Origin: a virus | Length of the DNA stretch: 59,891 nucleotides | Direction: 5' to 3' (one strand) | IMG/VR virus record: IMGVR_UViG_3300043425_000307 | Span: 1 to 59,891 of that record | Shown here: one piece after another, positions 1 through 59,891 of the stretch | How positions within the stretch are numbered: position 1 is the first letter of the stretch | How the letters are laid out: each line of letters begins with the position of its first letter | Notes under the pieces: generated by a model | Databases searched by the model: none | What the model was told of the DNA's origin: nothing | Seen by the model: the letters and a program-made list of their open reading frames with translations, nothing else | Program-made: the position numbers and the translations under genes

Positions 1-3000
1 CACCTTCGCTACCTACTGCTAACACTCCATAAGACTGCGATAACCCCAGTGATGTACCAAATCTTTCTCCTATGTTATTAGAATGTTTAATAACCTGTGT
101 TTTTTTGTAAATCTCTATTCCAAGGTCAGACAAAGCAGTTCCAACACTACCAGGTTTGATATCAAGCTTGTCGTTGGCTACTGCCACATCACTGTTAATT
201 CTTAGTTTTCCTTGATACTTTTCAGCAGAAACTCCAGGTATATTGGCATTACTGATTGCTAACACCACGCTATCTAGTGTAGTACCAGTCAACTGAATGT
301 TTCTATCATTTATTACCAAAGTGTGGCCAGCGGTCACTGTCGGATTGACTTTGCTGCCAGTGACTTGTCCGTATACTCTTCCTACGTTTACATAACGTGT
401 GACCAGGCCTGAGCTGTAATTGATTTCAGCATAGTAAGGACTGCTTATATACAAATTACAGCCTGTTCCGCACATGGCCAATGATGTACCAAATTTTTGC
501 CCTGTGACTCCAACTTCTGTTGCATCAAGAACCTGATCTAATAAAAATTGGTTGGTTTCTACTCTCAACTTCTGCCCGCCAGCTGGGGTAGCGAATCCAG
601 GAAACTGTACAACGTTTAATGTTCCAGTTGGTCGATACCAGTCTGTTCCTTCAGACAACACAGTATTATTAAATAACACTCTATACACATCATTGAAGTC
701 GTCTGGGCAAGTGAATGTTCCAGAAACACCATCTGTGGTAAATTCTGTTATTGTTCTATGATAGACGCTAACTGTTCCTTCGTTAGCAGTTCCGTTCAAT
801 GATTTGGTATTTGCTCCAACTGAAATAATCGAACTATCTCTGTTAACAGCAAGCGAACACCCAAAATTGGTGTCGGCTGCACCGCTCAGTGAATCAATTA
901 ATTTGTAATAAGAAGTTCGTTTTAGAACATCAAATCTTTCAAAAATAGTAGGAGCAGTCCCAAAAGTTAGATTTGTGATTGTTCCTTTGCTTGAAACTGT
1001 GATAGTTATGTCATTGGCAACCGTGCCGCCTAAACTTGTACCAGGTATAGTCAATGTGTCGCCAGCATTATAACCGGAGCCGCCATTGATTCTTATTACA
1101 TTTGTATAAACACCATTGTTGTCAACAATAACAGTAAATTTGGCGCCGGTCCCTGATCCACCAGTAGCACTGAGATTGGAATATGTTAAAGTGCCGCCTC
1201 CGCTAACACCGGTGCCCGATTGTGTAAATGCAGTAATACCGTTTGCTGCTTGAGAGATAGTGTAATCTACTGTAGGCACATACTCAGATGATCTTAGAAC
1301 TGCGAATACCACAATGTCTGTTGGATCGTTGACTGCTGCCGATAAGGTAAACACGTTGCTTGCCCCATCACCTTCAAACGATTGGGTATCTTCTGCTCTG
1401 GTTTTTATTGCATAACAAAACACTTTGTTTGCGCCCGGAGCACCTATATAAAGATAATTGCCGTCTCTGCTCATTGCAAGAGCTTCGCCGAATCTATCAC
1501 TGGTTGTACCCGATGGATCAGTTAGCAATTGAATCAACACCCCATCTTTGTAAACGTAAACATATCCGCGGCTTGAATCACTGTCAGGCGCACCTACTGC
1601 AAAAAATCCAGACCCGTTGGTGATAGCTTTACCGAATCCGCTTAGATTATTGCTGTTTCCGTATAAGAACGAACTAGGTACCCACGAGTTTGCACTTGCG
1701 CGACCGTAAATAGCAGCTCGCCCAGTACCAGATCCTGGCGCACCAATATAAAGCAATTGTCCAGTATTGGGGTCTAGACTGACTGTTTGTCCAAAGAAGT
1801 CGTTGCCTGACAATTTACTTGGGTCTGGTTCAACTTTGACCGAATACTTCCATGGGTCAATCTTGTTGTATACTCCCCAATTCTGATTGCTGTCTAGATT
1901 GCTTACCCAAATTTTATCGTTTGGAACCCATCCGGCAACTGGTCTAACTGTTTCTACATCTTTCAAGTAATCAATTTTACTAGATGTCAGTTTGAATAAA
2001 ATTCCTACACCAGCAAAGGCCTGGGTATCTTTCATTTGCTGTAGATTTTGATATAATCGAATATAAAATCTTGTGCTGTCAATGATGCTGTCAACTTGAT
2101 AGACACCATCAAACTGTGGGTCAAAGTTTTTTATAACTATCAGGTCATCAACTGCTAGTCCGTGCTCTCTATCAAAGACAACTTCAACCAAATCATCAAT
2201 GTTGTATCGTAATCCAAAAATATAACCATTTACCAAGCTGGCGCGATACACATTCCAATTTTTATCAAAATCTCTTGCGACCCATATTTTATAACCTATA
2301 CCAATATTATTAACTATAGTTGTAAGAGTCTCAAAGTCATTTAAATCAAAAATAGTTGCATCAACATCATCTAGATTTACAAACCCAGCCACTGGCAACG
2401 GTTTAAAGGCATCTTGCTCGGCTAAACTTTTTGTTCGTACTATGCGAGCAGAATATTCGCCCGATGACTTAAACACATTGGTATTATCAAAGGCCAGTAC
2501 GTCTGGTTCCTTTGTTGTTGTTTGATCAAGCAGTTGAAACGCAGTAGGATTGCTGCTAAAGTCTGTTTCGTTTAGCTCAAGTTCTATAAATTTGTTTATG
2601 TCTGTGGCACCGTATTCGCCAACACGAACAGCCCAGTTTTCATAGAAGTTGATATCTGTATCTAAATTTCCAAAGGTCGCACCTTGTAATGCATTTAGTG
2701 CATTTACCGTTCCTTTTTGTTTGATAAACCCTTGATAGAATTTACTCTGAGTGGTTCTATCAATACCAAGGTTGGTAAAATAGTCTCTGTTTCTGAATCC
2801 TATTAATCCGTTGCTGAACAGTTGTAAATCTTCATTTATTGGTTGATCATCAATGTCGTAAAAGTTTATACCCTGTATTGCATTGGTAGCAAAATTGTTA
2901 ATAACGCCAGATTTTAATTCTGACGTCGGGATCAATTGCCAACTGCTTGTTTGGAATTGATCAGTTGCTGTGATGTTTTGTATTGCAGTATAGAATCTAA

Positions 3001-6000
3001 ACTTGTACTTTACTATAGAGCCTTTTAAATAATCTTTGCCAGATTCCCACTCATCAATTACATCACTGCTGTAAATAAATCCTGGCAATTCTAAACTACC
3101 ATTCCAGTTTGCAGTTTTGGCTCCAACTAACTTTAATCTATACTGTCTATTACCCAATTCTGGCACATAGATAATGTCATTGAAAACGGTGATATTATCT
3201 AATATCAGTAGGTGTTCGTATTGTACCAAATCTAATTCAGCGAATCCAATGGTTTGATCTGCATTGGCAGTAAAGGTGAATATATTACTGTTTCTGTTTA
3301 TTGAAAAATTATTTTTAGTGATTGGTTTAAAATTAACGTCAAGCACTCTACTAGAGTAAGGTGCATTTAAAATTTCATCAACCACTGATGCTGAATCAAA
3401 AACTTTTAAAGTAGTAGACACTGGACTTAAAACTATTACACTTCCTGTTTTCCAACCCTGGCTTGACCAGTGTAAGAATTCTTTGGCACTTAAAATCCAG
3501 TCTTTTTGTTCTTGTAGATCGTTGTCTCTGTCAACAAAAATAAATCCTTGTGCCAACAGATAACGTTGATAGCTTACTAGGAAGTCTACCACTTGTTGTT
3601 TGGTATTGAATTCAAATCCGTAAGGAACTGTATACTTCGCTTTCTTGAAGTCTTTGTAGACTGTTCCTCGTTGATTGCCAGATGTGATAGTGTAGGCATT
3701 GTTGTTGACTTGACTAGGAATAATAAAGAAGTAAGGATTTGTTAGATCATATCCGCTTACCACATAACCTGCTGCGGTCTTTTCAACAATAACTGCACTA
3801 TAAGTTATTTTATTAACTGGACTGCCTTTGTATAGTTCAATTCTATAGTTTTCTTCTGGAACTATAACACTGTCACTGATGCTACTTGGACTGCTTTGTT
3901 CAGCCAATAACTCAATGAATCGTTTGTCAGTATAACCGGCCATTTTGTATGCCAATTGCACATCCAATGCTGCAAGGTTATCCTTGATCAATGTTGATGC
4001 GTCAGCAATACCTAGATTTTTAACATAATCTCTAATCCAGTTCAAATAGCCAGAATTTCTTTCTACAGTGACGCCATTGTCGTAGCCTTGTACCAATAGA
4101 GCAGTGGGTGTTAAATGCTGCCCTGTGGTAGCTGTTTCAAACTGTGCTGTGACTGCGTTTCTGGTATAATTCTGTGTATTGGCCAGTAAAGCAAAATATT
4201 TGGCCGGTTTGGCTAGGGCAAGAGCCAGTTGCATTGCAAATGCAAATTCGCTGCTGCGACGCCATGCAGCTTCTACTGGTCCTATATCTCCTACTGCAAA
4301 ATTTGCATTTGCTTTGCTGCTATCAAAGTCGGTCACAAGAATTTTTTCTGGGCTGACCAAGTCGCCGTTTTCGTCAACAGGAATATATTGTGCAAGATTT
4401 GGTCTTTGATATCTTGAATCAAATCCGGCACGCTCGCCGGCGTGTATATAACCAAGACTCAAATCGCTCCATAATAACCCGTTGCCGCCAGTGTATGGAG
4501 CAGGTCCGTATCTGTCATTCCAGTAGCTGGGCTTTTCGCTAAAGCCCAACATTTCCCAAGGATGCGTGTGCGGACGATCAGTATCATAGAAATATCGATA
4601 AATGCTGCGCCATGATCCTGGTAAAGTTTCTCCATTTACTACATCTCTGAATCTCTTGTAATTCCAAGTAAAAGGATCTGATGCTGTAAATGTGTTATTG
4701 GTTGAATAGTTTAATCTATTGGTTCCAATCCAAGATAAAAATTCTTGACTCAATATCTGATTGAATTCTCTTAGAGAATAATCTGTTGGTCTAAATTTGC
4801 CAGGTAGATAATCATGGACATTGAAGATATTGGTATCGTATTGAACTTTGATATTATTGTAGATTCTGCGCTCTAGTTCTAATATTAAATTGTCTCTGAA
4901 ATCCCCAAACGCTGGCATTATGCTGCCGTCGTGTCCTTGTATTACTGTGATTGGCTCTCTGTAAGTATCATCCACATAAATTTCAGGATAGAACTTAGGA
5001 TGCATACCCATCTTGGTAGGAGTTTCGGGCACATAGCAACCGTCAGTGGTGCTGTATTCTACGATATCAATTTTGTCTCCATACAAGAGACCAAAACTAT
5101 CATTTATAGTAATAGCTGGTCTGTCTTGTCTAAAATAAAAATCTCTATCTTTAATTAATAGTGTTTTTGATGTGACATTGTTAATTGTACGTGTAAGGTA
5201 AACAAGAACAGCTCGATTACTGATCACTTTGTCATTGAAAATAGTTGTTATTTCATAACTTGTGATGTCTGGATCTAGTACTGTATAAGTAGGAATTACA
5301 GTTTTTCCTAGGTCGCCATACGGGAACATGTCGCTGTAGAACCACGGGAATGAATCATTTTTAACTAGATTGATATGCAGCATTATTGCATCAACACTGC
5401 CCGCAATGTCATTGCGATTTAAATCTAGATTTCCGGCCAATTCCAAGAATTTAATTTTAAATTTTGAATATTCCCTATTTGCCAACTTTAATGCATTTAC
5501 AAAATTCATTGTAGGGTGATTCAAAAACAATCCAGCATACACTACAGGAGCACTGTGTTGTAAAACACTGCCCCCTTTGTTCATGTATTGAATATCTCTA
5601 AGATTGCTATTACCAGGAACTTTACCAACAATGTCTAAACTGTTATTTTTTAAAGTGATCAAATGATTACGCATCTGACCCAATGTCAACATTTCAAGAT
5701 TGGTATTAAGACTGTTAACGTCTAGATTTAATGGCACTTCATAAAAAGCGTTTGGCGATACCAAATCTTTATTAAAGATGCTTACGAAAACAACATCGTC
5801 TTTTACAATCAATTCAGGATTAACCAATACCGCATATTGGTCAACAACTTTTGTGACAACAAAATTACCAATATCCAAGATTGAGTTATTGACAGTGACC
5901 TTGATATTGGGATTGATTATACTTGTGTCTGGTATGTTATCAATAGGGAATAAATTTGTTTCGCCATCGTAAGTGAACTGATAATTCTGATATTGATGAC

Positions 6001-8836
6001 TAAAATCTCTGTTGATAGTCCAGATGTTTAATCTTTGACAAGAAGCAGCGTCGATATTTTTTTGCAGGTATCCAGCATTAACTGTGACTGTTTCGATGCC
6101 GCCGCCACCGATCAAATAATCAAACGACTGTGTGTCGTAATCGTTTGTAAATTGTATGTCACCTTGGCTAACAAAATTCTTATAGCTTAACGGAAATCCA
6201 ATTACACTATCATTGTTTCCAGTTCCTTTTTTGTAGGAAAATATTTTTGTTCCTTGGAAAGTGGTGCCTGGATATACCGAACTGTTAGTGAAACTGACAC
6301 CGTCGTCGTTGATCACGTCAAACAAAGGCTCTTGATTGTTGTATGTTTTTTCTTGCGACGCTTTCCATGACGTCCCGTTATAGTGCCAGTGTTTTCCGCC
6401 GTTGTCGCCGGACAGGATAAGAACAGTGTTTCCTGCAACTATTGTGGTATCGTCTGTTTCCACAATGTAAGCTTTGTAAAGAAGCGGATCCGGAGCTTCT
6501 GATGTAAGCTCAATAGAAAACTTGTAAATCTTGTTTCTAACATCGTTATTGATGTCATTTGAGAAAATTACCCTATCACCGGTAGTAAGAGTCAAGTCGC
6601 CAATGGTGAGTGTTTTAGTATCAACACACACAACCCCTTGCACTTGTGTAAATGCGTTAGATATTGAAGTATCCAGTATGTCTACTGGTTGTTTGGCTTC
6701 TGCGCCAAAATTATACAATTGTAAATCAGCATCAAATTCAATAATTGGTCTGCTGGCTCTTAAGTTTTGATTAAAGATAGCGTCAATTTTATTATAATCT
6801 GCAGTTTTTTGTATCACATCCATGTGGAACCAACGATTGGCTCTGGACCATGGGTTTCTGTCTATACTTGATCGCTTGACGGTCATGTAATCTTGAACCG
6901 CAGGTTGTAGGTAAGCATTTATTAAAGCACCTGTACCAGACCCGCCCTTGAGACTTACAGGGTTGGTAGGTAAGACAGAATAATTTCCTCTATCTTTGAT
7001 TTTAAAAGTTTTAATTGGACCTGAGGTTGGAGGAGCAATGGTTATAACAGGTGCCGACAAATACCCTGTGCCAGCTGAATCAATAATGACATTTGTGACT
7101 ACGCCATTTGTAATTACAGCATGTGCAAATGCATTTGTACCTGATGCTGGTGCCGACGCAATGCTTACTATTGGAGCACTGGTGTACCCAGAGCCACCAT
7201 CAATAATATCAATTGAGGTAAGTGCGCCGGTAATGCTGTTAATTGTTGCGCTGACTTTTGCTGTGTTCTCTACAATAGCAGTCACTACCGCGGTTGCATC
7301 TGCTGTTCTGACCCCACCGTCAAATGTAAGACGGTCGCCCACAACGTAATCTTTACCAGCTTCAACAATATAACTGGTATTGATAGATTCTATAGATACC
7401 AACTCAGACTCTGCAACCAATACTATTGAGGTACCCACACCTTCAACATAATAGTTTTTGTTTCTCCATTCAGCCGGAGAACTTGCGTCAAATCTAACCT
7501 TGAGCCCGTTAGTAAAACTAACGCCGTTTGGACTTGTGTAATTTACTTGTCCCACTATCTCCGCTGCCGGATCAATTGTACTAGACGTTGGTTCAACTAA
7601 TTTAATTGTTCCGATAGCATTATTTTCTTCGCCGCTTTGATAGAACAATGTGTCTAATGGTGCGGTTATGTAAGGCACTACATTCAGCAAGTTCAATCTA
7701 GCATAAAATTCTCTACCAGCATACTCTGTACCTGCTTTGATCCTTACTTTTCTTTCGTTAGGAACACTAGATTTTGGAAACAGAATGATTCGTTCTACAT
7801 CATTTTCGTCTCGTTCTATTTTTATAGTAAAGATGCTGGTTCTTTGTTCAAATGGAATTAAATTGTTTTGATCAAAGTATGCAACGCCGTCTTCGACGCG
7901 AGACGTATCAACCCAATATGTATCGTCAATATACTGCGGATTTACAAACACCACAGAAGCATTTTCAATGTAGCGTATGGTGCCATCAATGCCGCCTAGA
8001 TCTTCATTGAGCTCTTGTGGGTTAGCACCAAGCACCTGTGCAAACGACAAATTGGTTGCATAATCAACATCATCCACGACTGGCATTGATGTCCAACGAT
8101 CCTGTGCATTGCTTGCTGGAACTGTAAATCTAACTGTTCCTACTGATTGCCCGTTATTAGAAACACCTAGCACCTGTCTTGTGTCCAAATTAGGCATTTC
8201 CGGATCAATACCGTTTACAGCTGGTTTTGACTGCACGTAAAATTCGTTCCCGGGTTCATTGATGTTGAAATCATAAACCCCGCCTCTAGATAACGTAATG
8301 GTAGGATTAGGAGTTCTACCATATCCAGTGAATTCATATGTGCCTGTTGTGGCATTAAACGTGACATCAAATGTGGCTTCTAAGGGCACACCAACTGCCG
8401 ATATCACTACTGGATCTGGGCCATTGTCTAACCAGTAGTACTGGCTAAAGTTAACAAACTTGTCTAAATCTATTCTAGGATTATAGGTGTAATATTCGTT
8501 ATCAAATAAACGACTGTGATTGTTTGTCAAGCCACCGTAATATCTGATTTTATTAACAATGTCAGTGTAAGTGGTAGCAAATTCAATTTCGTTTGTGACA
8601 TCATTCTTTAATACCAACGAAGGTTCAAGTTGATAATTTTGTCTATCCGAAGAAGCTTCTTCAATATAACTGTCGCTTGTTTTATAAGATGGAGCTAGTT
8701 TTCTTCCAATATATCCATTGATTTTTTTTAACGCAGGTTCGCTAACCAATTGATCTAGTGTTGCGTTTAGAAACTTTTTATTTGTTTCAGTCTGAAAAAT
8801 TTCCGGAAGAAATTGATGTGTCTTAATAACGGCCAT
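1..8836 (-). CDS. Giant virion/baseplate structural protein with FG-GAP-like repeats (partial, 3' end outside window)
   Basis: A single minus-strand frame starts at the ATG at 8834-8836 and stays open to the window edge, so at least 2945 residues are visible and the stop is missing. I spot-checked the frame at about eight places across the 8.8 kb and found no in-frame stop. AGGA lies 6 nt before the ATG, 11 nt after the gp6-like stop. The N-terminal part is soluble and Asn/Tyr/Asp-rich with no signal peptide seen. From about residue 2330 onward there are repeated FG...IGAPG-type units (for example IGAPGSG, VGAPDSD, FGTSLAM, FGTSLGL), the pattern of FG-GAP beta-propeller blades. Its place directly behind gp25 and the gp6-like gene suggests a baseplate wedge or periphery protein in the T4 gp7 position, or a very large fibre anchor. 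The structural role is an inference from context; the FG-GAP pattern is seen directly. Confidence 0.8.
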   Translation of the reverse strand, partial: MAVIKTHQFLPEIFQTETNKKFLNATLDQLVSEPALKKINGYIGRKLAPSYKTSDSYIEEASSDRQNYQLEPSLVLKNDVTNEIEFATTYTDIVNKIRYYGGLTNNHSRLFDNEYYTYNPRIDLDKFVNFSQYYWLDNGPDPVVISAVGVPLEATFDVTFNATTGTYEFTGYGRTPNPTITLSRGGVYDFNINEPGNEFYVQSKPAVNGIDPEMPNLDTRQVLGVSNNGQSVGTVRFTVPASNAQDRWTSMPVVDDVDYATNLSFAQVLGANPQELNEDLGGIDGTIRYIENASVVFVNPQYIDDTYWVDTSRVEDGVAYFDQNNLIPFEQRTSIFTIKIERDENDVERIILFPKSSVPNERKVRIKAGTEYAGREFYARLNLLNVVPYITAPLDTLFYQSGEENNAIGTIKLVEPTSSTIDPAAEIVGQVNYTSPNGVSFTNGLKVRFDASSPAEWRNKNYYVEGVGTSIVLVAESELVSIESINTSYIVEAGKDYVVGDRLTFDGGVRTADATAVVTAIVENTAKVSATINSITGALTSIDIIDGGSGYTSAPIVSIASAPASGTNAFAHAVITNGVVTNVIIDSAGTGYLSAPVITIAPPTSGPIKTFKIKDRGNYSVLPTNPVSLKGGSGTGALINAYLQPAVQDYMTVKRSSIDRNPWSRANRWFHMDVIQKTADYNKIDAIFNQNLRASRPIIEFDADLQLYNFGAEAKQPVDILDTSISNAFTQVQGVVCVDTKTLTIGDLTLTTGDRVIFSNDINNDVRNKIYKFSIELTSEAPDPLLYKAYIVETDDTTIVAGNTVLILSGDNGGKHWHYNGTSWKASQEKTYNNQEPLFDVINDDGVSFTNSSVYPGTTFQGTKIFSYKKGTGNNDSVIGFPLSYKNFVSQGDIQFTNDYDTQSFDYLIGGGGIETVTVNAGYLQKNIDAASCQRLNIWTINRDFSHQYQNYQFTYDGETNLFPIDNIPDTSIINPNIKVTVNNSILDIGNFVVTKVVDQYAVLVNPELIVKDDVVFVSIFNKDLVSPNAFYEVPLNLDVNSLNTNLEMLTLGQMRNHLITLKNNSLDIVGKVPGNSNLRDIQYMNKGGSVLQHSAPVVYAGLFLNHPTMNFVNALKLANREYSKFKIKFLELAGNLDLNRNDIAGSVDAIMLHINLVKNDSFPWFYSDMFPYGDLGKTVIPTYTVLDPDITSYEITTIFNDKVISNRAVLVYLTRTINNVTSKTLLIKDRDFYFRQDRPAITINDSFGLLYGDKIDIVEYSTTDGCYVPETPTKMGMHPKFYPEIYVDDTYREPITVIQGHDGSIMPAFGDFRDNLILELERRIYNNIKVQYDTNIFNVHDYLPGKFRPTDYSLREFNQILSQEFLSWIGTNRLNYSTNNTFTASDPFTWNYKRFRDVVNGETLPGSWRSIYRYFYDTDRPHTHPWEMLGFSEKPSYWNDRYGPAPYTGGNGLLWSDLSLGYIHAGERAGFDSRYQRPNLAQYIPVDENGDLVSPEKILVTDFDSSKANANFAVGDIGPVEAAWRRSSEFAFAMQLALALAKPAKYFALLANTQNYTRNAVTAQFETATTGQHLTPTALLVQGYDNGVTVERNSGYLNWIRDYVKNLGIADASTLIKDNLAALDVQLAYKMAGYTDKRFIELLAEQSSPSSISDSVIVPEENYRIELYKGSPVNKITYSAVIVEKTAAGYVVSGYDLTNPYFFIIPSQVNNNAYTITSGNQRGTVYKDFKKAKYTVPYGFEFNTKQQVVDFLVSYQRYLLAQGFIFVDRDNDLQEQKDWILSAKEFLHWSSQGWKTGSVIVLSPVSTTLKVFDSASVVDEILNAPYSSRVLDVNFKPITKNNFSINRNSNIFTFTANADQTIGFAELDLVQYEHLLILDNITVFNDIIYVPELGNRQYRLKLVGAKTANWNGSLELPGFIYSSDVIDEWESGKDYLKGSIVKYKFRFYTAIQNITATDQFQTSSWQLIPTSELKSGVINNFATNAIQGINFYDIDDQPINEDLQLFSNGLIGFRNRDYFTNLGIDRTTQSKFYQGFIKQKGTVNALNALQGATFGNLDTDINFYENWAVRVGEYGATDINKFIELELNETDFSSNPTAFQLLDQTTTKEPDVLAFDNTNVFKSSGEYSARIVRTKSLAEQDAFKPLPVAGFVNLDDVDATIFDLNDFETLTTIVNNIGIGYKIWVARDFDKNWNVYRASLVNGYIFGLRYNIDDLVEVVFDREHGLAVDDLIVIKNFDPQFDGVYQVDSIIDSTRFYIRLYQNLQQMKDTQAFAGVGILFKLTSSKIDYLKDVETVRPVAGWVPNDKIWVSNLDSNQNWGVYNKIDPWKYSVKVEPDPSKLSGNDFFGQTVSLDPNTGQLLYIGAPGSGTGRAAIYGRASANSWVPSSFLYGNSNNLSGFGKAITNGSGFFAVGAPDSDSSRGYVYVYKDGVLIQLLTDPSGTTSDRFGEALAMSRDGNYLYIGAPGANKVFCYAIKTRAEDTQSFEGDGASNVFTLSAAVNDPTDIVVFAVLRSSEYVPTVDYTISQAANGITAFTQSGTGVSGGGTLTYSNLSATGGSGTGAKFTVIVDNNGVYTNVIRINGGSGYNAGDTLTIPGTSLGGTVANDITITVSSKGTITNLTFGTAPTIFERFDVLKRTSYYKLIDSLSGAADTNFGCSLAVNRDSSIISVGANTKSLNGTANEGTVSVYHRTITEFTTDGVSGTFTCPDDFNDVYRVLFNNTVLSEGTDWYRPTGTLNVVQFPGFATPAGGQKLRVETNQFLLDQVLDATEVGVTGQKFGTSLAMCGTGCNLYISSPYYAEINYSSGLVTRYVNVGRVYGQVTGSKVNPTVTAGHTLVINDRNIQLTGTTLDSVVLAISNANIPGVSAEKYQGKLRINSDVAVANDKLDIKPGSVGTALSDLGIEIYKKTQVIKHSNNIGERFGTSLGLSQSYGVLAVGSEG

Positions 8837-8847
8837 TACTTTTCCTA

Positions 8848-11800
8848 TTATGCTATATTGAGTTGTCCTGCTGTAATTGCACTGATAATTTGTACGTTGT
8901 CAACGGTGGCAGCACTGACTAAAATTTCATTTGCTTCGGCATTGATCTGATACAGGCTACCAAAACTGGCTAATTCTGCGGCTGGAACAATAACCACGCT
9001 GCTGACATTAGGGCTCAGTGCTGAATGCAAATATGCACTGAGTTCACTGAAGTAAAATGTTTCGCCAAATTCCCAGTTTGCTATATCAAAATAAGTGTTG
9101 ATTGCTGCAATCACTTGGCTCTTTACATCATTGTCACTGATATTGACGTTTGGGTTTTTAACAACTTTAAATGTTGCTCTCAAAGTATTCTCGGCTTTAT
9201 TACCAAACAATGGTTTAAATTTAGCAGGATTGTAAATTATACTGTCGCTAATTGTTTTAAAGTTTTCAATTGACCCAAACTCAGTTCTTAATTCGTCACT
9301 GGTTGGAGCGACCGGTTCTTGTACTCGATTAGTTGGGTCTGTTATGAAAGCGTAATATTGATCGCTGTAGCTTCTTGTTAAGATATAAAAATCTATTAGG
9401 TTGTTTGGACTTGGATCTATTCTTCTGCTGTTAGGAGCGTTATGTGTATATTGGAACATAAGATCTTGTCTACCAACCTTGGCAACGTAATCAGTAAGCA
9501 AAGTTAACACTGACCCGTTTGAACTAAAAAATTTGTCCTCGGTATAAGCGTAAAAAATTGTTGCCGATGGATACAGAGTAATGTTATTAATTATCTCTGT
9601 TTCTGTTGGGTACGAAGATACCACGCTGGTCTGATCCACTGGATCGTACTTTACAAAGTTAAACTGATCAACAGCTCTTACAAAATACACAAATTTATTT
9701 TCTGGATTAGTAGTAGGTGCCACTAGATTGCTAAACAGATCAGGATCGTCAGGCACTTCATCAAGGTTGTCATCTGGGAAAGTGACAAAAACTTTTCTAT
9801 TGTCCTCAAATCCGTCAGACTCGACTACTCTATTCCAGATTCTATAAGTTTGACTATAAAATATACTGTTTGCATTGTCAGGCTGAGTGTTTGTGCGTAA
9901 AATCTTGATAGCATCTAGTCTAGTAGTTGCTGTTTTACTATCGTACACTTTTACATCAGGGTCGTAATAGAATCTAGTTTCTTTTGTGCTTTGGAAATAA
10001 TAATTTACACCTCGGCTGGTGACGGTGTACTCTTGATTGGCAAAAACAAATTTTAAAAACCAGCTGTTGTCTAGACCAGTGCCCGATGTATTACCAGCAT
10101 TGGTCAAACTGAATGTACCTGATCCTAAATTTGCTGCATCAACAATGGTCCATAGTTTGTTAACTATGTCATAACGAACACCAAATGTTTTATAACTTAA
10201 AATATTGTTTATAACCTGTGTAGTCAATCCAGATGACCAAGAATTGGCAAACACCGGAATAACCTGACTTATTTCTGCACCAGTAGGAACGTTAACGCTC
10301 AAAACTGCATTACCTACACCCGGAGTAGGATATGAAATTATACTGGCCCACAATGTGGTTCGCTGATATTCTGTTTCAGGTGTTCCTGTTTGCAATTGAT
10401 TCTGTGCGTCAAAGTATTGACCGGCTGGCGCAGCAAACTGGACCAGAGCTCCCTGTGTCAGATAGATATAACTTGATGCATTAAATGTACCGGTGCTACG
10501 GCCACCGCTGAATGACGTGCGAGACCATGTTCCTGTTGGAGTAAATCGTGTTGCTGTTTTATAATACAAATGTCTAGTAGGAATTTTAGCAATTAATGGC
10601 AAAACTAAATTTTGCACAACATAATTGACTTCACTACTACTGGTAAATTGGAACGTTTCTATCTCTGATGAATCTTCGCTGTAAATAATTCCATCTTCGG
10701 CAAAGATATTTGTACTAGAATATTTTCCAGTGGCATCTACCACATCTAAAAATCTACTGACTCCAGAGCTGGATCTATTGACTGCTTTGATTTTTAGTAT
10801 ATTACTAAAAGTAGTAAAAGGTAAAACGTTATAGTCCTCACCAGTGACCATTCTATTCTGTGTATAGTACTGTTGCGGTGCTTTTGTTCTGATATCTTCC
10901 AGTGTTTCTCTTGCTACTGCGTTGGTCACGGTGTATTGTAAACTTGCGCGAATAGTTAATGTTTCTGCACGACCAGTTCTTCCACGATAAGGAATTGACA
11001 CGGTCACTGCACTCATTTCTTCAGGAGTTATTTTATAAGTTTGATTATTACTTACTCTGTAATATAATCTAAAATTACCTGTTGGAATGTTGGTAAACGA
11101 CCCATCGCCGAACACTAGATCAATTTGATCATTTGCTCTAGAACTGACGCTGTATAAATTTCTGTCGGCTGTGTTGTTATAAATTACGTTAATTCCGTTT
11201 ACCGCTGGCACCTGTGTCCACAGTGTAGTTGGGTTGCCTGCTGAGTTCAATGAATATAACCAAATATCAGTGTTGTTAATATTGTCAAAATTTACATTTA
11301 CTATGCGATTTGGTAAACTTTCTGTGATCGTAAAGTCAAGGTTCGCCAATTCACCTTGTTTGAAGTAAAAAAAGTATCCGGTATTGTTTGATCCATTCCC
11401 TTGATTGTCATTTCTATAAAGAAAATTAAATGCGCCACTAGGAGCCGGATCTTTTTCGTACACATAAGATTGATCAGCTGATGTAGGGCTCACTATTTCA
11501 AAAGGATATGTGACACCTGCAATACTGGCAGTATACGGTTGCACTGGTATTAGGCCGTTTAACAGATCAATTGCGTATTCGTCTGTTTTCACTCCGCTAA
11601 GAGTCTTGGTAGCACCAGGCTTGCCAATGGCTTGTGTGCTGATCAATGCTGCATTTAATACAGCAGTAAATTGCTCTAACCAGTTTTCGTTTGTGCTGTC
11701 GTTCCAGCTTACCAGCTGATTGCTCAAATTGGTACCTGTGCTGTCATATACAATTTCTGTTGTGCTGACATTTTGAAACTTGAGGTATCCGGCAGCAGGC

Positions 11801-12135
11801 AAGCTTCTTTTTGGATTATAACTAACCAGTTTTGCCAGCTTTAAAATACTGTCTCTGCGTTCAGCAGTGTCTAAGAAATTTTCTCTTGCGTTAAGATCTG
11901 TTCTAAACGCTAGACTTTGTCCTAAAAAAGCAATCAAATCTATTAGCGCAATATACTCTGAACTTTCGGTAAAGTCATTGAAGTCTTCAGGGTAATATGT
12001 ACGCAAGTATTCGATCATACTCTTGCGTATAGTTTCAAAATCAAAGCTTTGGAAATCGGCTTCTCTGAAAGTTTGATATATTTTAGTCCAGTCTTGCCGG
12101 GCTAATAAACTTGTTTGTCTGGTAGTAATTGCCAT
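8848..12135 (-). CDS. gp6: gp6-like baseplate wedge protein
   Basis: A 1095-aa protein directly downstream of gp25, as gene 6 is in T4-like phages. The N-terminal ~120 residues have the gp6-type helical start (an FDFETIRKSMIEYL stretch, then a Leu/Ile-rich segment ending LIDLIAFLGQ and NARENFLDTAERRDS), and the middle has the EDYNVLPF...ILKIKAVNRSS motif seen in gp6/baseplate-J-like proteins. gp6 dimers form the inner ring that ties baseplate wedges together during contraction. At 1095 aa it is much longer than T4 gp6 (660 aa), so it may carry extra beta-rich domains or fuse functions. The ATG at 12135 lies 19 nt after a CATAAATA late promoter on the same strand. I am fairly sure of a gp6-type wedge role and less sure of one-to-one orthology. 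Confidence 0.72.
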   Translation of the reverse strand: MAITTRQTSLLARQDWTKIYQTFREADFQSFDFETIRKSMIEYLRTYYPEDFNDFTESSEYIALIDLIAFLGQSLAFRTDLNARENFLDTAERRDSILKLAKLVSYNPKRSLPAAGYLKFQNVSTTEIVYDSTGTNLSNQLVSWNDSTNENWLEQFTAVLNAALISTQAIGKPGATKTLSGVKTDEYAIDLLNGLIPVQPYTASIAGVTYPFEIVSPTSADQSYVYEKDPAPSGAFNFLYRNDNQGNGSNNTGYFFYFKQGELANLDFTITESLPNRIVNVNFDNINNTDIWLYSLNSAGNPTTLWTQVPAVNGINVIYNNTADRNLYSVSSRANDQIDLVFGDGSFTNIPTGNFRLYYRVSNNQTYKITPEEMSAVTVSIPYRGRTGRAETLTIRASLQYTVTNAVARETLEDIRTKAPQQYYTQNRMVTGEDYNVLPFTTFSNILKIKAVNRSSSGVSRFLDVVDATGKYSSTNIFAEDGIIYSEDSSEIETFQFTSSSEVNYVVQNLVLPLIAKIPTRHLYYKTATRFTPTGTWSRTSFSGGRSTGTFNASSYIYLTQGALVQFAAPAGQYFDAQNQLQTGTPETEYQRTTLWASIISYPTPGVGNAVLSVNVPTGAEISQVIPVFANSWSSGLTTQVINNILSYKTFGVRYDIVNKLWTIVDAANLGSGTFSLTNAGNTSGTGLDNSWFLKFVFANQEYTVTSRGVNYYFQSTKETRFYYDPDVKVYDSKTATTRLDAIKILRTNTQPDNANSIFYSQTYRIWNRVVESDGFEDNRKVFVTFPDDNLDEVPDDPDLFSNLVAPTTNPENKFVYFVRAVDQFNFVKYDPVDQTSVVSSYPTETEIINNITLYPSATIFYAYTEDKFFSSNGSVLTLLTDYVAKVGRQDLMFQYTHNAPNSRRIDPSPNNLIDFYILTRSYSDQYYAFITDPTNRVQEPVAPTSDELRTEFGSIENFKTISDSIIYNPAKFKPLFGNKAENTLRATFKVVKNPNVNISDNDVKSQVIAAINTYFDIANWEFGETFYFSELSAYLHSALSPNVSSVVIVPAAELASFGSLYQINAEANEILVSAATVDNVQIISAITAGQLNIA

Positions 12136-12154
12136 AGTCTATACCTATATTCAG

Positions 12155-12162
12155 TATTTATG
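12155..12162 (-). promoter_or_regulatory. T4-type late promoter for the gp6-like gene
   Basis: The minus strand reads CATAAATA, one base from the T4 late consensus TATAAATA, ending 19 nt before the gp6-like ATG. gp55 encoded at 20199 would be the matching sigma factor. It lies in the gap between gp25 and gp6, so it can boost gp6 and the giant downstream gene separately from the upstream baseplate operon. Confidence 0.6.
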
Positions 12163-12182
12163 GCAAAGAAAAAGTGGTAATA

Positions 12183-12563
12183 TTATGATGCTGACAGTGT
12201 ATTGGTATTTGAATTAAATTCCAATTGTAGCAATTCTGAATAGTTGCCTGGTAGAAAAATTAACTCCACTTGTACCTGTATTCCGTGTTCAAATTCGTCT
12301 AATATAACGTTATCAACACGCAATCTTGGGTCATAGCTGACGATTCTTCTGACATCTTCAACTATAGTGGACTTGACATCAGCAGTTAACGGTTCGTATA
12401 TCATGTTCCAGATTATGCTTCCAAAATCTGGGTTCATTAATTTTTGGCCTTTGCGTATGCTGAAGTGATTTATAAGGTCGCGTTTGACCAGTTCTGCATC
12501 AGTTAGCCGAAACTTTTTTGTTTGATTTATTGTGCTAAATCCACGATATCTGTTGTTTGCCAT
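12183..12563 (-). CDS. gp25: gp25-like baseplate wedge subunit
   Basis: A 126-aa protein, close to T4 gp25 (132 aa). It has the family pattern throughout: an N-terminal Arg/Tyr/Phe segment, then a D-E-VKRDL stretch, FSIRKGQKLMNPDFGS, a conserved IWNMIYEPLT, and a C-terminal beta part beginning YDPRLRV. gp25 is a conserved component of contractile machines (also TssE in type VI secretion) that joins gp6 and gp53 at the wedge core and helps start sheath assembly. It lies between the 429-aa hub-region gene (22 nt gap) and the gp6-like gene (47 nt gap with a late promoter). The ATG at 12563 fits the family N-terminus. Confidence 0.9.
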   Translation of the reverse strand: MANNRYRGFSTINQTKKFRLTDAELVKRDLINHFSIRKGQKLMNPDFGSIIWNMIYEPLTADVKSTIVEDVRRIVSYDPRLRVDNVILDEFEHGIQVQVELIFLPGNYSELLQLEFNSNTNTLSAS

Positions 12564-12585
12564 ACTCGTATTTAACCTAAATTTA

Positions 12586-13875
12586 TCACGGCAACGACTC
12601 CGTGCTTACATCTGCACCTAGATTTTGCACAGCAAATCTGCCAGCATTATAAAATAATGCACCCGGTCTACCTTTGCTGTCTTTTTCTTTACCTTTTTGT
12701 CGCCAATCCTTGGCTTTGGTTGCGGGCAAACTGTTGGCAAAATCGTCGCCTTGTGCTTTGAGTTTGCTGACATCAATCTTGGCTGCTGCTGTTTTGAGTT
12801 GCGATGCCGACCCTTGTAAAGTGGGATCCAGTGCAGCTTTTACGCTTTCTGTTGTTTTTGTTGCGGAATCAGTTATTGTAGGAATTCCAGTCACTGCTTT
12901 TTTGTCAATTGATGCTCCGTCTTTGCCTACAGAACCTTTGGGCAATGAAGATTGTATATTTTGTGCTATTGAACTTATACTGCTCTCGACCAGTTTCTGG
13001 GACGCTTGCGCCGGCGATGCTCCTGAATTCAATAACCCGCCGAGTGAGCCAGCGAGCCCAGACGTAGCCGATTGTAAACTGCTGGTATCGGTGCCCATTA
13101 GTCCAGTGATTGACGATAATCCTGTTTGCAGTGTTGGGTTGGCATCTTGAAACTGATAAGATACTGCCAGCATGCCAGCAACAACCTCTTTGGTATCGTA
13201 TTCTTTTATAGCGCCTGACTTGATACAGGCTGCATATTGGGCGAGTAAAAATCGTTCCATGATACGATCTTGCACATTGACATCAAACGTGAATTCTACT
13301 TCCGATGTGACACCATCTTTGCCTGTAAATGCTGCGCCGTTGGCAAATTTATACCCATAATTGATCAATGTTTTGTTGTGTACTGCATATCTTCCAATTC
13401 GAGGAGGTGCATTGTATGTGCTATCATTGTTGGTTTCCATAAAAGCAATTTGTACCATCAATGCTTTTACATCACTTTCTCTCAATTGCGGGATAGTTGA
13501 TTTTATTTTTGGCGTTGGTGCGCCAATTGGTGCAGCCGGATCATCTAATAGTGCTCTTGGTGCACCTTGGCTAAATGGTTCTTTCCTAGCAGCTTCTGGT
13601 CCTAGATTGTTTGATTGCGACTTTGCTTGTTGTCCAGCTGCGGCACTGGGTTTACCAGCATCACCAGAAACTGAAGAATTGACAGCGTTTAAATTTGCTT
13701 TGACTCCAGCAGGCAAGTTGTCTGCCGCAGTTAATACTGTAGAAGCATTAATTCCGCCAGTTTGAAATGCACTAAACATGGCTGCGGCTGTGCTCGCGCC
13801 TGCTTTTACTTCAGCATTGGCTTTTGGATTGTTTTGTACTGTGCTGTTTACAAATTCTGTGACATTAATAGGCAT
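12586..13875 (-). CDS. Baseplate hub-region protein with possible muramidase/transglycosylase-like segment
   Basis: A 429-aa protein, Ala/Ser/Gly-rich at both ends (low-complexity linkers at about 1-110 and 240-400), with one compact region at about residues 130-235. That region contains IAFMETNND, then IGRYAVHNKTLINYGYK, which resembles lysozyme-like or SLT-like domains where a Glu is followed by an (I/L)G(R/K)Y motif and a LxxxGY helix. If so, the Glu in FMETNN is the candidate catalytic acid. Because the adjacent gp5-like spike shows no lysozyme domain, this protein could supply the tail-associated muramidase separately. The domain match is by eye and weak. It starts 2 nt after the gp5-like stop, so the two genes are co-translated neighbours. 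Otherwise it is an unassigned hub or tail-assembly protein. Confidence 0.5.
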   Translation of the reverse strand: MPINVTEFVNSTVQNNPKANAEVKAGASTAAAMFSAFQTGGINASTVLTAADNLPAGVKANLNAVNSSVSGDAGKPSAAAGQQAKSQSNNLGPEAARKEPFSQGAPRALLDDPAAPIGAPTPKIKSTIPQLRESDVKALMVQIAFMETNNDSTYNAPPRIGRYAVHNKTLINYGYKFANGAAFTGKDGVTSEVEFTFDVNVQDRIMERFLLAQYAACIKSGAIKEYDTKEVVAGMLAVSYQFQDANPTLQTGLSSITGLMGTDTSSLQSATSGLAGSLGGLLNSGASPAQASQKLVESSISSIAQNIQSSLPKGSVGKDGASIDKKAVTGIPTITDSATKTTESVKAALDPTLQGSASQLKTAAAKIDVSKLKAQGDDFANSLPATKAKDWRQKGKEKDSKGRPGALFYNAGRFAVQNLGADVSTESLP

Positions 13876-13877
13876 GA

Positions 13878-15479
13878 TTAATCTTCCTGCTTTCGTGATG
13901 GTTCCACTAGGCCACTATTTAATTTTTTCTTTCCAGTCTGTCTTGGCCAGGGCTCGTGTGTTGGTGTAAACGGTGCTACACTAGACAGTCCGCTTTGCGA
14001 ATCAACGACCCACCGCTTGGTATTGTTATCAAATCTCACATTGTCTTGTTGGTATAACTCCATTGGGGGATTGATCTGCGGCTCCACCGGGGTAGTGGCA
14101 TTTGGAACCACTTTGCCTGAGGTATTAATGTACACTTGATCACCACCTTTGAACCACAACTCTCCATTGGCCACTTTCCATCCACTAGTTGCACCCGAAC
14201 TGATTGTGGTTTTTCCCGATGTGGTCAGTGTAAAACTTCCGTTTTTGACATTAAATAGTCCTGCTGTTTCCAAACTGGCATTAAGCCCTCTAATATCAAT
14301 GCTGCCGCCGCTACGTAGTCCAACTACACCAGCATTGATGTTATATAAGTCTTTTGCTGTTATAAGTTGCAACGAAGTTTGTGATTCAATTGACGCTCCT
14401 GCATACATTCGTATCGAAGATCCCGCATTGATGTTTACGTTGCCGTCTGCATGAAAATTCAAGTCCATCTCTGAACGTATGTTTAAACTGTCTCCACTGT
14501 AAATGTTAATACTGCCTTTAGGAGTAAATTCTAACCAAGCAGTTCCTTTGTTGTTAATGATGTACAAAACTTCATCGGTGTCATTGAATAGAATTTGATG
14601 CCCACCAGCTGATCGCAATCTGACCAATTGACTATCACCATACAAATCGCCGTCGTCCATTACAAACGTATGCCCACCTCGTCGTTCTGTTGGTTGCCAG
14701 TCTTGAATCTTTTCGCCTTGATTGCCTAGTTTCAGTGCTTCATCTAGTGACTGCTTGTCCGGGTATTTGTCAGTGAGATCCGGATATCCGCGTCCTGGTG
14801 TACTGATACCAAATACTCTACTGGGAGATTCTCTAGTGGACGAACTGGCCACTGTGCCTCTACTGGGGTCAGTTTCTAGTCCTTGTTGAATAACCACGTT
14901 TGCTTGATAGGTATGTAGAACTCTATCTAGTCTTAGGTAATCTCTAGCCGAATCTCTATCTTCATTTTCCAAGTTTACTTCGCTGGCCGGCAAATAAACA
15001 TCATCGGCAGGGATGTCTCGATCAGCTCCAAACGTGGTATCCAATAAAACCTTGGTATTACCAGATGGTCTGGCTATACCAGGAACCATGTGATTAGATG
15101 GTGTGTTTTGAATACACGCGAACCAATAACCTCTACTGATATCTCCGTTAACAAAAATTACAAGTACCTGATTTTCAAGGTCTGGAGGAACGGCCCAAAA
15201 TCCATACGTCTGTGCCTCAGTACCAAAACTGTTGGGTTGATCTACACCAGGTCTACCAATTGTGCTACCAAAAAAAGGACTTGCATAGCTAACTGTAATG
15301 TACGGACCTGTTTCCTCGGCACTGAGCTCAGAAATCCAAACGTCTAGTCTACCTTGTCTTGTTGGGTCAACATTGTTTTTTACAATACCAATATAAGGAC
15401 CTGCGTCAACTTTGATACCAGGCGTTGCATCTTTGTCGTAAGCCGGGTTTACTCTTTTAGGATTAATTGAATCTGCCAT
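13878..15479 (-). CDS. gp5: gp5-like baseplate central spike protein (OB-fold plus beta-helix)
   Basis: A 533-aa protein with the gp5/VgrG layout. Residues ~25-140 form an OB-type domain with the hallmark GPYIGIVKNNVDPTRQGRLDV, then a central segment. From about residue 290 there is a repetitive Asn/Gly/Ser region with alternating hydrophobics (INIYSGDSLNIRSE, VNINAGSSIRMYAG, INAGVVGLRSGG) typical of the triple-stranded beta-helix needle. In T4, gp5 pierces the outer membrane and carries a lysozyme domain between these parts. I see no lysozyme motif here. The ATG at 15479 abuts the stop of the upstream hub gene with no gap, which points to translational coupling and a joint hub/spike role. 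Confidence 0.85.
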   Translation of the reverse strand: MADSINPKRVNPAYDKDATPGIKVDAGPYIGIVKNNVDPTRQGRLDVWISELSAEETGPYITVSYASPFFGSTIGRPGVDQPNSFGTEAQTYGFWAVPPDLENQVLVIFVNGDISRGYWFACIQNTPSNHMVPGIARPSGNTKVLLDTTFGADRDIPADDVYLPASEVNLENEDRDSARDYLRLDRVLHTYQANVVIQQGLETDPSRGTVASSSTRESPSRVFGISTPGRGYPDLTDKYPDKQSLDEALKLGNQGEKIQDWQPTERRGGHTFVMDDGDLYGDSQLVRLRSAGGHQILFNDTDEVLYIINNKGTAWLEFTPKGSINIYSGDSLNIRSEMDLNFHADGNVNINAGSSIRMYAGASIESQTSLQLITAKDLYNINAGVVGLRSGGSIDIRGLNASLETAGLFNVKNGSFTLTTSGKTTISSGATSGWKVANGELWFKGGDQVYINTSGKVVPNATTPVEPQINPPMELYQQDNVRFDNNTKRWVVDSQSGLSSVAPFTPTHEPWPRQTGKKKLNSGLVEPSRKQED

Positions 15480-18400
15480 TTATGCTATACCTGTCTGTTT
15501 CACTGTTTCTATTCGTTTTGCCTGCGCTTGGAAAAATTCTGTTGTTTCTTTTTGTAAATTGGCCAATTGGGTCAACAGTTTTAGTTTCTGTCGACTCTGA
15601 TCCGAGCCAGGCTCTGTGTCAATTTTGTAAGTACTCAATGATAGCTTGACTATTTGATCTGCTTGTGCTCTTAGTGTAGCTTGTAGTCCTTCGCGCAAGG
15701 CAATTACCTTGTCGGCTTTTTCCGAAGCACTTAATGTGTTATCGTTCCTGATTTTGGCCAATTCAGCATTGAACAACGGAACTTCTAGACTTCTAGTTTT
15801 AGTTAAATCATTTGCTTCTGCTTGATTTTGATCTAATAGTAATGCCACGTTTGTGGCTGCTTTCTCCTGAGGTGCAATTGCTGTTGCATCATTGGCATTA
15901 GATGGCGCTGCTTCTGTTGGCTGCGGTGCAGTAGCCACTGTACCTTCGCCCGGCGAACTAGCAACAGGATTAGTAGGTGGTTCGGCTGCGGCTGCTTTGA
16001 GTCTATCCTGTTCGCCAGCACGCACTTGACCACCTTGTGTTTCGTCTCCGGCTATTAATCCAGTTCCAACGACTGGAGTTGGTGTAGGTGTTGTGGTTTC
16101 TGTTTGTGCCACTTTGGCTTTTAATTCAACTTTTGGCGTTGTTTTAACAGTGTCATCATAAAATAAATCATTGGGCATTTTGACCATTTCTAGTGTCTGC
16201 TCAAATTTGCCTCGATTGAACTCGCTTTTGACTTTTATAAGTTTATAAACTCCGCTAAATGTCGAGTCTGTCATTCTACCATTAGACAATTTTACTTGTT
16301 TGTTTGTGATACCTGTAGCATCATCAATGTCAACTGCACTCTTGATCAACAGTTGAACAAAAACTTGTTCTTGGTCAAAAATGATCTGGCCAGTACTGGG
16401 GTTGATAGGAACTGTTTCTTCGCTGGCGAGACCGTTTTGGCTAGTCACACTGTAATTTTGATAAGCCGGACTCATTGGATTGTAATAAATGTCGTCTTGT
16501 TTGATAAATGCAGGATCTCCTATAATACGCAACTGCACATTTAGCATGTCCCCGCGACTTGATGTATAGATACTGTCGGCCACATCAGCAACTGCGCTGG
16601 CATCTTTTTTAGAGCTGCTGTTCAAATGTCCGGTACCTTTTTTATTAACTCCCCTAGGCTCTATTGTTATAGGTAAATCTGTTTTTCTTTCTGGATTGCT
16701 TCTTTTTGGATCAGCGTCCCTGACATCATTGTTGGCATCTCTATTGGGATCACTGAAAGTAGCTACTGCTGCTGTTTTGTTGTCTTGATATGCTGTGATT
16801 GAAGTATAGTACAAACTGTCAAAATCAATGTCTATGGCCACAATGTCTTGATTTAACCCAGTGTACAAGTAGTTGTAAGATCTTACAATCTTGCTTTTAC
16901 CTATTCTGGTCTTGGCGAAATCTGGATGGTATGCATTTGCTGCCTTGTAAGGAACAATAGTGTATACCACCTGTTTGCTGTATGCATTTCTACTTCCGTC
17001 AAAATTCAGCAAATAGACCTGGGGAATAATCTTGTACCAGTTTAATAATTTGTACCGATTTAATTCTTTTTCGGCTTCTCTAAGTTCTTTTGTCAATTGC
17101 TCTCTGTCTAATTGTGCTTGTGCAGGATCATTTAATAAAGAACTTCTATTGGCAACAATTTCTCTATTTTTGGCAATTGCTTCTTTGGCCTCCTTGACTT
17201 GTCCAGAAATGTATTCACTGCTTTGCATTATTCTGTCAATCAGCTGAACAATATTGATACCTGGATTGATATTGAACCCTTGTTTTGTTTTACCAGTAAG
17301 CATCGGAGAGCTAAGAACTGACGCATTTATTGCTTCAACAGGATCGGTCATTGGAACCTTGCTCACTTCAGCAAATTTTTCGTCTACAATTTTGCTTTTT
17401 TTAATTTTCTCGTCTGGGATATTAAAAGCTATCAAGGAAGGGGGATGAGCAAAAGTTTTTCCTGGTCCGGACACACCGCGCATGAAAGTATTATATCCTG
17501 CAGGATAACTTTTTGTGGTATAGGTAAATGATGCCCGTAATTTATCACGTTGTTCATTGAGTTCGGCTATAGTGGGTTTGGTGCCTTGATTTTTAGTTTC
17601 TTGATCTGTTGCCCATTTTTTTAGTTCACTTTCAACACGTTCTTCGTTGTTTGCTACTTCTGGTGAAAATATCTTGGCTATTTCGCTTCCGCTATCAAAA
17701 AATTCGCCTACAGTTCCAGCTTGAACACTTAGTGCCACCGGCAATGATGCAATTGAATCCTGGAATGCCACATGGTTAAATGGAACTGCGCGGCATCTGT
17801 ATTCAGTACCGCCAGCGCCAGGTTTGATTTTCATTTCAATTATTTTAATTGCCACACGCTTTCTATCAATCCTGATAGATTTATTTTTTGCTTCGTCAAC
17901 GTTAGATAGAAAATCTATTTCTAGTAGATACGGTTGATCGATGTAGTTAGAACTATTAACTGGCGGCATACTACATGCGCTTTGAAGACGATCTAGCAAG
18001 GTCATTCCGTAAGGTTCTACTATACTAAAACTTATTTCAATTGCATTACTGGCCTTGGTTTTTGCGTTTAGCCCAACCACAGTTGTTAAATTTAAATTTT
18101 CTATAAAAAAATCTTCTTGAAAATCTGGATGTCTTCCGGTGATTTCTTTTCCGGTACGTACCATAGAAAACTCTGCCGGATTTGGAAATCCGCCACCGCT
18201 GCTTATCAATACAAATTGCGGGTTAAAAGAATCCGGTCTGTCAACTAGTGCAGTATAATCTTGAGCTGACAATAGATATAACGTGATTCTATAAGTAGAG
18301 CTGGCATATTCGTGTAATTTATTTTTTTTAGCTAAAGCAAGTTTACTTGATAATTCGTTTTGTTTATCACTGTCACTGAGATTACCACCTGGAGGTTTAT

Positions 18401-18893
18401 CATTGCTGGTGGTTCCTACAATTGTTCCTTGTTTGCTTTTCTCTTTGGTTGCTGCCGGTTCGCCGGATCTACTTTCTGATGGCGGTGGCGCAGGAAATGC
18501 ATTTGGAGGTAATTCTTCTACAGCGTTGCCTCTGTCTTGATTGTTCTTGATTTTGTCTGCTTCGGCGGCGCTGACAGTGCCTGCAGGAACCAACGCCGGC
18601 ACTGGATCTGTTGTAGGCACTGGAGCATTGTTTCCTACTCCTGGATCAGCAGGAATGTTTTCATTCTTTATTTTGTCTTCGGCTGTTTGGCCTGCAGAAC
18701 TATTGTTTACTGCTATGCTTGGATCTGAGGTGTTATATTCGTTTGCAATCGCCCACAGTGTGTCACCGGGAACTACTGTACGAGTAGTACCGTTAGGCAA
18801 TCGTAGTACCTGGCCAGGGTAGATTAAATCTGGGTCTTTGATTTGGTCTTTGTTGAGCTGATAGATTTCAGGCCAATTGGTTTTACTAGCCAC
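15480..18893 (-). CDS. LysM-containing baseplate hub protein
   Basis: A 1137-aa protein. Residues 1-32 look like the end of a LysM unit (IYQLNKDQIKDP, IYPGQVLRLP), and residues ~40-57 begin a second unit with VVPGDTLWAIANEYN, so the N-terminus should bind peptidoglycan. A Pro/Ala/Glu linker (~70-190) leads to a large folded part (about 190-900) including YRITLYLLSAQDY and FSIVEPYGMTLLDRL, then another Pro/Thr/Ala-rich linker (~940-1060) and a coiled-coil-like C-terminus. It starts with GTG at 18893; AGGAG inside the end of gp53 supplies the ribosome binding site. Its place between gp53 and gp5 suggests a hub component in the gp27 position, but I cannot show homology to gp27 by eye. Confidence 0.65.
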   Translation of the reverse strand: MASKTNWPEIYQLNKDQIKDPDLIYPGQVLRLPNGTTRTVVPGDTLWAIANEYNTSDPSIAVNNSSAGQTAEDKIKNENIPADPGVGNNAPVPTTDPVPALVPAGTVSAAEADKIKNNQDRGNAVEELPPNAFPAPPPSESRSGEPAATKEKSKQGTIVGTTSNDKPPGGNLSDSDKQNELSSKLALAKKNKLHEYASSTYRITLYLLSAQDYTALVDRPDSFNPQFVLISSGGGFPNPAEFSMVRTGKEITGRHPDFQEDFFIENLNLTTVVGLNAKTKASNAIEISFSIVEPYGMTLLDRLQSACSMPPVNSSNYIDQPYLLEIDFLSNVDEAKNKSIRIDRKRVAIKIIEMKIKPGAGGTEYRCRAVPFNHVAFQDSIASLPVALSVQAGTVGEFFDSGSEIAKIFSPEVANNEERVESELKKWATDQETKNQGTKPTIAELNEQRDKLRASFTYTTKSYPAGYNTFMRGVSGPGKTFAHPPSLIAFNIPDEKIKKSKIVDEKFAEVSKVPMTDPVEAINASVLSSPMLTGKTKQGFNINPGINIVQLIDRIMQSSEYISGQVKEAKEAIAKNREIVANRSSLLNDPAQAQLDREQLTKELREAEKELNRYKLLNWYKIIPQVYLLNFDGSRNAYSKQVVYTIVPYKAANAYHPDFAKTRIGKSKIVRSYNYLYTGLNQDIVAIDIDFDSLYYTSITAYQDNKTAAVATFSDPNRDANNDVRDADPKRSNPERKTDLPITIEPRGVNKKGTGHLNSSSKKDASAVADVADSIYTSSRGDMLNVQLRIIGDPAFIKQDDIYYNPMSPAYQNYSVTSQNGLASEETVPINPSTGQIIFDQEQVFVQLLIKSAVDIDDATGITNKQVKLSNGRMTDSTFSGVYKLIKVKSEFNRGKFEQTLEMVKMPNDLFYDDTVKTTPKVELKAKVAQTETTTPTPTPVVGTGLIAGDETQGGQVRAGEQDRLKAAAAEPPTNPVASSPGEGTVATAPQPTEAAPSNANDATAIAPQEKAATNVALLLDQNQAEANDLTKTRSLEVPLFNAELAKIRNDNTLSASEKADKVIALREGLQATLRAQADQIVKLSLSTYKIDTEPGSDQSRQKLKLLTQLANLQKETTEFFQAQAKRIETVKQTGIA

Positions 18894-18894
18894 G

Positions 18895-19200
18895 TTATAC
18901 TCCTAAGTCTTGTTGGAGTGTGGCTTTTTTAGGAATAAAAATTTGTACTCCGGCACGAAAATCAAATAAAGGATCTTTGAGCACATTGGGATTACGCACA
19001 GCAAACACCCACCAGAGCGCACTGTCTCCGTACAAGTCCGATGCCAGTATATCTGGTCTGTATTCGTACACTTTGTCAATTTCGTATAAAACATCATCGT
19101 CTTTTTTAGTAATGGGTCTATACACCATCACATCTAAAAAATTACCAAATGTTCGAGTTTGTGCGTAAGGGCTAGTACCCGAGTAAGCAACTTTTGCCAT
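18895..19200 (-). CDS. gp53: gp53-like baseplate wedge subunit
   Basis: A 101-aa protein with the gp53 pattern: an aromatic N-terminus, VMVYRPIT, EIDKVYEYRPDILASDLYGD, the WWVFAVRNPNVLKDPL core, and RAGVQIFIPKK near the end. gp53 clamps neighbouring wedges around the hub through gp25. It is shorter than T4 gp53 (196 aa), as is common in aquatic T4-like phages that keep only the core. The ATG at 19200 shares one base with the stop of the upstream gene (TAATG), and its own end carries the ribosome binding site of the next gene, so the three genes form a tightly coupled operon. Confidence 0.85.
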   Translation of the reverse strand: MAKVAYSGTSPYAQTRTFGNFLDVMVYRPITKKDDDVLYEIDKVYEYRPDILASDLYGDSALWWVFAVRNPNVLKDPLFDFRAGVQIFIPKKATLQQDLGV

Positions 19201-20135
19201 TATATTATCCCCTTGGTGATCATGTCGCCTCTGGCAAATGCGTTAAAGTCAAACTCTCGTTGTTTTGCGCGGCTGTAAACTGGCTGTAAAGTAATACTAA
19301 TAGTACTTACAGTAGGCAGTCGTGTTCTTGCTGGCAACTCTGCTGTTTCTGTGGTAATTGTACCGGACCCAGATCGTGTCGTAGGAAGTTTTGTAGCTGT
19401 ATCAATTGTGGTTTTTGTTGTGGTCTTTGATTGATATGTGGTTTCAACATAATCAACATCATTGGGCATGGTATGCGAAAATTGAGTTAACAAGCAAGGC
19501 ACATGCGGTAAATAATGTGCGCCATATCCGTCGAGGTACAGAATAGGTGGCGGTGATCCTTGGTAAGTTCCTGAGTTGCCGTAAAACATTTTAGTTGCTG
19601 CCCTGAAAAAATATAACGCTCCCAACAGATATTGTGCATCAAAATCGTTCTGCACAGAAAATTCTCCGCTGATTTGTATTGCTTGCACTTCGCTGGCTTC
19701 GTAAAAATAGTTTGTATAATTTGTATGTGTTAACGGTTGCGACCCGTATCTGGCCTGATAAGCCACAGTCACTTGAGGAACATAAGGAAATATGACTCCG
19801 TCAGTATCTTTAAGATATGCCATAACTCCAGGATTTGGATCTCTGTACAGTATGGGTGCGCCAGGATTTACGCTGACTCGCACACGCCATTCTTCGCCGG
19901 ACCGATCAAATCCAATTGTGGGCGGAGCTCCACCAGTAGAAGATCCAATTGCAGTTCCATCTGCTTGTAAACCTGCTTTGAGTAGTCGACTTTCTTTTGG
20001 GTCACCACTACCACTAACCGTTCCTTTTTGGCGCTCAAGAAACGCTGCCCGTCCTTCTGCATCAAGTGTTGGGTTTAACTGGCTATTTTTGTTTGGGGCA
20101 AATAAGCCCAATTTTGAATCTTCTACTACTGGCAT
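19200..20135 (-). CDS. Baseplate tube-cap/junction protein candidate (gp48/gp54-like)
   Basis: A 311-aa protein leading the minus-strand baseplate operon. The N-terminal ~75 residues are Gly/Ser-rich. The rest is beta-rich: VRVSVNPGAPILYRDP, an IQISGEFSVQNDFDAQYLLG block, the LYLDGYGAHYLPHVPCLLTQF block, HTMPNDVDYVET, and a final VSTISITLQPVYSR strand. The pattern of a tube-like domain ending in 'I.L.P.YSR' fits proteins that cap the baseplate and seed the tail tube (T4 gp48 and gp54, 364 and 320 aa). The size and neighbours fit; the sequence assignment is tentative. The start codon is preceded by AAGAGGAAA and a late promoter. Confidence 0.45.
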   Translation of the reverse strand: MPVVEDSKLGLFAPNKNSQLNPTLDAEGRAAFLERQKGTVSGSGDPKESRLLKAGLQADGTAIGSSTGGAPPTIGFDRSGEEWRVRVSVNPGAPILYRDPNPGVMAYLKDTDGVIFPYVPQVTVAYQARYGSQPLTHTNYTNYFYEASEVQAIQISGEFSVQNDFDAQYLLGALYFFRAATKMFYGNSGTYQGSPPPILYLDGYGAHYLPHVPCLLTQFSHTMPNDVDYVETTYQSKTTTKTTIDTATKLPTTRSGSGTITTETAELPARTRLPTVSTISITLQPVYSRAKQREFDFNAFARGDMITKGII

Positions 20136-20158
20136 GTAATTTCCTCTTGCTTTTTTAT

Positions 20159-20166
20159 TATTTATT
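20159..20166 (-). promoter_or_regulatory. T4-type late promoter for the baseplate operon
   Basis: The minus strand reads AATAAATA 23 nt before the ATG of the 311-aa gene at 20135. It lies in the 63-bp divergent gap shared with the late sigma gene gp55, so the baseplate operon and its own sigma factor face away from each other here. Confidence 0.6.
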
Positions 20167-20198
20167 TGTTAAATTAACAGCGTATTTTAAGGAATCTA

Positions 20199-21083
20199 AT
20201 GAAACACAATTATCTAAACAACCGTGACATTCTTAAAGAAATTCACAAAAGTAAAGCCACTTACTGTAGCTTCTTGACTGCCGAAGACGGCGATTATGAT
20301 TTAATCTTGCCCGGTGTTGACAAAATAAACAAAAAAAATATTGCTGCTGGACGCAAAGCCAGGGCAGAACGCTTGGGCAGAGCAGCATACGACGAAGCAC
20401 AAGCCAAAACCACAGTAAAATTGAAACTGGATGACTTTGCAGTCAAACCTAGCAAAATCAAAGACACCGAAATCGTATTTCGTATAATGACCTGGGAGCA
20501 TATCCCGATTGACGAGGCAAAAACTCGTAAAAGTCAAGAAAAGCTGTTGGACGATGATCCCGCAGTTATAACCGAATACGACGATGGTGTAGAAGTAGCA
20601 GTTCCTGCAAAATATACCAAATGTAATTTTCCACCATTTCAACATTACAAGGTTGACGAAGATGGCAATCCATACTGTGTAGGCAAAAGTCACTGGATTG
20701 GTGATTTAGAAACAGGTAAATTTAGTCGAGATCACGGAACTATGACCAAAAAACTGGCTCACATGTTTATGAAACTGTGTGAGCGTTATGCTACACGTAG
20801 CAATTGGCGCGGATACACTTACAATGACGAAATGCGGAGTCAGGCATTGCTTCAACTATCACAGATAGGATTGCAATTTGATGAATCAAAATCACAGAAT
20901 CCTTTTGCTTATTATACTGCTGCTATCACTAATAGCTTTACTCGAGTCCTTAACATTGAAAAGCGCAACCAGAATCTTCGAGATGATATTCTTGAGATGA
21001 ATGGCCTGACGCCAAGTTATACCAGACAAGGTATGGGATCCTGGGGTGGAGGACCGCCATCTGGTGATTACAACGACGATTAA
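20199..21083 (+). CDS. gp55: Late-transcription RNA polymerase sigma factor gp55
   Basis: A 294-aa protein whose C-terminal half (about residues 165-265) matches gp55-family sigma factors: LAHMFMKLCERYATRSNWRG, then YTYNDEMRSQALLQL, FDESKSQNPFAYYTAAITN and FTRVLNIEKRNQNLRD. This region corresponds to sigma region 2, which melts the -10 element. In T4, gp55 with gp33 and the sliding clamp directs host RNA polymerase to late TATAAATA promoters, and such octamers are present across this window. At 294 aa it is longer than T4 gp55 (185 aa); the extra ~100 residues are an N-terminal Lys/Asp-rich extension. AAGGA precedes the ATG. It is followed after 38 nt by gp47, a usual partner in T4-like genomes. 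Confidence 0.9.
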   Translation: MKHNYLNNRDILKEIHKSKATYCSFLTAEDGDYDLILPGVDKINKKNIAAGRKARAERLGRAAYDEAQAKTTVKLKLDDFAVKPSKIKDTEIVFRIMTWEHIPIDEAKTRKSQEKLLDDDPAVITEYDDGVEVAVPAKYTKCNFPPFQHYKVDEDGNPYCVGKSHWIGDLETGKFSRDHGTMTKKLAHMFMKLCERYATRSNWRGYTYNDEMRSQALLQLSQIGLQFDESKSQNPFAYYTAAITNSFTRVLNIEKRNQNLRDDILEMNGLTPSYTRQGMGSWGGGPPSGDYNDD

Positions 21084-21121
21084 GTTTGACTTTCCTGTCT
21101 GCAAAAGTGTAAACTAACAAG

Positions 21122-22141
21122 ATGTCTAATCTATTTAAAAAAGCAGCAGTCTGCACCGATATCCATTTTGGCTTAAAAAGCAACAGTCAAACACACAACG
21201 ACGATTGCTTGAATTTCATAAAGTGGTTCTCTGCCAAGGCAAAAGAGGAAGGATGCGAAACAGCGTTCTTCTTAGGGGACTGGCACAACAATCGAGCGTC
21301 AATCAACATTGTGACTCTCAACTACAGCCTCAGAGCCTTGGAGCACCTGAATGACCATTTTAAAGCTGTTTATTTTATTCCTGGCAATCACGATCTTTAT
21401 TATCGCGACAAGAGAGATGTCCAAAGTGTGGAATGGGCGCGGCACTTACCTAACGTTCATATTTGTAATGATTGGCATATTGGTGGCGACGTGGTTATTG
21501 CTCCTTGGTTGGTTGGTGACGATCATAAGCGTATTCCAAAGCTAAACGCCAAGTACATGTTTGGGCATTTTGAACTACCACACTTCTATATGAATGCCAT
21601 GGTACAGATGCCGGATCACGGTGATGTCAAACGTGAAGACTTTCACGGCATTGAACGTGTGTTTACTGGACACTTTCACAAGCGTCAAACGCACAAGAAC
21701 ATTACTTACATTGGCAACTGCTTTCCACACAACTATGCAGACAATCACGACGACGAGCGTGGTATGATGATACTGGAATGGGGTGCAGAGCCGGAGTATC
21801 ATGCATGGCCCAATCAACCCAGATATCGTGTGTATCAACTTAGCGATGTTTTACAAAATACCGATGCACTGTTGAATCCAGGTATGCATGTGCGTGTGAA
21901 TCTTGATGTGGATATCAGTTATGAAGAAGCCACATTCATCAAAGAAACATTTGTAAATACTTACAATCTTAGAGAGATTACACTTATTCCTCAAAAAGTT
22001 GTAAGCGAAGATATCAATTACGACATCACTGGCAATATCATGTTTGAAAGTGTGGACACTATTGTGACCAATCAACTTACAAATATTCAAAGCGAGCAGT
22101 ATAACAAAAATTTGTTGCTAGACATTTATAGAAATCTCTAA
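21122..22141 (+). CDS. gp47: Recombination endonuclease subunit gp47 (Mre11/SbcD-like)
   Basis: A 339-aa protein, the same size as T4 gp47 (339 aa). The metallophosphoesterase motifs are in order: TDIHFGLKS (residues 12-20), GDWHNN, GNHDLYY and GHFHKRQ, giving the Asp/His/Asn set that binds two metal ions. gp47 with gp46 forms the phage Mre11-Rad50 complex that resects double-strand ends for recombination-dependent replication. The stop overlaps the gp46 start (TAATG at 22139-22143), matching the need for equal amounts of the two subunits. The ATG at 22122-22124 in local numbering of gp46 does not conflict with it; gp47 itself starts at the ATG at 21122. Confidence 0.95.
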   Translation: MSNLFKKAAVCTDIHFGLKSNSQTHNDDCLNFIKWFSAKAKEEGCETAFFLGDWHNNRASINIVTLNYSLRALEHLNDHFKAVYFIPGNHDLYYRDKRDVQSVEWARHLPNVHICNDWHIGGDVVIAPWLVGDDHKRIPKLNAKYMFGHFELPHFYMNAMVQMPDHGDVKREDFHGIERVFTGHFHKRQTHKNITYIGNCFPHNYADNHDDERGMMILEWGAEPEYHAWPNQPRYRVYQLSDVLQNTDALLNPGMHVRVNLDVDISYEEATFIKETFVNTYNLREITLIPQKVVSEDINYDITGNIMFESVDTIVTNQLTNIQSEQYNKNLLLDIYRNL

Positions 22142-23910
22142 TGTTTAAAATTAAAACACTTGCGGTAAAGAATTTTATGAGCGTGGGTAATGCTACCCAG
22201 GCTGTTCAGTTTGATCGAAAAGATCTTACTCTTGTGCTAGGTCAGAACTTGGACCTGGGCGGAGACGACACAGGAGCCAGGAATGGAACTGGCAAAACAA
22301 CCATTATTAATGCACTAAGCTATGCTCTCTACGGCGCCGCTCTAACCAATATCAAAAAAGATAATCTTATCAATAAAACAAATGGTAAGAACATGCTGGT
22401 CACAATTGAGTTCGAAAAAGACGGTGTTGATTATCGAATTGAACGCGGTCGCAAGCCTAATACCATGGCTTTCTATGTTGGTGGAGAAGAGCAGCAAATC
22501 ACCGACGAAAGCCAAGGAGATAGCAGAGAAACCCAAGCAGAAATTGAACGCATGTTGGGCATGAGCCATGACATGTTCAAACACATTGTTGCACTCAACA
22601 CTTATACCGAGCCGTTCCTTTCACTCAAAGCCAACGATCAAAGAACTATCATTGAACAGTTGCTAGGCATTACAATGCTGTCCGATAAAGCTGATGCATT
22701 AAAGGAGCAACTGAAAGCAACCAAAGATGCTATTACAGCGGAAGAGTATCGTATCAAAGCTGTGACAGATGCCAATGCCCGCATACAAGAACAAATTGAA
22801 GCCACACGTCGTAGACAAACCTTGTGGACCAATAAAAATCTCAATGAGATCAATGAACTAAGATCTGCACTAGACGTAGTTGGTGACATCGACATTGAGC
22901 CCGAACTTGCAGCACACGATGCGCTAGACGAATGGAATAAAAATTCACAAAAGAAAAACGAAATAGGTAAATGGAAAACTGCTTGCGAATTAGAGCAAGT
23001 GAAGATTCTTAAAACTTTAGATAAATTAAAATTAGAAATTGAAAAATTAGAAAAACACGAGTGTTATGCGTGTGGGCAGACCATGCACGATGCCAAACAC
23101 GAAGAAGTACTCAACGAAAAACGCACAACATTAAAAGAAACTGCATTGCAGTATCTTGCCAACGACGAACAATTGATGTCGCACACCGAAGCATTAGACC
23201 TTATTGGCGATCTTGGTCCTGTGCCTCGAGTGTTTTACGATCGCAAAGAAGATGCTATCAATCACAAAAACACTGTGGCCAATTTGAAACAACAATTAGA
23301 AACATTGACCAATGCTCAAGATCCATATGCTGAGCAAATTCGAGAAATGGAAACTCAGGCACTGGAAGAAATCAATTATGATCTAATTAACGAACTTGCT
23401 AATGTAAAAGAACATCAAGAATTTTTACTTAAACTTTTAACTAATAAAGATAGCTTTATTCGTAAACGTATTATTGATCAAAATCTAAGTTATCTAAATT
23501 CAAGACTGAGTCAATATCTAGATCGTATTGGATTACCGCACACTGTAAAGTTCCAAAATGATCTAACTGTTAGTATCGAGGAACTGGGTAGAGAACTAGA
23601 CTTTGACAACTTATCTAGAGGCGAACGTAATAGATTGATTCTAAGCCTAAGCTGGGCGTTCCGCGATGTGTGGGAAAGCTTGTATCAGCCTATCAACTTG
23701 TTGTTCATTGATGAAGTTATTGATACCGGTATGGACAGTTCAGGTGTAGAAAACAGTTTAGCTATTCTCAAGAAGATGAGTCGCGAAGGCAATCGCAGTG
23801 TTTGGTTAGTGTCACACAAAGACGAACTTGCTGGGCGAGTAAACAACGTGTTAAGTGTGGTTAAAGAAAACGGATTTACAAGTTATAACACCGATGTTGA
23901 AATTGTTTGA
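22141..23910 (+). CDS. gp46: Recombination endonuclease ATPase subunit gp46 (Rad50/SbcC-like)
   Basis: A 589-aa protein, close to T4 gp46 (560 aa). The Walker A motif is NGTGKTT (residues 48-54). Long coiled-coil arms (about 180-480) flank a zinc-hook CYAC (Cys308 and Cys311). Near the C-terminus are the ABC signature LSRGERNR and the Walker B LLFIDEV, followed by a D-loop-like GMDSSG. This is the complete Rad50-family layout: ATP binding drives opening and closing of the gp46-gp47 nuclease complex at DNA ends. It overlaps gp47 by one base and its last 17 nt overlap the first radical-SAM gene, so that gene is probably part of the same transcript. Confidence 0.95.
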   Translation: MFKIKTLAVKNFMSVGNATQAVQFDRKDLTLVLGQNLDLGGDDTGARNGTGKTTIINALSYALYGAALTNIKKDNLINKTNGKNMLVTIEFEKDGVDYRIERGRKPNTMAFYVGGEEQQITDESQGDSRETQAEIERMLGMSHDMFKHIVALNTYTEPFLSLKANDQRTIIEQLLGITMLSDKADALKEQLKATKDAITAEEYRIKAVTDANARIQEQIEATRRRQTLWTNKNLNEINELRSALDVVGDIDIEPELAAHDALDEWNKNSQKKNEIGKWKTACELEQVKILKTLDKLKLEIEKLEKHECYACGQTMHDAKHEEVLNEKRTTLKETALQYLANDEQLMSHTEALDLIGDLGPVPRVFYDRKEDAINHKNTVANLKQQLETLTNAQDPYAEQIREMETQALEEINYDLINELANVKEHQEFLLKLLTNKDSFIRKRIIDQNLSYLNSRLSQYLDRIGLPHTVKFQNDLTVSIEELGRELDFDNLSRGERNRLILSLSWAFRDVWESLYQPINLLFIDEVIDTGMDSSGVENSLAILKKMSREGNRSVWLVSHKDELAGRVNNVLSVVKENGFTSYNTDVEIV

Positions 23911-24766
23911 AACAGTTAGAGTATTACACTTAGAGCCAACTGACGTTTGTCAGGCGGCTTGTCCTTCTTGTGCGCGAGAAACTGATCCCGCATTTAATAA
24001 AAAAATCAAGCACTCGCTTACTCCCACTGACATTCGACGTATACTTCCTGACCATGTAATTTATCGCTTAGATAAAATGTTCATGTGTGGCAATTACGGC
24101 GACCCTGCTGCCAGCGAAGCATTAGCCATCGTTGATCATTTTAGAAACATTAATAGCAGCATTACAATTGGTATGAACACCAATGGTGGATTACAAGCTG
24201 CATGGTGGTGGACGGCCTTGGGAGAACGACTAAACAATCCTCTTGATTATGTAGTGTTTAGCATTGATGGATTAGCGGATACCAATCACATTTATAGAAA
24301 AAATATAGTGTGGGATCGAGTAATGACTAATGCAGAAGCATTTATTCGTGCTGGTGGTTCGGCTCATTGGGATATGTTGGTGTATGAACACAACGAACAT
24401 CAGGTTGAGCAATGCGAACAATTGGCACGAACAATGGGCTTTAAATGGTTTAGAGCTAAGGTTAGTAAACGTGTGCCCACTGTGGATTGGTTGCGGGCAC
24501 CAAAAGGTTGGTCAAGACCTGTTATAGAAACTGGCCCAATTGATTGCTTTAGAAATCGTGATCAAAGTTTATATCTTAGTGCTCGCGGTGTGTTCCATCC
24601 GTGTTGCTGGTTAGGTGTAACAGATTACACTGTCAATGACTTTGATCAAATTGCATCTTCGTGGGATACATCTAGTTGCAACCCAACATGTCAAGCTACC
24701 TGTAGTACTGTTAATAATATGTCAAACTTTACTGGGCAGTGGCAAAGGAACGTGGCTTTATGTTAG
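23894..24766 (+). CDS. Radical SAM protein with SPASM-like C-terminus, copy 1
   Basis: A 290-aa protein. The radical-SAM cluster motif is CQAACPSC (Cys19, Cys23, Cys26; CxxxCxxC), followed by MCGNYGDPAA and FSIDGL, typical of the partial TIM barrel that binds S-adenosylmethionine. The C-terminus has more cysteines: Cys218, the FHPCCW pair (237-238) and a CxxxCxxxC (262, 266, 270), resembling a SPASM/twitch domain that carries extra Fe-S clusters. SPASM enzymes usually modify peptides or proteins; the substrate here is unknown. I chose the ATG at 23894 over a GTG at 23855; it overlaps gp46 by 17 nt. The next gene encodes a second protein of the same family, overlapping by 7 nt. Confidence 0.85.
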   Translation: MLKLFETVRVLHLEPTDVCQAACPSCARETDPAFNKKIKHSLTPTDIRRILPDHVIYRLDKMFMCGNYGDPAASEALAIVDHFRNINSSITIGMNTNGGLQAAWWWTALGERLNNPLDYVVFSIDGLADTNHIYRKNIVWDRVMTNAEAFIRAGGSAHWDMLVYEHNEHQVEQCEQLARTMGFKWFRAKVSKRVPTVDWLRAPKGWSRPVIETGPIDCFRNRDQSLYLSARGVFHPCCWLGVTDYTVNDFDQIASSWDTSSCNPTCQATCSTVNNMSNFTGQWQRNVALC

Positions 24767-25767
24767 CAACTTGGCACTTTCATATTGAAATAAGCAGCAA
24801 ATGCACATTGTCTTGTCCTAGATGCGCTAGACAAGAAGTGCCCAATACTCTTGTCAACACTGAACTAGATTTAGCATTTTTTCAACGCAATTTTACACCG
24901 GAGTTTATTTGTAGTGATGTTGAAAAAATTACATTTTGCGGTGATGATGGCGATCCTATCTATGCACATGATTTAATTCCTGTAATCAGGTACATTAAAG
25001 ATATCAAGCCCACTGTTGAAATTGTTATTGTCACTAACGGCAGTTATAAAAAAACTGAGTGGTGGCAAGCGTTAGGTGATGTTTTAACTGGTATAGACAG
25101 TGTGCATTTTAGCATTGATGGATACGATCAGGCATCAAATGCACAGTATCGTGTAAACAGCGATTGGGCGAGTATTATTGAAGGCATACGCACTCTTCGA
25201 GCTGCTAGTAATGTGCAGATTGTGTGGGCTGCTATTGCGTTTAAATTTAACGAAGATGCAATAGAAAGCATGAAATCTTATGCGAAACAGCTAGGTGTAG
25301 ATAGATTTCAATTGACTCGTAGTACCAAGTTCGCAAAGGTGTATCCTGTGTACGGGCCAGCTGATCAATTGCAACCATCGAACAATTTTATTAGTAAAAC
25401 TGAGCGGTTTGAAAGAGAATTAACTGATTTTACTTTTCGCTCTAATCCTGTTCCTGGTATTAACTACATGCTGTACAATACTGTAAAAGACAACAAATTA
25501 ATTGTGCCGTTGTGTAGTATCGGAAACAAAGGATTGTATATATCTGCTCAGGGCCTGCTATATCCTTGCTGTTGGGTCGCTAATAGATATAGTCACAACA
25601 ACGAGTGGCAGGAAATAGCTCGTAAATTTGATTTAAACAAATGGAAGTTAGAGGAGTGTTTAGCAGATCAATTTTGGCACAACGATTTTCAAACCTACAA
25701 ATGGCGCGAATGTCAAACCAAATGTACTGCTGCGGTAGTTGATGAAAATTACGCAACTGAATGGTAA
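24760..25767 (+). CDS. Radical SAM protein with SPASM-like C-terminus, copy 2
   Basis: A 335-aa paralogue of the preceding gene. The cluster motif is CTLSCPRC (Cys15, Cys19, Cys22), followed by FCGDDGDPIYA, IVTNGSY and FSIDGYDQ. C-terminal cysteines lie at 252, in YPCCW (270-271), at 300 and in CQTKC (318, 322), parallel to copy 1 but not identical. I chose the ATG at 24760, with AAGGA about 10 nt upstream, over a GTG at 24739. The 7-nt overlap with copy 1 suggests coupled translation and perhaps a heteromeric enzyme. The function is unknown: peptide, protein or nucleotide modification are all possible, with the SPASM-like tail favouring peptide or protein. Confidence 0.85.
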   Translation: MLATWHFHIEISSKCTLSCPRCARQEVPNTLVNTELDLAFFQRNFTPEFICSDVEKITFCGDDGDPIYAHDLIPVIRYIKDIKPTVEIVIVTNGSYKKTEWWQALGDVLTGIDSVHFSIDGYDQASNAQYRVNSDWASIIEGIRTLRAASNVQIVWAAIAFKFNEDAIESMKSYAKQLGVDRFQLTRSTKFAKVYPVYGPADQLQPSNNFISKTERFERELTDFTFRSNPVPGINYMLYNTVKDNKLIVPLCSIGNKGLYISAQGLLYPCCWVANRYSHNNEWQEIARKFDLNKWKLEECLADQFWHNDFQTYKWRECQTKCTAAVVDENYATEW

Positions 25768-25786
25768 AGAGATAATTATATGCTGT

Positions 25787-26221
25787 ATGTCATGGCTATT
25801 TGAATCCACTCTTGTGGAAACCCTTCCTGAGGATTGCGTGGGATTTGTGTATTTGATCACAAATACAGTATCTGGGCGCAAATACATAGGGAAAAAACTA
25901 GCCAAATTTTCAAAAACTACAGTAAAAACAGTAAAACTCAAAAACGGCACTAAAAAGAAAAAGAAGATCAGAAGCAAGATTGACAGCGATTGGCAAGAAT
26001 ATTATGGCTCAAACGACGAACTCAAAAAAGACATACAAACACTAGGCCCAGAAAAATTTACAAGAGAAATACTTTTTTACTGCAAATCAAAAGCTGAATG
26101 TTCATATATTGAAGCAAGAGAACAATTCCGACACCAAGTCTTAGAATCAGATGATTATTATAACGGACATATACAGGTCCGTGTCCATGGCTCTCACATT
26201 AAAAACAAACTAAGCAGTTAA
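25787..26221 (+). CDS. GIY-YIG nuclease-like protein
   Basis: A 144-aa protein with the two short GIY-YIG strands, GFVYLI (from residue 19) and RKYIGKK, a Lys-rich insert, then DWQEYYGSNDELKKDI, FTREILFYCKSK and YIEAREQ, the order seen in Seg-type and related phage GIY-YIG proteins. The Glu in YIEAREQ is the candidate metal ligand. Such proteins cut DNA and often act as free-standing homing endonucleases; a repair or non-mobile role is also possible. I chose the ATG at 25787 over the upstream TTG at 25739, which would overlap the radical-SAM gene by 29 nt. AAGAGA lies about 18 nt upstream, so the ribosome binding site is weak. A structured non-coding region follows at once. Confidence 0.75.
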   Translation: MSWLFESTLVETLPEDCVGFVYLITNTVSGRKYIGKKLAKFSKTTVKTVKLKNGTKKKKKIRSKIDSDWQEYYGSNDELKKDIQTLGPEKFTREILFYCKSKAECSYIEAREQFRHQVLESDDYYNGHIQVRVHGSHIKNKLSS

Positions 26222-26225
26222 GCTC

Positions 26226-26548
26226 GCACAAGCCAATATCGTGTGCCCTATACCTGGTTGAAATAGACACAGGGACGGAAGCCTTCTCGCTGCAAGAAGC
26301 ACTCAACTACTACCCTTCGGGATGAAGATCGCAAATGCCGCGATTTAGTTGTTTGAACAGGATTAAAAAGGCTAAAAAGACGCGATAGCGATATCGCACG
26401 GTTAACTACATGCTGATATATGTAAATTAACCCGCCGTTGTACAAGAACGGAGCTCGAGGTACAGGACAACCGCCTCTGTAATGCTCTAATATCAGTGAC
26501 TGTGCTACTCAGATGAAGCGCATATATTTTTTGCCCGCCCTGGGCAAA
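26226..26548 (+). ncRNA. Candidate structured non-coding RNA in the only long gene-free gap
   Basis: The gap 26222-26630 holds no convincing gene. On the plus strand it folds into a chain of perfect or near-perfect stems: 26226-30 with 26242-46; 26304-09 with 26346-51 enclosing 26327-32/26340-45 and a small UUCG-loop hairpin at 26311-24; 26382-87 with 26392-97 closed by a GCGA (GNRA-type) loop; 26400-05+26407-11 with 26420-24+26427-32; 26435-39 with 26447-51; and TTTGCCC at 26530-36 with 26542-48. UUCG and GNRA loops occur in the plus orientation only, which favours a plus-strand transcript following the GIY-YIG gene. I recognise no known RNA family: it is not a tRNA or tmRNA, and no group I core was found. 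The stems are read directly; that it is a functional RNA is an inference. Confidence 0.45.
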
Positions 26549-26576
26549 GAGTGACCGATTAATCTAGATGAAACTT

Positions 26577-26630
26577 AAAAAAACATATTGATGAGCGATA
26601 GCGAAATCAATAGATTAGCGCAGCTAATCT
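26577..26630 (-). terminator. Terminator hairpins downstream of the nucleosidase gene (possibly bidirectional)
   Basis: Two hairpins stand side by side. AGATTAGC/GCTAATCT (26612-19 with 26623-30, 3-nt loop) abuts the nucleosidase stop. TATTGAT/ATCAATA (26586-92 with 26606-12) follows and, on the minus strand, runs into seven T (26583-26577). This fits a rho-independent terminator for the minus-strand nucleosidase operon. The first hairpin could also stop plus-strand transcripts, though only a short T stretch follows it. Confidence 0.55.
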
Positions 26631-27167
26631 TTATAATAGATTAAAGTCTTTAAGAACTTTAATATAATATGGTTCACCTGATGCTACTTGAGTTTGCCAA
26701 TCTGTACCTGCTGAGTGATCTGCTTGATCAGTGACATATTTGTAGCAATGAAATTTGATGTTGTTGAGTTCGCATGCTTTGGCTAGTGCATAGGCTTCCA
26801 TATCTACTACATCAGCTGGTATGTCCAAGATATTGTTGGTGACAAAGTTGTCTCCTGTGCTGCATATAGCACCTGTTGGGTCAGTTATAATAGCATGCTT
26901 GGTTTCAAACGGGGTTTGGCCTGGGTTGGGCATTAATGGCATACACAGCATGTCTCTTTGTACAAATTGAGTACAATGCACTAGTCCTGTCTGTGTGATT
27001 CCACCGGCTGTACCAAAATTGAATATTCGTTTTGGTTTGTATTCGTGTATGAGTTTTGCCACAGTCAGTGCTGCATTTACTTTGCCTACTCCGGTAAAGA
27101 ATACATTGGGATACTGCTGCAGACTTGGGGCTTCTTCCCGAATAGCCAATATGATAATATCTTGCAT
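26631..27167 (-). CDS. MTA/SAH nucleosidase-like enzyme (nucleoside phosphorylase fold)
   Basis: A 178-aa protein with the motifs of 5'-methylthioadenosine/S-adenosylhomocysteine nucleosidases: Glu11/Glu12 in IREEAP (the general-base position of E. coli MTAN), GVGKVNAA (26-33), FGTAGG (51-56), VVDMEAYALAKAC with Glu124 (ribose binding), and TDQAD with Asp147 (the catalytic Asp position). The family cleaves adenine from MTA, SAH and also 5'-deoxyadenosine, the by-product of radical-SAM enzymes. It is about 50 residues shorter than the E. coli enzyme (232 aa) but keeps all these residues. The ATG shares a base with the stop of the small upstream gene (TAATG). The link to the two radical-SAM genes 0.9-3.3 kb away is an inference. 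Confidence 0.82.
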   Translation of the reverse strand: MQDIIILAIREEAPSLQQYPNVFFTGVGKVNAALTVAKLIHEYKPKRIFNFGTAGGITQTGLVHCTQFVQRDMLCMPLMPNPGQTPFETKHAIITDPTGAICSTGDNFVTNNILDIPADVVDMEAYALAKACELNNIKFHCYKYVTDQADHSAGTDWQTQVASGEPYYIKVLKDFNLL

Positions 27168-27379
27168 TAGAAAAATGGCATTCCTGATTTCTTGGCAGTT
27201 TCTAGATTGTCTTTGACTATTTTGCTAATGATTCTACGTTCATCTAAACTCAGCAGCATGGCATCATTGTAATCAAGTCCACCGCGCATGTACCAACATA
27301 ATCTTAAAACTTCTTCTTTTATGGCTTTTGACTGTGCTTCTAATCTATCAAAGTAAGCTATCATGTCCTCAGTGGACAT
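27167..27379 (-). CDS. Small protein of the gp26 operon, possible tail/baseplate assembly factor
   Basis: A 70-aa protein, mostly helical and charged: MSTEDMIAYFDRLE, LRLCWYMRGGLDYNDAMLLS, then an ERRIISKIVKDNLE helix and a KKSGMPFF end. The ATG at 27379 (11 nt after the gp26 stop, AAGG ribosome site) is preferred over the TTG at 27385. Genes of this size and style sit beside gp26 in aquatic T4-like phages as I remember them, and short helical proteins next to hub genes are often assembly helpers (compare T4 gp51). I cannot assign a function from sequence alone. Confidence 0.6.
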   Translation of the reverse strand: MSTEDMIAYFDRLEAQSKAIKEEVLRLCWYMRGGLDYNDAMLLSLDERRIISKIVKDNLETAKKSGMPFF

Positions 27380-27390
27380 AGTCAAAAGCC

Positions 27391-28227
27391 TTAACCGAAA
27401 AAATTGGCATTATCAAAGTTTAGTTCTGTACGATAGGTCTTGTGACATTCGCCGCATTCGATTTCAAGTGCATTGGGTTTGGTTGATTCTACAAATTTTT
27501 CGATCTGCGATTTAATTTCTGCATAAACATTTCGATCACAGTTTTCAATGAACTCTTTAATAAATCTAAATTCTGACACTTGAGTGCCGTCGCCAGTCAC
27601 AATTGATTCAATACAATAAACCAGAGCCAGCACATTTAAATCAGTTAATTTGGGAAAAATTGAATTGAATTGAGCAGTTTTTTCTTCGTCTGACAATTCA
27701 CTGCTGGTAATAGCATCTAGCAGTTTACGCTGTTCGAACACCATGATGTTGGTGTTGTTCATGGTTTCAAATGCCTGTGGTCTAAAGTTGAATGTTAGAT
27801 TCTCAATTGGGGTTGGGCGATAGTCGGGCGCCTTTAAGTTATCTAACAGCACACGCAAATCTACCACATTGGTTGTGGTTTCGTTGCATTCTGGACATAC
27901 ACTTTCAATATCCATGTCTGAACCATAACTGGCCAATCTTATAGCAATCAAAATAGCATCTAGGTCCGATGCTGGAATTTTCCAAGCATCTTTGATGTTT
28001 GGGCAACAACTTTGTATGGTATCTACTACCCCAACACCGTTCATTAGTGCGTCTGGTGTTTTGATAGTGATCTCATCTTTGACTGTCATTGGATATACAG
28101 GAATTTCGCCAGTGGGCGGTATGTCAATAGAGCCTTCGGGCCAAAATCTACCCTGGCTGGGCAGTTTTAAATAAATTGCTGGTTGACGAAAATGTTTGAA
28201 CAGCGGGTTATTAGCAGGATTTGCCAT
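27391..28227 (-). CDS. gp26: gp26-like baseplate hub subunit/assembly protein
   Basis: A 278-aa protein. The N-terminus (PLFKHFRQPAIYLKLPSQGR) and the following IPVYPMTVKDEITIKTPDAL fit the T4 gp26/gp51 hub-assembly family. A CPECN near residue 100 and a CGECH near the C-terminus are paired Cys-x-x-Cys knuckles that could bind one zinc ion between them. It should act in building or completing the central hub of the baseplate. It is somewhat longer than T4 gp26 (208 aa). A perfect TATAAATA late promoter lies upstream on the minus strand, and the tape-measure gene is transcribed away from it on the other side of a 53-bp gap. Confidence 0.75.
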   Translation of the reverse strand: MANPANNPLFKHFRQPAIYLKLPSQGRFWPEGSIDIPPTGEIPVYPMTVKDEITIKTPDALMNGVGVVDTIQSCCPNIKDAWKIPASDLDAILIAIRLASYGSDMDIESVCPECNETTTNVVDLRVLLDNLKAPDYRPTPIENLTFNFRPQAFETMNNTNIMVFEQRKLLDAITSSELSDEEKTAQFNSIFPKLTDLNVLALVYCIESIVTGDGTQVSEFRFIKEFIENCDRNVYAEIKSQIEKFVESTKPNALEIECGECHKTYRTELNFDNANFFG

Positions 28228-28240
28228 GTTTTTTTGATCC

Positions 28241-28248
28241 CATAAATA
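28241..28248 (+). promoter_or_regulatory. T4-type late promoter for the tape-measure gene
   Basis: CATAAATA on the plus strand, ending 32 nt before the ATG at 28281. With the minus-strand TATAAATA at 28263-28270 it forms a divergent pair within 30 bp in which each octamer lies on the far side of the other. Confidence 0.6.
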
Positions 28249-28262
28249 TAATTGATGTACTA

Positions 28263-28270
28263 TATTTATA
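28263..28270 (-). promoter_or_regulatory. T4-type late promoter (perfect TATAAATA) for gp26
   Basis: The plus strand reads TATTTATA, so the minus strand is the exact T4 late consensus TATAAATA, 35 nt before the gp26 ATG at 28227. It is the only perfect match among the octamers listed for this window. Confidence 0.7.
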
Positions 28271-28280
28271 GGTTAAAAAA

Positions 28281-30551
28281 ATGTCGGTAAATGTTCGGAT
28301 TCCAGGAGTAGGTGTTGTCAGTGCAGATAATGCAGCCACAGAGTCCACTCTGAGAGCATTATTGCAGGCTATGACAGTTTCGCAAGGACGCCAACGTCGA
28401 GCGGATTCTGAAATTGCATCAGCATCAAAGCAACAAGCCGGGTTCGCAGATCGAGCTGCAGATTCCATGGGGCAAATGGCATCAAGTGCCAAGTCCAGCG
28501 AAAGTGCTGCCCGCAGTCTTTTTTCTAATCTATCTGAAAATATCAATCGTGTCAGCATTGCTGGTTCTGACATCAAGGATTCAGGAGCTGCTACCTATCT
28601 AAAACAATTGGGCGCCACTGCGGTTGAAGTAAGTGCTCTTTGGGCCAAAAACTTTGGTGAGCTGCCAACCAACCCAGTCAAACAAGCCACTACTCTATTG
28701 GCTACTGGAGTAGATGCAGTCAGTGACGGACTAGGTGCAGTAGCTAAAAAATTATTGCCCGCGGAATTTGAAAAACTACCAGAAGTAGGCAGCTCATTGA
28801 TCAAGCTAGGCCTGAAAACAACAATAGGCATGTTGTCTTCGGAACTCAATAACACTATCAAGTCCTATGCTACTTTTAACAAAATGGGTGCCAGTTTTGC
28901 TGATAGTATGACTGGCATGAGAAAACTGGCGTTTGCAGCAGGACTCACAGTGGATCAGTTTTCGACATCAATGAGCAAGGTTGAACCACAACTGCGAGCC
29001 ATGGGCATGAATACCGCACTTGCTGTTGACAAAGTGGCCAGAGTAGCCGATGAATTTGGTAGAGTGCAAGCAGACGGAAGTTCTATGCGTAAGGAACTGC
29101 GCCTACTAGGATATACTACTGAAGAACAAGCAGAACTTGCTGCACAAGTACTTGCAAGCATGCGTAGTAATATGACTGCTGAAAAGTTCCAAGCCTTGGA
29201 TGCGAAAGAAGTAGCAAAAACAACAAGACAATACGCAGTAGATTTAAAGGTGTTGGCAGATATTACAGGCAAAAACGCCAAAGCTGCAATGGAAGAAGCT
29301 AGAACCAAAGCAATGGAAGCCGACATCATGGCGCAGCTTTCTCCACAAGAAGCAGAAAAATTTAAAAAAGCATACGAAGCTATGCCGGATTATGCTAAAA
29401 AAGGATTCTTGGAGTATGTGTCAAGCGGCGGTACTGCGATCACAGACGCAGCAACCAACATTGCAATGAGTCAAAACAAAGAATTTGAAACTTTGATCAA
29501 AGGCACTTATGCAAATATCAAAGATGCAGGTATAAGTGCCAGTCAGGTGCAAAATCAAGTTCTAGAAGGAGTATCGGCAGTAAACAAAGAACAAGAACGT
29601 ATTGTCAAACAATCAGGCGGCGCAGTAATTAATATGGCAGCAAGACTGGGTGCATCTGGGCTAGATCAAATTGCTGGCATGTTTAACAGTATGTTAAGCA
29701 CTGGTCTCTACACAAAAGAAAATCTTGACAAGTCAAGACAAAATGCAGAAAATCTAATGAAGGCCAATGACAAACTTACAAAAAATGTAATGGACTTCCA
29801 GGGTAATGTGCAAGGTTTTGCAGTGGCAATGTCGCAAAATATTGGACCATTTTTGACACCATTTACCGACGCTTTAGGAAAGGCCACTCAGGCAGTAAAC
29901 GATTTGGTTTTTGCCACTACCAAACTCATGACTGGTAAATCAGCCCCCAAAGGATCGCCACCGGGAACAGAACCCACAGAGGACTATGGTACAGACAGAT
30001 ACAAAGCTGATCTGGCAGAGATGTATACCAAATATGTTAAGCCGTTGATAGATAGATTTGATATATTTTTAAGCAACATACCCAGAAATGCACGTGGCGG
30101 TATTGTAAGTGGAACACAATTATCGTGGGTCGGTGAAGCAGGTCCTGAAGCAATAATCCCATTGAAGAACGGCACATCAGTTCCTGTTGAATTAGCAGGT
30201 GCTGCATCTATTGGTAATTTAGCAAATAATGTACAGCAAATGCAATCATCATTTACTGCGGTAGCAGCAGCAACCAGAGCAGCGCAACCATCTTCGCAAG
30301 AGTACAAACCGGCGCTTGCAAAAGAGCAGCTACAAGAATTACCAACTGCGTTAAGTACTGCGCTGGAAACAGTGCTATCCAGTCCAACGGGATTGGTTCA
30401 AACCATGACACAAGTTAAAACTCAAATCGCCGATGATAATAAAATGCAGATGTCAATGATGCAGGAACAAATTGACAACTTGTCTAAACTTGTGGATGCC
30501 ATGAAAGATAATGTCAAGTACAGCGAAAGATTAGCGAACGAGCTAGCATAA
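28281..30551 (+). CDS. Tail tape-measure protein
   Basis: A 756-aa protein dominated by predicted helix with Ala/Lys/Glu-rich heptads (about 80-560), hydrophobic patches in the middle, and the phrase ARGGIVSGTQLSWVGEAGPE followed by AIIPLKNG near residue 615. That phrase is a hallmark of the C-terminal part of tape-measure proteins. The tape measure fills the tail tube and sets its length. At roughly 1.5 angstrom per residue, 756 residues would imply a tail of about 110 nm, near that of T4. It takes the functional place of T4 gp29 (590 aa), but I cannot claim orthology. It is transcribed from its own late promoter, and the portal gene follows after 31 nt. Confidence 0.75.
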   Translation: MSVNVRIPGVGVVSADNAATESTLRALLQAMTVSQGRQRRADSEIASASKQQAGFADRAADSMGQMASSAKSSESAARSLFSNLSENINRVSIAGSDIKDSGAATYLKQLGATAVEVSALWAKNFGELPTNPVKQATTLLATGVDAVSDGLGAVAKKLLPAEFEKLPEVGSSLIKLGLKTTIGMLSSELNNTIKSYATFNKMGASFADSMTGMRKLAFAAGLTVDQFSTSMSKVEPQLRAMGMNTALAVDKVARVADEFGRVQADGSSMRKELRLLGYTTEEQAELAAQVLASMRSNMTAEKFQALDAKEVAKTTRQYAVDLKVLADITGKNAKAAMEEARTKAMEADIMAQLSPQEAEKFKKAYEAMPDYAKKGFLEYVSSGGTAITDAATNIAMSQNKEFETLIKGTYANIKDAGISASQVQNQVLEGVSAVNKEQERIVKQSGGAVINMAARLGASGLDQIAGMFNSMLSTGLYTKENLDKSRQNAENLMKANDKLTKNVMDFQGNVQGFAVAMSQNIGPFLTPFTDALGKATQAVNDLVFATTKLMTGKSAPKGSPPGTEPTEDYGTDRYKADLAEMYTKYVKPLIDRFDIFLSNIPRNARGGIVSGTQLSWVGEAGPEAIIPLKNGTSVPVELAGAASIGNLANNVQQMQSSFTAVAAATRAAQPSSQEYKPALAKEQLQELPTALSTALETVLSSPTGLVQTMTQVKTQIADDNKMQMSMMQEQIDNLSKLVDAMKDNVKYSERLANELA

Positions 30552-30554
30552 CAC

Positions 30555-30562
30555 GGTAAATA
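30555..30562 (+). promoter_or_regulatory. Candidate late promoter for gp20
   Basis: GGTAAATA, a variant of the late octamer keeping TAAATA, ends 20 nt before the gp20 ATG. The same variant appears at 41101 before a large fibre gene. Confidence 0.4.
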
Positions 30563-30582
30563 TAGCATACTTGGAATAACTA

Positions 30583-32304
30583 ATGTCTTGGAAAAAATAT
30601 TTTAAATCGTCTAATTTACCCAGCAATGTAAGTCCATTGGGCAGCGGTCGCCAGGCTGACCCAGGCTTTAAAAATTATCAAAGCAACTTACCAGAAGTTT
30701 ATATTGGGCATCCAAATCGTGTTGAGCGTTATAATCAATACGAACAAATGGACATGGACTCGGAAATCAATGCAGCATTGGATATTCTTGCCGAGTTTAT
30801 GTCGCAAAAAAACGAAGCAAACGGTACAGCATTTGATATTCATTTTAAAGAAAAACCCACTGATAACGAAGTAAAAATTATCAAAGAACAGCTACAACAA
30901 TGGGTAGCATTAAACGAATTAAACAAAAGAATATTTAAAATTGTTCGTAATACTATAAAGTACGGTGACCAAGTTTTTGTTAGAGACCCAGAAACATTCA
31001 AGATGTTTTGGGTTGAAATGAGCAAAGTTGTCAAAGTTATTGTTAACGAAGCCGAAGGCAAAAAGCCCGAACAATATATTGTTAAAGACTTAAATCCAAA
31101 TTTTGAAAATTTAACTGTCACAGCAGTATCAACTTCAGATACCTATATCAATCACCCACAAGTAGGCGGACCAAGCGGTAGTTATGTGCAACCGGCAACC
31201 CCGTATTCGGGTGGTACTAGATTTACCCGAGCACAGAACGAATCGGCTATTAATGCCGAGCATGTGGTACACTTGAGTTTGACTGAAGGGCTAGACGTAT
31301 ATTGGCCGTTTGGTAATAGTGTACTGGAAAATGTGTTCAAGGTGTTTAAACAAAAAGAATTGCTGGAAGATGCAATTATTATCTACAGAATACAACGTGC
31401 GCCTGAGCGTAGAGTGTTTAAAATTGACGTAGGAAACATGCCCAGTCACATGGCAATGGCTTATGTAGAACGTATCAAAAACGAAATACATCAGCGCAGA
31501 ATTCCTACACAAACAGGTGGTGGCACCAACATGATGGATGCCACTTACAACCCGCTGAGCATGATGGAAGACTATTTCTTCCCAGTCACTGCCGAAGGTA
31601 GAGGATCCAGTATTGATGTGTTTCCGGGTGGTCAAAACCTAGGTGAAATTACAGATTTACGCTTCTTTACTAACAAGTTGTTCCGTGGCCTACGTATTCC
31701 CAGCAGCTATTTGCCTACCGAATTAGACGACGGTGCTAGATCGGTCACAGACGGGCGTGTGGGCACTGCGCTTATACAAGAATGGCGCTTTAATCAGTAT
31801 TGCAAGCGTTTGCAAAGCATGATTGTAGACAAATTAGATCAAGAATTTAAGCTGTTCATGCGCTGGCGCGGTATAAACATCGACGGACAGTTATTTGATT
31901 TAATATTTGAAGAGCCGCAAAACTTTGCACAGTACAGACAAGCTGACGTAGACAGTGCTAGAATTGCTACTTTTGCACAACTTGAAGCATACCCGTATAT
32001 GAGTAAACGTTTCTTGATGAAGCGTTATTTGGGTATGACTGAACAGGAAATGAACGAAAACGAAACAATGTGGGCCGAAGAACAGGGCGACGTTGAACAG
32101 GCTCCTGTTGAAGATCCAAACTTGCGTAGCGTAGGTATTAGTCCAGGTGGTATTGCAGGCGATTTAGATGCAGTGACACCACCAGCTGAAGGCGGGGAAA
32201 TAGCACCGCCGGGTGCTGCACAAGGAATGAGTCCGTTAGGCGGACCACAGCCAGGCGCAGCAGCTGGAGTAGCAGCAGCTCCAGCAGCCGGAGTACCAGC
32301 ATAA
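30583..32304 (+). CDS. gp20: Portal vertex protein gp20
   Basis: A 573-aa protein (T4 gp20 is 524 aa). Family features in order: a basic/aromatic MSWKKYF start; YNQYEQMDMDSEINAALDIL (about 50-70), typical of the portal wing; the YGDQVFVRDPE segment; the RRVFKIDVGNMP and Ala/Met-rich clip helix region; FPGGQNLGEITDLRFF; and LRIPSSYLPTELDDG, strongly conserved in T4-like portals. Twelve copies form the ring at one capsid vertex through which DNA enters and leaves and which starts prohead assembly. The last ~60 residues are Pro/Gly/Ala-rich and extend beyond the usual end. It leads the order 20-(two small genes)-21-22-23 seen in T4. Confidence 0.95.
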   Translation: MSWKKYFKSSNLPSNVSPLGSGRQADPGFKNYQSNLPEVYIGHPNRVERYNQYEQMDMDSEINAALDILAEFMSQKNEANGTAFDIHFKEKPTDNEVKIIKEQLQQWVALNELNKRIFKIVRNTIKYGDQVFVRDPETFKMFWVEMSKVVKVIVNEAEGKKPEQYIVKDLNPNFENLTVTAVSTSDTYINHPQVGGPSGSYVQPATPYSGGTRFTRAQNESAINAEHVVHLSLTEGLDVYWPFGNSVLENVFKVFKQKELLEDAIIIYRIQRAPERRVFKIDVGNMPSHMAMAYVERIKNEIHQRRIPTQTGGGTNMMDATYNPLSMMEDYFFPVTAEGRGSSIDVFPGGQNLGEITDLRFFTNKLFRGLRIPSSYLPTELDDGARSVTDGRVGTALIQEWRFNQYCKRLQSMIVDKLDQEFKLFMRWRGINIDGQLFDLIFEEPQNFAQYRQADVDSARIATFAQLEAYPYMSKRFLMKRYLGMTEQEMNENETMWAEEQGDVEQAPVEDPNLRSVGISPGGIAGDLDAVTPPAEGGEIAPPGAAQGMSPLGGPQPGAAAGVAAAPAAGVPA

Positions 32305-32329
32305 ATCCAAAATTTGATTAAATACTAGT

Positions 32330-32554
32330 ATGCTACTAAACGAACTTTACGATCCCGCCAAACCTGGTTATCACTCTTCAGCAGAAGATAATACCCCTTT
32401 GAAGTTGAGCGATCTTAGAAAAACTAGATTAACTTTAGGCGATCTCAATCGTTTACGTATGGCCAGTGATGTGCGTAAAGTCGAGCACGAACACAAATTA
32501 GAAAAGATTACCAAGCAGTATAGACCACCTGTAGCAGCAGCTGGACCGGTGTAG
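32330..32554 (+). CDS. Small basic prohead-region protein (gp67 position)
   Basis: A 74-aa protein between portal and scaffold genes, where T4 has gp67 (80 aa). It is rich in Leu/Arg/Lys in a helical stretch (LSDLRKTRLTLGDLNRLRM, then DVRKVEHEHKLEKI), ending in a short Pro/Ala tail. Unlike T4 gp67 it is basic rather than acidic, so position and size match but the sequence does not clearly do so. It could be an internal head protein or a scaffold partner of the very acidic protein that follows. ATTAAATA lies only 6 nt before its ATG, too close for an ordinary leader. Confidence 0.6.
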   Translation: MLLNELYDPAKPGYHSSAEDNTPLKLSDLRKTRLTLGDLNRLRMASDVRKVEHEHKLEKITKQYRPPVAAAGPV

Positions 32555-32607
32555 TCTGACTAAATCCTTCAAAAAACACCTATTTAACCCCATAATCTAA
32601 GTATTTT

Positions 32608-32615
32608 AGTAAATA
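32608..32615 (+). promoter_or_regulatory. Candidate late promoter for the prohead gene block
   Basis: AGTAAATA lies 32 nt before the ATG of the acidic prohead gene, with a clear AAGGAG ribosome site in between (32637-32642). The 93-bp gap is one of the longer ones in this operon, which supports a promoter here. Confidence 0.45.
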
Positions 32616-32647
32616 AAATACAGCCATATTATTATAAGGAGTTCCTA

Positions 32648-33598
32648 ATGAACAAATATGAACAGCTAATTGAACACATTATCAACGACGAGGAAGATAA
32701 AGCTCGTGCGTTGTTTCACGACATCGTGGTTGAAAAATCACGTGATATTTACGAAAGTCTAATGGACGAAGAATACACCGAAGAAGACATTGGTGGCAAT
32801 CAAGTTCAAGGTCTAGTAGACGAAATTGCTATGGACGAAACCGACGGCATTGGCGAAGGCGATGACGAAGATGACGGCGAATTAGACATGGGCGACATGG
32901 GCGACGACATGGGCGACATGGGCAGCGACATGGGCGACATGGGCGGCGAAGAAGATCTAGAGCAAAAAGTTATGGATCTTGAGTCAGAATTAGAAGCACT
33001 AAAAGCTGAATTTGAACAGCTAATGGGCGACGAAGCTGGCGAAGAAGAACACGATGACATGTCTGACATGGGCATGGACAGCGAAGAAGATGGCGAAGAA
33101 GATGGCGAAGAAGAATTCTCCATGATGGAAGCCGAAGAAGACGAAGAGGAAGACGAAGAGGAAGAAATGACAGAATCACGTCGTCCAATGCAAAAAACAG
33201 CAGTTGATTTAATGCGTGAATACGTAGAAAAAATCAGCGCACCTAGCAATACCGAGTTCACTCCAGTAGGTACTGGTGCAGGCGGCGACAAGCCAGCTGG
33301 CAATACCAAGAACCCACTTGCAGGCAAAAACGACATGGGTGGCAGTAGTGCCAACATTGCTAAAGGTTTTGCAGAACAAGCTCCAGATGGCCAATCGCCA
33401 AAAGGTAAAGTTGACGGTAAGTTAGTAAAGAACGCTCAGGAAATTGACGTAGCTAAACGCAACGTTAACAAACCAGGCGGCAACAAAGGCGCTCAAAACT
33501 GGTACAGCAATAAAGCTAGTGCAAAGAAGGGCGAAGGGCAAACTACCGACGGTTCAGTTCCAGTGCAGAAGAAAAGCATTGAACCAGGTGGTAATTAA
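32648..33598 (+). CDS. Very acidic prohead core-associated protein with DMGD repeats
   Basis: A 316-aa protein in the place of T4 gp68. The N-terminus (residues 1-60) is helical and regular: YEQLIEHIINDEEDKARALF, VEKSRDIYESLMDEE. The middle (about 70-180) is extremely acidic, first with a tandem MGDMGD/MGSDMG repeat (about 80-100), then a short coiled coil (LEQKVMDLESELEALKAEF), then long runs of Glu and Asp. The last ~120 residues switch to Lys/Gly/Asn-rich and basic. It is probably an internal scaffold component; the acidic run could mimic or exclude DNA during prohead assembly. Tripeptides of the LxE/IxE type that gp21-family proteases cut are present. The role is inferred from position. 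Confidence 0.6.
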   Translation: MNKYEQLIEHIINDEEDKARALFHDIVVEKSRDIYESLMDEEYTEEDIGGNQVQGLVDEIAMDETDGIGEGDDEDDGELDMGDMGDDMGDMGSDMGDMGGEEDLEQKVMDLESELEALKAEFEQLMGDEAGEEEHDDMSDMGMDSEEDGEEDGEEEFSMMEAEEDEEEDEEEEMTESRRPMQKTAVDLMREYVEKISAPSNTEFTPVGTGAGGDKPAGNTKNPLAGKNDMGGSSANIAKGFAEQAPDGQSPKGKVDGKLVKNAQEIDVAKRNVNKPGGNKGAQNWYSNKASAKKGEGQTTDGSVPVQKKSIEPGGN

Positions 33599-33611
33599 TT
33601 AGGGCAATAAT

Positions 33612-34253
33612 ATGGCTTTGTACCTAAAAGAAGATCTTACTTTTGACCGGGCTCAGATAGAAGTCTTAACCGAAGATTCTACAACCGGTCAAGGTAAGAA
33701 TCTGTATATGAAAGGGATATTCATCGAAGGTGGTGTTAGAAACGCCAACGAACGTGTGTATCCCATTTCTGAAATCAGTAAAGCCGTAAGTCAGATTAAT
33801 GAACAAATCAAAACAGGACATTCTGTTTTGGGCGAAGTTGATCACCCTGATGACCTAAAGATTAATTTGGACCGTGTTAGCCATATGATCACTGAAATGT
33901 GGATGGACGGTCCTTGCGGTCACGGTAAACTAAAAATCCTACCAACGCCAATGGGTAAACTAGTGGAAGCTATGATTACCAGTGGTGTCAAGCTAGGTGT
34001 TAGCAGCCGTGGAAGCGGCGAAGTTAATGAAAGTAATGGACATGTTAGTGGTTTTGATATTATTACCGTTGACATCGTAGCACAGCCTTCGGCTCCGCAT
34101 GCATATCCTAAAGCAATCTATGAGGGCTTGATGAATATGCGTCATGGACACCGAGTGTTAGATGTGGCTCGTGATGCCACACAAGATCAAAAAGTACAGA
34201 AGTACCTGAAAGAAGGCATTACACGCCTTATCAAAGACCTTAAGTTAAAATAG
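33612..34253 (+). CDS. gp21: Prohead core protease gp21
   Basis: A 213-aa protein, matching T4 gp21 (212 aa). The protease core is visible: ERVYPISEI; GEVDHPDD with His78; LGVSSRGSG with Ser131/Ser132; and GFDIITVDIV with Asp154, a His-Ser-plus-acid arrangement of the phage prohead protease family. It matures the head by cutting scaffold and capsid proteins after (L/I)-x-E sites and finally degrades itself. The start ATG follows the stop of the acidic gene by 13 nt, with AGGG as ribosome site. The scaffold gene follows after 10 nt. Confidence 0.92.
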   Translation: MALYLKEDLTFDRAQIEVLTEDSTTGQGKNLYMKGIFIEGGVRNANERVYPISEISKAVSQINEQIKTGHSVLGEVDHPDDLKINLDRVSHMITEMWMDGPCGHGKLKILPTPMGKLVEAMITSGVKLGVSSRGSGEVNESNGHVSGFDIITVDIVAQPSAPHAYPKAIYEGLMNMRHGHRVLDVARDATQDQKVQKYLKEGITRLIKDLKLK

Positions 34254-34263
34254 GAGAAACCTG

Positions 34264-35370
34264 ATGTTATTAGATGCTATCAAACCATTGGTAGACAGCG
34301 GCATCATAAACGAGGATACTCGTACAGCTATTAGCGAAGCATGGGAAGCAAAACTTCTTGAAGCCCGCGAAAGTGTACGTGCAGAACTTCGTGAAGAATT
34401 TGCCACTCGCTATCAGCATGACAAACAAGTTATGGTTGAAGCTCTAGACAAAATGGTAACTGAATCTCTACAAAGCGAACTTGAAGAGTTTGCCGCAGAG
34501 AAACAAGCTCTAGCAGAAGATCGTGCGAAATTTAAAGTTCACATGATGGAAAGCAGCGAAAAGTTTAATAATTTCTTAGTTGGTAAACTAGCTGAAGAAA
34601 TTAAAGAACTACGTGAAGATCGCAAGCAATATGAAAATAGTGTTAGTAAGCTAGAATCATTTGTGATCAAATCACTAGCAGAGGAAATTCAAGAGTTTGA
34701 GCAAGACAAGCAAGCAGTGGTAGAGACAAAAGTTCGTCTAATCGCTGGTGCTAAAGACAAGCTTGCTGAACTGCAACAGAATTTCATCGCTCGTTCTGCA
34801 GAACTAGTTAAGGAATCAATTACCAAGAAACTAGAGTCAGAAATGACTCAACTCAAAGAAGACATCCACATGGCTCGCGAGAACATGTTTGGTCGTCAAA
34901 TCTTTGAAGCTTTTGCAAGTGAATTTGCTGTGACTCACCTAAATGAGAACAAAGAGATTCGCAAGCTACAAGCTGTTGTTGCTGCCAAAGAGCAAGCACT
35001 AGCGGAAGCTAGAGCACAAGCTGATTCGGCTGCAATGATTGTTGAATCAAAAGAGAAAGAAATTAAAGTTATTAAAGAGTCAGCAGAACGTAAAGAAATC
35101 CTAGCGAATCTGCTAAAACCTTTAAACAAGGAGAAAGCTACAGTTATGAGCGAACTTCTTGAAAGTGTGCAGACTGTAAAATTACAGAGTGCATACGATA
35201 AGTATCTACCAGCTGTTTTAAACAACACAGCTCAACCAGCAAAACAAGCTAAGTCTATGTTAGCTGAAAGCCGTGTAGAAATAACTGGTGATAAATCTGC
35301 TAATACTGCCGCAGTTGAAGAAAACGCTAATAACGTTTTTGAAATCAAGCGGTTAGCAGGGCTAAAGTGA
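34264..35370 (+). CDS. gp22: Prohead scaffold core protein gp22
   Basis: A 368-aa, almost wholly alpha-helical protein rich in Glu, Lys, Ala and Leu, with long coiled-coil heptads (about 25-290) and a less ordered C-terminus ending VFEIKRLAGLK. It sits between protease gp21 and capsid gp23 as T4 gene 22 does, and is larger than T4 gp22 (269 aa). It would form the inner scaffold around which gp23 assembles, and be cut by gp21 during maturation. AGGAG lies 9 nt before the ATG. The assignment rests on gene order and composition because scaffold sequences diverge quickly. Confidence 0.85.
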   Translation: MLLDAIKPLVDSGIINEDTRTAISEAWEAKLLEARESVRAELREEFATRYQHDKQVMVEALDKMVTESLQSELEEFAAEKQALAEDRAKFKVHMMESSEKFNNFLVGKLAEEIKELREDRKQYENSVSKLESFVIKSLAEEIQEFEQDKQAVVETKVRLIAGAKDKLAELQQNFIARSAELVKESITKKLESEMTQLKEDIHMARENMFGRQIFEAFASEFAVTHLNENKEIRKLQAVVAAKEQALAEARAQADSAAMIVESKEKEIKVIKESAERKEILANLLKPLNKEKATVMSELLESVQTVKLQSAYDKYLPAVLNNTAQPAKQAKSMLAESRVEITGDKSANTAAVEENANNVFEIKRLAGLK

Positions 35371-35396
35371 ACCCTAAATAGGAGAAAAGGAAAATT

Positions 35397-36593
35397 ATGT
35401 CACAAGCACTATTAGAAAGCCGTTGGGGCGAAACAAAAGACGCTCTGCTAGAAGGCTTAAACGGTTCGAAAAGAACCACAATGGGCGTTATTCTTGAAAA
35501 CACCCGCAAGCACCTAATGGAAACTGCAACTGCTGGCGCTACTGCTGCATCAAACGTTGCAACTCTAAACCGTGTTATTCTACCAGTTATTCGTCGTGTT
35601 ATGCCAACCGTTATTGCTAACGAAATCGTTGGTGTTCAGCCGATGACTGGCCCTGTAGCACAAATTCACACTCTACGTGTTCGTTATGCTGACACTACCA
35701 CAGATACTGCTAGCCCATACGCTACTGGTACTACTGCTGGTGACGAAGCATTAAGTCCATTTAAGATTGCAGTTGCATACTCTGGTTTAACCAATGGTGG
35801 TACTGCTACTACTGGTCGTGCAGCGGCTACTAGCGCACTTGAAGGTGTGACTGGTAATCGTATCAACGTTCAGATCTTAAAGCAAGTAGTTGAAGCCAAG
35901 ACTCGTAAGTTAAGCGCACGCTGGACTTTCGAAGCTGCTCAAGATGCACAAGCCATGCATGGTCTTGACATCGAAGCAGAAATCATGGCTGCTCTTGCAC
36001 AAGAGATCACCGTTGAGATCGACCAAGAAATCTTAGGTTCTCTACGTAGTCTAGCAGCAACCGAATTCACATTCGACCAAGCTGCTGTAAGTGGTACTGC
36101 TACTTTCGTTGGTGACGAACACGCTGCATTAGCTGTTCTAATCAACCGCACAGCAAACCTAATCGCTTCACGTACACGTCGTGGCGCTGGTAACTGGGCA
36201 GTTGTAAGTCCAGCAGCTCTAACTGTACTACAGAGCGCAACAACTTCGGCATTTGCACGTACAACTGAAGGTACCTTTGAAGCTCCTACCAACACCAAGT
36301 TTGTTGGTACACTAAACGGCGCAATGCGTATCTACGTTGACAGCTATGCTAGCGATAGCCAAGCAGTTCTAGTTGGTTATAAGGGTTCAAGCGAGGCTGA
36401 TGCAGCCGCGTTCTACTGCCCATATATCCCTCTAATGAGCTCTGGCGTTGTTCTAGATCCAGCAACATTTGAGCCAGTAGTTGGCTTTATGACTCGTTAT
36501 GGTTATATCGAGTTAACAAACACAGCATCATCGTTTGGTAATGCTGCCGACTACCTAGGTGAGATTGCTGTTTCGAACCTATCGTTCCAGTAA
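35397..36593 (+). CDS. gp23: Major capsid protein gp23
   Basis: A 398-aa protein with the gp23 core: VILENTRKHLMETATAGAT near residue 30, RVILPVIRRVMPTVIANEIV and GVQPMTGPVAQIHTLRVRY (about 60-105), then KTRKLSARWTFEAAQD and HGLDIEAEIMAALAQEI, and a C-terminal AAFYCPYIPLMSSGVVLDP and FMTRYGYIE. This is an HK97-fold hexamer protein. It is short: T4 gp23 is 521 aa, so both the N-terminal delta region (about 40 residues before the core instead of 65) and the inserted domain are reduced. (L/I)-x-E tripeptides near the N-terminus are candidate gp21 cut sites. AGGAG precedes the ATG, and a strong terminator follows 26 nt after the stop, so it ends a transcript. Confidence 0.95.
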   Translation: MSQALLESRWGETKDALLEGLNGSKRTTMGVILENTRKHLMETATAGATAASNVATLNRVILPVIRRVMPTVIANEIVGVQPMTGPVAQIHTLRVRYADTTTDTASPYATGTTAGDEALSPFKIAVAYSGLTNGGTATTGRAAATSALEGVTGNRINVQILKQVVEAKTRKLSARWTFEAAQDAQAMHGLDIEAEIMAALAQEITVEIDQEILGSLRSLAATEFTFDQAAVSGTATFVGDEHAALAVLINRTANLIASRTRRGAGNWAVVSPAALTVLQSATTSAFARTTEGTFEAPTNTKFVGTLNGAMRIYVDSYASDSQAVLVGYKGSSEADAAAFYCPYIPLMSSGVVLDPATFEPVVGFMTRYGYIELTNTASSFGNAADYLGEIAVSNLSFQ

Positions 36594-36618
36594 TTTTCCA
36601 CTCGGGATGGGAAACATT

Positions 36619-36641
36619 AAAGGGCCGCAAGGCCCTTTTTT
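36619..36641 (+). terminator. Rho-independent terminator after gp23
   Basis: AAAGGGCC and GGCCCTTT pair across a GCAA loop (8 bp), and the 3' arm runs into six T (36636-36641). The same hairpin core appears again at 49205 after a fibre gene. Confidence 0.9.
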
Positions 36642-36650
36642 GTTGGTCAC

Positions 36651-36658
36651 AATAAATA
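36651..36658 (+). promoter_or_regulatory. T4-type late promoter after gp23
   Basis: AATAAATA directly behind the gp23 terminator, 70 nt before the ATG at 36729. This is a long leader by the standards of this genome, and it contains the palindrome at 36664-36675. Confidence 0.55.
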
Positions 36659-36663
36659 TACAT

Positions 36664-36675
36664 GTTCTCGAGAAC
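36664..36675. repeat. 12-bp perfect palindrome GTTCTCGAGAAC in a late leader
   Basis: A perfect inverted repeat starting 6 nt after a late promoter octamer and 53 nt before the next start codon. It would sit at the very 5' end of the transcript, or could be a protein-binding site. Confidence 0.5.
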
Positions 36676-36728
36676 TTATGCGGAGCCAACCGCGTAGGCC
36701 TAGAACGCCAATTTAAGGAGAAAACAAA

Positions 36729-37220
36729 ATGGCACGTGGTTTAAAAATCAGTCATGAAAGAAGTGATGGTACACTAGTTGATCAAGAAGTAAGCACAACA
36801 ATTAGCTCAATTGGTGGTACTGGCGGTCGCCCACAGTGGATCACTGTACAAGGTGTAAAAACTGTTAAAGTTCAATTTAATACAGATGCAAGCATATATC
36901 ACGGCAATGCATATATTGTTGCACAAAAAGGTGCAAGACAATTCTTGGTAGCAAACGCAGTTGGCTCAATTGAAGATGCCACTCACAGCAATGCAAGCGT
37001 CACCGTAGCTACTTTAACTGCTGGAGCAGATGCAGCAAATGCAGCCCCAGCATCCGGAGCAGCCGCAATGACAGTCACAGGATACAATACCAGTAATGTT
37101 CGTTTCTATGTTAAGAGAATTTCTAACAAATATGTTTGGGATTTTAGCAACAACAGATATCGTTGGCGCACAAGCGACAATGTAGCTACAAGCACTTTTG
37201 CTAACGTAGAATGTCATTAA
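36729..37220 (+). CDS. Virion protein downstream of gp23, possible head decoration protein
   Basis: A 163-aa protein with its own late promoter and terminator, directly after the capsid gene. The N-terminal ~80 residues are beta-rich (IGGTGGRPQWITVQGVKTVKV, cut here to its pattern of alternating hydrophobics). The middle (about 90-115) is Ala/Thr-rich, and the end is aromatic and basic (VRFYVKRISNKYVWDF, RYRWRTSD). A single-gene transcription unit next to gp23 would allow high expression, as expected for a capsid decoration or abundant tail protein. I do not recognise the family, and the role is inferred from position only. A strong TAAGGAG ribosome site precedes the ATG. Confidence 0.6.
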   Translation: MARGLKISHERSDGTLVDQEVSTTISSIGGTGGRPQWITVQGVKTVKVQFNTDASIYHGNAYIVAQKGARQFLVANAVGSIEDATHSNASVTVATLTAGADAANAAPASGAAAMTVTGYNTSNVRFYVKRISNKYVWDFSNNRYRWRTSDNVATSTFANVECH

Positions 37221-37237
37221 TCGCAACGTAATAATTA

Positions 37238-37260
37238 AACCCGCTTCGGCGGGTTTTTTT
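37238..37260 (+). terminator. Rho-independent terminator before the fibre cluster
   Basis: AACCCGC and GCGGGTT pair across a TTCG loop, followed by seven T up to 37260. It separates the post-gp23 gene from the fibre operon. Confidence 0.9.
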
Positions 37261-37284
37261 ATGGATTCACAAACCTTTAGCCCG

Positions 37285-37292
37285 CATAAATA
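37285..37292 (+). promoter_or_regulatory. T4-type late promoter for the fibre/virion operon
   Basis: CATAAATA, 21 nt before the ATG at 37314, with AAGGA between. It follows a strong terminator, so it probably drives the first four genes of the fibre cluster. Confidence 0.6.
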
Positions 37293-37313
37293 CACTGAAT
37301 AAGGACTATATAA

Positions 37314-37955
37314 ATGCCTTCTGTACAAAATTTAAATACAGATCTTGTTATCACCAATAAAGTCAATCCCGCAGCGGATATCACTTTAGCTACACGTACC
37401 GTTTTTATTGATGGAAACCTGACTGTTGGCGGCAATACTACAACTGTCACAAAAGTAGAAATGGAAGTTAGTGATAATACTATCACACTCAACAAGGGCG
37501 GCGGCGGAGCCGGTGGTGTAGTTTTAGGTGTAGCTGGTATCGAAGTTGATAGAAAAGATGGAACCGGGTCAGGACTTGCAAACGTTTCTATTCGTTGGAA
37601 CGAAACTTTTGACAAATGGCAAATTACAAATGACGGAACAACATACGGAAACATCACTACCAGTTCGGGCGCAGCAGCAGTTGCTATCATTGACGACTCG
37701 GCTCCGCAACTTGGCGGCAACTTAGATGTATTAGCAAGAACGATCTTCAGCTCAAATACTGCACAAGTCATAATTGATAGCAATTTGGCAATAAAAAATA
37801 CAAACACCGTACCCAGTGCCATAGCCGGGTATAATGTAATTTACACTCAAGCTCCTAACTCAGGTGGGTCAGGGCTGTTCGTGACAAACACAACAAATAC
37901 AAATAGAGAATTGGCCAGTACAAGAAAAGCAATTGTCTATTCAATGGTATTATAA
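37314..37955 (+). CDS. Tail fibre-type virion protein (213 aa)
   Basis: A 213-aa beta-rich protein with the 'GNLTVGGNTTTV' phrase (about residue 40-51) shared with the larger fibre proteins downstream, then VSDNTITLNKGG, a Gly stretch, and an LGGNLDVLARTI block near 135. No signal peptide or membrane segment is seen. The shared phrase marks it as one of the family of virion proteins that fill this region. It opens the operon behind a late promoter, and the next gene starts 9 nt after its stop. Its partner in the particle is unknown. Confidence 0.65.
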   Translation: MPSVQNLNTDLVITNKVNPAADITLATRTVFIDGNLTVGGNTTTVTKVEMEVSDNTITLNKGGGGAGGVVLGVAGIEVDRKDGTGSGLANVSIRWNETFDKWQITNDGTTYGNITTSSGAAAVAIIDDSAPQLGGNLDVLARTIFSSNTAQVIIDSNLAIKNTNTVPSAIAGYNVIYTQAPNSGGSGLFVTNTTNTNRELASTRKAIVYSMVL

Positions 37956-37964
37956 GGATTTAAC

Positions 37965-38288
37965 ATGGCAATTCATAACACAGCAGTCGTAGATTCGGGA
38001 CAACCAGCAGCAAATATATTTGCTTGCTCTAGCACTAATGGTGATGCATTAACAACAATGTATCTTTGCAATCGTACCGCTGCCAATTTAACAGTAAATG
38101 TATATGTAGTTCCTGGAAGTTTTATAGCAAATGCTAATAATATTGTATATAGCAATGTGACTATTACAGGCGGTGATACATTGGTTGTAGATTGGGAAAA
38201 ACTAGTTTTTGGAACCGGCGACACTATCCGTGCTAATACTTCGGCAGGCGATAGTTTGATTGCTACAGTAAGCACTATAGGTTTGTAA
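37965..38288 (+). CDS. Small beta-rich virion protein (107 aa)
   Basis: A 107-aa protein with a beta-sandwich-like pattern of alternating hydrophobics (TTMYLCNRTAANLTVNVYVV, then NIVYSNVTITGGDTLVVDWEK, each cut to 20 or less here as a pattern). It contains two cysteines (CSS, YLCN) that could come close together. No known family is recognised. It lies 9 nt after the previous stop and 2 nt before the next ATG, so it belongs to the fibre operon. It is probably a minor tail or fibre-associated protein by context. Confidence 0.55.
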   Translation: MAIHNTAVVDSGQPAANIFACSSTNGDALTTMYLCNRTAANLTVNVYVVPGSFIANANNIVYSNVTITGGDTLVVDWEKLVFGTGDTIRANTSAGDSLIATVSTIGL

Positions 38289-38290
38289 TA

Positions 38291-38713
38291 ATGGCACGAT
38301 TCTTAAAGAATACTCAATTAAAAGGCGGGAGCTACGCACTACAACTGCCTCTAGGATACAGTAGTGTTGGTCCAGATGTTCCAGTCACCGGACAAATTAG
38401 ATTTAATTTGACTAATACAAAAGTTGAATTATTTTATAACGGTGCATGGAATCAAGTGGCCAAAATAGGAACAGTGGCAATTGTTGTAGATGAATTTACT
38501 GGTGACGGCATACAAACCAATTTTGTCATGAGTCAAAGCGAAAGCTCAGACAGTGCAGTGTTAGTTTCTATTGGTGGTGTTTATCAGCAACCAACCACAG
38601 CATATACTGTTTCTGGAACCACAATAAGTTTTACCAGCCCGCCGCCTGCTCCAGGAGTGAACCCAAACAAAATTGTTGTTGTTCATAACCTAAACAGCAC
38701 TAACGCTACATAA
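38291..38713 (+). CDS. Virion protein with repeated beta module (140 aa)
   Basis: A 140-aa protein. Residues 1-60 contain a short motif VTGQIRFNLTNTKVELFYNG, typical of phage fibre proteins that describe a local strand-turn unit. Residues ~65-135 form a module, FTGDGIQTNFVM...VLVSIGGVYQQPTTAYTVSG, that recurs in three other proteins of this window (at about 39630, 44050 and 45680). It is a stand-alone copy of a building block used in longer fibres. It may be a fibre adaptor; function is unknown. Confidence 0.6.
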   Translation: MARFLKNTQLKGGSYALQLPLGYSSVGPDVPVTGQIRFNLTNTKVELFYNGAWNQVAKIGTVAIVVDEFTGDGIQTNFVMSQSESSDSAVLVSIGGVYQQPTTAYTVSGTTISFTSPPPAPGVNPNKIVVVHNLNSTNAT

Positions 38714-38722
38714 GGGTCGACG

Positions 38723-41068
38723 ATGGCAATTGGGCGTATATCCGGACCAATGCTGTTTAGCAACCTTGAACGACAAGGGGTTGATCTAGCATTTGATTCT
38801 AATCTAGTTTATTTAGATGTCACTAATAGAAGGGTGGGTATTAATAATACCTCGCCTCAATATTCTATAGACAATCCAGGTAATGTACGTCTAGCAAATA
38901 TTCTTATTCAAGGAAATTCTATTTCCTCGAACACCGGTGTTGTTGACTTGGGAAGTATCTCTAACATCACTATCGCCGGCGGATCCGCTAATTATGTAAT
39001 TTACACTGACGGCAATGGAAATCTAGCATGGGGTCAAATCAGCGACCTAGATGTCAGTTGGGGTAATTTATTATTAACCAATAATACTATTTCTATTACC
39101 AATACTGACGGTAATCTAATATTGTCAGCTAATGGGGTTGGTTCAGTGACCACCTCAAATGATTTCTATGCTGGCAATGTTTATGCCAGCAATCTCACAG
39201 GTAATTTGAATACTTCCAGTGGTAATGTGACTGCCAATCTGACAGGAAACATCACAGGAACCTTTGGCGAATTCAGCGGCAATTTATATTCTGGTTGGCT
39301 TGAAGGTAATGTTGCAGGATCGTACGGAAATTTCAATACAGTAAATGTAAACGGTACAATGACCGCAACCGGAAACGTTGTAGCGCAGAAAATTACCAGC
39401 CCCACCGGTGATCTACACATCAGTGCCGGTACAGCAGACCCCAATAACATAATCAGATTTGACAGTGTTAGTGCATTTGATATTCCATCCGGTACAACCG
39501 CAGAAAGACCGCCTAGTCCTGATTACGGTTATGTAAGATATAATACAGATATTGGATCAATTGAGTGGTGGGGAGGATCACAATGGGTCGCAGGATCAAA
39601 CTTGATCAGTACGCAACAAATTGTCCCTAATGGTACCAGCGACACTTATACTCTAAATCAATCTACGGTAGAAAATGCTGTACTAGTTAATATTAACGGT
39701 ACAATTCAACAGGCTGGCGCAGGTGCATACAGTGTGTCAGGTAATCAAATTACCTTTGCCGAAGTTCCGTTGGTCACAGATGTAATTGAAATTAGATTCT
39801 TGGCGTCTGGTGTGGCAGCATTGACAATCAACTTTGCTAATATAGCCAGCAACGTAAGCCCTAGTGCCAACGTGACTTATGATTTAGGATCACCTAATTT
39901 TAGATGGCGTGATCTATGGTTGAGTGGCAATACAATTAATATAGGATCAGCTACACTAAGTGCAGTAGGCAACACCATTCAGCTTCCAGCCGGTTCAACA
40001 GTTGGCGGAGCAAATGTTGATGTGACTGGAATTGAATCCAACATAGCAGCAATAAATGCCAATGTGGCAGCAGCTAACGTTGCTATGATTACTGCCAACA
40101 CTGCAATGAAAACCTATGTTGATGCAGGTTTAGCAGATGCTCTATTTGTTGCAGGCAGCTACGGTAATGTTGTAGTGGCAGAATATCTGAACTTTGACCC
40201 GCTTATTAATGCTATTAGAGCCAATTTGGGTGCGTACCAAATCTATGCTAACACTAGTTCAAGTTCGTATCAGACTTACGCTAATGCTAATGTTGTGGCA
40301 ATACAGGCCAATTTGGGCTCGTATCAAACATACGCCAATGCCAACATTGGAAATATAGTTTCTGAAAATATAGCAACTAGTGCTAATCTTGGCGCATTCC
40401 AAGCCTACGCAAATACCAAAATTGGCACAAATTCCAATGGCAACTTGGTTGTTGTGGCAACTACGAACTCTACATCAACTACCACCGGCGCCCTGGTTGT
40501 GCGTGGCGGTGTGGGTATAGCAGGTAATATTAATGTTGGATCTGGATCAGGTAATGCTGTTGTTGCTAACGGGAATGTTGTAGTCACTGGCAGTTTAATT
40601 ATTGCCGGCACCGGCGGCGGAGTAATACCACCTGGTGGAATCATTATGTGGTCAGGGTCAGAAGCGAACATCCCAACAGGTTGGCTGTTATGTAATGGAT
40701 CAAACGGTACACCAGATTTACGTAATAGATTCGTTGTTGGCGCTGGAACAGGATCTTCGTATGCTGTAGGGGCAACAGGCGGTACTGCTGATGCTGTTGT
40801 GGTGAGTCACAGTCACACTGCAACAGTCACAGATCCCGGGCACGTTCACTATCCTCCTTCGACCTGGAGATTTATCAGTGATCCTTTCTCAGGTGACGGC
40901 ACGGTGGACTCATCAGGTAGAACCGGGCCTGATGAGAAAAATACTGCAAACGTTGCAACTACAAGCAGTAGAACTGGTATTTCTGTTGGAATTAGTACAG
41001 AAGGTACGTCGGGTACAAACGCTAATTTACCACCGTACTACGCACTCTGCTACATAATGAAGTCTTAA
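38723..41068 (+). CDS. Tail fibre protein with C-terminal tail-collar domain
   Basis: A 781-aa protein. The N-terminal ~280 residues are Asn/Gly/Thr-rich repeats with SGNLYSG, LEGNVAGSYGNF and TATGNVVAQ units. About 300-375 is the NGTIQQAGAGAYSVSG module shared with neighbouring genes; about 380-420 has FRWRDLWLSGNT; about 430-560 is a coiled-coil-like stretch rich in Ala/Asn/Tyr. About 585-610 is the TTTGALVVRGGVGIAGN unit. From ~632 comes a tail-collar type domain: IPPGGIIMWSG, IPTGWLLCNGSNGTPDLR, NRFVVGAG, then SHSHTAT and LPPYYALCYIMKS. Collar-type tips are receptor-binding or trimerisation ends in many phages, so this is a likely host-recognition fibre. Confidence 0.8.
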   Translation: MAIGRISGPMLFSNLERQGVDLAFDSNLVYLDVTNRRVGINNTSPQYSIDNPGNVRLANILIQGNSISSNTGVVDLGSISNITIAGGSANYVIYTDGNGNLAWGQISDLDVSWGNLLLTNNTISITNTDGNLILSANGVGSVTTSNDFYAGNVYASNLTGNLNTSSGNVTANLTGNITGTFGEFSGNLYSGWLEGNVAGSYGNFNTVNVNGTMTATGNVVAQKITSPTGDLHISAGTADPNNIIRFDSVSAFDIPSGTTAERPPSPDYGYVRYNTDIGSIEWWGGSQWVAGSNLISTQQIVPNGTSDTYTLNQSTVENAVLVNINGTIQQAGAGAYSVSGNQITFAEVPLVTDVIEIRFLASGVAALTINFANIASNVSPSANVTYDLGSPNFRWRDLWLSGNTINIGSATLSAVGNTIQLPAGSTVGGANVDVTGIESNIAAINANVAAANVAMITANTAMKTYVDAGLADALFVAGSYGNVVVAEYLNFDPLINAIRANLGAYQIYANTSSSSYQTYANANVVAIQANLGSYQTYANANIGNIVSENIATSANLGAFQAYANTKIGTNSNGNLVVVATTNSTSTTTGALVVRGGVGIAGNINVGSGSGNAVVANGNVVVTGSLIIAGTGGGVIPPGGIIMWSGSEANIPTGWLLCNGSNGTPDLRNRFVVGAGTGSSYAVGATGGTADAVVVSHSHTATVTDPGHVHYPPSTWRFISDPFSGDGTVDSSGRTGPDEKNTANVATTSSRTGISVGISTEGTSGTNANLPPYYALCYIMKS

Positions 41069-41100
41069 ATTCTTGGCAAAACAAGTTAATTCTAATTTTT

Positions 41101-41108
41101 GGTAAATA
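41101..41108 (+). promoter_or_regulatory. Candidate late promoter with overlapping hairpin
   Basis: GGTAAATA lies 33 nt before the ATG at 41142. A 7-bp stem (ATACTAA at 41106-41112 with TTAGTAT at 41118-41124) overlaps its 3' end, so the new transcript would begin inside a hairpin. Confidence 0.4.
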
Positions 41109-41141
41109 CTAACAATATTAGTATAAACCAAGGACTTTGCG

Positions 41142-44100
41142 ATGGCCGTTACAAGAATTAAGAATAATCAGATTACTGATAGTACCATTACCTATCAAAA
41201 AATTGCTCCAGGAACTCTTGTTGGATCAGTTTTTAATGCTAATCTTACATTAAATTCCAATGTTTCGATCACTGGAAATCTTACAGTTAATGGAAATACC
41301 ACTACTGTAAATTCCATTGATACTACTGTCAATGATCCTTTAATTGTTTTTAATGCAGGTTATGTAGGAACCCCATCATACGATGTGGGCTTTTTGGTTG
41401 ATCGAAGCCTTGGTAGTCTTGGCAATTACGGCTCAGTTAACGCAGCACTTGTATGGTCTGAAACTGACGGCGCATTCATTGCTCTTTTAACATCAGAAAC
41501 TGGTGCAACAAAAGGCGCTGTCAGCCAAAATTTCAAAGCAAACTTAATTGCTGGTAATATAACAGTAGCCAACACGGCCGCAATTCAAACTGCAAGAATT
41601 ACAAATTTAAATGTCAGCGGTGTTTATACTGCCTCTGGCAACATAGTCGCAGCGTCCGGAGTTAACGCAACAAACTATACAACCGGTGCTCTGGTAGTGT
41701 CCAATGGCGGTGGCGCCGGTATTACTGGCGATCTATGGGTGCAAGGACCTAGTACCTTTGCGGGTAATATATCAGCAGGTAATATCCAACTAAGCGGAAA
41801 CATCAATGTGCCAGTTGGTGGCACATTTAGCAATACTGGTGTATTCTACGGTAATGCCGGTGGCATTGGTGCGCTGTACGCTGGAACATCAACATACACT
41901 GCACTGCCTACTACAGTATTACAACTGTCCGGCAATGTTGACACTTATGCACAGGTTAACTTCCAAAATTTAAGTAGCAACTGCTTTGCATCAACTGACT
42001 TTGTAGCCACAGCGGACAACGGAACAGATACCGAAGGCTACATCAACATGGGTATCAACAGCAGTACGTTCTTGGATCCCACTAACTTTCCTTCTATGGG
42101 AGCAAATGATGGATATCTGATTCATCATGGAGTTGGTAGTACCGGAAACCTATTTATTGTTAATCATACCAGCGGACCAGCAAATGGTATTGCGTTCCAG
42201 GTTGGCGACTTTGGCAGTGGCGCAGTTAAAGGCGCTTTTTCTAGCAATGGATTGATAGTATACGCCAACACAGTCAGTTCAAGTACATCAACTGGCGCAG
42301 TGATAGTAGCAGGTGGCGCGGGCATTACAGGTACAGTATATGCTGGAAGTATTCAAAACACTCCAATTGGCACTGAAACTGCGGCCAGCGGTTATTTTAC
42401 TACATTCAATGCTACCAATGCCAGCACTGGCAATATTGTAATTTCTGGTGGATATATAAGTGCATTAACAAATGCGTATATCACAACTGGTAGAACTGAT
42501 AATTTTAGCACCGCCAATGCAGTTATCACCGGCGGTTATATAACTGGAATAGCAAACATTGCAACAACAGAAGTTGCAACAATAGGTGGTAATTTAGTAG
42601 CAGCTAGTTCGCAATCAAGTACCAGTACAACCACTGGCGCATTGGTTGTAGTTGGTGGTGCTGGTATTGGCGGAAATGTCAATGTTGGCGAGGATTTATA
42701 TGTTGCCGGTAATTTAACTGTACAAGGTACAACAACTACTCTTAACACCAACACTTTAGACGTAGAAGACAAAAATATTACAATCGCCAAAGGCGCAGTA
42801 AATTCATCAGCGGCCGATGGTGGTGGAATTACATTAGAAGGTGCCAATGCTACTATTCTTTATGCAAGCACAGGCGACAGTTGGAATTTTAACAAGCAGG
42901 TAATTGCTCCTACATTAAACATAACATCAAACGTTTATCTAAAACCGCAAACTGGCGGAGCAACAGTAGCAATTGATCCATTAATTATTGGTACCATTGA
43001 TAATATGTCAATTGGTGCTACCAGTGCTGCAAACGTTGTTGCTACAAACATGCGAGCAACTACCAGTTTGTTTGCTACCCCAACAGGAACAATATGGTTA
43101 AGAGGCGGATCTGGTACAAATGGCATCAACAATATACCAATTGGTGCAGTGACACCGGCAGCTGGCTATTTTACATTTGCCAACGTTGATACCTTAAGGG
43201 TCAACAACACTGCCACTATTACCACATTGTCAACAACAACCGGACAAATTACCAACTTCAGTTCTGGTAATGTGTTAATTTCTGCAGGCGTAATTTATAA
43301 TGTTGATTTACAAGCCAATAACTCTAGCACAGCCAATGCTTTAATTACTTCTTCTGCCACTACTACAGGTGTAGTGACTAACTTTAGTTCAGGCAATGTT
43401 CAAATTACAGGCGGCGCACTTAGCGGACTAAGTGGCGGAACAGCTAGCAATACAGCAAATGCTGGACAATCATTGAGAGTCAGTTCTGGAGGATTAGCAG
43501 TTGGCGGCGACAGTTATTTTGCTGCCAGCTTGGGCATCAACGAAAATTTACGTGTTGATCAAGTATCAGTACTAAACGGTAATGTACTAGCCAATTCGCG
43601 TGTGACCACAAACTACACTGCCGCAGCAGCCACAGCCAGCACCGGCGGCGCATTGGTGATACCTGGTACAGGTGGTGCAGCCGTTGGTGGCAATTTATAC
43701 GTTGGTCAAGGTACTGTTATTAATGGTTCACAAAGCATACACGATACCATAATTCGTGGTGTTAACGATAGATCGTTATTGTACGCTGTGTCTGATGGCA
43801 CATATGATCAAGTGACCATTGGTGGCAATCTGGTAGCCGCAAACGTATCGCAAGGTGCAAAATTAACAGTTAGCAGCAACGACTCATTGATTGTGCCAGT
43901 AGGAACCAGTGCTCAAAGACCAAGCGGCCAAGGATATACTGATGTTGACGGGATGCTACGATACAACTCAACCACAGGAGTTCTTGAGTATTACGGAAAT
44001 AGCCAGTGGAACAATGCTGGATCAGCATTTACAGTTATCACAACCAGAGTATTTGAATTAGCATCAGGATCGCCATACGGTAATGTTGATGGTGTTAATA

Positions 44101-44948
44101 CTACATTTACTTTAGCAGGAACCGGCACAACTGCTGGTACTATGGTAAGTATCAACGGTGTATTACAGATACCAAGTACTGCATACAGTGTTTCAGGGTC
44201 AACACTAGAATTCACTGAAGCCCCGGCATTAGGCGACGTTATTGATACAAGAATATTAACTACCACTTCAGTTGTTAACCAATTGGCCAGTGATAACGGA
44301 TTTAATCAATTTGTTGCCAATAATACTTCGTTGAGTTTCTATACTGGTAATGTAGCATTGGGCACTGTGGAAAACTGGAGAATGGACACTAACGGTGATC
44401 TTTATCCAGTCACAAAATCAAATATTGGTGCACCAGACTACCGTGTTGACTACTTGTATGCAAGCAACATCAATCTAAGCGGCGGTACAATCAGCGGTGT
44501 AGCATTAACAGGCGGCCCGATTGACGATACACCAATTGGTGGTAATGTAGGCAACACCGGTAATTTCACCACTCTAACTGCCAACGTATTCCAGGCCAAT
44601 ACCAGCGTCACAATCATTGCTGGCCTAATGACAATTGACAATACATCAAATACACAAGTATCGTCAGGTACAACTGGAAAGATTCAAAGCTTTGACAAAA
44701 CCGTACATAGAAGTGGCAAGTTCTTTGTGCAGGTCAGTGACGAAGACTCCGGCGAATATCAATCAGCAGAAGTTATTTGTGTACACAACGGTACAACTGC
44801 CACAATAGCAACATATGCTGTCACATTCACCGGTACAGCAAATCTAGCAACATTTAGTGCTAACATATCTGGTAATGACGTGAACTTGAACGCTACGCCA
44901 GTTGGCAATGTCAATGTTAAATCATTCGCAACGCTGATGAAGATATAA
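41142..44948 (+). CDS. Long modular tail fibre protein (1268 aa)
   Basis: The largest plus-strand protein here, 1268 aa, made almost entirely of Gly/Asn/Thr/Ala-rich beta repeats. The start has NLTVNGNTTTVNSIDTTVND. Internal units of the form TGAL/VIVxGGAGIxGxVYxG occur several times, for example about residues 385, 505 and 835, one followed by LTVQGTTTTLNTNTLDVEDK. About 920-1035 holds QRPSGQGYTDVDGMLRYNS then the VLQIPSTAYSVSG module. The C-terminus (about 1190-1268) is a distinct compact beta domain. No enzyme motif is seen. It is probably the shaft of a long fibre, with repeats that invite recombination with its neighbours. Confidence 0.75.
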   Translation: MAVTRIKNNQITDSTITYQKIAPGTLVGSVFNANLTLNSNVSITGNLTVNGNTTTVNSIDTTVNDPLIVFNAGYVGTPSYDVGFLVDRSLGSLGNYGSVNAALVWSETDGAFIALLTSETGATKGAVSQNFKANLIAGNITVANTAAIQTARITNLNVSGVYTASGNIVAASGVNATNYTTGALVVSNGGGAGITGDLWVQGPSTFAGNISAGNIQLSGNINVPVGGTFSNTGVFYGNAGGIGALYAGTSTYTALPTTVLQLSGNVDTYAQVNFQNLSSNCFASTDFVATADNGTDTEGYINMGINSSTFLDPTNFPSMGANDGYLIHHGVGSTGNLFIVNHTSGPANGIAFQVGDFGSGAVKGAFSSNGLIVYANTVSSSTSTGAVIVAGGAGITGTVYAGSIQNTPIGTETAASGYFTTFNATNASTGNIVISGGYISALTNAYITTGRTDNFSTANAVITGGYITGIANIATTEVATIGGNLVAASSQSSTSTTTGALVVVGGAGIGGNVNVGEDLYVAGNLTVQGTTTTLNTNTLDVEDKNITIAKGAVNSSAADGGGITLEGANATILYASTGDSWNFNKQVIAPTLNITSNVYLKPQTGGATVAIDPLIIGTIDNMSIGATSAANVVATNMRATTSLFATPTGTIWLRGGSGTNGINNIPIGAVTPAAGYFTFANVDTLRVNNTATITTLSTTTGQITNFSSGNVLISAGVIYNVDLQANNSSTANALITSSATTTGVVTNFSSGNVQITGGALSGLSGGTASNTANAGQSLRVSSGGLAVGGDSYFAASLGINENLRVDQVSVLNGNVLANSRVTTNYTAAAATASTGGALVIPGTGGAAVGGNLYVGQGTVINGSQSIHDTIIRGVNDRSLLYAVSDGTYDQVTIGGNLVAANVSQGAKLTVSSNDSLIVPVGTSAQRPSGQGYTDVDGMLRYNSTTGVLEYYGNSQWNNAGSAFTVITTRVFELASGSPYGNVDGVNTTFTLAGTGTTAGTMVSINGVLQIPSTAYSVSGSTLEFTEAPALGDVIDTRILTTTSVVNQLASDNGFNQFVANNTSLSFYTGNVALGTVENWRMDTNGDLYPVTKSNIGAPDYRVDYLYASNINLSGGTISGVALTGGPIDDTPIGGNVGNTGNFTTLTANVFQANTSVTIIAGLMTIDNTSNTQVSSGTTGKIQSFDKTVHRSGKFFVQVSDEDSGEYQSAEVICVHNGTTATIATYAVTFTGTANLATFSANISGNDVNLNATPVGNVNVKSFATLMKI

Positions 44949-44978
44949 TAAAAATAATACATAGGGGAACATGGAACC

Positions 44979-46028
44979 ATGGCAAATAAAAATTTTATAG
45001 TACATAATGGTCTTGAAGTTGGTGGTGTTAAAATATTCGCAGCCAACAGCGACATTATTACTACGGGTAATTTAACTAGCACGAACTCGGCAAGTATTCA
45101 GCAAATTGCAGTGACAAAATATGTAATGCAATTGCCTGACAATCTAGGAGCACCTGCTTGGTATAAGTTAGGCACATTTAGTGTTAACAGTGGTGCTGGT
45201 GCGGGCGAAGCACTTGAGATTATTATCACAGCAGGTGCAGGTTTTGCTGGCGAAAGTGATAGTAAAGATTTTCTTGTAGTCAGATTCTTGTCAGGCGGCT
45301 CTCCTAATATAGAAAGTAGATTCTATAGTCTAGGACATAAGCAATCTATAACAGACATGAAAGTAAAGTCTGTATCAGGAGTAGGTACGGGCACAAGTTG
45401 GGACGTATACGTAAGGGTGGCAGCAGATGTTGGTAAAGGGTTTGCTGAGGTACGCACCACTACAGAAGCAAAATTTACCTGGATTAACACAGTAGACAGT
45501 GATCCAGGTTCAGCAGCAGCAAATTTAGTAGTTGCATCGGACAAGTTAATTACTGCCAGTAGTAATGTGGTAGTTCAAAGCGGTAATTTGTATGTAGGTG
45601 GAAACATTTATCAGCAAGGTCAATTGGTTTCTACATCGTCTGGTAATGGTATGCTAACAGCCACACTAACTGGTGGTGGCACAGTTGGTCCATTTAATTT
45701 ACCATACACACCCGCTGACGCAGACCAAGTATCTGTTTGGTGGAACGGTATCTATCAACCAAAAGATACATATACTATTTCTGGCAATCAAATTACGTTT
45801 TCTGAAGCCATTCCTACCGGCACCAGGGCAGAGGTCAAGATATTAGCCGGCGCCGGCGCACAATTATTAGGAACACTAGGGGACATTAATTTTACCACAT
45901 CTCCTACAAACGGACAATTCTTACAATATAACTCCGCTCAAGGTAAATGGGTAGCTGCTACATCGTCATCTGAAGCGTCAGTGACTGAGACTGCAATTAA
46001 GTATGCGGTAGTTTTTGGCGGACTTTAA
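44979..46028 (+). CDS. Fibre-associated virion protein (349 aa)
   Basis: A 349-aa protein. Residues 1-45 start with FIVHNGLEVGGVKIFAANS, a fibre N-terminal pattern. About 50-185 is a beta-sandwich-like domain (YKLGTFSVNSGAG, EALEIIITAGAGF, SRFYSLGHKQSIT) that resembles the compact C-terminal domain of the preceding gene. About 225-290 is the shared GPFNLPYTP...WWNGIYQPKDTYTISG module. The end contains FLQYNSAQGKWVAAT. AGGGGAAC lies before the ATG at 44979. No further function can be read. Confidence 0.65.
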   Translation: MANKNFIVHNGLEVGGVKIFAANSDIITTGNLTSTNSASIQQIAVTKYVMQLPDNLGAPAWYKLGTFSVNSGAGAGEALEIIITAGAGFAGESDSKDFLVVRFLSGGSPNIESRFYSLGHKQSITDMKVKSVSGVGTGTSWDVYVRVAADVGKGFAEVRTTTEAKFTWINTVDSDPGSAAANLVVASDKLITASSNVVVQSGNLYVGGNIYQQGQLVSTSSGNGMLTATLTGGGTVGPFNLPYTPADADQVSVWWNGIYQPKDTYTISGNQITFSEAIPTGTRAEVKILAGAGAQLLGTLGDINFTTSPTNGQFLQYNSAQGKWVAATSSSEASVTETAIKYAVVFGGL

Positions 46029-46032
46029 ATTT

Positions 46033-46040
46033 AATAAATA
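46033..46040 (+). promoter_or_regulatory. T4-type late promoter for the 859-aa virion gene
   Basis: AATAAATA on the plus strand, 27 nt before the ATG at 46068, with AGGAAAAGG as ribosome site between them. Confidence 0.55.
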
Positions 46041-46067
46041 TAACATAGGAAAAGGATTTTTGAACAT

Positions 46068-48647
46068 ATGGCAAAGAAAACTTACACCAGCGGGTATCAA
46101 TTTACTCCAGGTACTTCGGGCAATACCGTTGTAACACTACCAGAAAAAGCTACACCAGAACAAATACTGTTAATCATTCACGTACCGAGTAAAACTACAC
46201 TGTACTCGTTTAACGATTCTACATTTAACAATGTGGTTTTTAGTTATGTACAGCGAAGCTATTCGGTAGCAGGAAACACTGTTTCGGGATCAACCGCAAT
46301 TGCAATGACCGGTGGTCAATACAGTGCATTAAAATACAACAACGGCGGCGTGGGACAAGGTTGGAGAATTTCTGGCACAGGCATGCCTTTGCAGGGCAAT
46401 GTTGTGGATTACACTGATGGTGTTAGCACAATTTTCCTAGACGTACCAGCTACAGCCACTGGAACCAATGTAAGTTTGACTTACACTGACGCTAGTTATG
46501 TGACTAGATTAAGTAATATTCCTGTTGATACATCAGCATACAGTGCTGATGATAAATTATTGATTATCACCGATGCGGAACCTGCTCCATTGGTTTCGTT
46601 TAGAGATTTCTTGGTAGATCCAGTTGGCAAATTAAGAGTGTCAACTCCACAGTCGTTAATTGACACAGACTTTGAATACGGACCTCAACCAACCAAATGG
46701 CAAACCCTATCATTGATCAACAATCAATTTGCCAGTTATGGGCGCAACACAGATGCAACATTGACTGCAAACGTTGCAACCATGCAAGGAAACGGTACAT
46801 CAATTGTTTCAGTGACCACGGCTACAGCACACGGACTTACAGACGGGCAACCAATTCAGGTGGTTGGTACTACAGACGAACAGGCAAACGGTCAATTCTT
46901 GGTATCAAATACAGGGGCAACGTCGTTTAGATACACAGGATTAGGCACTGTCACTGCAGGATCAATATTACAGAACGGAGTGGCAATTATACCAGGTGCA
47001 TTCTTCACTGGTGCAAATATTGCAATTACAGCAGTAAAAACTTTTGGTAATACTACAGTACAAGTTATCTCTCAGACTGCTCACGGTCTAGAAGTCAATA
47101 ACACAATTTCTGTAGTTAATTTTGCTACCGCAGCAGTAAACGGAGCACACACAATTGCTACACAATCTAACAGTAGAGCATTTGAATATACAATCACCAG
47201 CTCGCCAACTGCCGGTTCATCGGCAGCAGGTAATGTGTATGTAAGGCCACAAGGTATTGCTTATGCTCAGCCACAAGATGGTGGCATTGTAATGACTACC
47301 AATGATACACAACCTAATGCACGTATTATTAGACAGAGTCGTAAGTATTTCCGCTACCAATCAGGTAAAGGCGTTCAGGTGTCGTTCGCTGTTGCGTTCA
47401 ATAACCCAGCACAGCCTACTAGCAGTATTGCTAACCGTGCCGGTGTATTTGATGATCAGAACGGAGCATTTTTTGAGTGGGATGGTGGTACACTTTGGGC
47501 AGTAAGACGTAGTTCAGTTAGACAAGGAACAGGTACTGTCACTGTGACCAACGGTTCCGGATTGATATCAGGTTCGGGTACGCAATTCCAGACTGAATTC
47601 TCGGTTGGTAGCCGAGTGGTTATCAAAGGTCAAAGCTACAAAGTGGCACAAATTAACAGCGACACCAGCATGGAAGTGGTACCTGCTTATCGTGCAGATC
47701 CTACCATCACAACTTTGTCTGGTGTACGAATCAGCGTCACAGTAGATGCACGTATTCCGCAATCAGGATTCAACATTGACAAAGCAGATGGAACTGGTTT
47801 ATCTGGCTTCCAACTAGACATCAACAAGATCCTGATGTGGTACATTGACTATGCATGGTACGGCGCTGGTACAATTCGTTTTGGTGTCAAAGATCAAGAC
47901 GGTGAAATAACGTACTTACATAAATTTGTACACGGCAACAACAAGATTGAAGCTTATTTTAGAGCAGGTAATTTGCCCATTAGATACGAAGTTGTTAACG
48001 TGGGTACACCTTCATACGCTCCGACCCTGTTCCATTGGGGTACATCATTGATAATGGATGGTAGGTTTGATGAAGATAGAGGTTATACATTCTCTAGAGC
48101 AGGCACACTTAATAGTGTTAACACCGGCAATCCGTATTGCTTGTTAAACATCAGACTGGCTCCAACTGCTGATAACGGTATTGCAGCCGGATATGGTGTT
48201 CGCGATCTTACAAACCGCATGCAGCTATGGCCACTAGGTTGCGACGTAGCTTCAACCGACTCGGTTATTGTCAGCGTCATTTTAAATGGTACATTGAGCA
48301 GTCCGAGTCCAAATTGGCAGAATGTGGGAGGTAATAGCCTAACACAATATGATGATGCTGCTACTGTAGTGACCGGCGGAGAAGTAGTGTTCCAAGCATA
48401 CACACAACCAGCACCGGCTCGTCAAACCTATTTTAACTACTTTGGTCAACCAATCACAACTGGTGTTAACTTTGGTGTCACAAGTTTTGACCTAAGCAAG
48501 ATTAAAGAATTAAACAATGGTATTTTGGGAGGATTTGAAACATATCCTAACGGCCCAGATACATTGAGTATTGTGGTGCAACCGTTAAACGCCAACGTTG
48601 CGTACACTGCTAGAGCAAGTTTGCGTTGGCAAGAAAACCAGGCATAA
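46068..48647 (+). CDS. Large virion structural protein (859 aa)
   Basis: An 859-aa protein unlike the Gly-Asn repeat fibres. It is richer in aromatic residues and has apparently globular domains: NTVVTLPEKATPEQILLIIH near the start; two ~85-residue units near 245 and 325, each with a 'TTVQVISQTAHGLEVNN' or 'VSVTTATAHGLTDGQ' core; VSFAVAFNNPAQP near 445; and a central GTIRFGVKDQDGEITYLHKF then IEAYFRAGNLPIRYEVVN (about 605-650). The two 'AHGL' units are an internal duplication of a small beta domain. It is probably a tail or fibre-base protein; the family is not identified with certainty. It has its own late promoter. Confidence 0.65.
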   Translation: MAKKTYTSGYQFTPGTSGNTVVTLPEKATPEQILLIIHVPSKTTLYSFNDSTFNNVVFSYVQRSYSVAGNTVSGSTAIAMTGGQYSALKYNNGGVGQGWRISGTGMPLQGNVVDYTDGVSTIFLDVPATATGTNVSLTYTDASYVTRLSNIPVDTSAYSADDKLLIITDAEPAPLVSFRDFLVDPVGKLRVSTPQSLIDTDFEYGPQPTKWQTLSLINNQFASYGRNTDATLTANVATMQGNGTSIVSVTTATAHGLTDGQPIQVVGTTDEQANGQFLVSNTGATSFRYTGLGTVTAGSILQNGVAIIPGAFFTGANIAITAVKTFGNTTVQVISQTAHGLEVNNTISVVNFATAAVNGAHTIATQSNSRAFEYTITSSPTAGSSAAGNVYVRPQGIAYAQPQDGGIVMTTNDTQPNARIIRQSRKYFRYQSGKGVQVSFAVAFNNPAQPTSSIANRAGVFDDQNGAFFEWDGGTLWAVRRSSVRQGTGTVTVTNGSGLISGSGTQFQTEFSVGSRVVIKGQSYKVAQINSDTSMEVVPAYRADPTITTLSGVRISVTVDARIPQSGFNIDKADGTGLSGFQLDINKILMWYIDYAWYGAGTIRFGVKDQDGEITYLHKFVHGNNKIEAYFRAGNLPIRYEVVNVGTPSYAPTLFHWGTSLIMDGRFDEDRGYTFSRAGTLNSVNTGNPYCLLNIRLAPTADNGIAAGYGVRDLTNRMQLWPLGCDVASTDSVIVSVILNGTLSSPSPNWQNVGGNSLTQYDDAATVVTGGEVVFQAYTQPAPARQTYFNYFGQPITTGVNFGVTSFDLSKIKELNNGILGGFETYPNGPDTLSIVVQPLNANVAYTARASLRWQENQA

Positions 48648-48662
48648 AAAGGAAAAGAAATT

Positions 48663-49181
48663 ATGGCATTACAAAGAATAGAAACAACTGGGGGCGGAAA
48701 TCCTATTAGATTTAATGGGAATGTACAACCCCAGGCAAATGCAAACGTATATTTAGGAAATTTAACTTTTAGGTTTGCTACTATCTATGGTGTGTCGCAC
48801 AATGCCTTGTACGCTGACTTGGCTGAAATGTATACAGCTGATCAGCTGTATGGTCCTGGTACTGTTGTACAGTTTGGTGGAACAGAAGAAATTACACAAG
48901 CCAGCCCCGGTACAACACGAGTGGCTGGCGTAGTATCTACTAATCCTGCTTACTTAATGAACGATAGTTTAACAGGTAGTCATATCACCGCGGTCGCACT
49001 TATTGGGCGAGTCCCTTGCCAAGTATTAGGCCCAGTAGAAAAAGGCGATATGCTTGTTTCTGCAGGCGGTGGCTTTGCTAGTGCTTGTAGTAGCCCAACA
49101 GTTGGGTCAGTTATCGGAAAAGCTTTAGAAAACTTTAACGGTGAATCTGGTACAATTGAAGTAGTAGTAGGGCGTTTATAA
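48663..49181 (+). CDS. Stand-alone copy of the fibre C-terminal 'YADLAE' domain
   Basis: A 172-aa protein whose residues ~50-172 match the C-terminus of the 674-aa fibre two genes on: both have the order YADLAE(M/I)Y, Y(G/A)xGTVVxFGG, AGV(V/I)STNPAY(L/I)MN, GRVPCQVLGPV.KGD and a final IEVVVGR. The same domain ends many phage fibre proteins and may help fold, trimerise or cap the fibre. Here it is expressed alone with only a short N-terminal piece (ANVYLGNLTFRFATIYG). It may be an adaptor or a remnant of a longer fibre whose upstream part was lost. The last gene before a terminator. Confidence 0.7.
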   Translation: MALQRIETTGGGNPIRFNGNVQPQANANVYLGNLTFRFATIYGVSHNALYADLAEMYTADQLYGPGTVVQFGGTEEITQASPGTTRVAGVVSTNPAYLMNDSLTGSHITAVALIGRVPCQVLGPVEKGDMLVSAGGGFASACSSPTVGSVIGKALENFNGESGTIEVVVGRL

Positions 49182-49204
49182 AAACACTACAAACTAAAAA
49201 ATAT

Positions 49205-49223
49205 AAGGGCCGCAAGGCCCTTT
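49205..49223 (+). terminator. Rho-independent terminator inside the fibre cluster
   Basis: AAGGGCC and GGCCCTT pair across a GCAA loop, followed by a short TATTTA tail. The hairpin core AGGGCCGCAAGGCCCT is the same as in the gp23 terminator at 36619. The T-run is weaker, so read-through may occur. Confidence 0.7.
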
Positions 49224-49230
49224 ATTTACG

Positions 49231-49238
49231 GCTAAATA
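49231..49238 (+). promoter_or_regulatory. Late promoter for the second fibre operon
   Basis: GCTAAATA directly after the terminator and 19 nt before the ATG at 49258. The same octamer occurs at 59874 on the minus strand before the gp14-like gene. Confidence 0.5.
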
Positions 49239-49257
49239 TTGCATAACGGATGAAACG

Positions 49258-51282
49258 ATGGCATTAACTAGACCAAAATACAGCAACATTGTTGACACTG
49301 ACTACAAAGCTAGCTGTAGAATTGTAACCACAACAAATATTACCTTAAGTGGTGGCGCACCAAACACATACGACGGCGTAAGTTTAGCAGCAGGTGACCG
49401 TATTTTGGTAGCAGGACAGAGCACAGCAAGTCAGAACGGTATTTACATAGTGCAAACGCTGGGTGCAGGAAGCAACGGAACTTGGGTCCGCAGTTTTGAC
49501 GCCAATTCTAGCGATCGAGTCACGCCTGGTTTAACTACCACAATCGAGGACGGAACTTATGTTGGAAAAGCCTGGCGCTTGACTACAGGCAATCCTATTA
49601 CGCTTGGTACCACTAATTTAACTTTTGTTGATTCTGCAGGTGCAGCAGGTGGTGTTGCAGGAGCCAATAGAAATGTTCAGTACAACAGTTCAGGCGCATT
49701 TGCTGGCGCAGCTGATTTTAACTATTACGCTGAAACTGGTAATGTTATTGCCACTGGAAACGTTATACTAGGTAATTCGACTACTAGTAATGTGGTTATT
49801 AATTCAATTACAGAATCTATTTCGTCAACTACAGGTGCTCTGGTTGTTAAAGGTGGAGCCGGCATAGTTGGAAATCTTTTTGTCACTGGAAACATATTTG
49901 CTTCGAATCTGCTGTCAATTGCATCGCATACATTAAATGTACAAGATCCTTTATTGTATTTAAATGCCAACGTTGCTTATCCGTACATATACGATATTGG
50001 ATTTTTTAGCCACTTCGTTGGCGGCAGCGCAAACGTTTATCAACATACCGGCCTTGTTCGAGATTACACTACAAATCAATGGAACCTGTTTAGTAATGTG
50101 ACTTCGGAGCCAGGTGCTACAATAAATTGGTCTGACCCAGGATTAGTATACGATCCACTAAGAATTGGATCGTTAACCATTGACAGCAATATTATACCAA
50201 GCAGCGGTAATGTAAGAGTGCAAGGTCACGTAATTCCAGATGCAAATGTCACCTATAGCTTGGGTTCAAGCAATCTAAGATGGAAGGATCTTTGGTTAAG
50301 CGGTAATACAATCTATCTTGGACCAGAGTCAATGAGTGTAGACTCGTCCGGTCGATGGTCTTTCACTAGCGGTGGTACTACAGTTAATTTAGGTTCAAAT
50401 GTAGAATTTAATCCTCCATCGGCCAATATCGCCGGAAACACAACTGTGGGTAGTCTTTATACAGGATCAGGGGTATTCTGGTCAGCAAACAACGAACCCT
50501 TTACTGGTATAAAATTTACAGCAGCAAGTACTGCACCTAGTTCGCCTAGACTTGGTGATTATTGGTACGACACTGATACAGACATTTTATTTTCTAGAAT
50601 ATCAGATGGAACAAGTAGTCTTTGGGTAGATACTGGTTCAGCCGCAGCAAACGTGGCCAATGTTTTAGTAGCCAACACCATAATAGTAAATCAGACTCTG
50701 ACAGCAGGAAATCTCGTAATCAACAGTAATGCAGCAATTACAAGAGGGTTAACAGCCAACACATTAAGCACTACAAGACTGCTTTCGGTCAATTCAGATG
50801 GGCAAACAATAGCCATTGCCAATGGTGGAACCAACGGCGTTGGTAATATTGGATCATCGGGTGCATCGTTTAATACAATTTTTGCTAGAGCAACGTCAGC
50901 ACAATATGCTGACTTGGCCGAGATTTATGAATCAGACAGCAACTACGCTGCTGGTACAGTTGTGGTATTTGGCGGAGCAAAAGAAATTACTATTTCTACC
51001 GTAGATCATGATTCAAGAATAGCTGGGGTGATTTCTACCAATCCGGCTTATATAATGAATTCAACTGCTAACGGGTTGCCAGTTGCACTTACAGGAAGAG
51101 TTCCGTGCCAAGTTCTTGGACCAGTGACCAAAGGCGATCTGTTGGTATCAAGTTCAACGTCAGGAGCAGCCGAACGATTAAATATTTTAAAGTATACTCC
51201 AGGTTGTGTAATAGGCAAGAGCCTTGAAGATATAAAGGACAACGAATTGAAAATAATTGAAGTTGTGGTAGGGAGATTTTAA
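49258..51282 (+). CDS. Tail fibre protein with C-terminal 'YADLAE' domain (674 aa)
   Basis: A 674-aa protein. The N-terminal ~130 residues form a distinct domain (CRIVTTTNITLSGG, GDRILVAGQSTASQNGIYIV, WRLTTGNPITLGTTNLTF) found in many phage fibres and likely to attach the fibre. Then come SSTTGALVVKGGAGIVGNLF (about 190), the NVTYSLGSSNLRWKDLWLSG unit (about 330-350), GDYWYDTDTDILFSR (about 440), and the C-terminal ~130 residues homologous to the 172-aa protein at 48663. It ends IIEVVVGRF. The stop overlaps the next ATG by one base (TAATG), so translation is coupled. A tail fibre role is well supported by composition and modules; the receptor is unknown. Confidence 0.75.
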   Translation: MALTRPKYSNIVDTDYKASCRIVTTTNITLSGGAPNTYDGVSLAAGDRILVAGQSTASQNGIYIVQTLGAGSNGTWVRSFDANSSDRVTPGLTTTIEDGTYVGKAWRLTTGNPITLGTTNLTFVDSAGAAGGVAGANRNVQYNSSGAFAGAADFNYYAETGNVIATGNVILGNSTTSNVVINSITESISSTTGALVVKGGAGIVGNLFVTGNIFASNLLSIASHTLNVQDPLLYLNANVAYPYIYDIGFFSHFVGGSANVYQHTGLVRDYTTNQWNLFSNVTSEPGATINWSDPGLVYDPLRIGSLTIDSNIIPSSGNVRVQGHVIPDANVTYSLGSSNLRWKDLWLSGNTIYLGPESMSVDSSGRWSFTSGGTTVNLGSNVEFNPPSANIAGNTTVGSLYTGSGVFWSANNEPFTGIKFTAASTAPSSPRLGDYWYDTDTDILFSRISDGTSSLWVDTGSAAANVANVLVANTIIVNQTLTAGNLVINSNAAITRGLTANTLSTTRLLSVNSDGQTIAIANGGTNGVGNIGSSGASFNTIFARATSAQYADLAEIYESDSNYAAGTVVVFGGAKEITISTVDHDSRIAGVISTNPAYIMNSTANGLPVALTGRVPCQVLGPVTKGDLLVSSSTSGAAERLNILKYTPGCVIGKSLEDIKDNELKIIEVVVGRF

Positions 51283-52127
51283 TGTCTTTTCCAACTAACC
51301 CAACAAACGGTCAACAGGCCATTGTAAACAATGTTGTTTACACCTATAACTCAACAAAAGACGCTTGGGTAAGAACATCTAATGCATCAGCTACCTTAAC
51401 TTTTGACAAATTGGTATTGACTAATTCTGGTAGTGATTCTTTAACAACATCCGGAGGGATAACCACCACTGGAAATATTTTTGCCGGTACAACAAACGGC
51501 AATGGTTATCGGATGTATGTTAATAACAACGGTGCTGGTACCACCGGCACAATGTATGTGTCTGCATCAGTGGGCAATTCTGGAAATGGTGTGGTAATTG
51601 ATTCAACTGCTAGATCAGTGTTTGACAATGCAGTACCAATGCTGCATTTAATTGCTAGAGATGGTAGCGTGGCACTATCAACTACAGTTCGCGGTAATAC
51701 TGTCATTGGAGCCACTACTGCTTCTACGTCAACAGACACAGGAGCATTGGTAGTTCGAGGTGGCGTGGGTATTGCTGGAGAAGTAATAGCAGCCGGAAAC
51801 ATAGTTGCTGCGTCCCCAATTCCGTCAACATCCACAACTACAGGTGCATTGGTTGTCGCTGGCGGTATAGGAGTAGCTGGAAATATTAACACTTCTGGAC
51901 TTATTAGTACTACTGGAAATATTAGCACCAGCGGAAATATCAGTACAACTAATAATCTTACAGCAGCAAGAGTAAACAATACTGGACAATTTTATTATAA
52001 CACAAGAACTATCTCAGCAAATGTGACAATTGCTGCCACAGAAAATGCTATGAGTGTTGGCCCAATGACAATAGCCGATGGAGTTGAAGTAGTAATTGCC
52101 GACGGCGGCGAATGGAGTATTGTATAA
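51282..52127 (+). CDS. Short fibre-type protein with tandem repeat units (281 aa)
   Basis: A 281-aa protein. The start, PTNPTNGQQAIVNNVVYTYN, resembles N-terminal caps of other phage fibres. The middle has two successive copies of the STSTxTGALVVxGGxGxAG unit (about 150-170 and 185-205). After it comes a run of NISTSGNISTTNN-like short repeats, then a compact end with VTIAATENAMSVGPMTIADG, a sequence ending seen on many phage virion proteins. It overlaps the upstream stop by one base and the next gene begins 1 nt after its own stop. It is probably a side-fibre or fibre-tip component. Confidence 0.7.
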   Translation: MSFPTNPTNGQQAIVNNVVYTYNSTKDAWVRTSNASATLTFDKLVLTNSGSDSLTTSGGITTTGNIFAGTTNGNGYRMYVNNNGAGTTGTMYVSASVGNSGNGVVIDSTARSVFDNAVPMLHLIARDGSVALSTTVRGNTVIGATTASTSTDTGALVVRGGVGIAGEVIAAGNIVAASPIPSTSTTTGALVVAGGIGVAGNINTSGLISTTGNISTSGNISTTNNLTAARVNNTGQFYYNTRTISANVTIAATENAMSVGPMTIADGVEVVIADGGEWSIV

Positions 52128-52128
52128 T

Positions 52129-52716
52129 ATGAGTAATCTAACAGTTAGCGGACTGTCAGGCACAGTGTCTAACAACAATCAAATTCTTGTGACCAATGGG
52201 CATACACTAATTAATCCTGGATCTATAATACAATGTAAAGTCACAAGGTACGACACACAAACTACATACACTACTGGTACTGGCTTAAATGGCGTGGAAT
52301 TGACAGACTTGCGAGTAAGTATCACACCAAAGCGAGCCAATAGTTTAATTGTGTGCCAGTTTCAAGTGCATGGCGAAGGCGCATCGGACCACAATTATAT
52401 ATTCAGAGTATTTAAAAACGGTACAGTGCCTGCAGGAACATATGCTGGTTATAACACAGCAGCCGGCGATAATCACTGGTCTGGTATTGCAATGGCATTG
52501 CCGTACGAAGGTGATTACAGCTCCACACCATTTACACAAAATTTTATGTATTATGATTTTCCTGGAGTCACTAGTGCCATTACTTACGCACCTGGAGTCA
52601 AGGTATCGGCGGCCACTAGTTATGTTTGGTATTTGAATAGAACAGTTAGCAGCACTGGCACTACTAATCAAGAAAACGGTGTAAGTGTAAGCATTGCTTG
52701 GGAAATAGCACAGTGA
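52129..52716 (+). CDS. Small tail protein, duplicated pair A, copy 1
   Basis: A 195-aa beta-rich protein with GSIIQCKVTRYDTQTTYTTG (about 30-49), LRVSITPKRANS, VFKNGTVPAG, LPYEGDYSSTPFT and the end ENGVSVSIAWEIAQ. The next gene encodes a clear paralogue with the same blocks in the same order. I chose the ATG at 52129, directly after the previous stop, over the TTG at 52096. The pattern (LRVSI.PKRANS...V.GE...N) is common in small phage virion proteins thought to sit at tail or fibre tips. Its stop overlaps the GTG of the paralogue. Confidence 0.65.
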   Translation: MSNLTVSGLSGTVSNNNQILVTNGHTLINPGSIIQCKVTRYDTQTTYTTGTGLNGVELTDLRVSITPKRANSLIVCQFQVHGEGASDHNYIFRVFKNGTVPAGTYAGYNTAAGDNHWSGIAMALPYEGDYSSTPFTQNFMYYDFPGVTSAITYAPGVKVSAATSYVWYLNRTVSSTGTTNQENGVSVSIAWEIAQ

Positions 52717-53294
52717 CCGTATTAACAGTAGGAAATATCAAAGCCTTATCTGGCAACACAATAGTCATGCCCGGCGGCCATTCTATAATAAGCCCTGGCT
52801 CAGTTATACAATGTGTAATCACGCGGTATGATGCGCCAACAACTTACACAACCGGAAATAGCTTAGGTGGTGTAGAAATGACAGATTTAAGAGTCAGCAT
52901 CAGACCAAAAAGATCTAATAGCATGATAATGTGTACATTTCAGGTATTTGGCGAAGGTGCTAGCACACACGATTATGTAATGACTATTTTTAAAAACGGT
53001 GCCGTCCCTGATGGTCCGTATGCTGGCTTTAATAATCAAGCCGGAAGACAATTCTGGTCAGGCTATGCCATGCCGCTGCCATACGAAACAGATTATAACA
53101 GCACACCATTCACATCAACCATGAGATACTTTGATTTTCCTAAAACAACAGATTTGATTACCTACGCCCCGGGAGTGCAGAATACAGCAGGAACTAGTTA
53201 TACCTGGTTCTTGAATCGAACAGCGGGCAGTCTTGGGACTACCAATTATGAAAATGGCTCAAGTATAAGTATGGCCTGGGAGATTGCACAATGA
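52713..53294 (+). CDS. Small tail protein, duplicated pair A, copy 2
   Basis: A 193-aa paralogue of the previous gene: GSVIQCVITRYDAPTTYTTG, LRVSIRPKRSNS, IFKNGAVPDG, LPYETDYNSTPFT and ENGSSISMAWEIAQ align throughout. I chose the GTG at 52713, which overlaps the upstream stop as GTGA, over a TTG at 52698. The overlap matches the ATGA and TAATG overlaps of its neighbours and indicates coupled translation. The copies differ most in loops between conserved blocks, as expected when duplicated tail proteins diverge in binding properties; that reading is inferred. Confidence 0.65.
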   Translation: MTVLTVGNIKALSGNTIVMPGGHSIISPGSVIQCVITRYDAPTTYTTGNSLGGVEMTDLRVSIRPKRSNSMIMCTFQVFGEGASTHDYVMTIFKNGAVPDGPYAGFNNQAGRQFWSGYAMPLPYETDYNSTPFTSTMRYFDFPKTTDLITYAPGVQNTAGTSYTWFLNRTAGSLGTTNYENGSSISMAWEIAQ

Positions 53295-53848
53295 CATTAC
53301 GAGTAGATCAAATTACAGCATCAGCTGGAACTGGCAATATTGTTATTCCTGCTAACACTAGATTTGTAGGGACAGATCCGGGCACGTTCGACGGACCTCC
53401 AAGAGTTGGCGGCATAGTTCAAATGGTCACAGCCAATGCCATGCCAATCTCACATTTGAGTGTAGCCTCCACTGGAGAGGTGGCCGCACCCCTAACTGCA
53501 AGTATCACACCCAGATATGCCACTAGTAAGATTCGAGTAGAGTCGTGGTCCACTATGCAATATGGAGCATCCGGGAACCCAATGTGTTTACTATTATATA
53601 GGGATATTGGCGGCGCCGGGTACAATGTGTTGACACCCCTAACTGGCGCAGCGTCTAGATACGCATACGGGTGGAGTTATATACAATCCAATTGGAATTC
53701 AGCAGTCCATACATATCTAGATTCGCCAAACACAACATCTACAGTGACCTATAGGGTGAATTACAGAAATTGGGCAGGAACAACAACTAATTATTTCACA
53801 CACCAGTATATGGAATACGGCTGGACATTAACGGAGATATACGCCTAA
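53291..53848 (+). CDS. Small tail protein, duplicated pair B, copy 1
   Basis: A 185-aa protein starting MTLRVDQITASAGTGNIVIP, with PPRVGGIVQMV, ASITPRYATSKIRVE, a Tyr/Trp-rich middle (YAYGWSYIQSNW) and the end HQYMEYGWTLTEIYA. The 'ITPRYATSKI' block resembles 'ITPKRANSLI' of pair A, so both pairs may share one ancestral fold. The start overlaps the upstream stop as ATGA and the stop overlaps the next start as TAATG. It is probably a tail-tip protein. Confidence 0.65.
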   Translation: MTLRVDQITASAGTGNIVIPANTRFVGTDPGTFDGPPRVGGIVQMVTANAMPISHLSVASTGEVAAPLTASITPRYATSKIRVESWSTMQYGASGNPMCLLLYRDIGGAGYNVLTPLTGAASRYAYGWSYIQSNWNSAVHTYLDSPNTTSTVTYRVNYRNWAGTTTNYFTHQYMEYGWTLTEIYA

Positions 53849-54411
53849 TGCCCGGCATTCTTAGAACAGACAGTATCGCATCGTATAGTCAAAGTGGCAC
53901 TATAGTCATACCTACAGGCAACAAAATGCTTGGCACTAGCGCCAATGTGTTTATGTCACCGCCTAGGGTGGGAGAAATTGTTCAACAGGTCAATTCTAAT
54001 GCTTCTACTACTTCTGCATTGACTATTACATCATTGACCGAAACTGATTTAGGATTAAAAATTTGGATCACACCAGAATACGCCTCAAGTAAAATTATAG
54101 TCGAATGGTATTCGCAAATGATATACGGAGCTGCTAATGCAATCATTTTGCAGCTATATAGAAGTAATAATGGAGGATCTAGTTTTGTTAATTTAACTCC
54201 ATTTACTAATGCAGGATCAAGATATCAATACGGATGGAATTACAATTCAAACGGATGGGCACAGCAAAAAGTCAGATTCGTTGACACGCCTGGTGTCGCG
54301 GGCAATATTGTGTACAAATTAAGCTACAGAAATATATCAAGTACTGCTACCAACTACTTAGTAGATCAATACATGGAATACGGGTGGCATTTGACGGAGA
54401 TCGCACAATGA
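53848..54411 (+). CDS. Small tail protein, duplicated pair B, copy 2
   Basis: A 187-aa paralogue of the previous gene: RTDSIASYSQSGTIVIP, PPRVGEIVQQV, WITPEYASSKIIVEW, GSRYQYGWNYNSNGW and DQYMEYGWHLTEIAQ align block by block. The N-terminal 'RVDQI/RTDSI...G.IVIP' signature also resembles the start of pair C ('IRVDDIKNSAG'). Translation is coupled on both sides by 1- and 4-nt overlaps. Function as for its partner; divergence is mostly in the middle third. Confidence 0.65.
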   Translation: MPGILRTDSIASYSQSGTIVIPTGNKMLGTSANVFMSPPRVGEIVQQVNSNASTTSALTITSLTETDLGLKIWITPEYASSKIIVEWYSQMIYGAANAIILQLYRSNNGGSSFVNLTPFTNAGSRYQYGWNYNSNGWAQQKVRFVDTPGVAGNIVYKLSYRNISSTATNYLVDQYMEYGWHLTEIAQ

Positions 54412-55016
54412 GTGCCAAGATTGACACCATCAAAAATTCTTCAGGTCAAGATCTACTGGTTAACGGCTATCCTAGACGACCAGGTAGGATTATTGAATAC
54501 TTGTCTGGTGTGTGCGACGGATCTTCGGTCACTGTAGGTTCGGGAACATACAAATTTCAAAGCGTGTTCACGCAGCAATTGCTCACTGCAACAACTACAA
54601 CAACATACGCAGTAATAAGAGGGTCAGTAATAGATTATGTACCGCCGCCGGGAACAACCGCCGTGACTTACAGATTTCATTTTACAACATACTGGGATAC
54701 CGACCATGCAATCAATCATTACAAATTTTTTATTGACAACAATGAAGTAGTATATGCTAGACACAATAGATCTGGCAGATATATAGAAGATAGATATACT
54801 TTTAGCTGGACAATAGACATTGGCGGAGCTGACAATACTAATACTGGCAGGCAAGCAACTTGGTCTACTTCAAAAAAATTATACATGATGGTAAGAAATT
54901 ACGGATCCAGTGACGATAGCAATTTACATGGAACCTATTATTGGGACGGTGGCGGCGGAGCAGGAACTGCCGCCAATTTTAGCATGCCCCAGTTAGACAT
55001 TATTGCAGCAGCGTAA
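54408..55016 (+). CDS. Small tail protein, duplicated pair C, copy 1
   Basis: A 202-aa protein: KIDTIKNSSGQDLLVNGYPR, PGRIIEYLSGVCDGSSVTVG, a beta-rich middle (VIDYVPPPGTTAVTYRFHF), HYKFFIDNNEVVYARHNRSG and an end with YYWDGGGGAG. The ATG at 54408 overlaps the upstream stop as ATGA; a GTG at 54384 is less likely. The 'VVYARHxRSG' and 'YWDGGG' blocks recur in the next gene. It is probably a virion tip protein by context. Confidence 0.65.
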   Translation: MSAKIDTIKNSSGQDLLVNGYPRRPGRIIEYLSGVCDGSSVTVGSGTYKFQSVFTQQLLTATTTTTYAVIRGSVIDYVPPPGTTAVTYRFHFTTYWDTDHAINHYKFFIDNNEVVYARHNRSGRYIEDRYTFSWTIDIGGADNTNTGRQATWSTSKKLYMMVRNYGSSDDSNLHGTYYWDGGGGAGTAANFSMPQLDIIAAA

Positions 55017-55035
55017 ATAGAATAAAGGAATCAAA

Positions 55036-55629
55036 ATGGCATCATCAATAAGGGTAGACGATATTAAAAACTCAGCTGGTACCGCTGTGTTAGTCAACGG
55101 CTATCCTCGTCAGCCGGGACAAATAATTGAATATTTAAGCAGTCCATGCGACGGATCTTCTGTCACTGTGGGATCCGGTACGTACACATTTCAAAATGTC
55201 ACTGGAGTACAAACTGGGACCGATGCTTATGCTGACATCACTGGGTCAAGTATTGCATACACACCTCCTGCTGGCACCACTAGAGTTAAATATATCTTTG
55301 ATTATAACTGGTATTGGCCGTCAGGAACCCATTGTATTAGCCATCATAAATTTTTCATTGATGCAGCAGAAGTAGTTTATGCAAGACACAGTAGATCAGG
55401 ATTTTATCCTGAAGGTCGATTTGCTTTTGAATGGACTATTGCTATAGGAGGAAATGCAGATGCCAATACAGGTAGACAAGCAACATGGTCGTCTGCTAAA
55501 ACACTAAAAATGCAATTTAGACGGTATGGATCAGGAAACCCAATGAATGTACACGGAACCACATACTGGGATGGTGGCGGCAGTGTGCAACTAGGTATCC
55601 CGGTGTTAACAATAATGGCAATAGCATGA
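55036..55629 (+). CDS. Small tail protein, duplicated pair C, copy 2
   Basis: A 197-aa paralogue of the previous gene: RVDDIKNSAGTAVLVNGYPR, PGQIIEYLSSPCDGSSVTVG, YTPPAGTTRVKYIFDY, HHKFFIDAAEVVYARHSRSG and TTYWDGGGSVQLG align in order. Unlike the other members it has a 19-nt upstream gap with AAAGGA as ribosome site, and a GTAAATA stretch at the end of the preceding gene, so it may be expressed partly on its own. A role as variable tail-tip protein is inferred. Confidence 0.65.
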   Translation: MASSIRVDDIKNSAGTAVLVNGYPRQPGQIIEYLSSPCDGSSVTVGSGTYTFQNVTGVQTGTDAYADITGSSIAYTPPAGTTRVKYIFDYNWYWPSGTHCISHHKFFIDAAEVVYARHSRSGFYPEGRFAFEWTIAIGGNADANTGRQATWSSAKTLKMQFRRYGSGNPMNVHGTTYWDGGGSVQLGIPVLTIMAIA

Positions 55630-55641
55630 GAGGTTATAAAA

Positions 55642-55956
55642 ATGGCAACAAGAAGAATTTTTGATGTACCGGCAGCACTAGTTAGCTTGTATCCCGCAGC
55701 ACAGTGGGTGCATCGCGGCGACGGTTATGCGGGTATTGAATGGAAAGACGAAACGATACCGTGCCCAACACAGGAAGAAGTTGAAGCAGAAATAGCTAGA
55801 CTACAAGCCGAATACGATGCTCTAGAGTATCAGCGATTGCGTAGGGAAGAATACCCCAGTTTTGCTGATCAATTTGACACCTTGTATCATGGAGGATACG
55901 ACGCATGGCGAGCAGAAATTCAAGCAGTAAAAGATAAGTATCCTAAACCGGAATAA
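55642..55956 (+). CDS. Tail assembly chaperone-like protein (104 aa)
   Basis: A 104-aa protein. The first 45 residues are compact (FDVPAALVSLYPAAQWVHRG). Then comes a helix rich in Glu (EEVEAEIARLQAEYDALEYQ) and a C-terminal motif, RREEYPSFADQFDTLYHGG then AEIQAVKDKYPKPE. The 'EYPxxxDQxDxLxHGG...KxKYPKP' ending is common in small phage proteins encoded just after fibre genes and annotated as fibre-assembly or chaperone-like. That role is an inference from position and motif. Confidence 0.7.
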   Translation: MATRRIFDVPAALVSLYPAAQWVHRGDGYAGIEWKDETIPCPTQEEVEAEIARLQAEYDALEYQRLRREEYPSFADQFDTLYHGGYDAWRAEIQAVKDKYPKPE

Positions 55957-55960
55957 GATT

Positions 55961-56716
55961 ATGCAAACAATAAAAAAATTATATCGTAAAGATTATCGCG
56001 GCGAGGACGTTATTACAAATAGAGTTTATCGAAACTCAAAATGGAATCCCACAGTAGAATTCGTATCAAATAGCTTTAACGTCGAACCTACCAGCACAAA
56101 CGCAGTAGTTTTAGGAAATGGGCCTACTAGATTAGAATTTGACTGCTCAAGATTTTTAGAGTATCGCGTTCCACCTAATACCTGGAGAGCAAAAGAAAAC
56201 AAAGTTAATTTTTTAACTTACGGTTGTAATGCATTATTTAGAGATTATAGACCAGACTTCTTGATTGCCACTGGAGACACACTGCTAACAGAAATAGCCA
56301 ATAGCGGATACTGCGATAGTAGAGTGGTGTATGCAAACAATAGCCCGTTGGTAAACTTTCCAGGTAAATTTCATCTGATACCACAAAACCCTCAATTCAA
56401 CAGCGGAGCAATTGCTGCGTATCTTGCTGCATTTGATGGACATAAAAAAGTGTACATGCTTGGATTTGATGGCAATGATACTCCTAACTACAATTATAAT
56501 GTATATAATGGAACGACAGGATACCCGTCGGAAAATTCTCCAATTACAGAAGATTACTGGGTATTGAGTTTAAAAGAAGTGATGTCTGCCTATAACGAAA
56601 CAGAATTTGTTAGAGTGGCACCTACTGCCAGTTTCAGAACTCCTGAGCTTTGGAAATACTGTTTAAACTATAGACAAATTGATTTTAGACAGTTTGCATC
56701 TGAGGTTGGGCTATAA
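55961..56716 (+). CDS. Glycosyltransferase-like protein (DUF115/GT42-type motifs)
   Basis: A 251-aa protein. After a basic N-terminus it has AVVLGNGPTRLEFDCSRF (about 48-65), then FLTYGCNALFRDYRPDFLI and ATGDTLLTEI, then FNSGAIAAYLAAFDG and KKVYMLGFDGND (about 165-175). The order 'GNGPS/T...D', 'xxCN..F', 'SG..A...A', 'vyLxGxD' is the pattern of CMP-sialic-acid-using GT42 enzymes and of the related DUF115 (MptE-like) superfamily. It could glycosylate virion fibres or host surface sugars, or be a pterin-type transferase. It is the last plus-strand gene and its 3' end overlaps the Nudix gene by 32 nt. Superfamily membership is by motif; the reaction is unknown. Confidence 0.6.
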   Translation: MQTIKKLYRKDYRGEDVITNRVYRNSKWNPTVEFVSNSFNVEPTSTNAVVLGNGPTRLEFDCSRFLEYRVPPNTWRAKENKVNFLTYGCNALFRDYRPDFLIATGDTLLTEIANSGYCDSRVVYANNSPLVNFPGKFHLIPQNPQFNSGAIAAYLAAFDGHKKVYMLGFDGNDTPNYNYNVYNGTTGYPSENSPITEDYWVLSLKEVMSAYNETEFVRVAPTASFRTPELWKYCLNYRQIDFRQFASEVGL

Positions 56717-57131
56717 CTTTTTCCACAGTTTTAATTTTGTCTATTATTGATTTAAAATTAAAAGTACGCCATACTCCTGGATGCAGGGGTTTGGGATGAT
56801 CGTCTAATTCAGTCCACGCATACCCACGATGTTCGTTGTTTAATCTAGGAATAAATTCTTCGTTAACCACAATAAGATAAGTGTGGTATTCAAAATTGTT
56901 AGTATCGCTGGTAAACTTTTCAAGCGGGATCACTTTACCAATCTGAATTGATCCAATTTCCTCTTGAATCTCTCTGTGCAAGGCTTCGATTGCGGTTTCG
57001 CCAAGCTCAACTCCGCCGCCAACTAGTCCCCACGAACCTGCATGACGTTTTTGATTTCTTAGTAAAAAAAGATATCTTTGAGTTGATTTGCTATAAACTA
57101 AAGCACCACAACCTATATGATTAGACTCCAC
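56685..57131 (-). CDS. Nudix hydrolase
   Basis: A 148-aa protein with a full Nudix box, GGVELGETAIEALHREIQEE followed by IG (the G-x5-E-x7-REUxEExG signature), and an N-terminal RHAGSWGLVGG that precedes it in most members. Nudix enzymes cleave nucleoside diphosphates linked to another group: oxidised nucleotides, NADH, ADP-ribose, dinucleoside polyphosphates, or sugar nucleotides. T4 has one, NudE, of similar size; substrate cannot be told here. The start is a GTG at 57131 overlapping the upstream gp15-like gene by 19 nt. Its 3' end overlaps the convergent glycosyltransferase-like gene by 32 nt. Confidence 0.88.
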   Translation of the reverse strand: MESNHIGCGALVYSKSTQRYLFLLRNQKRHAGSWGLVGGGVELGETAIEALHREIQEEIGSIQIGKVIPLEKFTSDTNNFEYHTYLIVVNEEFIPRLNNEHRGYAWTELDDHPKPLHPGVWRTFNFKSIIDKIKTVEKVIAQPQMQTV

Positions 57132-58468
57132 TCACCACCTCGATAAACACCTTCTACACTCTTGACCCATTCGGCACCAGTCCATCTATATTGGACATTT
57201 GTATTTGTATTGGTAATATATTCTATCTCGTTGCTGACTGTGCTATCAAAAACTTTGATCCATTGAGTGCCATTAAATTCGATGATATCATTTTGATAGG
57301 CCACTACTGATCCCCAGGCACTATAGTATTGATTTTCGTCTGCACCAATATCATCTGTTAGTAGATATCTTGTGCCCGCAGCAGGAGTAAGCAGCGCATT
57401 ATCAACATCAATATTGAGCGGATTTATAATTGCATCCACTGCATCTATTGTGTTAATGGGCATAGTATCTTCGATAGGAGTAAACAACAATATGTTAGGA
57501 TCCGATGGATGATAAGTGATAGAACCAATTAATTCATTACCGGTAGGTAATTCAATTCTGATTTCGCTTTGACCCGTGACCAAGCTTCCGTATATGTCAA
57601 TAAACGCTCGCCAGGTGTCTGGGGCTCCTACTTTTGTAATATTTGATTCGTCGTCTACTACTTCTTGTGGTTTGAGCAATCTCAATTGATTGCCGGAATA
57701 AAATATACCATAATTCAATGGAGTAATTCTTGATCGTCCTACCAAATTGGAAAGAACTGTTTCCTCGCTGAATCCGCCCTGCTCGTCGTATATATTTGCA
57801 ATAAATTTTTGTATAACGCCCAGACGTTTGACTTTGGCTGGTGCACTGATCCAGATAGGCATTTCAAATGTTAGCGTAGCAACATCAATAGGCTCTTCGG
57901 TGCTAGTTGGCACAGTTCGAGAACTCCACAGTACCTCTGTCAATTGTACATAAGTTAAACTGGCCCAATCTATATAATTGTCTGTGCTTTGAATTTCCAG
58001 ACTGGGATTGAACAACACTGCCAACTGTTCAATGATCTGCATTTTTTGTTCGGTATTACTGGTCCAGATGTCCAGCTTGACAGATAGTTTATATGGTACC
58101 GGCATCAAGCGTTCGATAGTATAACTATCACCTTGATTTGAATTGTACATTCCAGTATCAGGGTCAAACTCGCGCTCGCGCAAATGCATCTTGCTAACAA
58201 AATTTGGTTCTTGCATTCTTGACTGATCGTAATTTAATCCATCAATGTATGCAGCCATTGCTGGTACAGCGTTTAAAGTGTTTTCGCTATTGCCTTTGAG
58301 TATAACTGCGGCTTGTCGACTCTGATCACCGTAGTATACAGGTACACGCTGTAAAGAGCGAACTCCTTGACTGTTTTTGCCAAACTCTACATCAATTCCG
58401 CTGACAATTCGCATAAATTGTACTAGGAATCGTCTTATTTGACCATCATAAAAAAATTGTTGACTCAT
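57113..58468 (-). CDS. gp15: Tail sheath stabiliser/completion protein gp15-like
   Basis: A 451-aa protein. The first ~200 residues follow T4 gp15 (272 aa) block by block: FFYDGQIRRFLVQFMRIVSG near the N-terminus, RVPVYYGDQS, AVPAMAAYIDGLNYDQSR, then RLMPVPYKLSVKLDIWTSNT, IIEQLAVLFNPSL and VATLTFEMPIWISAPAKV. gp15 caps the tail sheath and joins it to the neck (gp13-gp14). The C-terminal ~200 residues are extra compared with T4 and end with repeats like QWIKVFDS and YRWTGAEWVKS. The ATG shares a base with the stop of the gp14-like gene (TAATG), so order and coupling match T4 14-15. Confidence 0.72.
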   Translation of the reverse strand: MSQQFFYDGQIRRFLVQFMRIVSGIDVEFGKNSQGVRSLQRVPVYYGDQSRQAAVILKGNSENTLNAVPAMAAYIDGLNYDQSRMQEPNFVSKMHLREREFDPDTGMYNSNQGDSYTIERLMPVPYKLSVKLDIWTSNTEQKMQIIEQLAVLFNPSLEIQSTDNYIDWASLTYVQLTEVLWSSRTVPTSTEEPIDVATLTFEMPIWISAPAKVKRLGVIQKFIANIYDEQGGFSEETVLSNLVGRSRITPLNYGIFYSGNQLRLLKPQEVVDDESNITKVGAPDTWRAFIDIYGSLVTGQSEIRIELPTGNELIGSITYHPSDPNILLFTPIEDTMPINTIDAVDAIINPLNIDVDNALLTPAAGTRYLLTDDIGADENQYYSAWGSVVAYQNDIIEFNGTQWIKVFDSTVSNEIEYITNTNTNVQYRWTGAEWVKSVEGVYRGGEWSLII

Positions 58469-59853
58469 TAATTATCTGCCTTGGGTCTTAGTGCTTGGCT
58501 TAAACTTTGACGTACTGTCACGTTGCCAGAATTGTTTACATAGGTATCAGTGTTGTTAACAAAACTGCTACGCTGAGTTTTATTATCTGCTCCCAGGGTA
58601 AGCGTGGTTCTAACATTGTCTTCAATCTTGACCCAACGGCGTCCGTCCCATCTAAACAATCTATTGGGCAAGTAATCTGTGCGTAAAGCGTAGTCACCGG
58701 TCTTGGGTGATGTTGGAAATGATACTCCAGAAGTTATAGGTAGTCCATTTGGCGGTCCACCATCTCCGGTTAAATATCCTCGAACAACATCATCGGGTGA
58801 CAATATACCAGCATCGGCACCAATGACCACCGTATCACCAGTGACAGCTCCGCTATCGGTGGTAATGCCAATTGGATCTCCGGGCTCTTCAAAAACAGTT
58901 TTTGACTTGATGTACAAGTGACTGGTATCGTATCCGCTGTAAGGAACATTAGATTCAGCTTCTTCAAGGATAGCGTTGTTAATAGTTTGGTATTTGCTGA
59001 TAATGCTAGAAACAGAACCCAGTGTAATATTGCCAGCTGTTGGGTCGCCTTCGGGTGCATCAATCTTGATTTGATTGAGTATGTCTTTGTATTCTTGGCT
59101 GTCAGTTAGCGGATTGATCTTGCAACGCCACAGGTGTGGCCACCAAGTGGGACTGAATCCTTCTGATGCATTATTGCAATCACTTATGACATAAAATCTT
59201 TTTAGTGCCACAGGAAGACTGTCATCCAATGGGTTATAATCTTTAAGATGCATGAGTTCAATTACATCTCCGGGCATGAGTTTACGGCCTATCGTTGCTA
59301 TCATGTCGTTGATGTGGAACACCATGAACAGTGTGCCAGTTTGTAAAAACATACCAAATTGACTTAGGTCAAATGTGACGTCTTGCGTTTGATAAACACC
59401 TCGCATGACATACACATCTGGATCATATTTTCTGTCCCTGTTTTCCAAGAAAAACAAGTCTTGTATGTTTTGTGCGCTCTGATTGATATAACTTGGCCTG
59501 CTGGCACTCTCGTAAAATTTTACTGTAGAATTGCTTGATAGCGCAGCAGTGGTATTAGAACTTAGGGTGACGGTGTTTGCTGTCTTGGCTATTACAGTAG
59601 TATTGGCGGCAATACCAGTACCTACCACATAATTGCCTAACAGTACATCACCGGTGGTACTAAATGTCAATGTTGGACCAACGTTGGCCTGAGATACAGT
59701 TGTGGTTTTTACTGTATTTTGTTCGTTTGTGCCCAGATATTTGTGTACCAAAATTCCAGTACCGCCAACGGTAAACATTTCGCTTATTCTGCGATCAAAA
59801 AATTTGTAGTCGTTGCTGTGACGTCCGTCTTTCCAAAGTGATAATCTTGGCAC
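58468..59853 (-). CDS. gp14: Neck protein, gp14-like candidate
   Basis: A 461-aa protein with a GTG start at 59853. About 105-230 contains LFFLENRDRKYDPDVYVMRG, FDLSQFGMFLQTGTLFMVFH, LMPGDVIELMHLKDYNPL and LKRFYVISDCN, which parallels the T4 gp14 (256 aa) order of an MRG motif, an FG-Q strand, a GD-I segment and a closing KxxVSxE-like stretch. An inserted Thr/Val/Ser repeat (about 40-90, TVIAKTANTVTLSSNTTAAL) and a C-terminal Gly/Pro-rich half are additional. In T4, gp13 and gp14 form the neck that receives the tail. The late promoter immediately upstream is at 59874. The assignment is by motif order and position next to gp15, and is not certain. Confidence 0.55.
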   Translation of the reverse strand: MPRLSLWKDGRHSNDYKFFDRRISEMFTVGGTGILVHKYLGTNEQNTVKTTTVSQANVGPTLTFSTTGDVLLGNYVVGTGIAANTTVIAKTANTVTLSSNTTAALSSNSTVKFYESASRPSYINQSAQNIQDLFFLENRDRKYDPDVYVMRGVYQTQDVTFDLSQFGMFLQTGTLFMVFHINDMIATIGRKLMPGDVIELMHLKDYNPLDDSLPVALKRFYVISDCNNASEGFSPTWWPHLWRCKINPLTDSQEYKDILNQIKIDAPEGDPTAGNITLGSVSSIISKYQTINNAILEEAESNVPYSGYDTSHLYIKSKTVFEEPGDPIGITTDSGAVTGDTVVIGADAGILSPDDVVRGYLTGDGGPPNGLPITSGVSFPTSPKTGDYALRTDYLPNRLFRWDGRRWVKIEDNVRTTLTLGADNKTQRSSFVNNTDTYVNNSGNVTVRQSLSQALRPKADN

Positions 59854-59873
59854 AATTGTATCCTATTATTTTA

Positions 59874-59881
59874 TATTTAGC
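59874..59881 (-). promoter_or_regulatory. Late promoter for the gp14-gp15-Nudix operon
   Basis: The minus strand reads GCTAAATA, 20 nt before the GTG at 59853, with TAGGAT between as a possible ribosome site. The same octamer stands before the fibre gene at 49258. Confidence 0.5.
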
Positions 59882-59891
59882 GGCGACCCAA

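Follow-up and report, generated by a model that had tools for sequence, protein, structure and literature searches.

What do two radical-SAM enzymes do for a phage that encodes them in tandem, coupled to its recombination gene gp46, and does a nucleosidase gene lying close by belong to the same function? Radical-SAM enzymes carry out difficult chemistry, and the question arose for a stretch of viral DNA of 59,891 nt (IMG/VR record IMGVR_UViG_3300043425_000307; hereafter the window), for which an earlier note had proposed an undescribed modification module made up of all three genes. The reading that we tentatively prefer, at somewhat under an even chance as a whole, is that rSAM1 and rSAM2 are a twitch radical-SAM pair performing a two-electron oxidation, and that the nucleosidase is separate. 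The region is organised as follows.

22141..23910, plus strand: gp46, SbcC-like recombination nuclease subunit, overlapping rSAM1 from upstream (phrog_77, E 3e-104)
23894..24766, plus strand: rSAM1, predicted twitch-type radical-SAM protein, 290 aa (PF04055, 31.8 bits; AF2 pLDDT 95.9)
23948..23971, plus strand: rSAM1 CxxxCxxC cluster motif (C19, C23, C26; 54/54 members)
24545..24703, plus strand: rSAM1 putative auxiliary-cluster cysteines C218, C237/C238, C266, C270 (54/54 members)
24760..25767, plus strand: rSAM2, predicted twitch-type radical-SAM protein, 335 aa (PF04055, 29.7 bits; AF2 pLDDT 91.9)
24802..24825, plus strand: rSAM2 CxxxCxxC cluster motif (C15, C19, C22; 69/69 members)
25513..25725, plus strand: rSAM2 putative auxiliary-cluster cysteines C252, C270(/C271), C318, C322 (69/69; C271 64/69)
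25787..26221, plus strand: SegE-like GIY-YIG gene directly after rSAM2, position conserved (PF19835, 5.8e-34; start ATG picked by eye)
26221..26354, plus strand: Polynucleobacter-1 RNA (Rfam RF01718, 109.1 bits, gathering 37), between SegE and the convergent nucleosidase
26631..27167, minus strand: MTA/SAH-type nucleosidase, PNP_UDP_1 (PF01048, 2.2e-17)
27167..27385, minus strand: o72, small conserved gene between the gp26-like gene and the nucleosidase
27391..28227, minus strand: gp26-like baseplate gene, heading the minus-strand group that holds the nucleosidase (PF12322, 4.1e-17; phrog_150)

The three ORFs lie where the earlier note had placed them, and the translational coupling to gp46 that it described is borne out by overlaps of 17 nt between the rSAM1 ATG (23894) and the gp46 stop and of 7 nt between the rSAM2 ATG (24760) and the rSAM1 stop. 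The nucleosidase lies 0.9 kb beyond rSAM2 and is coupled to the tail-gene (minus) strand, its ATG overlapping the o72 stop by 1 nt. In related loci the SegE-like gene often adjoins both the radical-SAM pair and the nucleosidase.

The description of rSAM1 and rSAM2 as paralogous radical-SAM proteins was correct: both pass the Pfam Radical_SAM cut-off of 29.5 bits, narrowly, and they share 25-30% identity. The SAM-binding CxxxCxxC motif, at residues 19-26 of rSAM1 and 15-22 of rSAM2, is invariant in the nonredundant sets of 54 rSAM1 and 69 rSAM2 members, the window's own included. The six or seven C-terminal cysteines reported for each protein were counted rightly (seven in rSAM1, six in rSAM2), but only five and four are conserved, namely C218, C237, C238, C266, and C270 in 54/54 rSAM1 members and C252, C270, C318, and C322 in 69/69 rSAM2 members (C271 in 64/69). 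The spacing is likewise invariant (C218-x18-C237 and C266-x3-C270; C252-x17-C270 and C318-x3-C322), and the cysteine sets of the homologues are undegraded. Median dN/dS values of 0.14 (11 pairs) and 0.11 (42 pairs) indicate purifying selection, so the ORFs are more than chance. Judged from sequence, this T4-like phage carries two intact, conserved radical-SAM enzymes, and sets of this kind are numerous among its relatives.

The tails had been read as SPASM-type. A SPASM domain with two auxiliary clusters has seven cysteines; the five invariant tail cysteines of rSAM1 and the four of rSAM2 (five with C271) suffice for one twitch-type cluster and are too few for two, and the SPASM model PF13186 gives rSAM2 12.7 bits against a cut-off of 21.5 and has no match in rSAM1. 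The SPASM reading was therefore rejected, and rSAM1 and rSAM2 are best read as paralogous twitch-domain radical-SAM enzymes with one predicted auxiliary cluster each. Narrower family models stay well below their cut-offs: the twitch subfamily NF033640 scores 18.1 bits on rSAM1 (cut-off 170) and is absent for rSAM2 among the 25 families listed out of 27, and the NCBIfam MoaA model scores 21.7 and 40.6 bits on rSAM1 and rSAM2 (cut-off 284). A viperin reading of rSAM2 had arisen from the top Foldseek match and weak sequence matches; it was rejected on the score of the prokaryotic viperin model NF038283 (31.3 bits, cut-off 180) and on the conserved cysteine tail.

The AF2 models of both proteins are confident, and their nearest solved folds include the nucleoside and sugar enzymes BlsE, DesII, and MoaA. 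BlsE, the top Foldseek match of rSAM1, aligns with Z 17.8 (rmsd 3.6, 236 residues) to rSAM1 and Z 18.2 (rmsd 4.0, 267 residues) to rSAM2; MoaA gives Z 16.3 and 17.1, and BtrN Z 14.3 and 14.8. Peptide enzymes tie with these (SkfB Z 17.7 and SuiB 17.2 for rSAM1; SuiB 18.9 for rSAM2), and anSME is also among the closest folds. When sequence profiles were compared with solved structures, rSAM1 matched only weakly, a NifB-like radical-SAM protein coming first at E 0.019, and BtrN was absent from the matches of either protein.

The closeness of SuiB, SkfB, and anSME is consistent with the earlier proposal that the target modified by the pair is a peptide or protein encoded elsewhere, whether of the virion, the host ribosome, or another kind, as are the NCBIfam peptide-maturase models, which match rSAM2 weakly and far below cut-off. 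We nevertheless consider it unlikely, since the tails have too few cysteines for a SPASM domain with two clusters, no precursor peptide gene lies beside the pair, and either gene occurs alone. The gaps leave no room for such a gene: rSAM1 and rSAM2 overlap in 85/85 loci, and rSAM2 is at most 60 nt from SegE in 119/125. A distant precursor gene would still be compatible with this layout. Of 108 rSAM-seeded groups, 59 carry both genes, 26 have only rSAM1, and 23 have only rSAM2; each gene can thus do without the other, which bears on any two-step pathway. For this count, the identity threshold for calling rSAM1 or rSAM2 was 45%, loci sharing at least 2 kb at 95% identity or more were collapsed into one group, copies of the window and named phages (L001-L003, L158-L160) were left out, and the contig twin of the window (L004/L084, 100% identical) was kept. 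The related loci were the best 80 of 208, 211, at least 599, and 284 relatives, and the counts therefore favour close relatives.

About two hundred stretches of viral sequence contain relatives of the pair, and in near relatives radical-SAM genes are swapped at the gp46 site. The best explanation, held as tentatively as the whole, is that T4-like phages with further radical-SAM genes elsewhere have an exchangeable slot for such genes at gp46, and that the pair is one of the cassettes that can fill it. A scan of the Paraburkholderia order gave no clue to host genes: one of 399 genomes had rSAM2-like genes at E 1e-20, and it was the genome used as centre. Near cellular relatives of rSAM1, glycosyltransferases are the commonest Pfam families (GT2 7 and GT1 5 of 121 neighbours, counts that stand without a background rate). 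These neighbours are part of 202 ORFs from 32 chosen of 73 cellular loci; the set leaves out the Microcoleus, L288, and L303 loci as well as three high-GC loci with poor ORF calling (L252, L258, L282), and L254 is without a radical-SAM ORF and L270 without neighbours.

The nucleosidase was described correctly as such. It scores 63.7 bits with PF01048 (cut-off 25.1), and its putative catalytic residues E12, E124, and D147, which we take to be the equivalents of those of the E. coli MTA/SAH nucleosidase, are invariant in 11/11 aligned homologues; none of the NCBIfam equivalog cut-offs listed was reached (best 90.7, cut-off 129). The further suggestion, that it forms one module with the pair and clears inhibitory 5'-deoxyadenosine, fits their proximity in the window. 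Two trends run in its favour: the nucleosidase occurs in 7/75 groups with rSAM1/2 and in 0/18 without, and of the nucleosidase loci in the gp46/gp26 context, 12/13 are less than 5 kb from a radical-SAM gene. Neither is significant (p = 0.34; p = 0.15 against a background of 29/43), and outside that context the proportion falls to 1/12 (p 3e-5), indicating that radical-SAM genes track the gp46/gp26 context and not the nucleosidase. Only 2/20 records with radical-SAM matches have a nucleosidase, and in 12 of 25 nonredundant nucleosidase loci no radical-SAM gene was detected within 5 kb by blastp from sampled representatives plus the CxxxCxxC motif, which may miss divergent genes (a scan of the same type scored none in 4/108 groups that have one by construction). 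The 25 loci are those of 45 groups with full 5-kb flanks, the other 20 having been dropped before the count. The partnership was thus set aside after rSAM- and gp47-seeded loci, whole records, and nucleosidase-seeded loci, and we regard it as very unlikely.

Most likely, the nucleosidase has a separate function in adenine salvage, as suggested by adenine phosphoribosyltransferase (APRT) directly upstream in 14/25 loci and ribonucleotide reductase (NrdA/NrdB) in 6/25, together with the loci that lack a nearby radical-SAM gene. Its chemistry could destroy 5'-deoxyadenosine without its being a dedicated partner of the pair. No APRT was found in the window, and salvage there would need that of the host or one encoded outside the fragment. 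The correction matters for how this gene is read in such phages. For the pairing of nucleosidase and APRT in phage genomes, the open-licence literature searched yielded only work on Staphylococcus aureus strains.

The scale of radical-SAM coding in the relatives is the striking feature. In 20 related viral records, picked for length and thus non-randomly (12 rSAM-seeded, 8 gp47-seeded), the number of radical-SAM matches per record ranges from 1 to 17, and arrays of them are frequent close to a NodU-type carbamoyltransferase. That gene is present in 14/20 records, and in 14/14 its distance to a radical-SAM match is 1.5-7.4 kb. The combination of radical SAM and carbamoyltransferase in phage genomes was not reported in the open-licence literature searched.

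On the mechanism that we propose, the predicted N-terminal [4Fe-4S] cluster would cleave SAM to a 5'-deoxyadenosyl radical, which would abstract a hydrogen from the substrate, and the auxiliary cluster, fully cysteine-ligated as in BtrN, would take the second electron, giving a net two-electron oxidation. The most likely substrate would be a sugar, nucleotide(-sugar), or glycan precursor, ahead of a ribosomal peptide, in view of the BlsE, DesII, and MoaA folds, the lack of a neighbouring precursor gene, the carbamoyltransferases near radical-SAM matches in related records, and the glycosyltransferases near cellular rSAM1 relatives; that the pair oxidises such a precursor is possible, at a little less than our confidence in the whole. 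The equally close fold of peptide enzymes speaks against it, as does the window itself, where neither a carbamoyltransferase nor a further radical-SAM match was found and where a Pfam scan of eight neighbouring proteins showed no glycosyltransferase. Coupling to gp46 would fit a nucleic-acid role as well. Radical-SAM steps occur in base hypermodification pathways, and the overlap with a recombination nuclease gene is consistent with a part for the pair in hypermodifying phage DNA; we hold this to be quite unlikely, as the neighbouring proteins scanned matched no base-modification family (PF18724, ADDT, had no match in 21 records, nor in the control). More speculatively, and somewhat improbably as a whole, T4-like phages may run a radical-SAM biosynthesis of their own, in which the gp46 slot and the arrays (4-7 genes with carbamoyltransferase in relatives) would yield an oxidised, carbamoylated sugar or nucleotide decorating virions, DNA, or the host surface, the slot contents changing with hosts or rivals. 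Should arrays and pair produce a new metabolite, phages would count among the sources of natural-product chemistry. The gp46-coupled pair, being small, conserved, and related to so many other stretches, is a practical first target.

Set against known systems, the locus is not undescribed in the broad sense claimed, while what stands of the earlier reading is the intact, paralogous, coupled pair with its auxiliary-cluster tails. Radical-SAM-rich phages have been noted since 2010, the available text naming no product: the Campylobacter phages CP220 and CPt10 encode 11 and 12 such proteins, some of which belong to an interchangeable module (PMC2853527, in part). These show 22% identity to rSAM2 and belong to another host group. 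A freshwater T4-like population carries radical-SAM proteins, an MTA/SAH nucleosidase, and a methionine adenosyltransferase, and has been proposed, in the passages available, to serve PQQ synthesis and the SAM cycle (PMC7678222). That the window's pair likewise supports metabolism by helping to make a cofactor such as PQQ, the role suggested for radical-SAM genes of Lake Baikal methylotroph phages, is highly improbable, given that the PqqE model scores 24.2 bits on rSAM2 (cut-off 381) and is unlisted for rSAM1, and that PqqE is a SPASM enzyme according to the available part of PMC9012708. The NF033640 arrays occur in the same kind of phages as the pair, but their proteins have a SPASM/twitch-like stretch at the N-terminus, unlike the C-terminal cysteine tails of rSAM1 and rSAM2. 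The nucleosidase shares PF01048 and the conserved residues with the MTA/SAH family, and its relatives adjoin APRT; it differs in the equivalog scores and in the window's lack of APRT. For both models, BlsE (7vob, cytosylglucuronate decarboxylase) ranks first or nearly first among solved structures in overall fold, but at 17% and 15% identity and with Z within 1 of peptide enzymes. Twitch domains hold one auxiliary cluster, that of the oxidising enzyme BtrN being bound by four cysteines (PMC9012708, in part). Unlike BtrN and MoaA, rSAM1 and rSAM2 are a phage-borne tandem pair, far below the MoaA cut-off, but they share with both a radical-SAM core followed by C-terminal cysteines for one auxiliary cluster, and four invariant tail cysteines correspond in number to the four ligands of BtrN.

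The window, 59,891 bases long, has a T4-like gene content that includes gp46 and gp47, a gene for a late sigma factor and one for a gp26-like baseplate protein. Two paralogous radical-SAM genes follow gp46, in a region laid out as follows.

22141-23910, plus strand: gp46
23894-24766, plus strand: first radical-SAM gene (rSAM1), 290 aa, overlapping gp46 by 17 nt
24760-25767, plus strand: second radical-SAM gene (rSAM2), 335 aa, overlapping rSAM1 by 7 nt
25787-26221, plus strand: SegE-like GIY-YIG gene
26221-26354, plus strand: Rfam RNA RF01718 (Polynucleobacter-1 RNA), starting at the SegE stop
26631-27167, minus strand: MTA/SAH-type nucleosidase
27167-27385, minus strand: small gene upstream of the nucleosidase
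27391-28227, minus strand: gp26-like baseplate gene

These overlaps bear out the tandem coupled to gp46 described in the earlier note, and in 122 of the 126 loci with both, rSAM1 begins somewhere from 26 nt before the gp46 stop to 13 nt after it. Relatives were collected from viral contigs (the best 80 of 208 stretches with rSAM1 relatives and the best 80 of 211 with rSAM2 relatives), and near-identical loci were collapsed into groups, 108 of which had a complete gp46-SegE interval. Both genes are present in 59 of these groups, while 26 have rSAM1 alone and 23 have rSAM2 alone; therefore the tandem is common, yet each enzyme is found alone too. Purifying selection is indicated by a dN/dS of 0.14 for rSAM1 (11 pairs) and 0.11 for rSAM2 (42 pairs), taken over pairs with unsaturated sites. 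The radical-SAM pair is real, conserved and probably active.

In a gp47-seeded sample picked irrespective of radical-SAM genes (43 groups from the best 80 of at least 599 relatives), rSAM1 or rSAM2 occurs in 10 groups, and 29 groups have some radical-SAM gene in the gp47-SegE interval. Several near relatives (e.g., L161, L163, L166, L170, and L171) have a gp47 that is 82-94% identical, yet the same site in them holds different radical-SAM proteins (34-39% identical). Across all loci, 210 distinct sequences of at least 240 aa at the two sites beside gp46 form 17 subfamilies (42% linkage). The site beside gp46 is an exchangeable radical-SAM slot. Some relatives carry a B12-binding radical-SAM protein, mostly at the gp46-SegE site (L031 3083-4597 and 12 other cluster members; PF02310 and PF04055 in the single member scanned), and a third radical-SAM subfamily lies between gp47 and gp46 in L006 (7334-8209), L079, L095, L114, L120, and L177.

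A PF04055 search at E 0.001 of 20 viral records, reached via related loci and chosen for length, gave 1-17 matches per record, some under the Pfam cut-off and some two per ORF. G006 and G011 had most (17 each), and the eight gp47-seeded records had 3, 10, 5, 9, 8, 4, 1, and 7. In the window record, which may be a fragment, rSAM1 and rSAM2 are the sole matches and a carbamoyltransferase was not found. Seven related stretches (L240-L244, L246, L249) contain four to seven CxxxCxxC ORFs, consecutive or nearly so, each stretch with a NodU-like carbamoyltransferase ORF and some with SGNH-like genes. Of six array radical-SAM proteins scanned, four exceeded the NF033640 cut-off, with E values from 2e-86 to 1e-104, and the other two did not; the one carbamoyltransferase copy scanned was verified with Pfam, and the SGNH-like neighbour scanned was over cut-off for DUF6071 only. 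Carbam_trans_N is present in 14 of the 20 records, in all 14 at most 7.4 kb from a radical-SAM match. These runs are a possible phage biosynthetic cluster.

The earlier note regarded the module as undescribed. Phages bearing radical-SAM genes are already a known kind, since published genomes are rich in them: 11 such proteins in CP220 and 12 in CPt10 (PMC2853527), 12 in a marine T4-like genome (PMC5332604), and cassettes that differ between two pelagimyophages and are lacking in freshwater ones (PMC7029224). A Lake Baikal T4-like population combines radical-SAM proteins with a methionine adenosyltransferase and an MTA/SAH nucleosidase, for which parts in making PQQ and in the SAM cycle have been proposed (PMC7678222), and radical-SAM genes are also mentioned in marine viromes (PMC7150976, PMC9301287). 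The literature searched yielded no tested function for phage radical-SAM genes; neither the pair coupled to gp46 nor the arrays with a carbamoyltransferase were found described in it.

The family assignment of the nucleosidase is upheld by a PF01048 match and conserved residues; its proposed functional link to the radical-SAM pair is not supported. Among complete-interval groups, 7 of the 75 with rSAM1 or rSAM2 carry the nucleosidase versus 0 of 18 without (p 0.34), as do 2 of the 20 viral records with radical-SAM matches. Its ATG shares 1 base with the stop of the small upstream gene, which suggests coupling to the strand of the baseplate gene rather than to the radical-SAM operon. A nucleosidase-seeded search (best 80 of 284 relatives, 45 groups) left 25 groups with full 5-kb flanks. 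Of these, 19 have a SegE-like gene nearby, 14 have an APRT-like gene immediately upstream in the same orientation, 13 have a radical-SAM gene and 6 have NrdA/NrdB (assigned by Pfam on one locus). Radical-SAM genes accompany 12 of 13 nucleosidase loci in the gp46/gp26 context, against a background of 29/43 (p 0.15), and 1 of 12 outside it; having SegE as a common neighbour suffices to account for their closeness. The APRT assignment comes from NCBIfam NF002636, over cut-off in 4/4 proteins tested, with other APRT models below theirs. Three phage loci (L398, L400, L378) have the order NrdA-NrdB-APRT-nucleosidase-SegE-like on one strand, an apparent route from adenine salvage to deoxynucleotides. 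Adenine released by the nucleosidase would, once converted to AMP by APRT, feed nucleotide synthesis; APRT was not found in the window. In the named phage C48C1, annotated ribonucleotide reductase genes are followed by the nucleosidase and a SegE-like gene, and the single PF04055 match lies some 22 kb away.

PMC2864571 lists RF01718 for Burkholderiales and for fresh water/estuary. It was found in 7 of 10 related loci (at most 32 nt from the SegE match in six, 0.8 kb on in L019), and in 6 of the 20 viral records. Among 399 genomes from the Paraburkholderia order, three have it over cut-off, one of them near two ORFs that by eye resemble recombinases. It may be a phage-borne RNA common to phages and hosts. 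The window also holds a cis-regulatory candidate, the freshwater-2 RNA RF02980 (36665-36731, plus strand; 52.4 bits, cut-off 49.9).

A single search of archaeal and bacterial genomes, with the alignment of rSAM1 as query, gave 73 cellular loci (23-43% identical), many from Bdellovibrionales, Desulfobacterales, and Microcoleus; some of the loci look like phage contigs in MAGs. Among the 121 of 202 neighbouring ORFs counted, Microcoleus loci left out, glycosyltransferases were the commonest Pfam families (GT2 7, GT1-type models 5 each, GT28 C-terminal 3), and nucleotide-sugar dehydrogenases, epimerases, and GSCFA had 2 each; these counts, which have no background rate, are a lead toward glycans. 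Inspection by eye noticed no genes of these kinds at the Microcoleus loci. Multi-radical-SAM clusters like the phage arrays were seen in Bdellovibrionales and a marine gammaproteobacterial MAG (L257, L261, L255), and some may be misbinned phage contigs.

AlphaFold models had mean pLDDT values of 95.9 (rSAM1) and 91.9 (rSAM2). In VIA-align, rSAM1 matched BlsE (Z 17.8, rmsd 3.6, 236 aligned), SkfB (17.7, 3.2, 236), SuiB (17.2, 3.6, 242), DesII (16.7, 4.2, 253), and MoaA (16.3, 4.2, 238), and rSAM2 matched SuiB (18.9, 3.9, 265), BlsE (18.2, 4.0, 267), DesII (17.6, 4.2, 278), and SkfB (17.6, 4.3, 261). As these scores are largely tied, the predicted fold favours neither peptide nor sugar/nucleotide substrates. 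The reaction of BlsE is the decarboxylation of cytosylglucuronic acid (PMC3715490). Foldseek ranked BlsE first for rSAM1 and viperin first for rSAM2, yet the viperin family model scored far under its cut-off and this identity was rejected.

Cysteine conservation was scored over 54 (rSAM1) and 69 (rSAM2) nonredundant members, and degraded sets were not observed. Invariant throughout are the cysteines of the CxxxCxxC motif, a further one that precedes a GxxGDP-like motif (C65 in rSAM1, C60 in rSAM2) and the tail cysteines C218/C237/C238/C266/C270 (rSAM1) and C252/C270/C318/C322 (rSAM2). The tail sets are, as predicted from the alignments, those for one auxiliary cluster. According to PMC9012708, a SPASM domain typically binds two clusters, a twitch domain a single one, so the SPASM-type tail suggested before is not supported. 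The same source gives four cysteine ligands in BtrN and three in MoaA, and a two-electron oxidation of the substrate by BtrN. From these features we infer, by analogy, that rSAM1 and rSAM2 would carry out a BtrN-like oxidation: the auxiliary cluster of BtrN is held by four cysteines, and the rSAM1 and rSAM2 tails have invariant cysteines that, by sequence, would hold one.

Follow-up and report, generated by a model that had tools for sequence, protein, structure and literature searches.

What six small genes are doing side by side at the end of a run of tail-fibre genes, and how they came to be there, is the question posed by positions 52129–55629 of a T4-like phage sequence (the window, meaning the whole 59,891 nt stretch analysed herein). 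The initial annotation read these consecutive plus-strand genes of 185–202 codons, referred to here as head genes, as three paralogous pairs, which is borne out by global identities of 62 % for A/A′, 46 % for B/B′ and 60 % for C/C′ (z of 59, 33 and 50 against shuffles, respectively), all far above chance. The short overlaps of 1–4 nt described for most junctions are likewise present, with four of the five displaying an overlap of 1 or 4 nt and the exception being the gap between C and C′. A junction motif occurs in three copies within the window against an expectation of 0.13 (pattern allowing one mismatch), and, judging from the sequence, the six genes are most likely translationally coupled and co-transcribed (Table 1).

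Table 1. Coordinates of the head genes, their junction motifs and neighbouring genes in the window
Feature	Position	Strand	Size	Remarks
Two upstream fibre-like genes	49258..52127	+	674 and 281 aa	Probably same operon
Head gene A	52129..52716	+	195 aa	J-type (A/B family); predicted TNF/C1q-like jelly roll
Head gene A′	52713..53294	+	193 aa	GTG start; 4 nt GTGA overlap with A
Head gene B	53291..53848	+	185 aa	4 nt ATGA overlap with A′
Head gene B′	53848..54411	+	187 aa	1 nt TAATG overlap with B
Head gene C	54408..55016	+	202 aa	4 nt ATGA overlap with B′; putative distant C subfamily
Head gene C′	55036..55629	+	197 aa	19 nt gap after C
d1	55642..55956	+	104 aa	Partner gene; probable fibre-assembly chaperone family
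Junction motif A/A′	52702..52716	+		GARATNGCACARTGA; end of A (EIAQ-stop) / start of A′
Junction motif A′/B	53280..53294	+		
Junction motif B′/C	54397..54411	+		

The A and B pairs constitute one sequence family, with A′ and B linked by BLASTP (E-value 1.5e-4) and the A pair aligning to the B pair with z of 4.6–8.3. Pairwise alignment of C to A/B gives no link (z < 3); however, the C profile aligns to that of A/B (hhalign 87.6 %, E-value 3.5e-6) and also matches P-SSP7_038 (E-value 1.2e-6 within a set of 34 proteins), placing C as a distant relative of the A/B family via weak profile matches and predicted fold. The connection originally drawn between all three pairs is thus direct for A and B, and for C runs through profiles and structure. 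Of the two signatures offered in its favour, the N-terminal R.DxI-type motif occurs in both types (24/36 A/B-type and 11/20 C-type heads, compared with 12/459 other ORFs), whilst the ITPxxAxSKI-type motif, present in 31 of the 36 A/B-type heads, is absent from all 20 of the C type, which carry YxPPxGTxxVxY in its place. PHROG_6942 (tail fiber C-terminus) is matched by A, A′, B and B′ (E-values of 3.9e-18, 3.5e-16, 1.6e-9 and 6.3e-9, respectively), with no PHROG match for C or C′; Pfam contains no relevant family for the six heads or for 53 relatives, and NCBIfam no match for A, B or C. The weak matches that the A/B profile gives to chains of flavivirus E, pgp3 and galectin are attributed to chance or to similarity of fold only. 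Searching phage records with the region by megablast gave no match, nor did tblastn of C against phages, and a scan of genome contigs with C returned no relative and therefore no prophage or host lead.

The suggestion that the ends of the pairs are conserved and their middles differ did not hold. Identity by quarters is.48/.67/.61/.67 for A/A′,.43/.47/.45/.45 for B/B′ and.69/.45/.67/.48 for C/C′ (circular-shift p of 0.87, 0.75 and 0.26, respectively), and loops are about as conserved as strands, with no concentration of variation in the former. Gene conversion as a source of conserved ends was rejected, as pair identity is even and codons differ throughout, the same codon being used at only 32–46 % of the residues identical between pair members.

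Confident AlphaFold2 monomer models of B (pLDDT 89.4) and C (pLDDT 91.1) display the same predicted fold, a TNF/C1q-type jelly-roll β sandwich. Matches to PDB entries reach a Z of 13.4 for B and 10.0 for C, the best for B being the TNF-like lectins PLTL of Photorhabdus (Z 13.4) and the N-terminal domain of Burkholderia BC2L-C (Z 12.0), which are also among the best for C (Z 9.8 and 9.6, respectively), together with BclA (Z 8.5) and C1q (Z 7.5). The same TNF/C1q families, TNF-like lectins above all, lead both lists, in keeping with the single fold foreseen in the initial annotation rather than with unrelated ones, and models and sequence together support one fold common to all three pairs. The likeness to PLTL and BC2L-C is a match of fold only, at 8–17 % identity, and these are bacterial lectins rather than phage parts. 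The B model also matches Bd2734 (Z 11.2), which, like Bd2439, is a Bdellovibrio MAT protein where a TNF-like jelly roll tips a phage-fibre-like protein, one of these fibres having GlcNAc bound at its tip (PMC10769870); a predatory bacterium carries these tips as fusions to long fibres, whereas those of the window are separate tandem genes. ExsFA, like BclA, is among the structural matches, and the TNF/C1q fold also has non-receptor roles, for example in spore coats.

With regard to genomic setting, the 281 aa upstream gene matches phrog_5342 (tail fiber; E-value 5.5e-7), and the head set probably forms the end of a tail-fibre operon that includes the upstream genes. A J-type domain forms the C-terminal end of the 658 aa orf22, of which PDB 9efk contains 18 chains (E-value 1.1e-27), and 9efk is not among the best 50 VIA rows; longer fibre-like ORFs also end in J or C domains, and homologues in S-WAM2 and P-SSP7 carry a tail fibre protein annotation. 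The partner gene d1 comes after the head run in most long-run loci, and also in S-WAM2, P-SSP7 and Lederberg, with some related loci possessing heads without an adjoining d1. It probably belongs to a family with tail-assembly-chaperone members, PF16778 (Phage_tail_APC) being matched by 4 of 28 aligned d1 relatives (best E-value 9.3e-11) and the window's own d1 matching no Pfam family at an E-value of 0.01. Gene position, tail-fibre homologues and matches to TNF-like lectins all support the tail-tip role proposed at the outset, with receptor binding by the heads as its putative function.

The array is probably best explained as six trimeric TNF/C1q-type tail-tip heads for host-surface glycans, made separately and diversified by duplication, slot replacement and cassette exchange. 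Each head would begin with a short N-terminal stalk or docking peptide and continue into the jelly roll, which we infer to trimerise, as in the homotrimers of solved TNF/C1q-type members. Co-transcription and translational coupling would lead to the six being produced together, d1, as a chaperone-like protein, would help them to fold, and they would be mounted on fibres from the genes just upstream, binding host surface glycans or proteins and perhaps differing in their targets. The set would evolve through ancient duplications, through single slots being refilled from other paralogue lineages, and through blocks passing horizontally between phages. Paralogy, conserved synteny with fibre genes and d1, and block exchange at the sequence level are what the analysis shows, together with the shared fold predicted from models. 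A further proposal, that each virion carries six receptor specificities side by side and that aquatic phages trade tips as slots or as C–C′–chaperone blocks, is more tentative and at present doubtful; if true, host range would evolve by reshuffling pooled separate tips, and not by mutating one fibre.

Individual parts of this arrangement are already known from marine phages, where C1q-type genes are located in hypervariable host-recognition islands (PMC3909814); no description of a run of six exchangeable copies was found in the literature searched. Arrays of 2–5 heads, usually followed by d1, occur in S-WAM2, P-SSP7, Lederberg and many viral contigs, and the window shares their tandem architecture of at least two adjacent heads, then a d1 homologue, near tail-fibre genes. 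In the Prochlorococcus podovirus P-SSP7, a J-type run with 1–4 nt overlaps (PSSP7_037, 038 and 039) lies directly after the gp17 tail fibre with a d1 homologue next, the system also including PSSP7_040 and a further tail fibre protein, PSSP7_041; unlike the window, this podovirus has a run of three and no full C-type member, with 038 matching the C profile weakly. The T4-like Synechococcus myovirus S-WAM2 (Kyanoviridae) harbours tandem J-type heads (gp161–gp159) after a 9.6 kb fibre gene, and then d1 (gp158), but again only three heads and no C-type pair. Tandem J-type genes with 1–4 nt overlaps also occur in Pelagibacter phage Lederberg (three, genes 71–69, small downstream gene 68) and in Methylophilales phage Melnitz (two, genes 194–195, small downstream gene 196, which matches the d1 profile only at an E-value of 0.009), both runs being shorter than the six heads of the window. 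Myocyanophage Pam3 possesses a tail fibre with a TNF-like domain (gp24) and a chaperone (gp25) just downstream, differing in its single fibre gene, helical stalk and glycine-rich tip (PMC9608196).

Runs of six, the longest found, are those of the window and three close relatives, and identical sets, against which the initial annotation would have weighed its proposal, are confined to the closest relatives, where the head order is always JJJJCC; beyond them, runs comprise 1–5 heads. Such numbers bear on whether the heads are indeed made separately, as pair members, or several of the six, might instead form heterotrimers in the manner of the A, B and C chains of C1q, yielding one or a few composite heads. 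C1q is itself among the structural matches, adjacency and translational coupling would favour equal amounts of pair members, and A/A′ and C/C′ have been kept together through long divergence. Runs of 1, 2, 3, 4 and 5 are, however, hard to accommodate with fixed heterotrimers, and the bacterial TNF-like lectins matched are homotrimers, leaving heteromeric heads unlikely.

Repeated duplication, as first suggested, appears to be part of the history of the array, alongside old shared splits, slot replacement and horizontal movement of blocks. Relatives share the old splits between A and A′ and between C and C′, only the B/B′ duplication may be specific to the lineage of the window (support 89), and the first slot of relatives holds another paralogue lineage. 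Synonymous sites within pairs look saturated, and the copies are therefore old. All six heads have been kept coding under purifying selection (dN/dS 0.03–0.17), and there is no sign of positive selection in dN/dS values for which dS is often saturated. This, and identity that is even across strands and loops, would suit duplication without specialisation, with paralogues of one function drifting; yet copies of such age all remain intact, and orthologous slots are kept across relatives whilst the slots differ among themselves, rendering mere redundancy quite improbable. Least probable is a capsid or whisker decoration, in which jelly rolls on the head or neck aid loose surface attachment, for although the tail location is deduced and BclA and ExsFA exemplify non-receptor surface roles of TNF/C1q folds, the genes stand at the end of a fibre operon, match a tail-fibre PHROG, encode a domain that is the C-terminus of fibre proteins and have a partner from a tail-assembly-chaperone family.

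In marine phages, genes for TNF/C1q-type proteins rank among the most variable, and their products are suspected receptor binders, yet each is usually catalogued as an isolated hypothetical gene. Viewed as coupled runs, up to six heads long and sharing a partner gene, many 'hypothetical proteins' of the well-known phages P-SSP7, S-WAM2, Lederberg and Melnitz would unite into one testable module, which the existence of cultured relatives makes experimentally tractable.

Inversion or diversity-generating switching was considered and rejected, as repeats within 51200–56800 are weak (inverted arms 73–88 % complementary, and direct repeats stemming from paralogy itself) and nothing indicates an invertase system, nor was any reverse transcriptase noticed among the larger ORFs of the window. 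Blocks such as C–C′–d1 appear to move horizontally between phages, on evidence from metagenomic contigs, in which mis-assembly is possible. Two contigs, L010 and L018, display 98–100 % DNA identity across nearly all of C–C′–d1, with a break just beyond it to about 57 %, the level of their backbones. Being near-identical on diverged backbones, the block therefore makes the array look like an exchangeable cassette, and provides a concrete unit for studying host change in aquatic phages. Between L010 and the window, DNA identity is about 85 % in the C–C′–d1 block and about 58 % outside it, rising at the B′/C junction motif.

The window, a virus record of 59,891 bases, represents part of a T4-like phage genome, and its major capsid protein displays at most 70% identity to capsid proteins of T4-type and jumbo phages. 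Six small head genes (A to C′) end a series of fibre-like genes and are followed by d1, d2 and then opposite-strand tail genes, including one for a gp3-like tail sheath stabilizer. Four of the five junctions in the array overlap, by 4, 4, 1 and 4 nt in gene order, with a gap of 19 nt from C to C′. Three junctions carry GARATNGCACARTGA, encoding a conserved C-terminal EIAQ plus stop and including the next start codon (0.13 occurrences expected for the pattern); such sequences also occur at gene junctions of relatives, and could provide homology for module exchange.

Coordinates of the head array, its neighbours and other genes
Feature	Position	Strand	Description
A	52129-52716	+	head gene
A′	52713-53294	+	head gene, GTG start
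B	53291-53848	+	head gene
B′	53848-54411	+	head gene
C	54408-55016	+	head gene
C′	55036-55629	+	head gene
d1	55642-55956		104 aa, directly after array
d2	55961-56716	+	251 aa, after d1
GARATNGCACARTGA	52702-52716, 53280-53294, 54397-54411		15-base sequence, three array junctions
Fibre-like series	41142-52127		ended by array
Radical SAM pair	23855-25767	+	two adjacent proteins
GIY-YIG gene	25739-26221		SegE-like homing endonuclease
Phosphorylase-like gene	26631-27167	-	178 aa
Peptidase_G2-like gene	48663-49181	+	172 aa

Identities within the adjacent pairs are 62% (A/A′), 46% (B/B′) and 60% (C/C′). The conserved ends described in the initial annotation are absent: identity is even from quarter to quarter within each pair, and conservation is about the same in strands as in loops. 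As pair members use the same codon at just 32-46% of identical residues, the copies are old and free of recent conversion, and pairwise dN/dS for the six heads (0.04-0.17 where computable) indicates that all have been kept.

The A and B pairs (J-type heads) are linked in sequence via A′/B (E 1.5e-4, z 8.3), and pairwise comparison gives no link from either to the C-type heads. AlphaFold2 models of B (pLDDT 89.4, first 40 residues weak) and C (pLDDT 91.1) are confident, and the same solved structures head both lists of matches: the TNF-like lectin PLTL (Z 13.4, rmsd 2.4 over 121 residues for B; Z 9.8, rmsd 2.8 over 123 residues for C), BC2L-C (Z 12.0 and 9.6), the Bdellovibrio fibre tip Bd2734 (Z 11.2 and 8.7), the chlamydial Pgp3 C-terminal domain, BclA and C1q. 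Predicted viral proteins matching both models include those of S-WAM2 and ACG-2014j. Alignment of all J-type against all C-type sequences by hhalign (87.6%, E 3.5e-6, 49 columns) centres on ITPxxxxSKIxV in J and YTPPxGTTxVxY in C, and the C profile, run against only 34 proteins, reaches P-SSP7_038 (E 1.2e-6) and 039 (E 1.9e-5). Given these common structure matches and profile links, the earlier proposal of one tail-tip fold stands as a prediction. An N-terminal L/I-R-V-D-x-I-type motif is common to all six (24/36 J heads, 11/20 C heads and 12/459 other ORFs), and is a candidate docking or stalk peptide.

Most likely, each gene encodes a small head that forms trimers and adopts the TNF/C1q jelly-roll fold. 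Coupled translation would yield the heads together, d1 would assist their folding, and the common N-terminal region would attach them to fibres, where the mounted heads would bind host-surface molecules; trimerisation, location and binding are here inferred from homologues. A, A′, B and B′ match the C-terminus of PHROG_6942 'tail fiber', and a J-type domain is the C-terminus of orf22 (658 residues, PDB 9efk; E 1.1e-27), which has 18 chains in that entry, the number expected of six trimeric fibres. Marine phages carry C1q-type genes within their variable recognition islands (PMC3909814), cryoconite phages have C1q-type, putatively receptor-binding genes amongst their variable genes (PMC7468147), and Bdellovibrio fibres carry TNF-like tips, one solved with bound GlcNAc (PMC10769870). 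Host range did not differ among four Melnitz variants that vary in a different tail-assembly region (PMC9004378); tail-gene variation thus need not alter host.

Synteny of d1 is evident at the sequence level, its homologues following the head run in most long-run loci; amongst the isolates, S-WAM2, P-SSP7 and Lederberg share this order. Of 28 aligned d1 relatives, 4 match the Pfam tail assembly chaperone PF16778 (best E 9.3e-11), and the window's own copy does not. Downstream fibre chaperones are well documented, e.g. Pam3 gp25 (PMC9608196) and V22 gp27 (PMC7289586).

At the sequence level, relatives point to exchange of these genes. Contig L008 has a backbone near that of the window (gp3 89%, d2 92% protein identity) and a partly diverged array (B′ 70%, C 70%). 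The backbone of L010 is distant (51-62%) and its array end close (C 86%, C′ 93%, d1 96%, d1 dS 0.38), with DNA identity to the window rising from ~0.6 to 0.85 near the B′/C junction and dropping after d1. L010 and L018 are 98-100% identical in DNA across nearly all of the B′ end, C, C′ and d1 (90% in a single stretch of 100 bases), falling to ~57% some 50 bases into d2. For such a near-identical block on two diverged backbones, recent horizontal exchange is the best explanation. One mis-assembled contig could also generate the shared block, but the contrast between the window and L010 stands independently of L018. With protein identity of 92% to L008 and 51-58% to L010 and L007, d2 may have been exchanged too. 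It matches phrog_30607 (E 1e-18) and, weakly, a PHROG named alpha-2,3-sialyltransferase (E 0.004); a putative sugar-modifying enzyme beside putative glycan-binding heads is a point of interest.

Amongst viral contigs, several cut at one end, adjacent heads run JJJJCC (L006, L007, L008), JJJCC (L009, L011, L012, L040-L042), JJJC (L017), JJC (L038) and CJJJ (L046), the remainder being shorter. S-WAM2 and Lederberg carry JJJ, Melnitz JJ, and P-SSP7 JJJ, d1 and one weaker J; six is thus the longest run in the contigs and isolates examined. L006 proteins are 100% identical to those of the window (A′ 99% in one comparison, owing to the start codon), and L006 represents it in head trees from a short search. 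A′ groups with the lone J of L023 rather than A (support 88), so the A/A′ split predates the window lineage; C′ groups with C of L038 (99), whilst B and B′ pair up as sister branches (89), which may reflect a duplication specific to this lineage. In L009, L012, L017 and L038, a member of another J lineage occupies the first slot (96). The 'pairs' therefore differ in age, and slots are replaced. L045:5899-11433 holds two head-plus-partner sets: after a C head, one J head is paired with a d1 copy, and a further d1 follows three longer J heads encoded by ORFs of 263-353 aa. L041 likewise has two d1 copies.

Earlier work or deposited records already show the fold, its role in the tails of marine phages and, in sequenced phages, short runs of tandem heads. 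The literature searched, mostly outside subscription journals, holds no description of such runs as a single coupled module that shares a partner gene, of a run of six heads, of the C subfamily or of an exchangeable C-C′-d1 block.

Elsewhere in this T4-like phage, two radical SAM proteins (PF04055, E 2e-7 and 9e-7) adjoin the GIY-YIG gene (PF19835, E 8e-34), and a nucleoside phosphorylase/nucleosidase-like protein (PF01048, E 2e-17) lies within the structural gene region. The 172-aa protein weakly matches the Peptidase_G2 autoproteolytic domain (E 1.4e-4), and the 674-aa gene after it has a similar YADLAE...-type C-terminal sequence.
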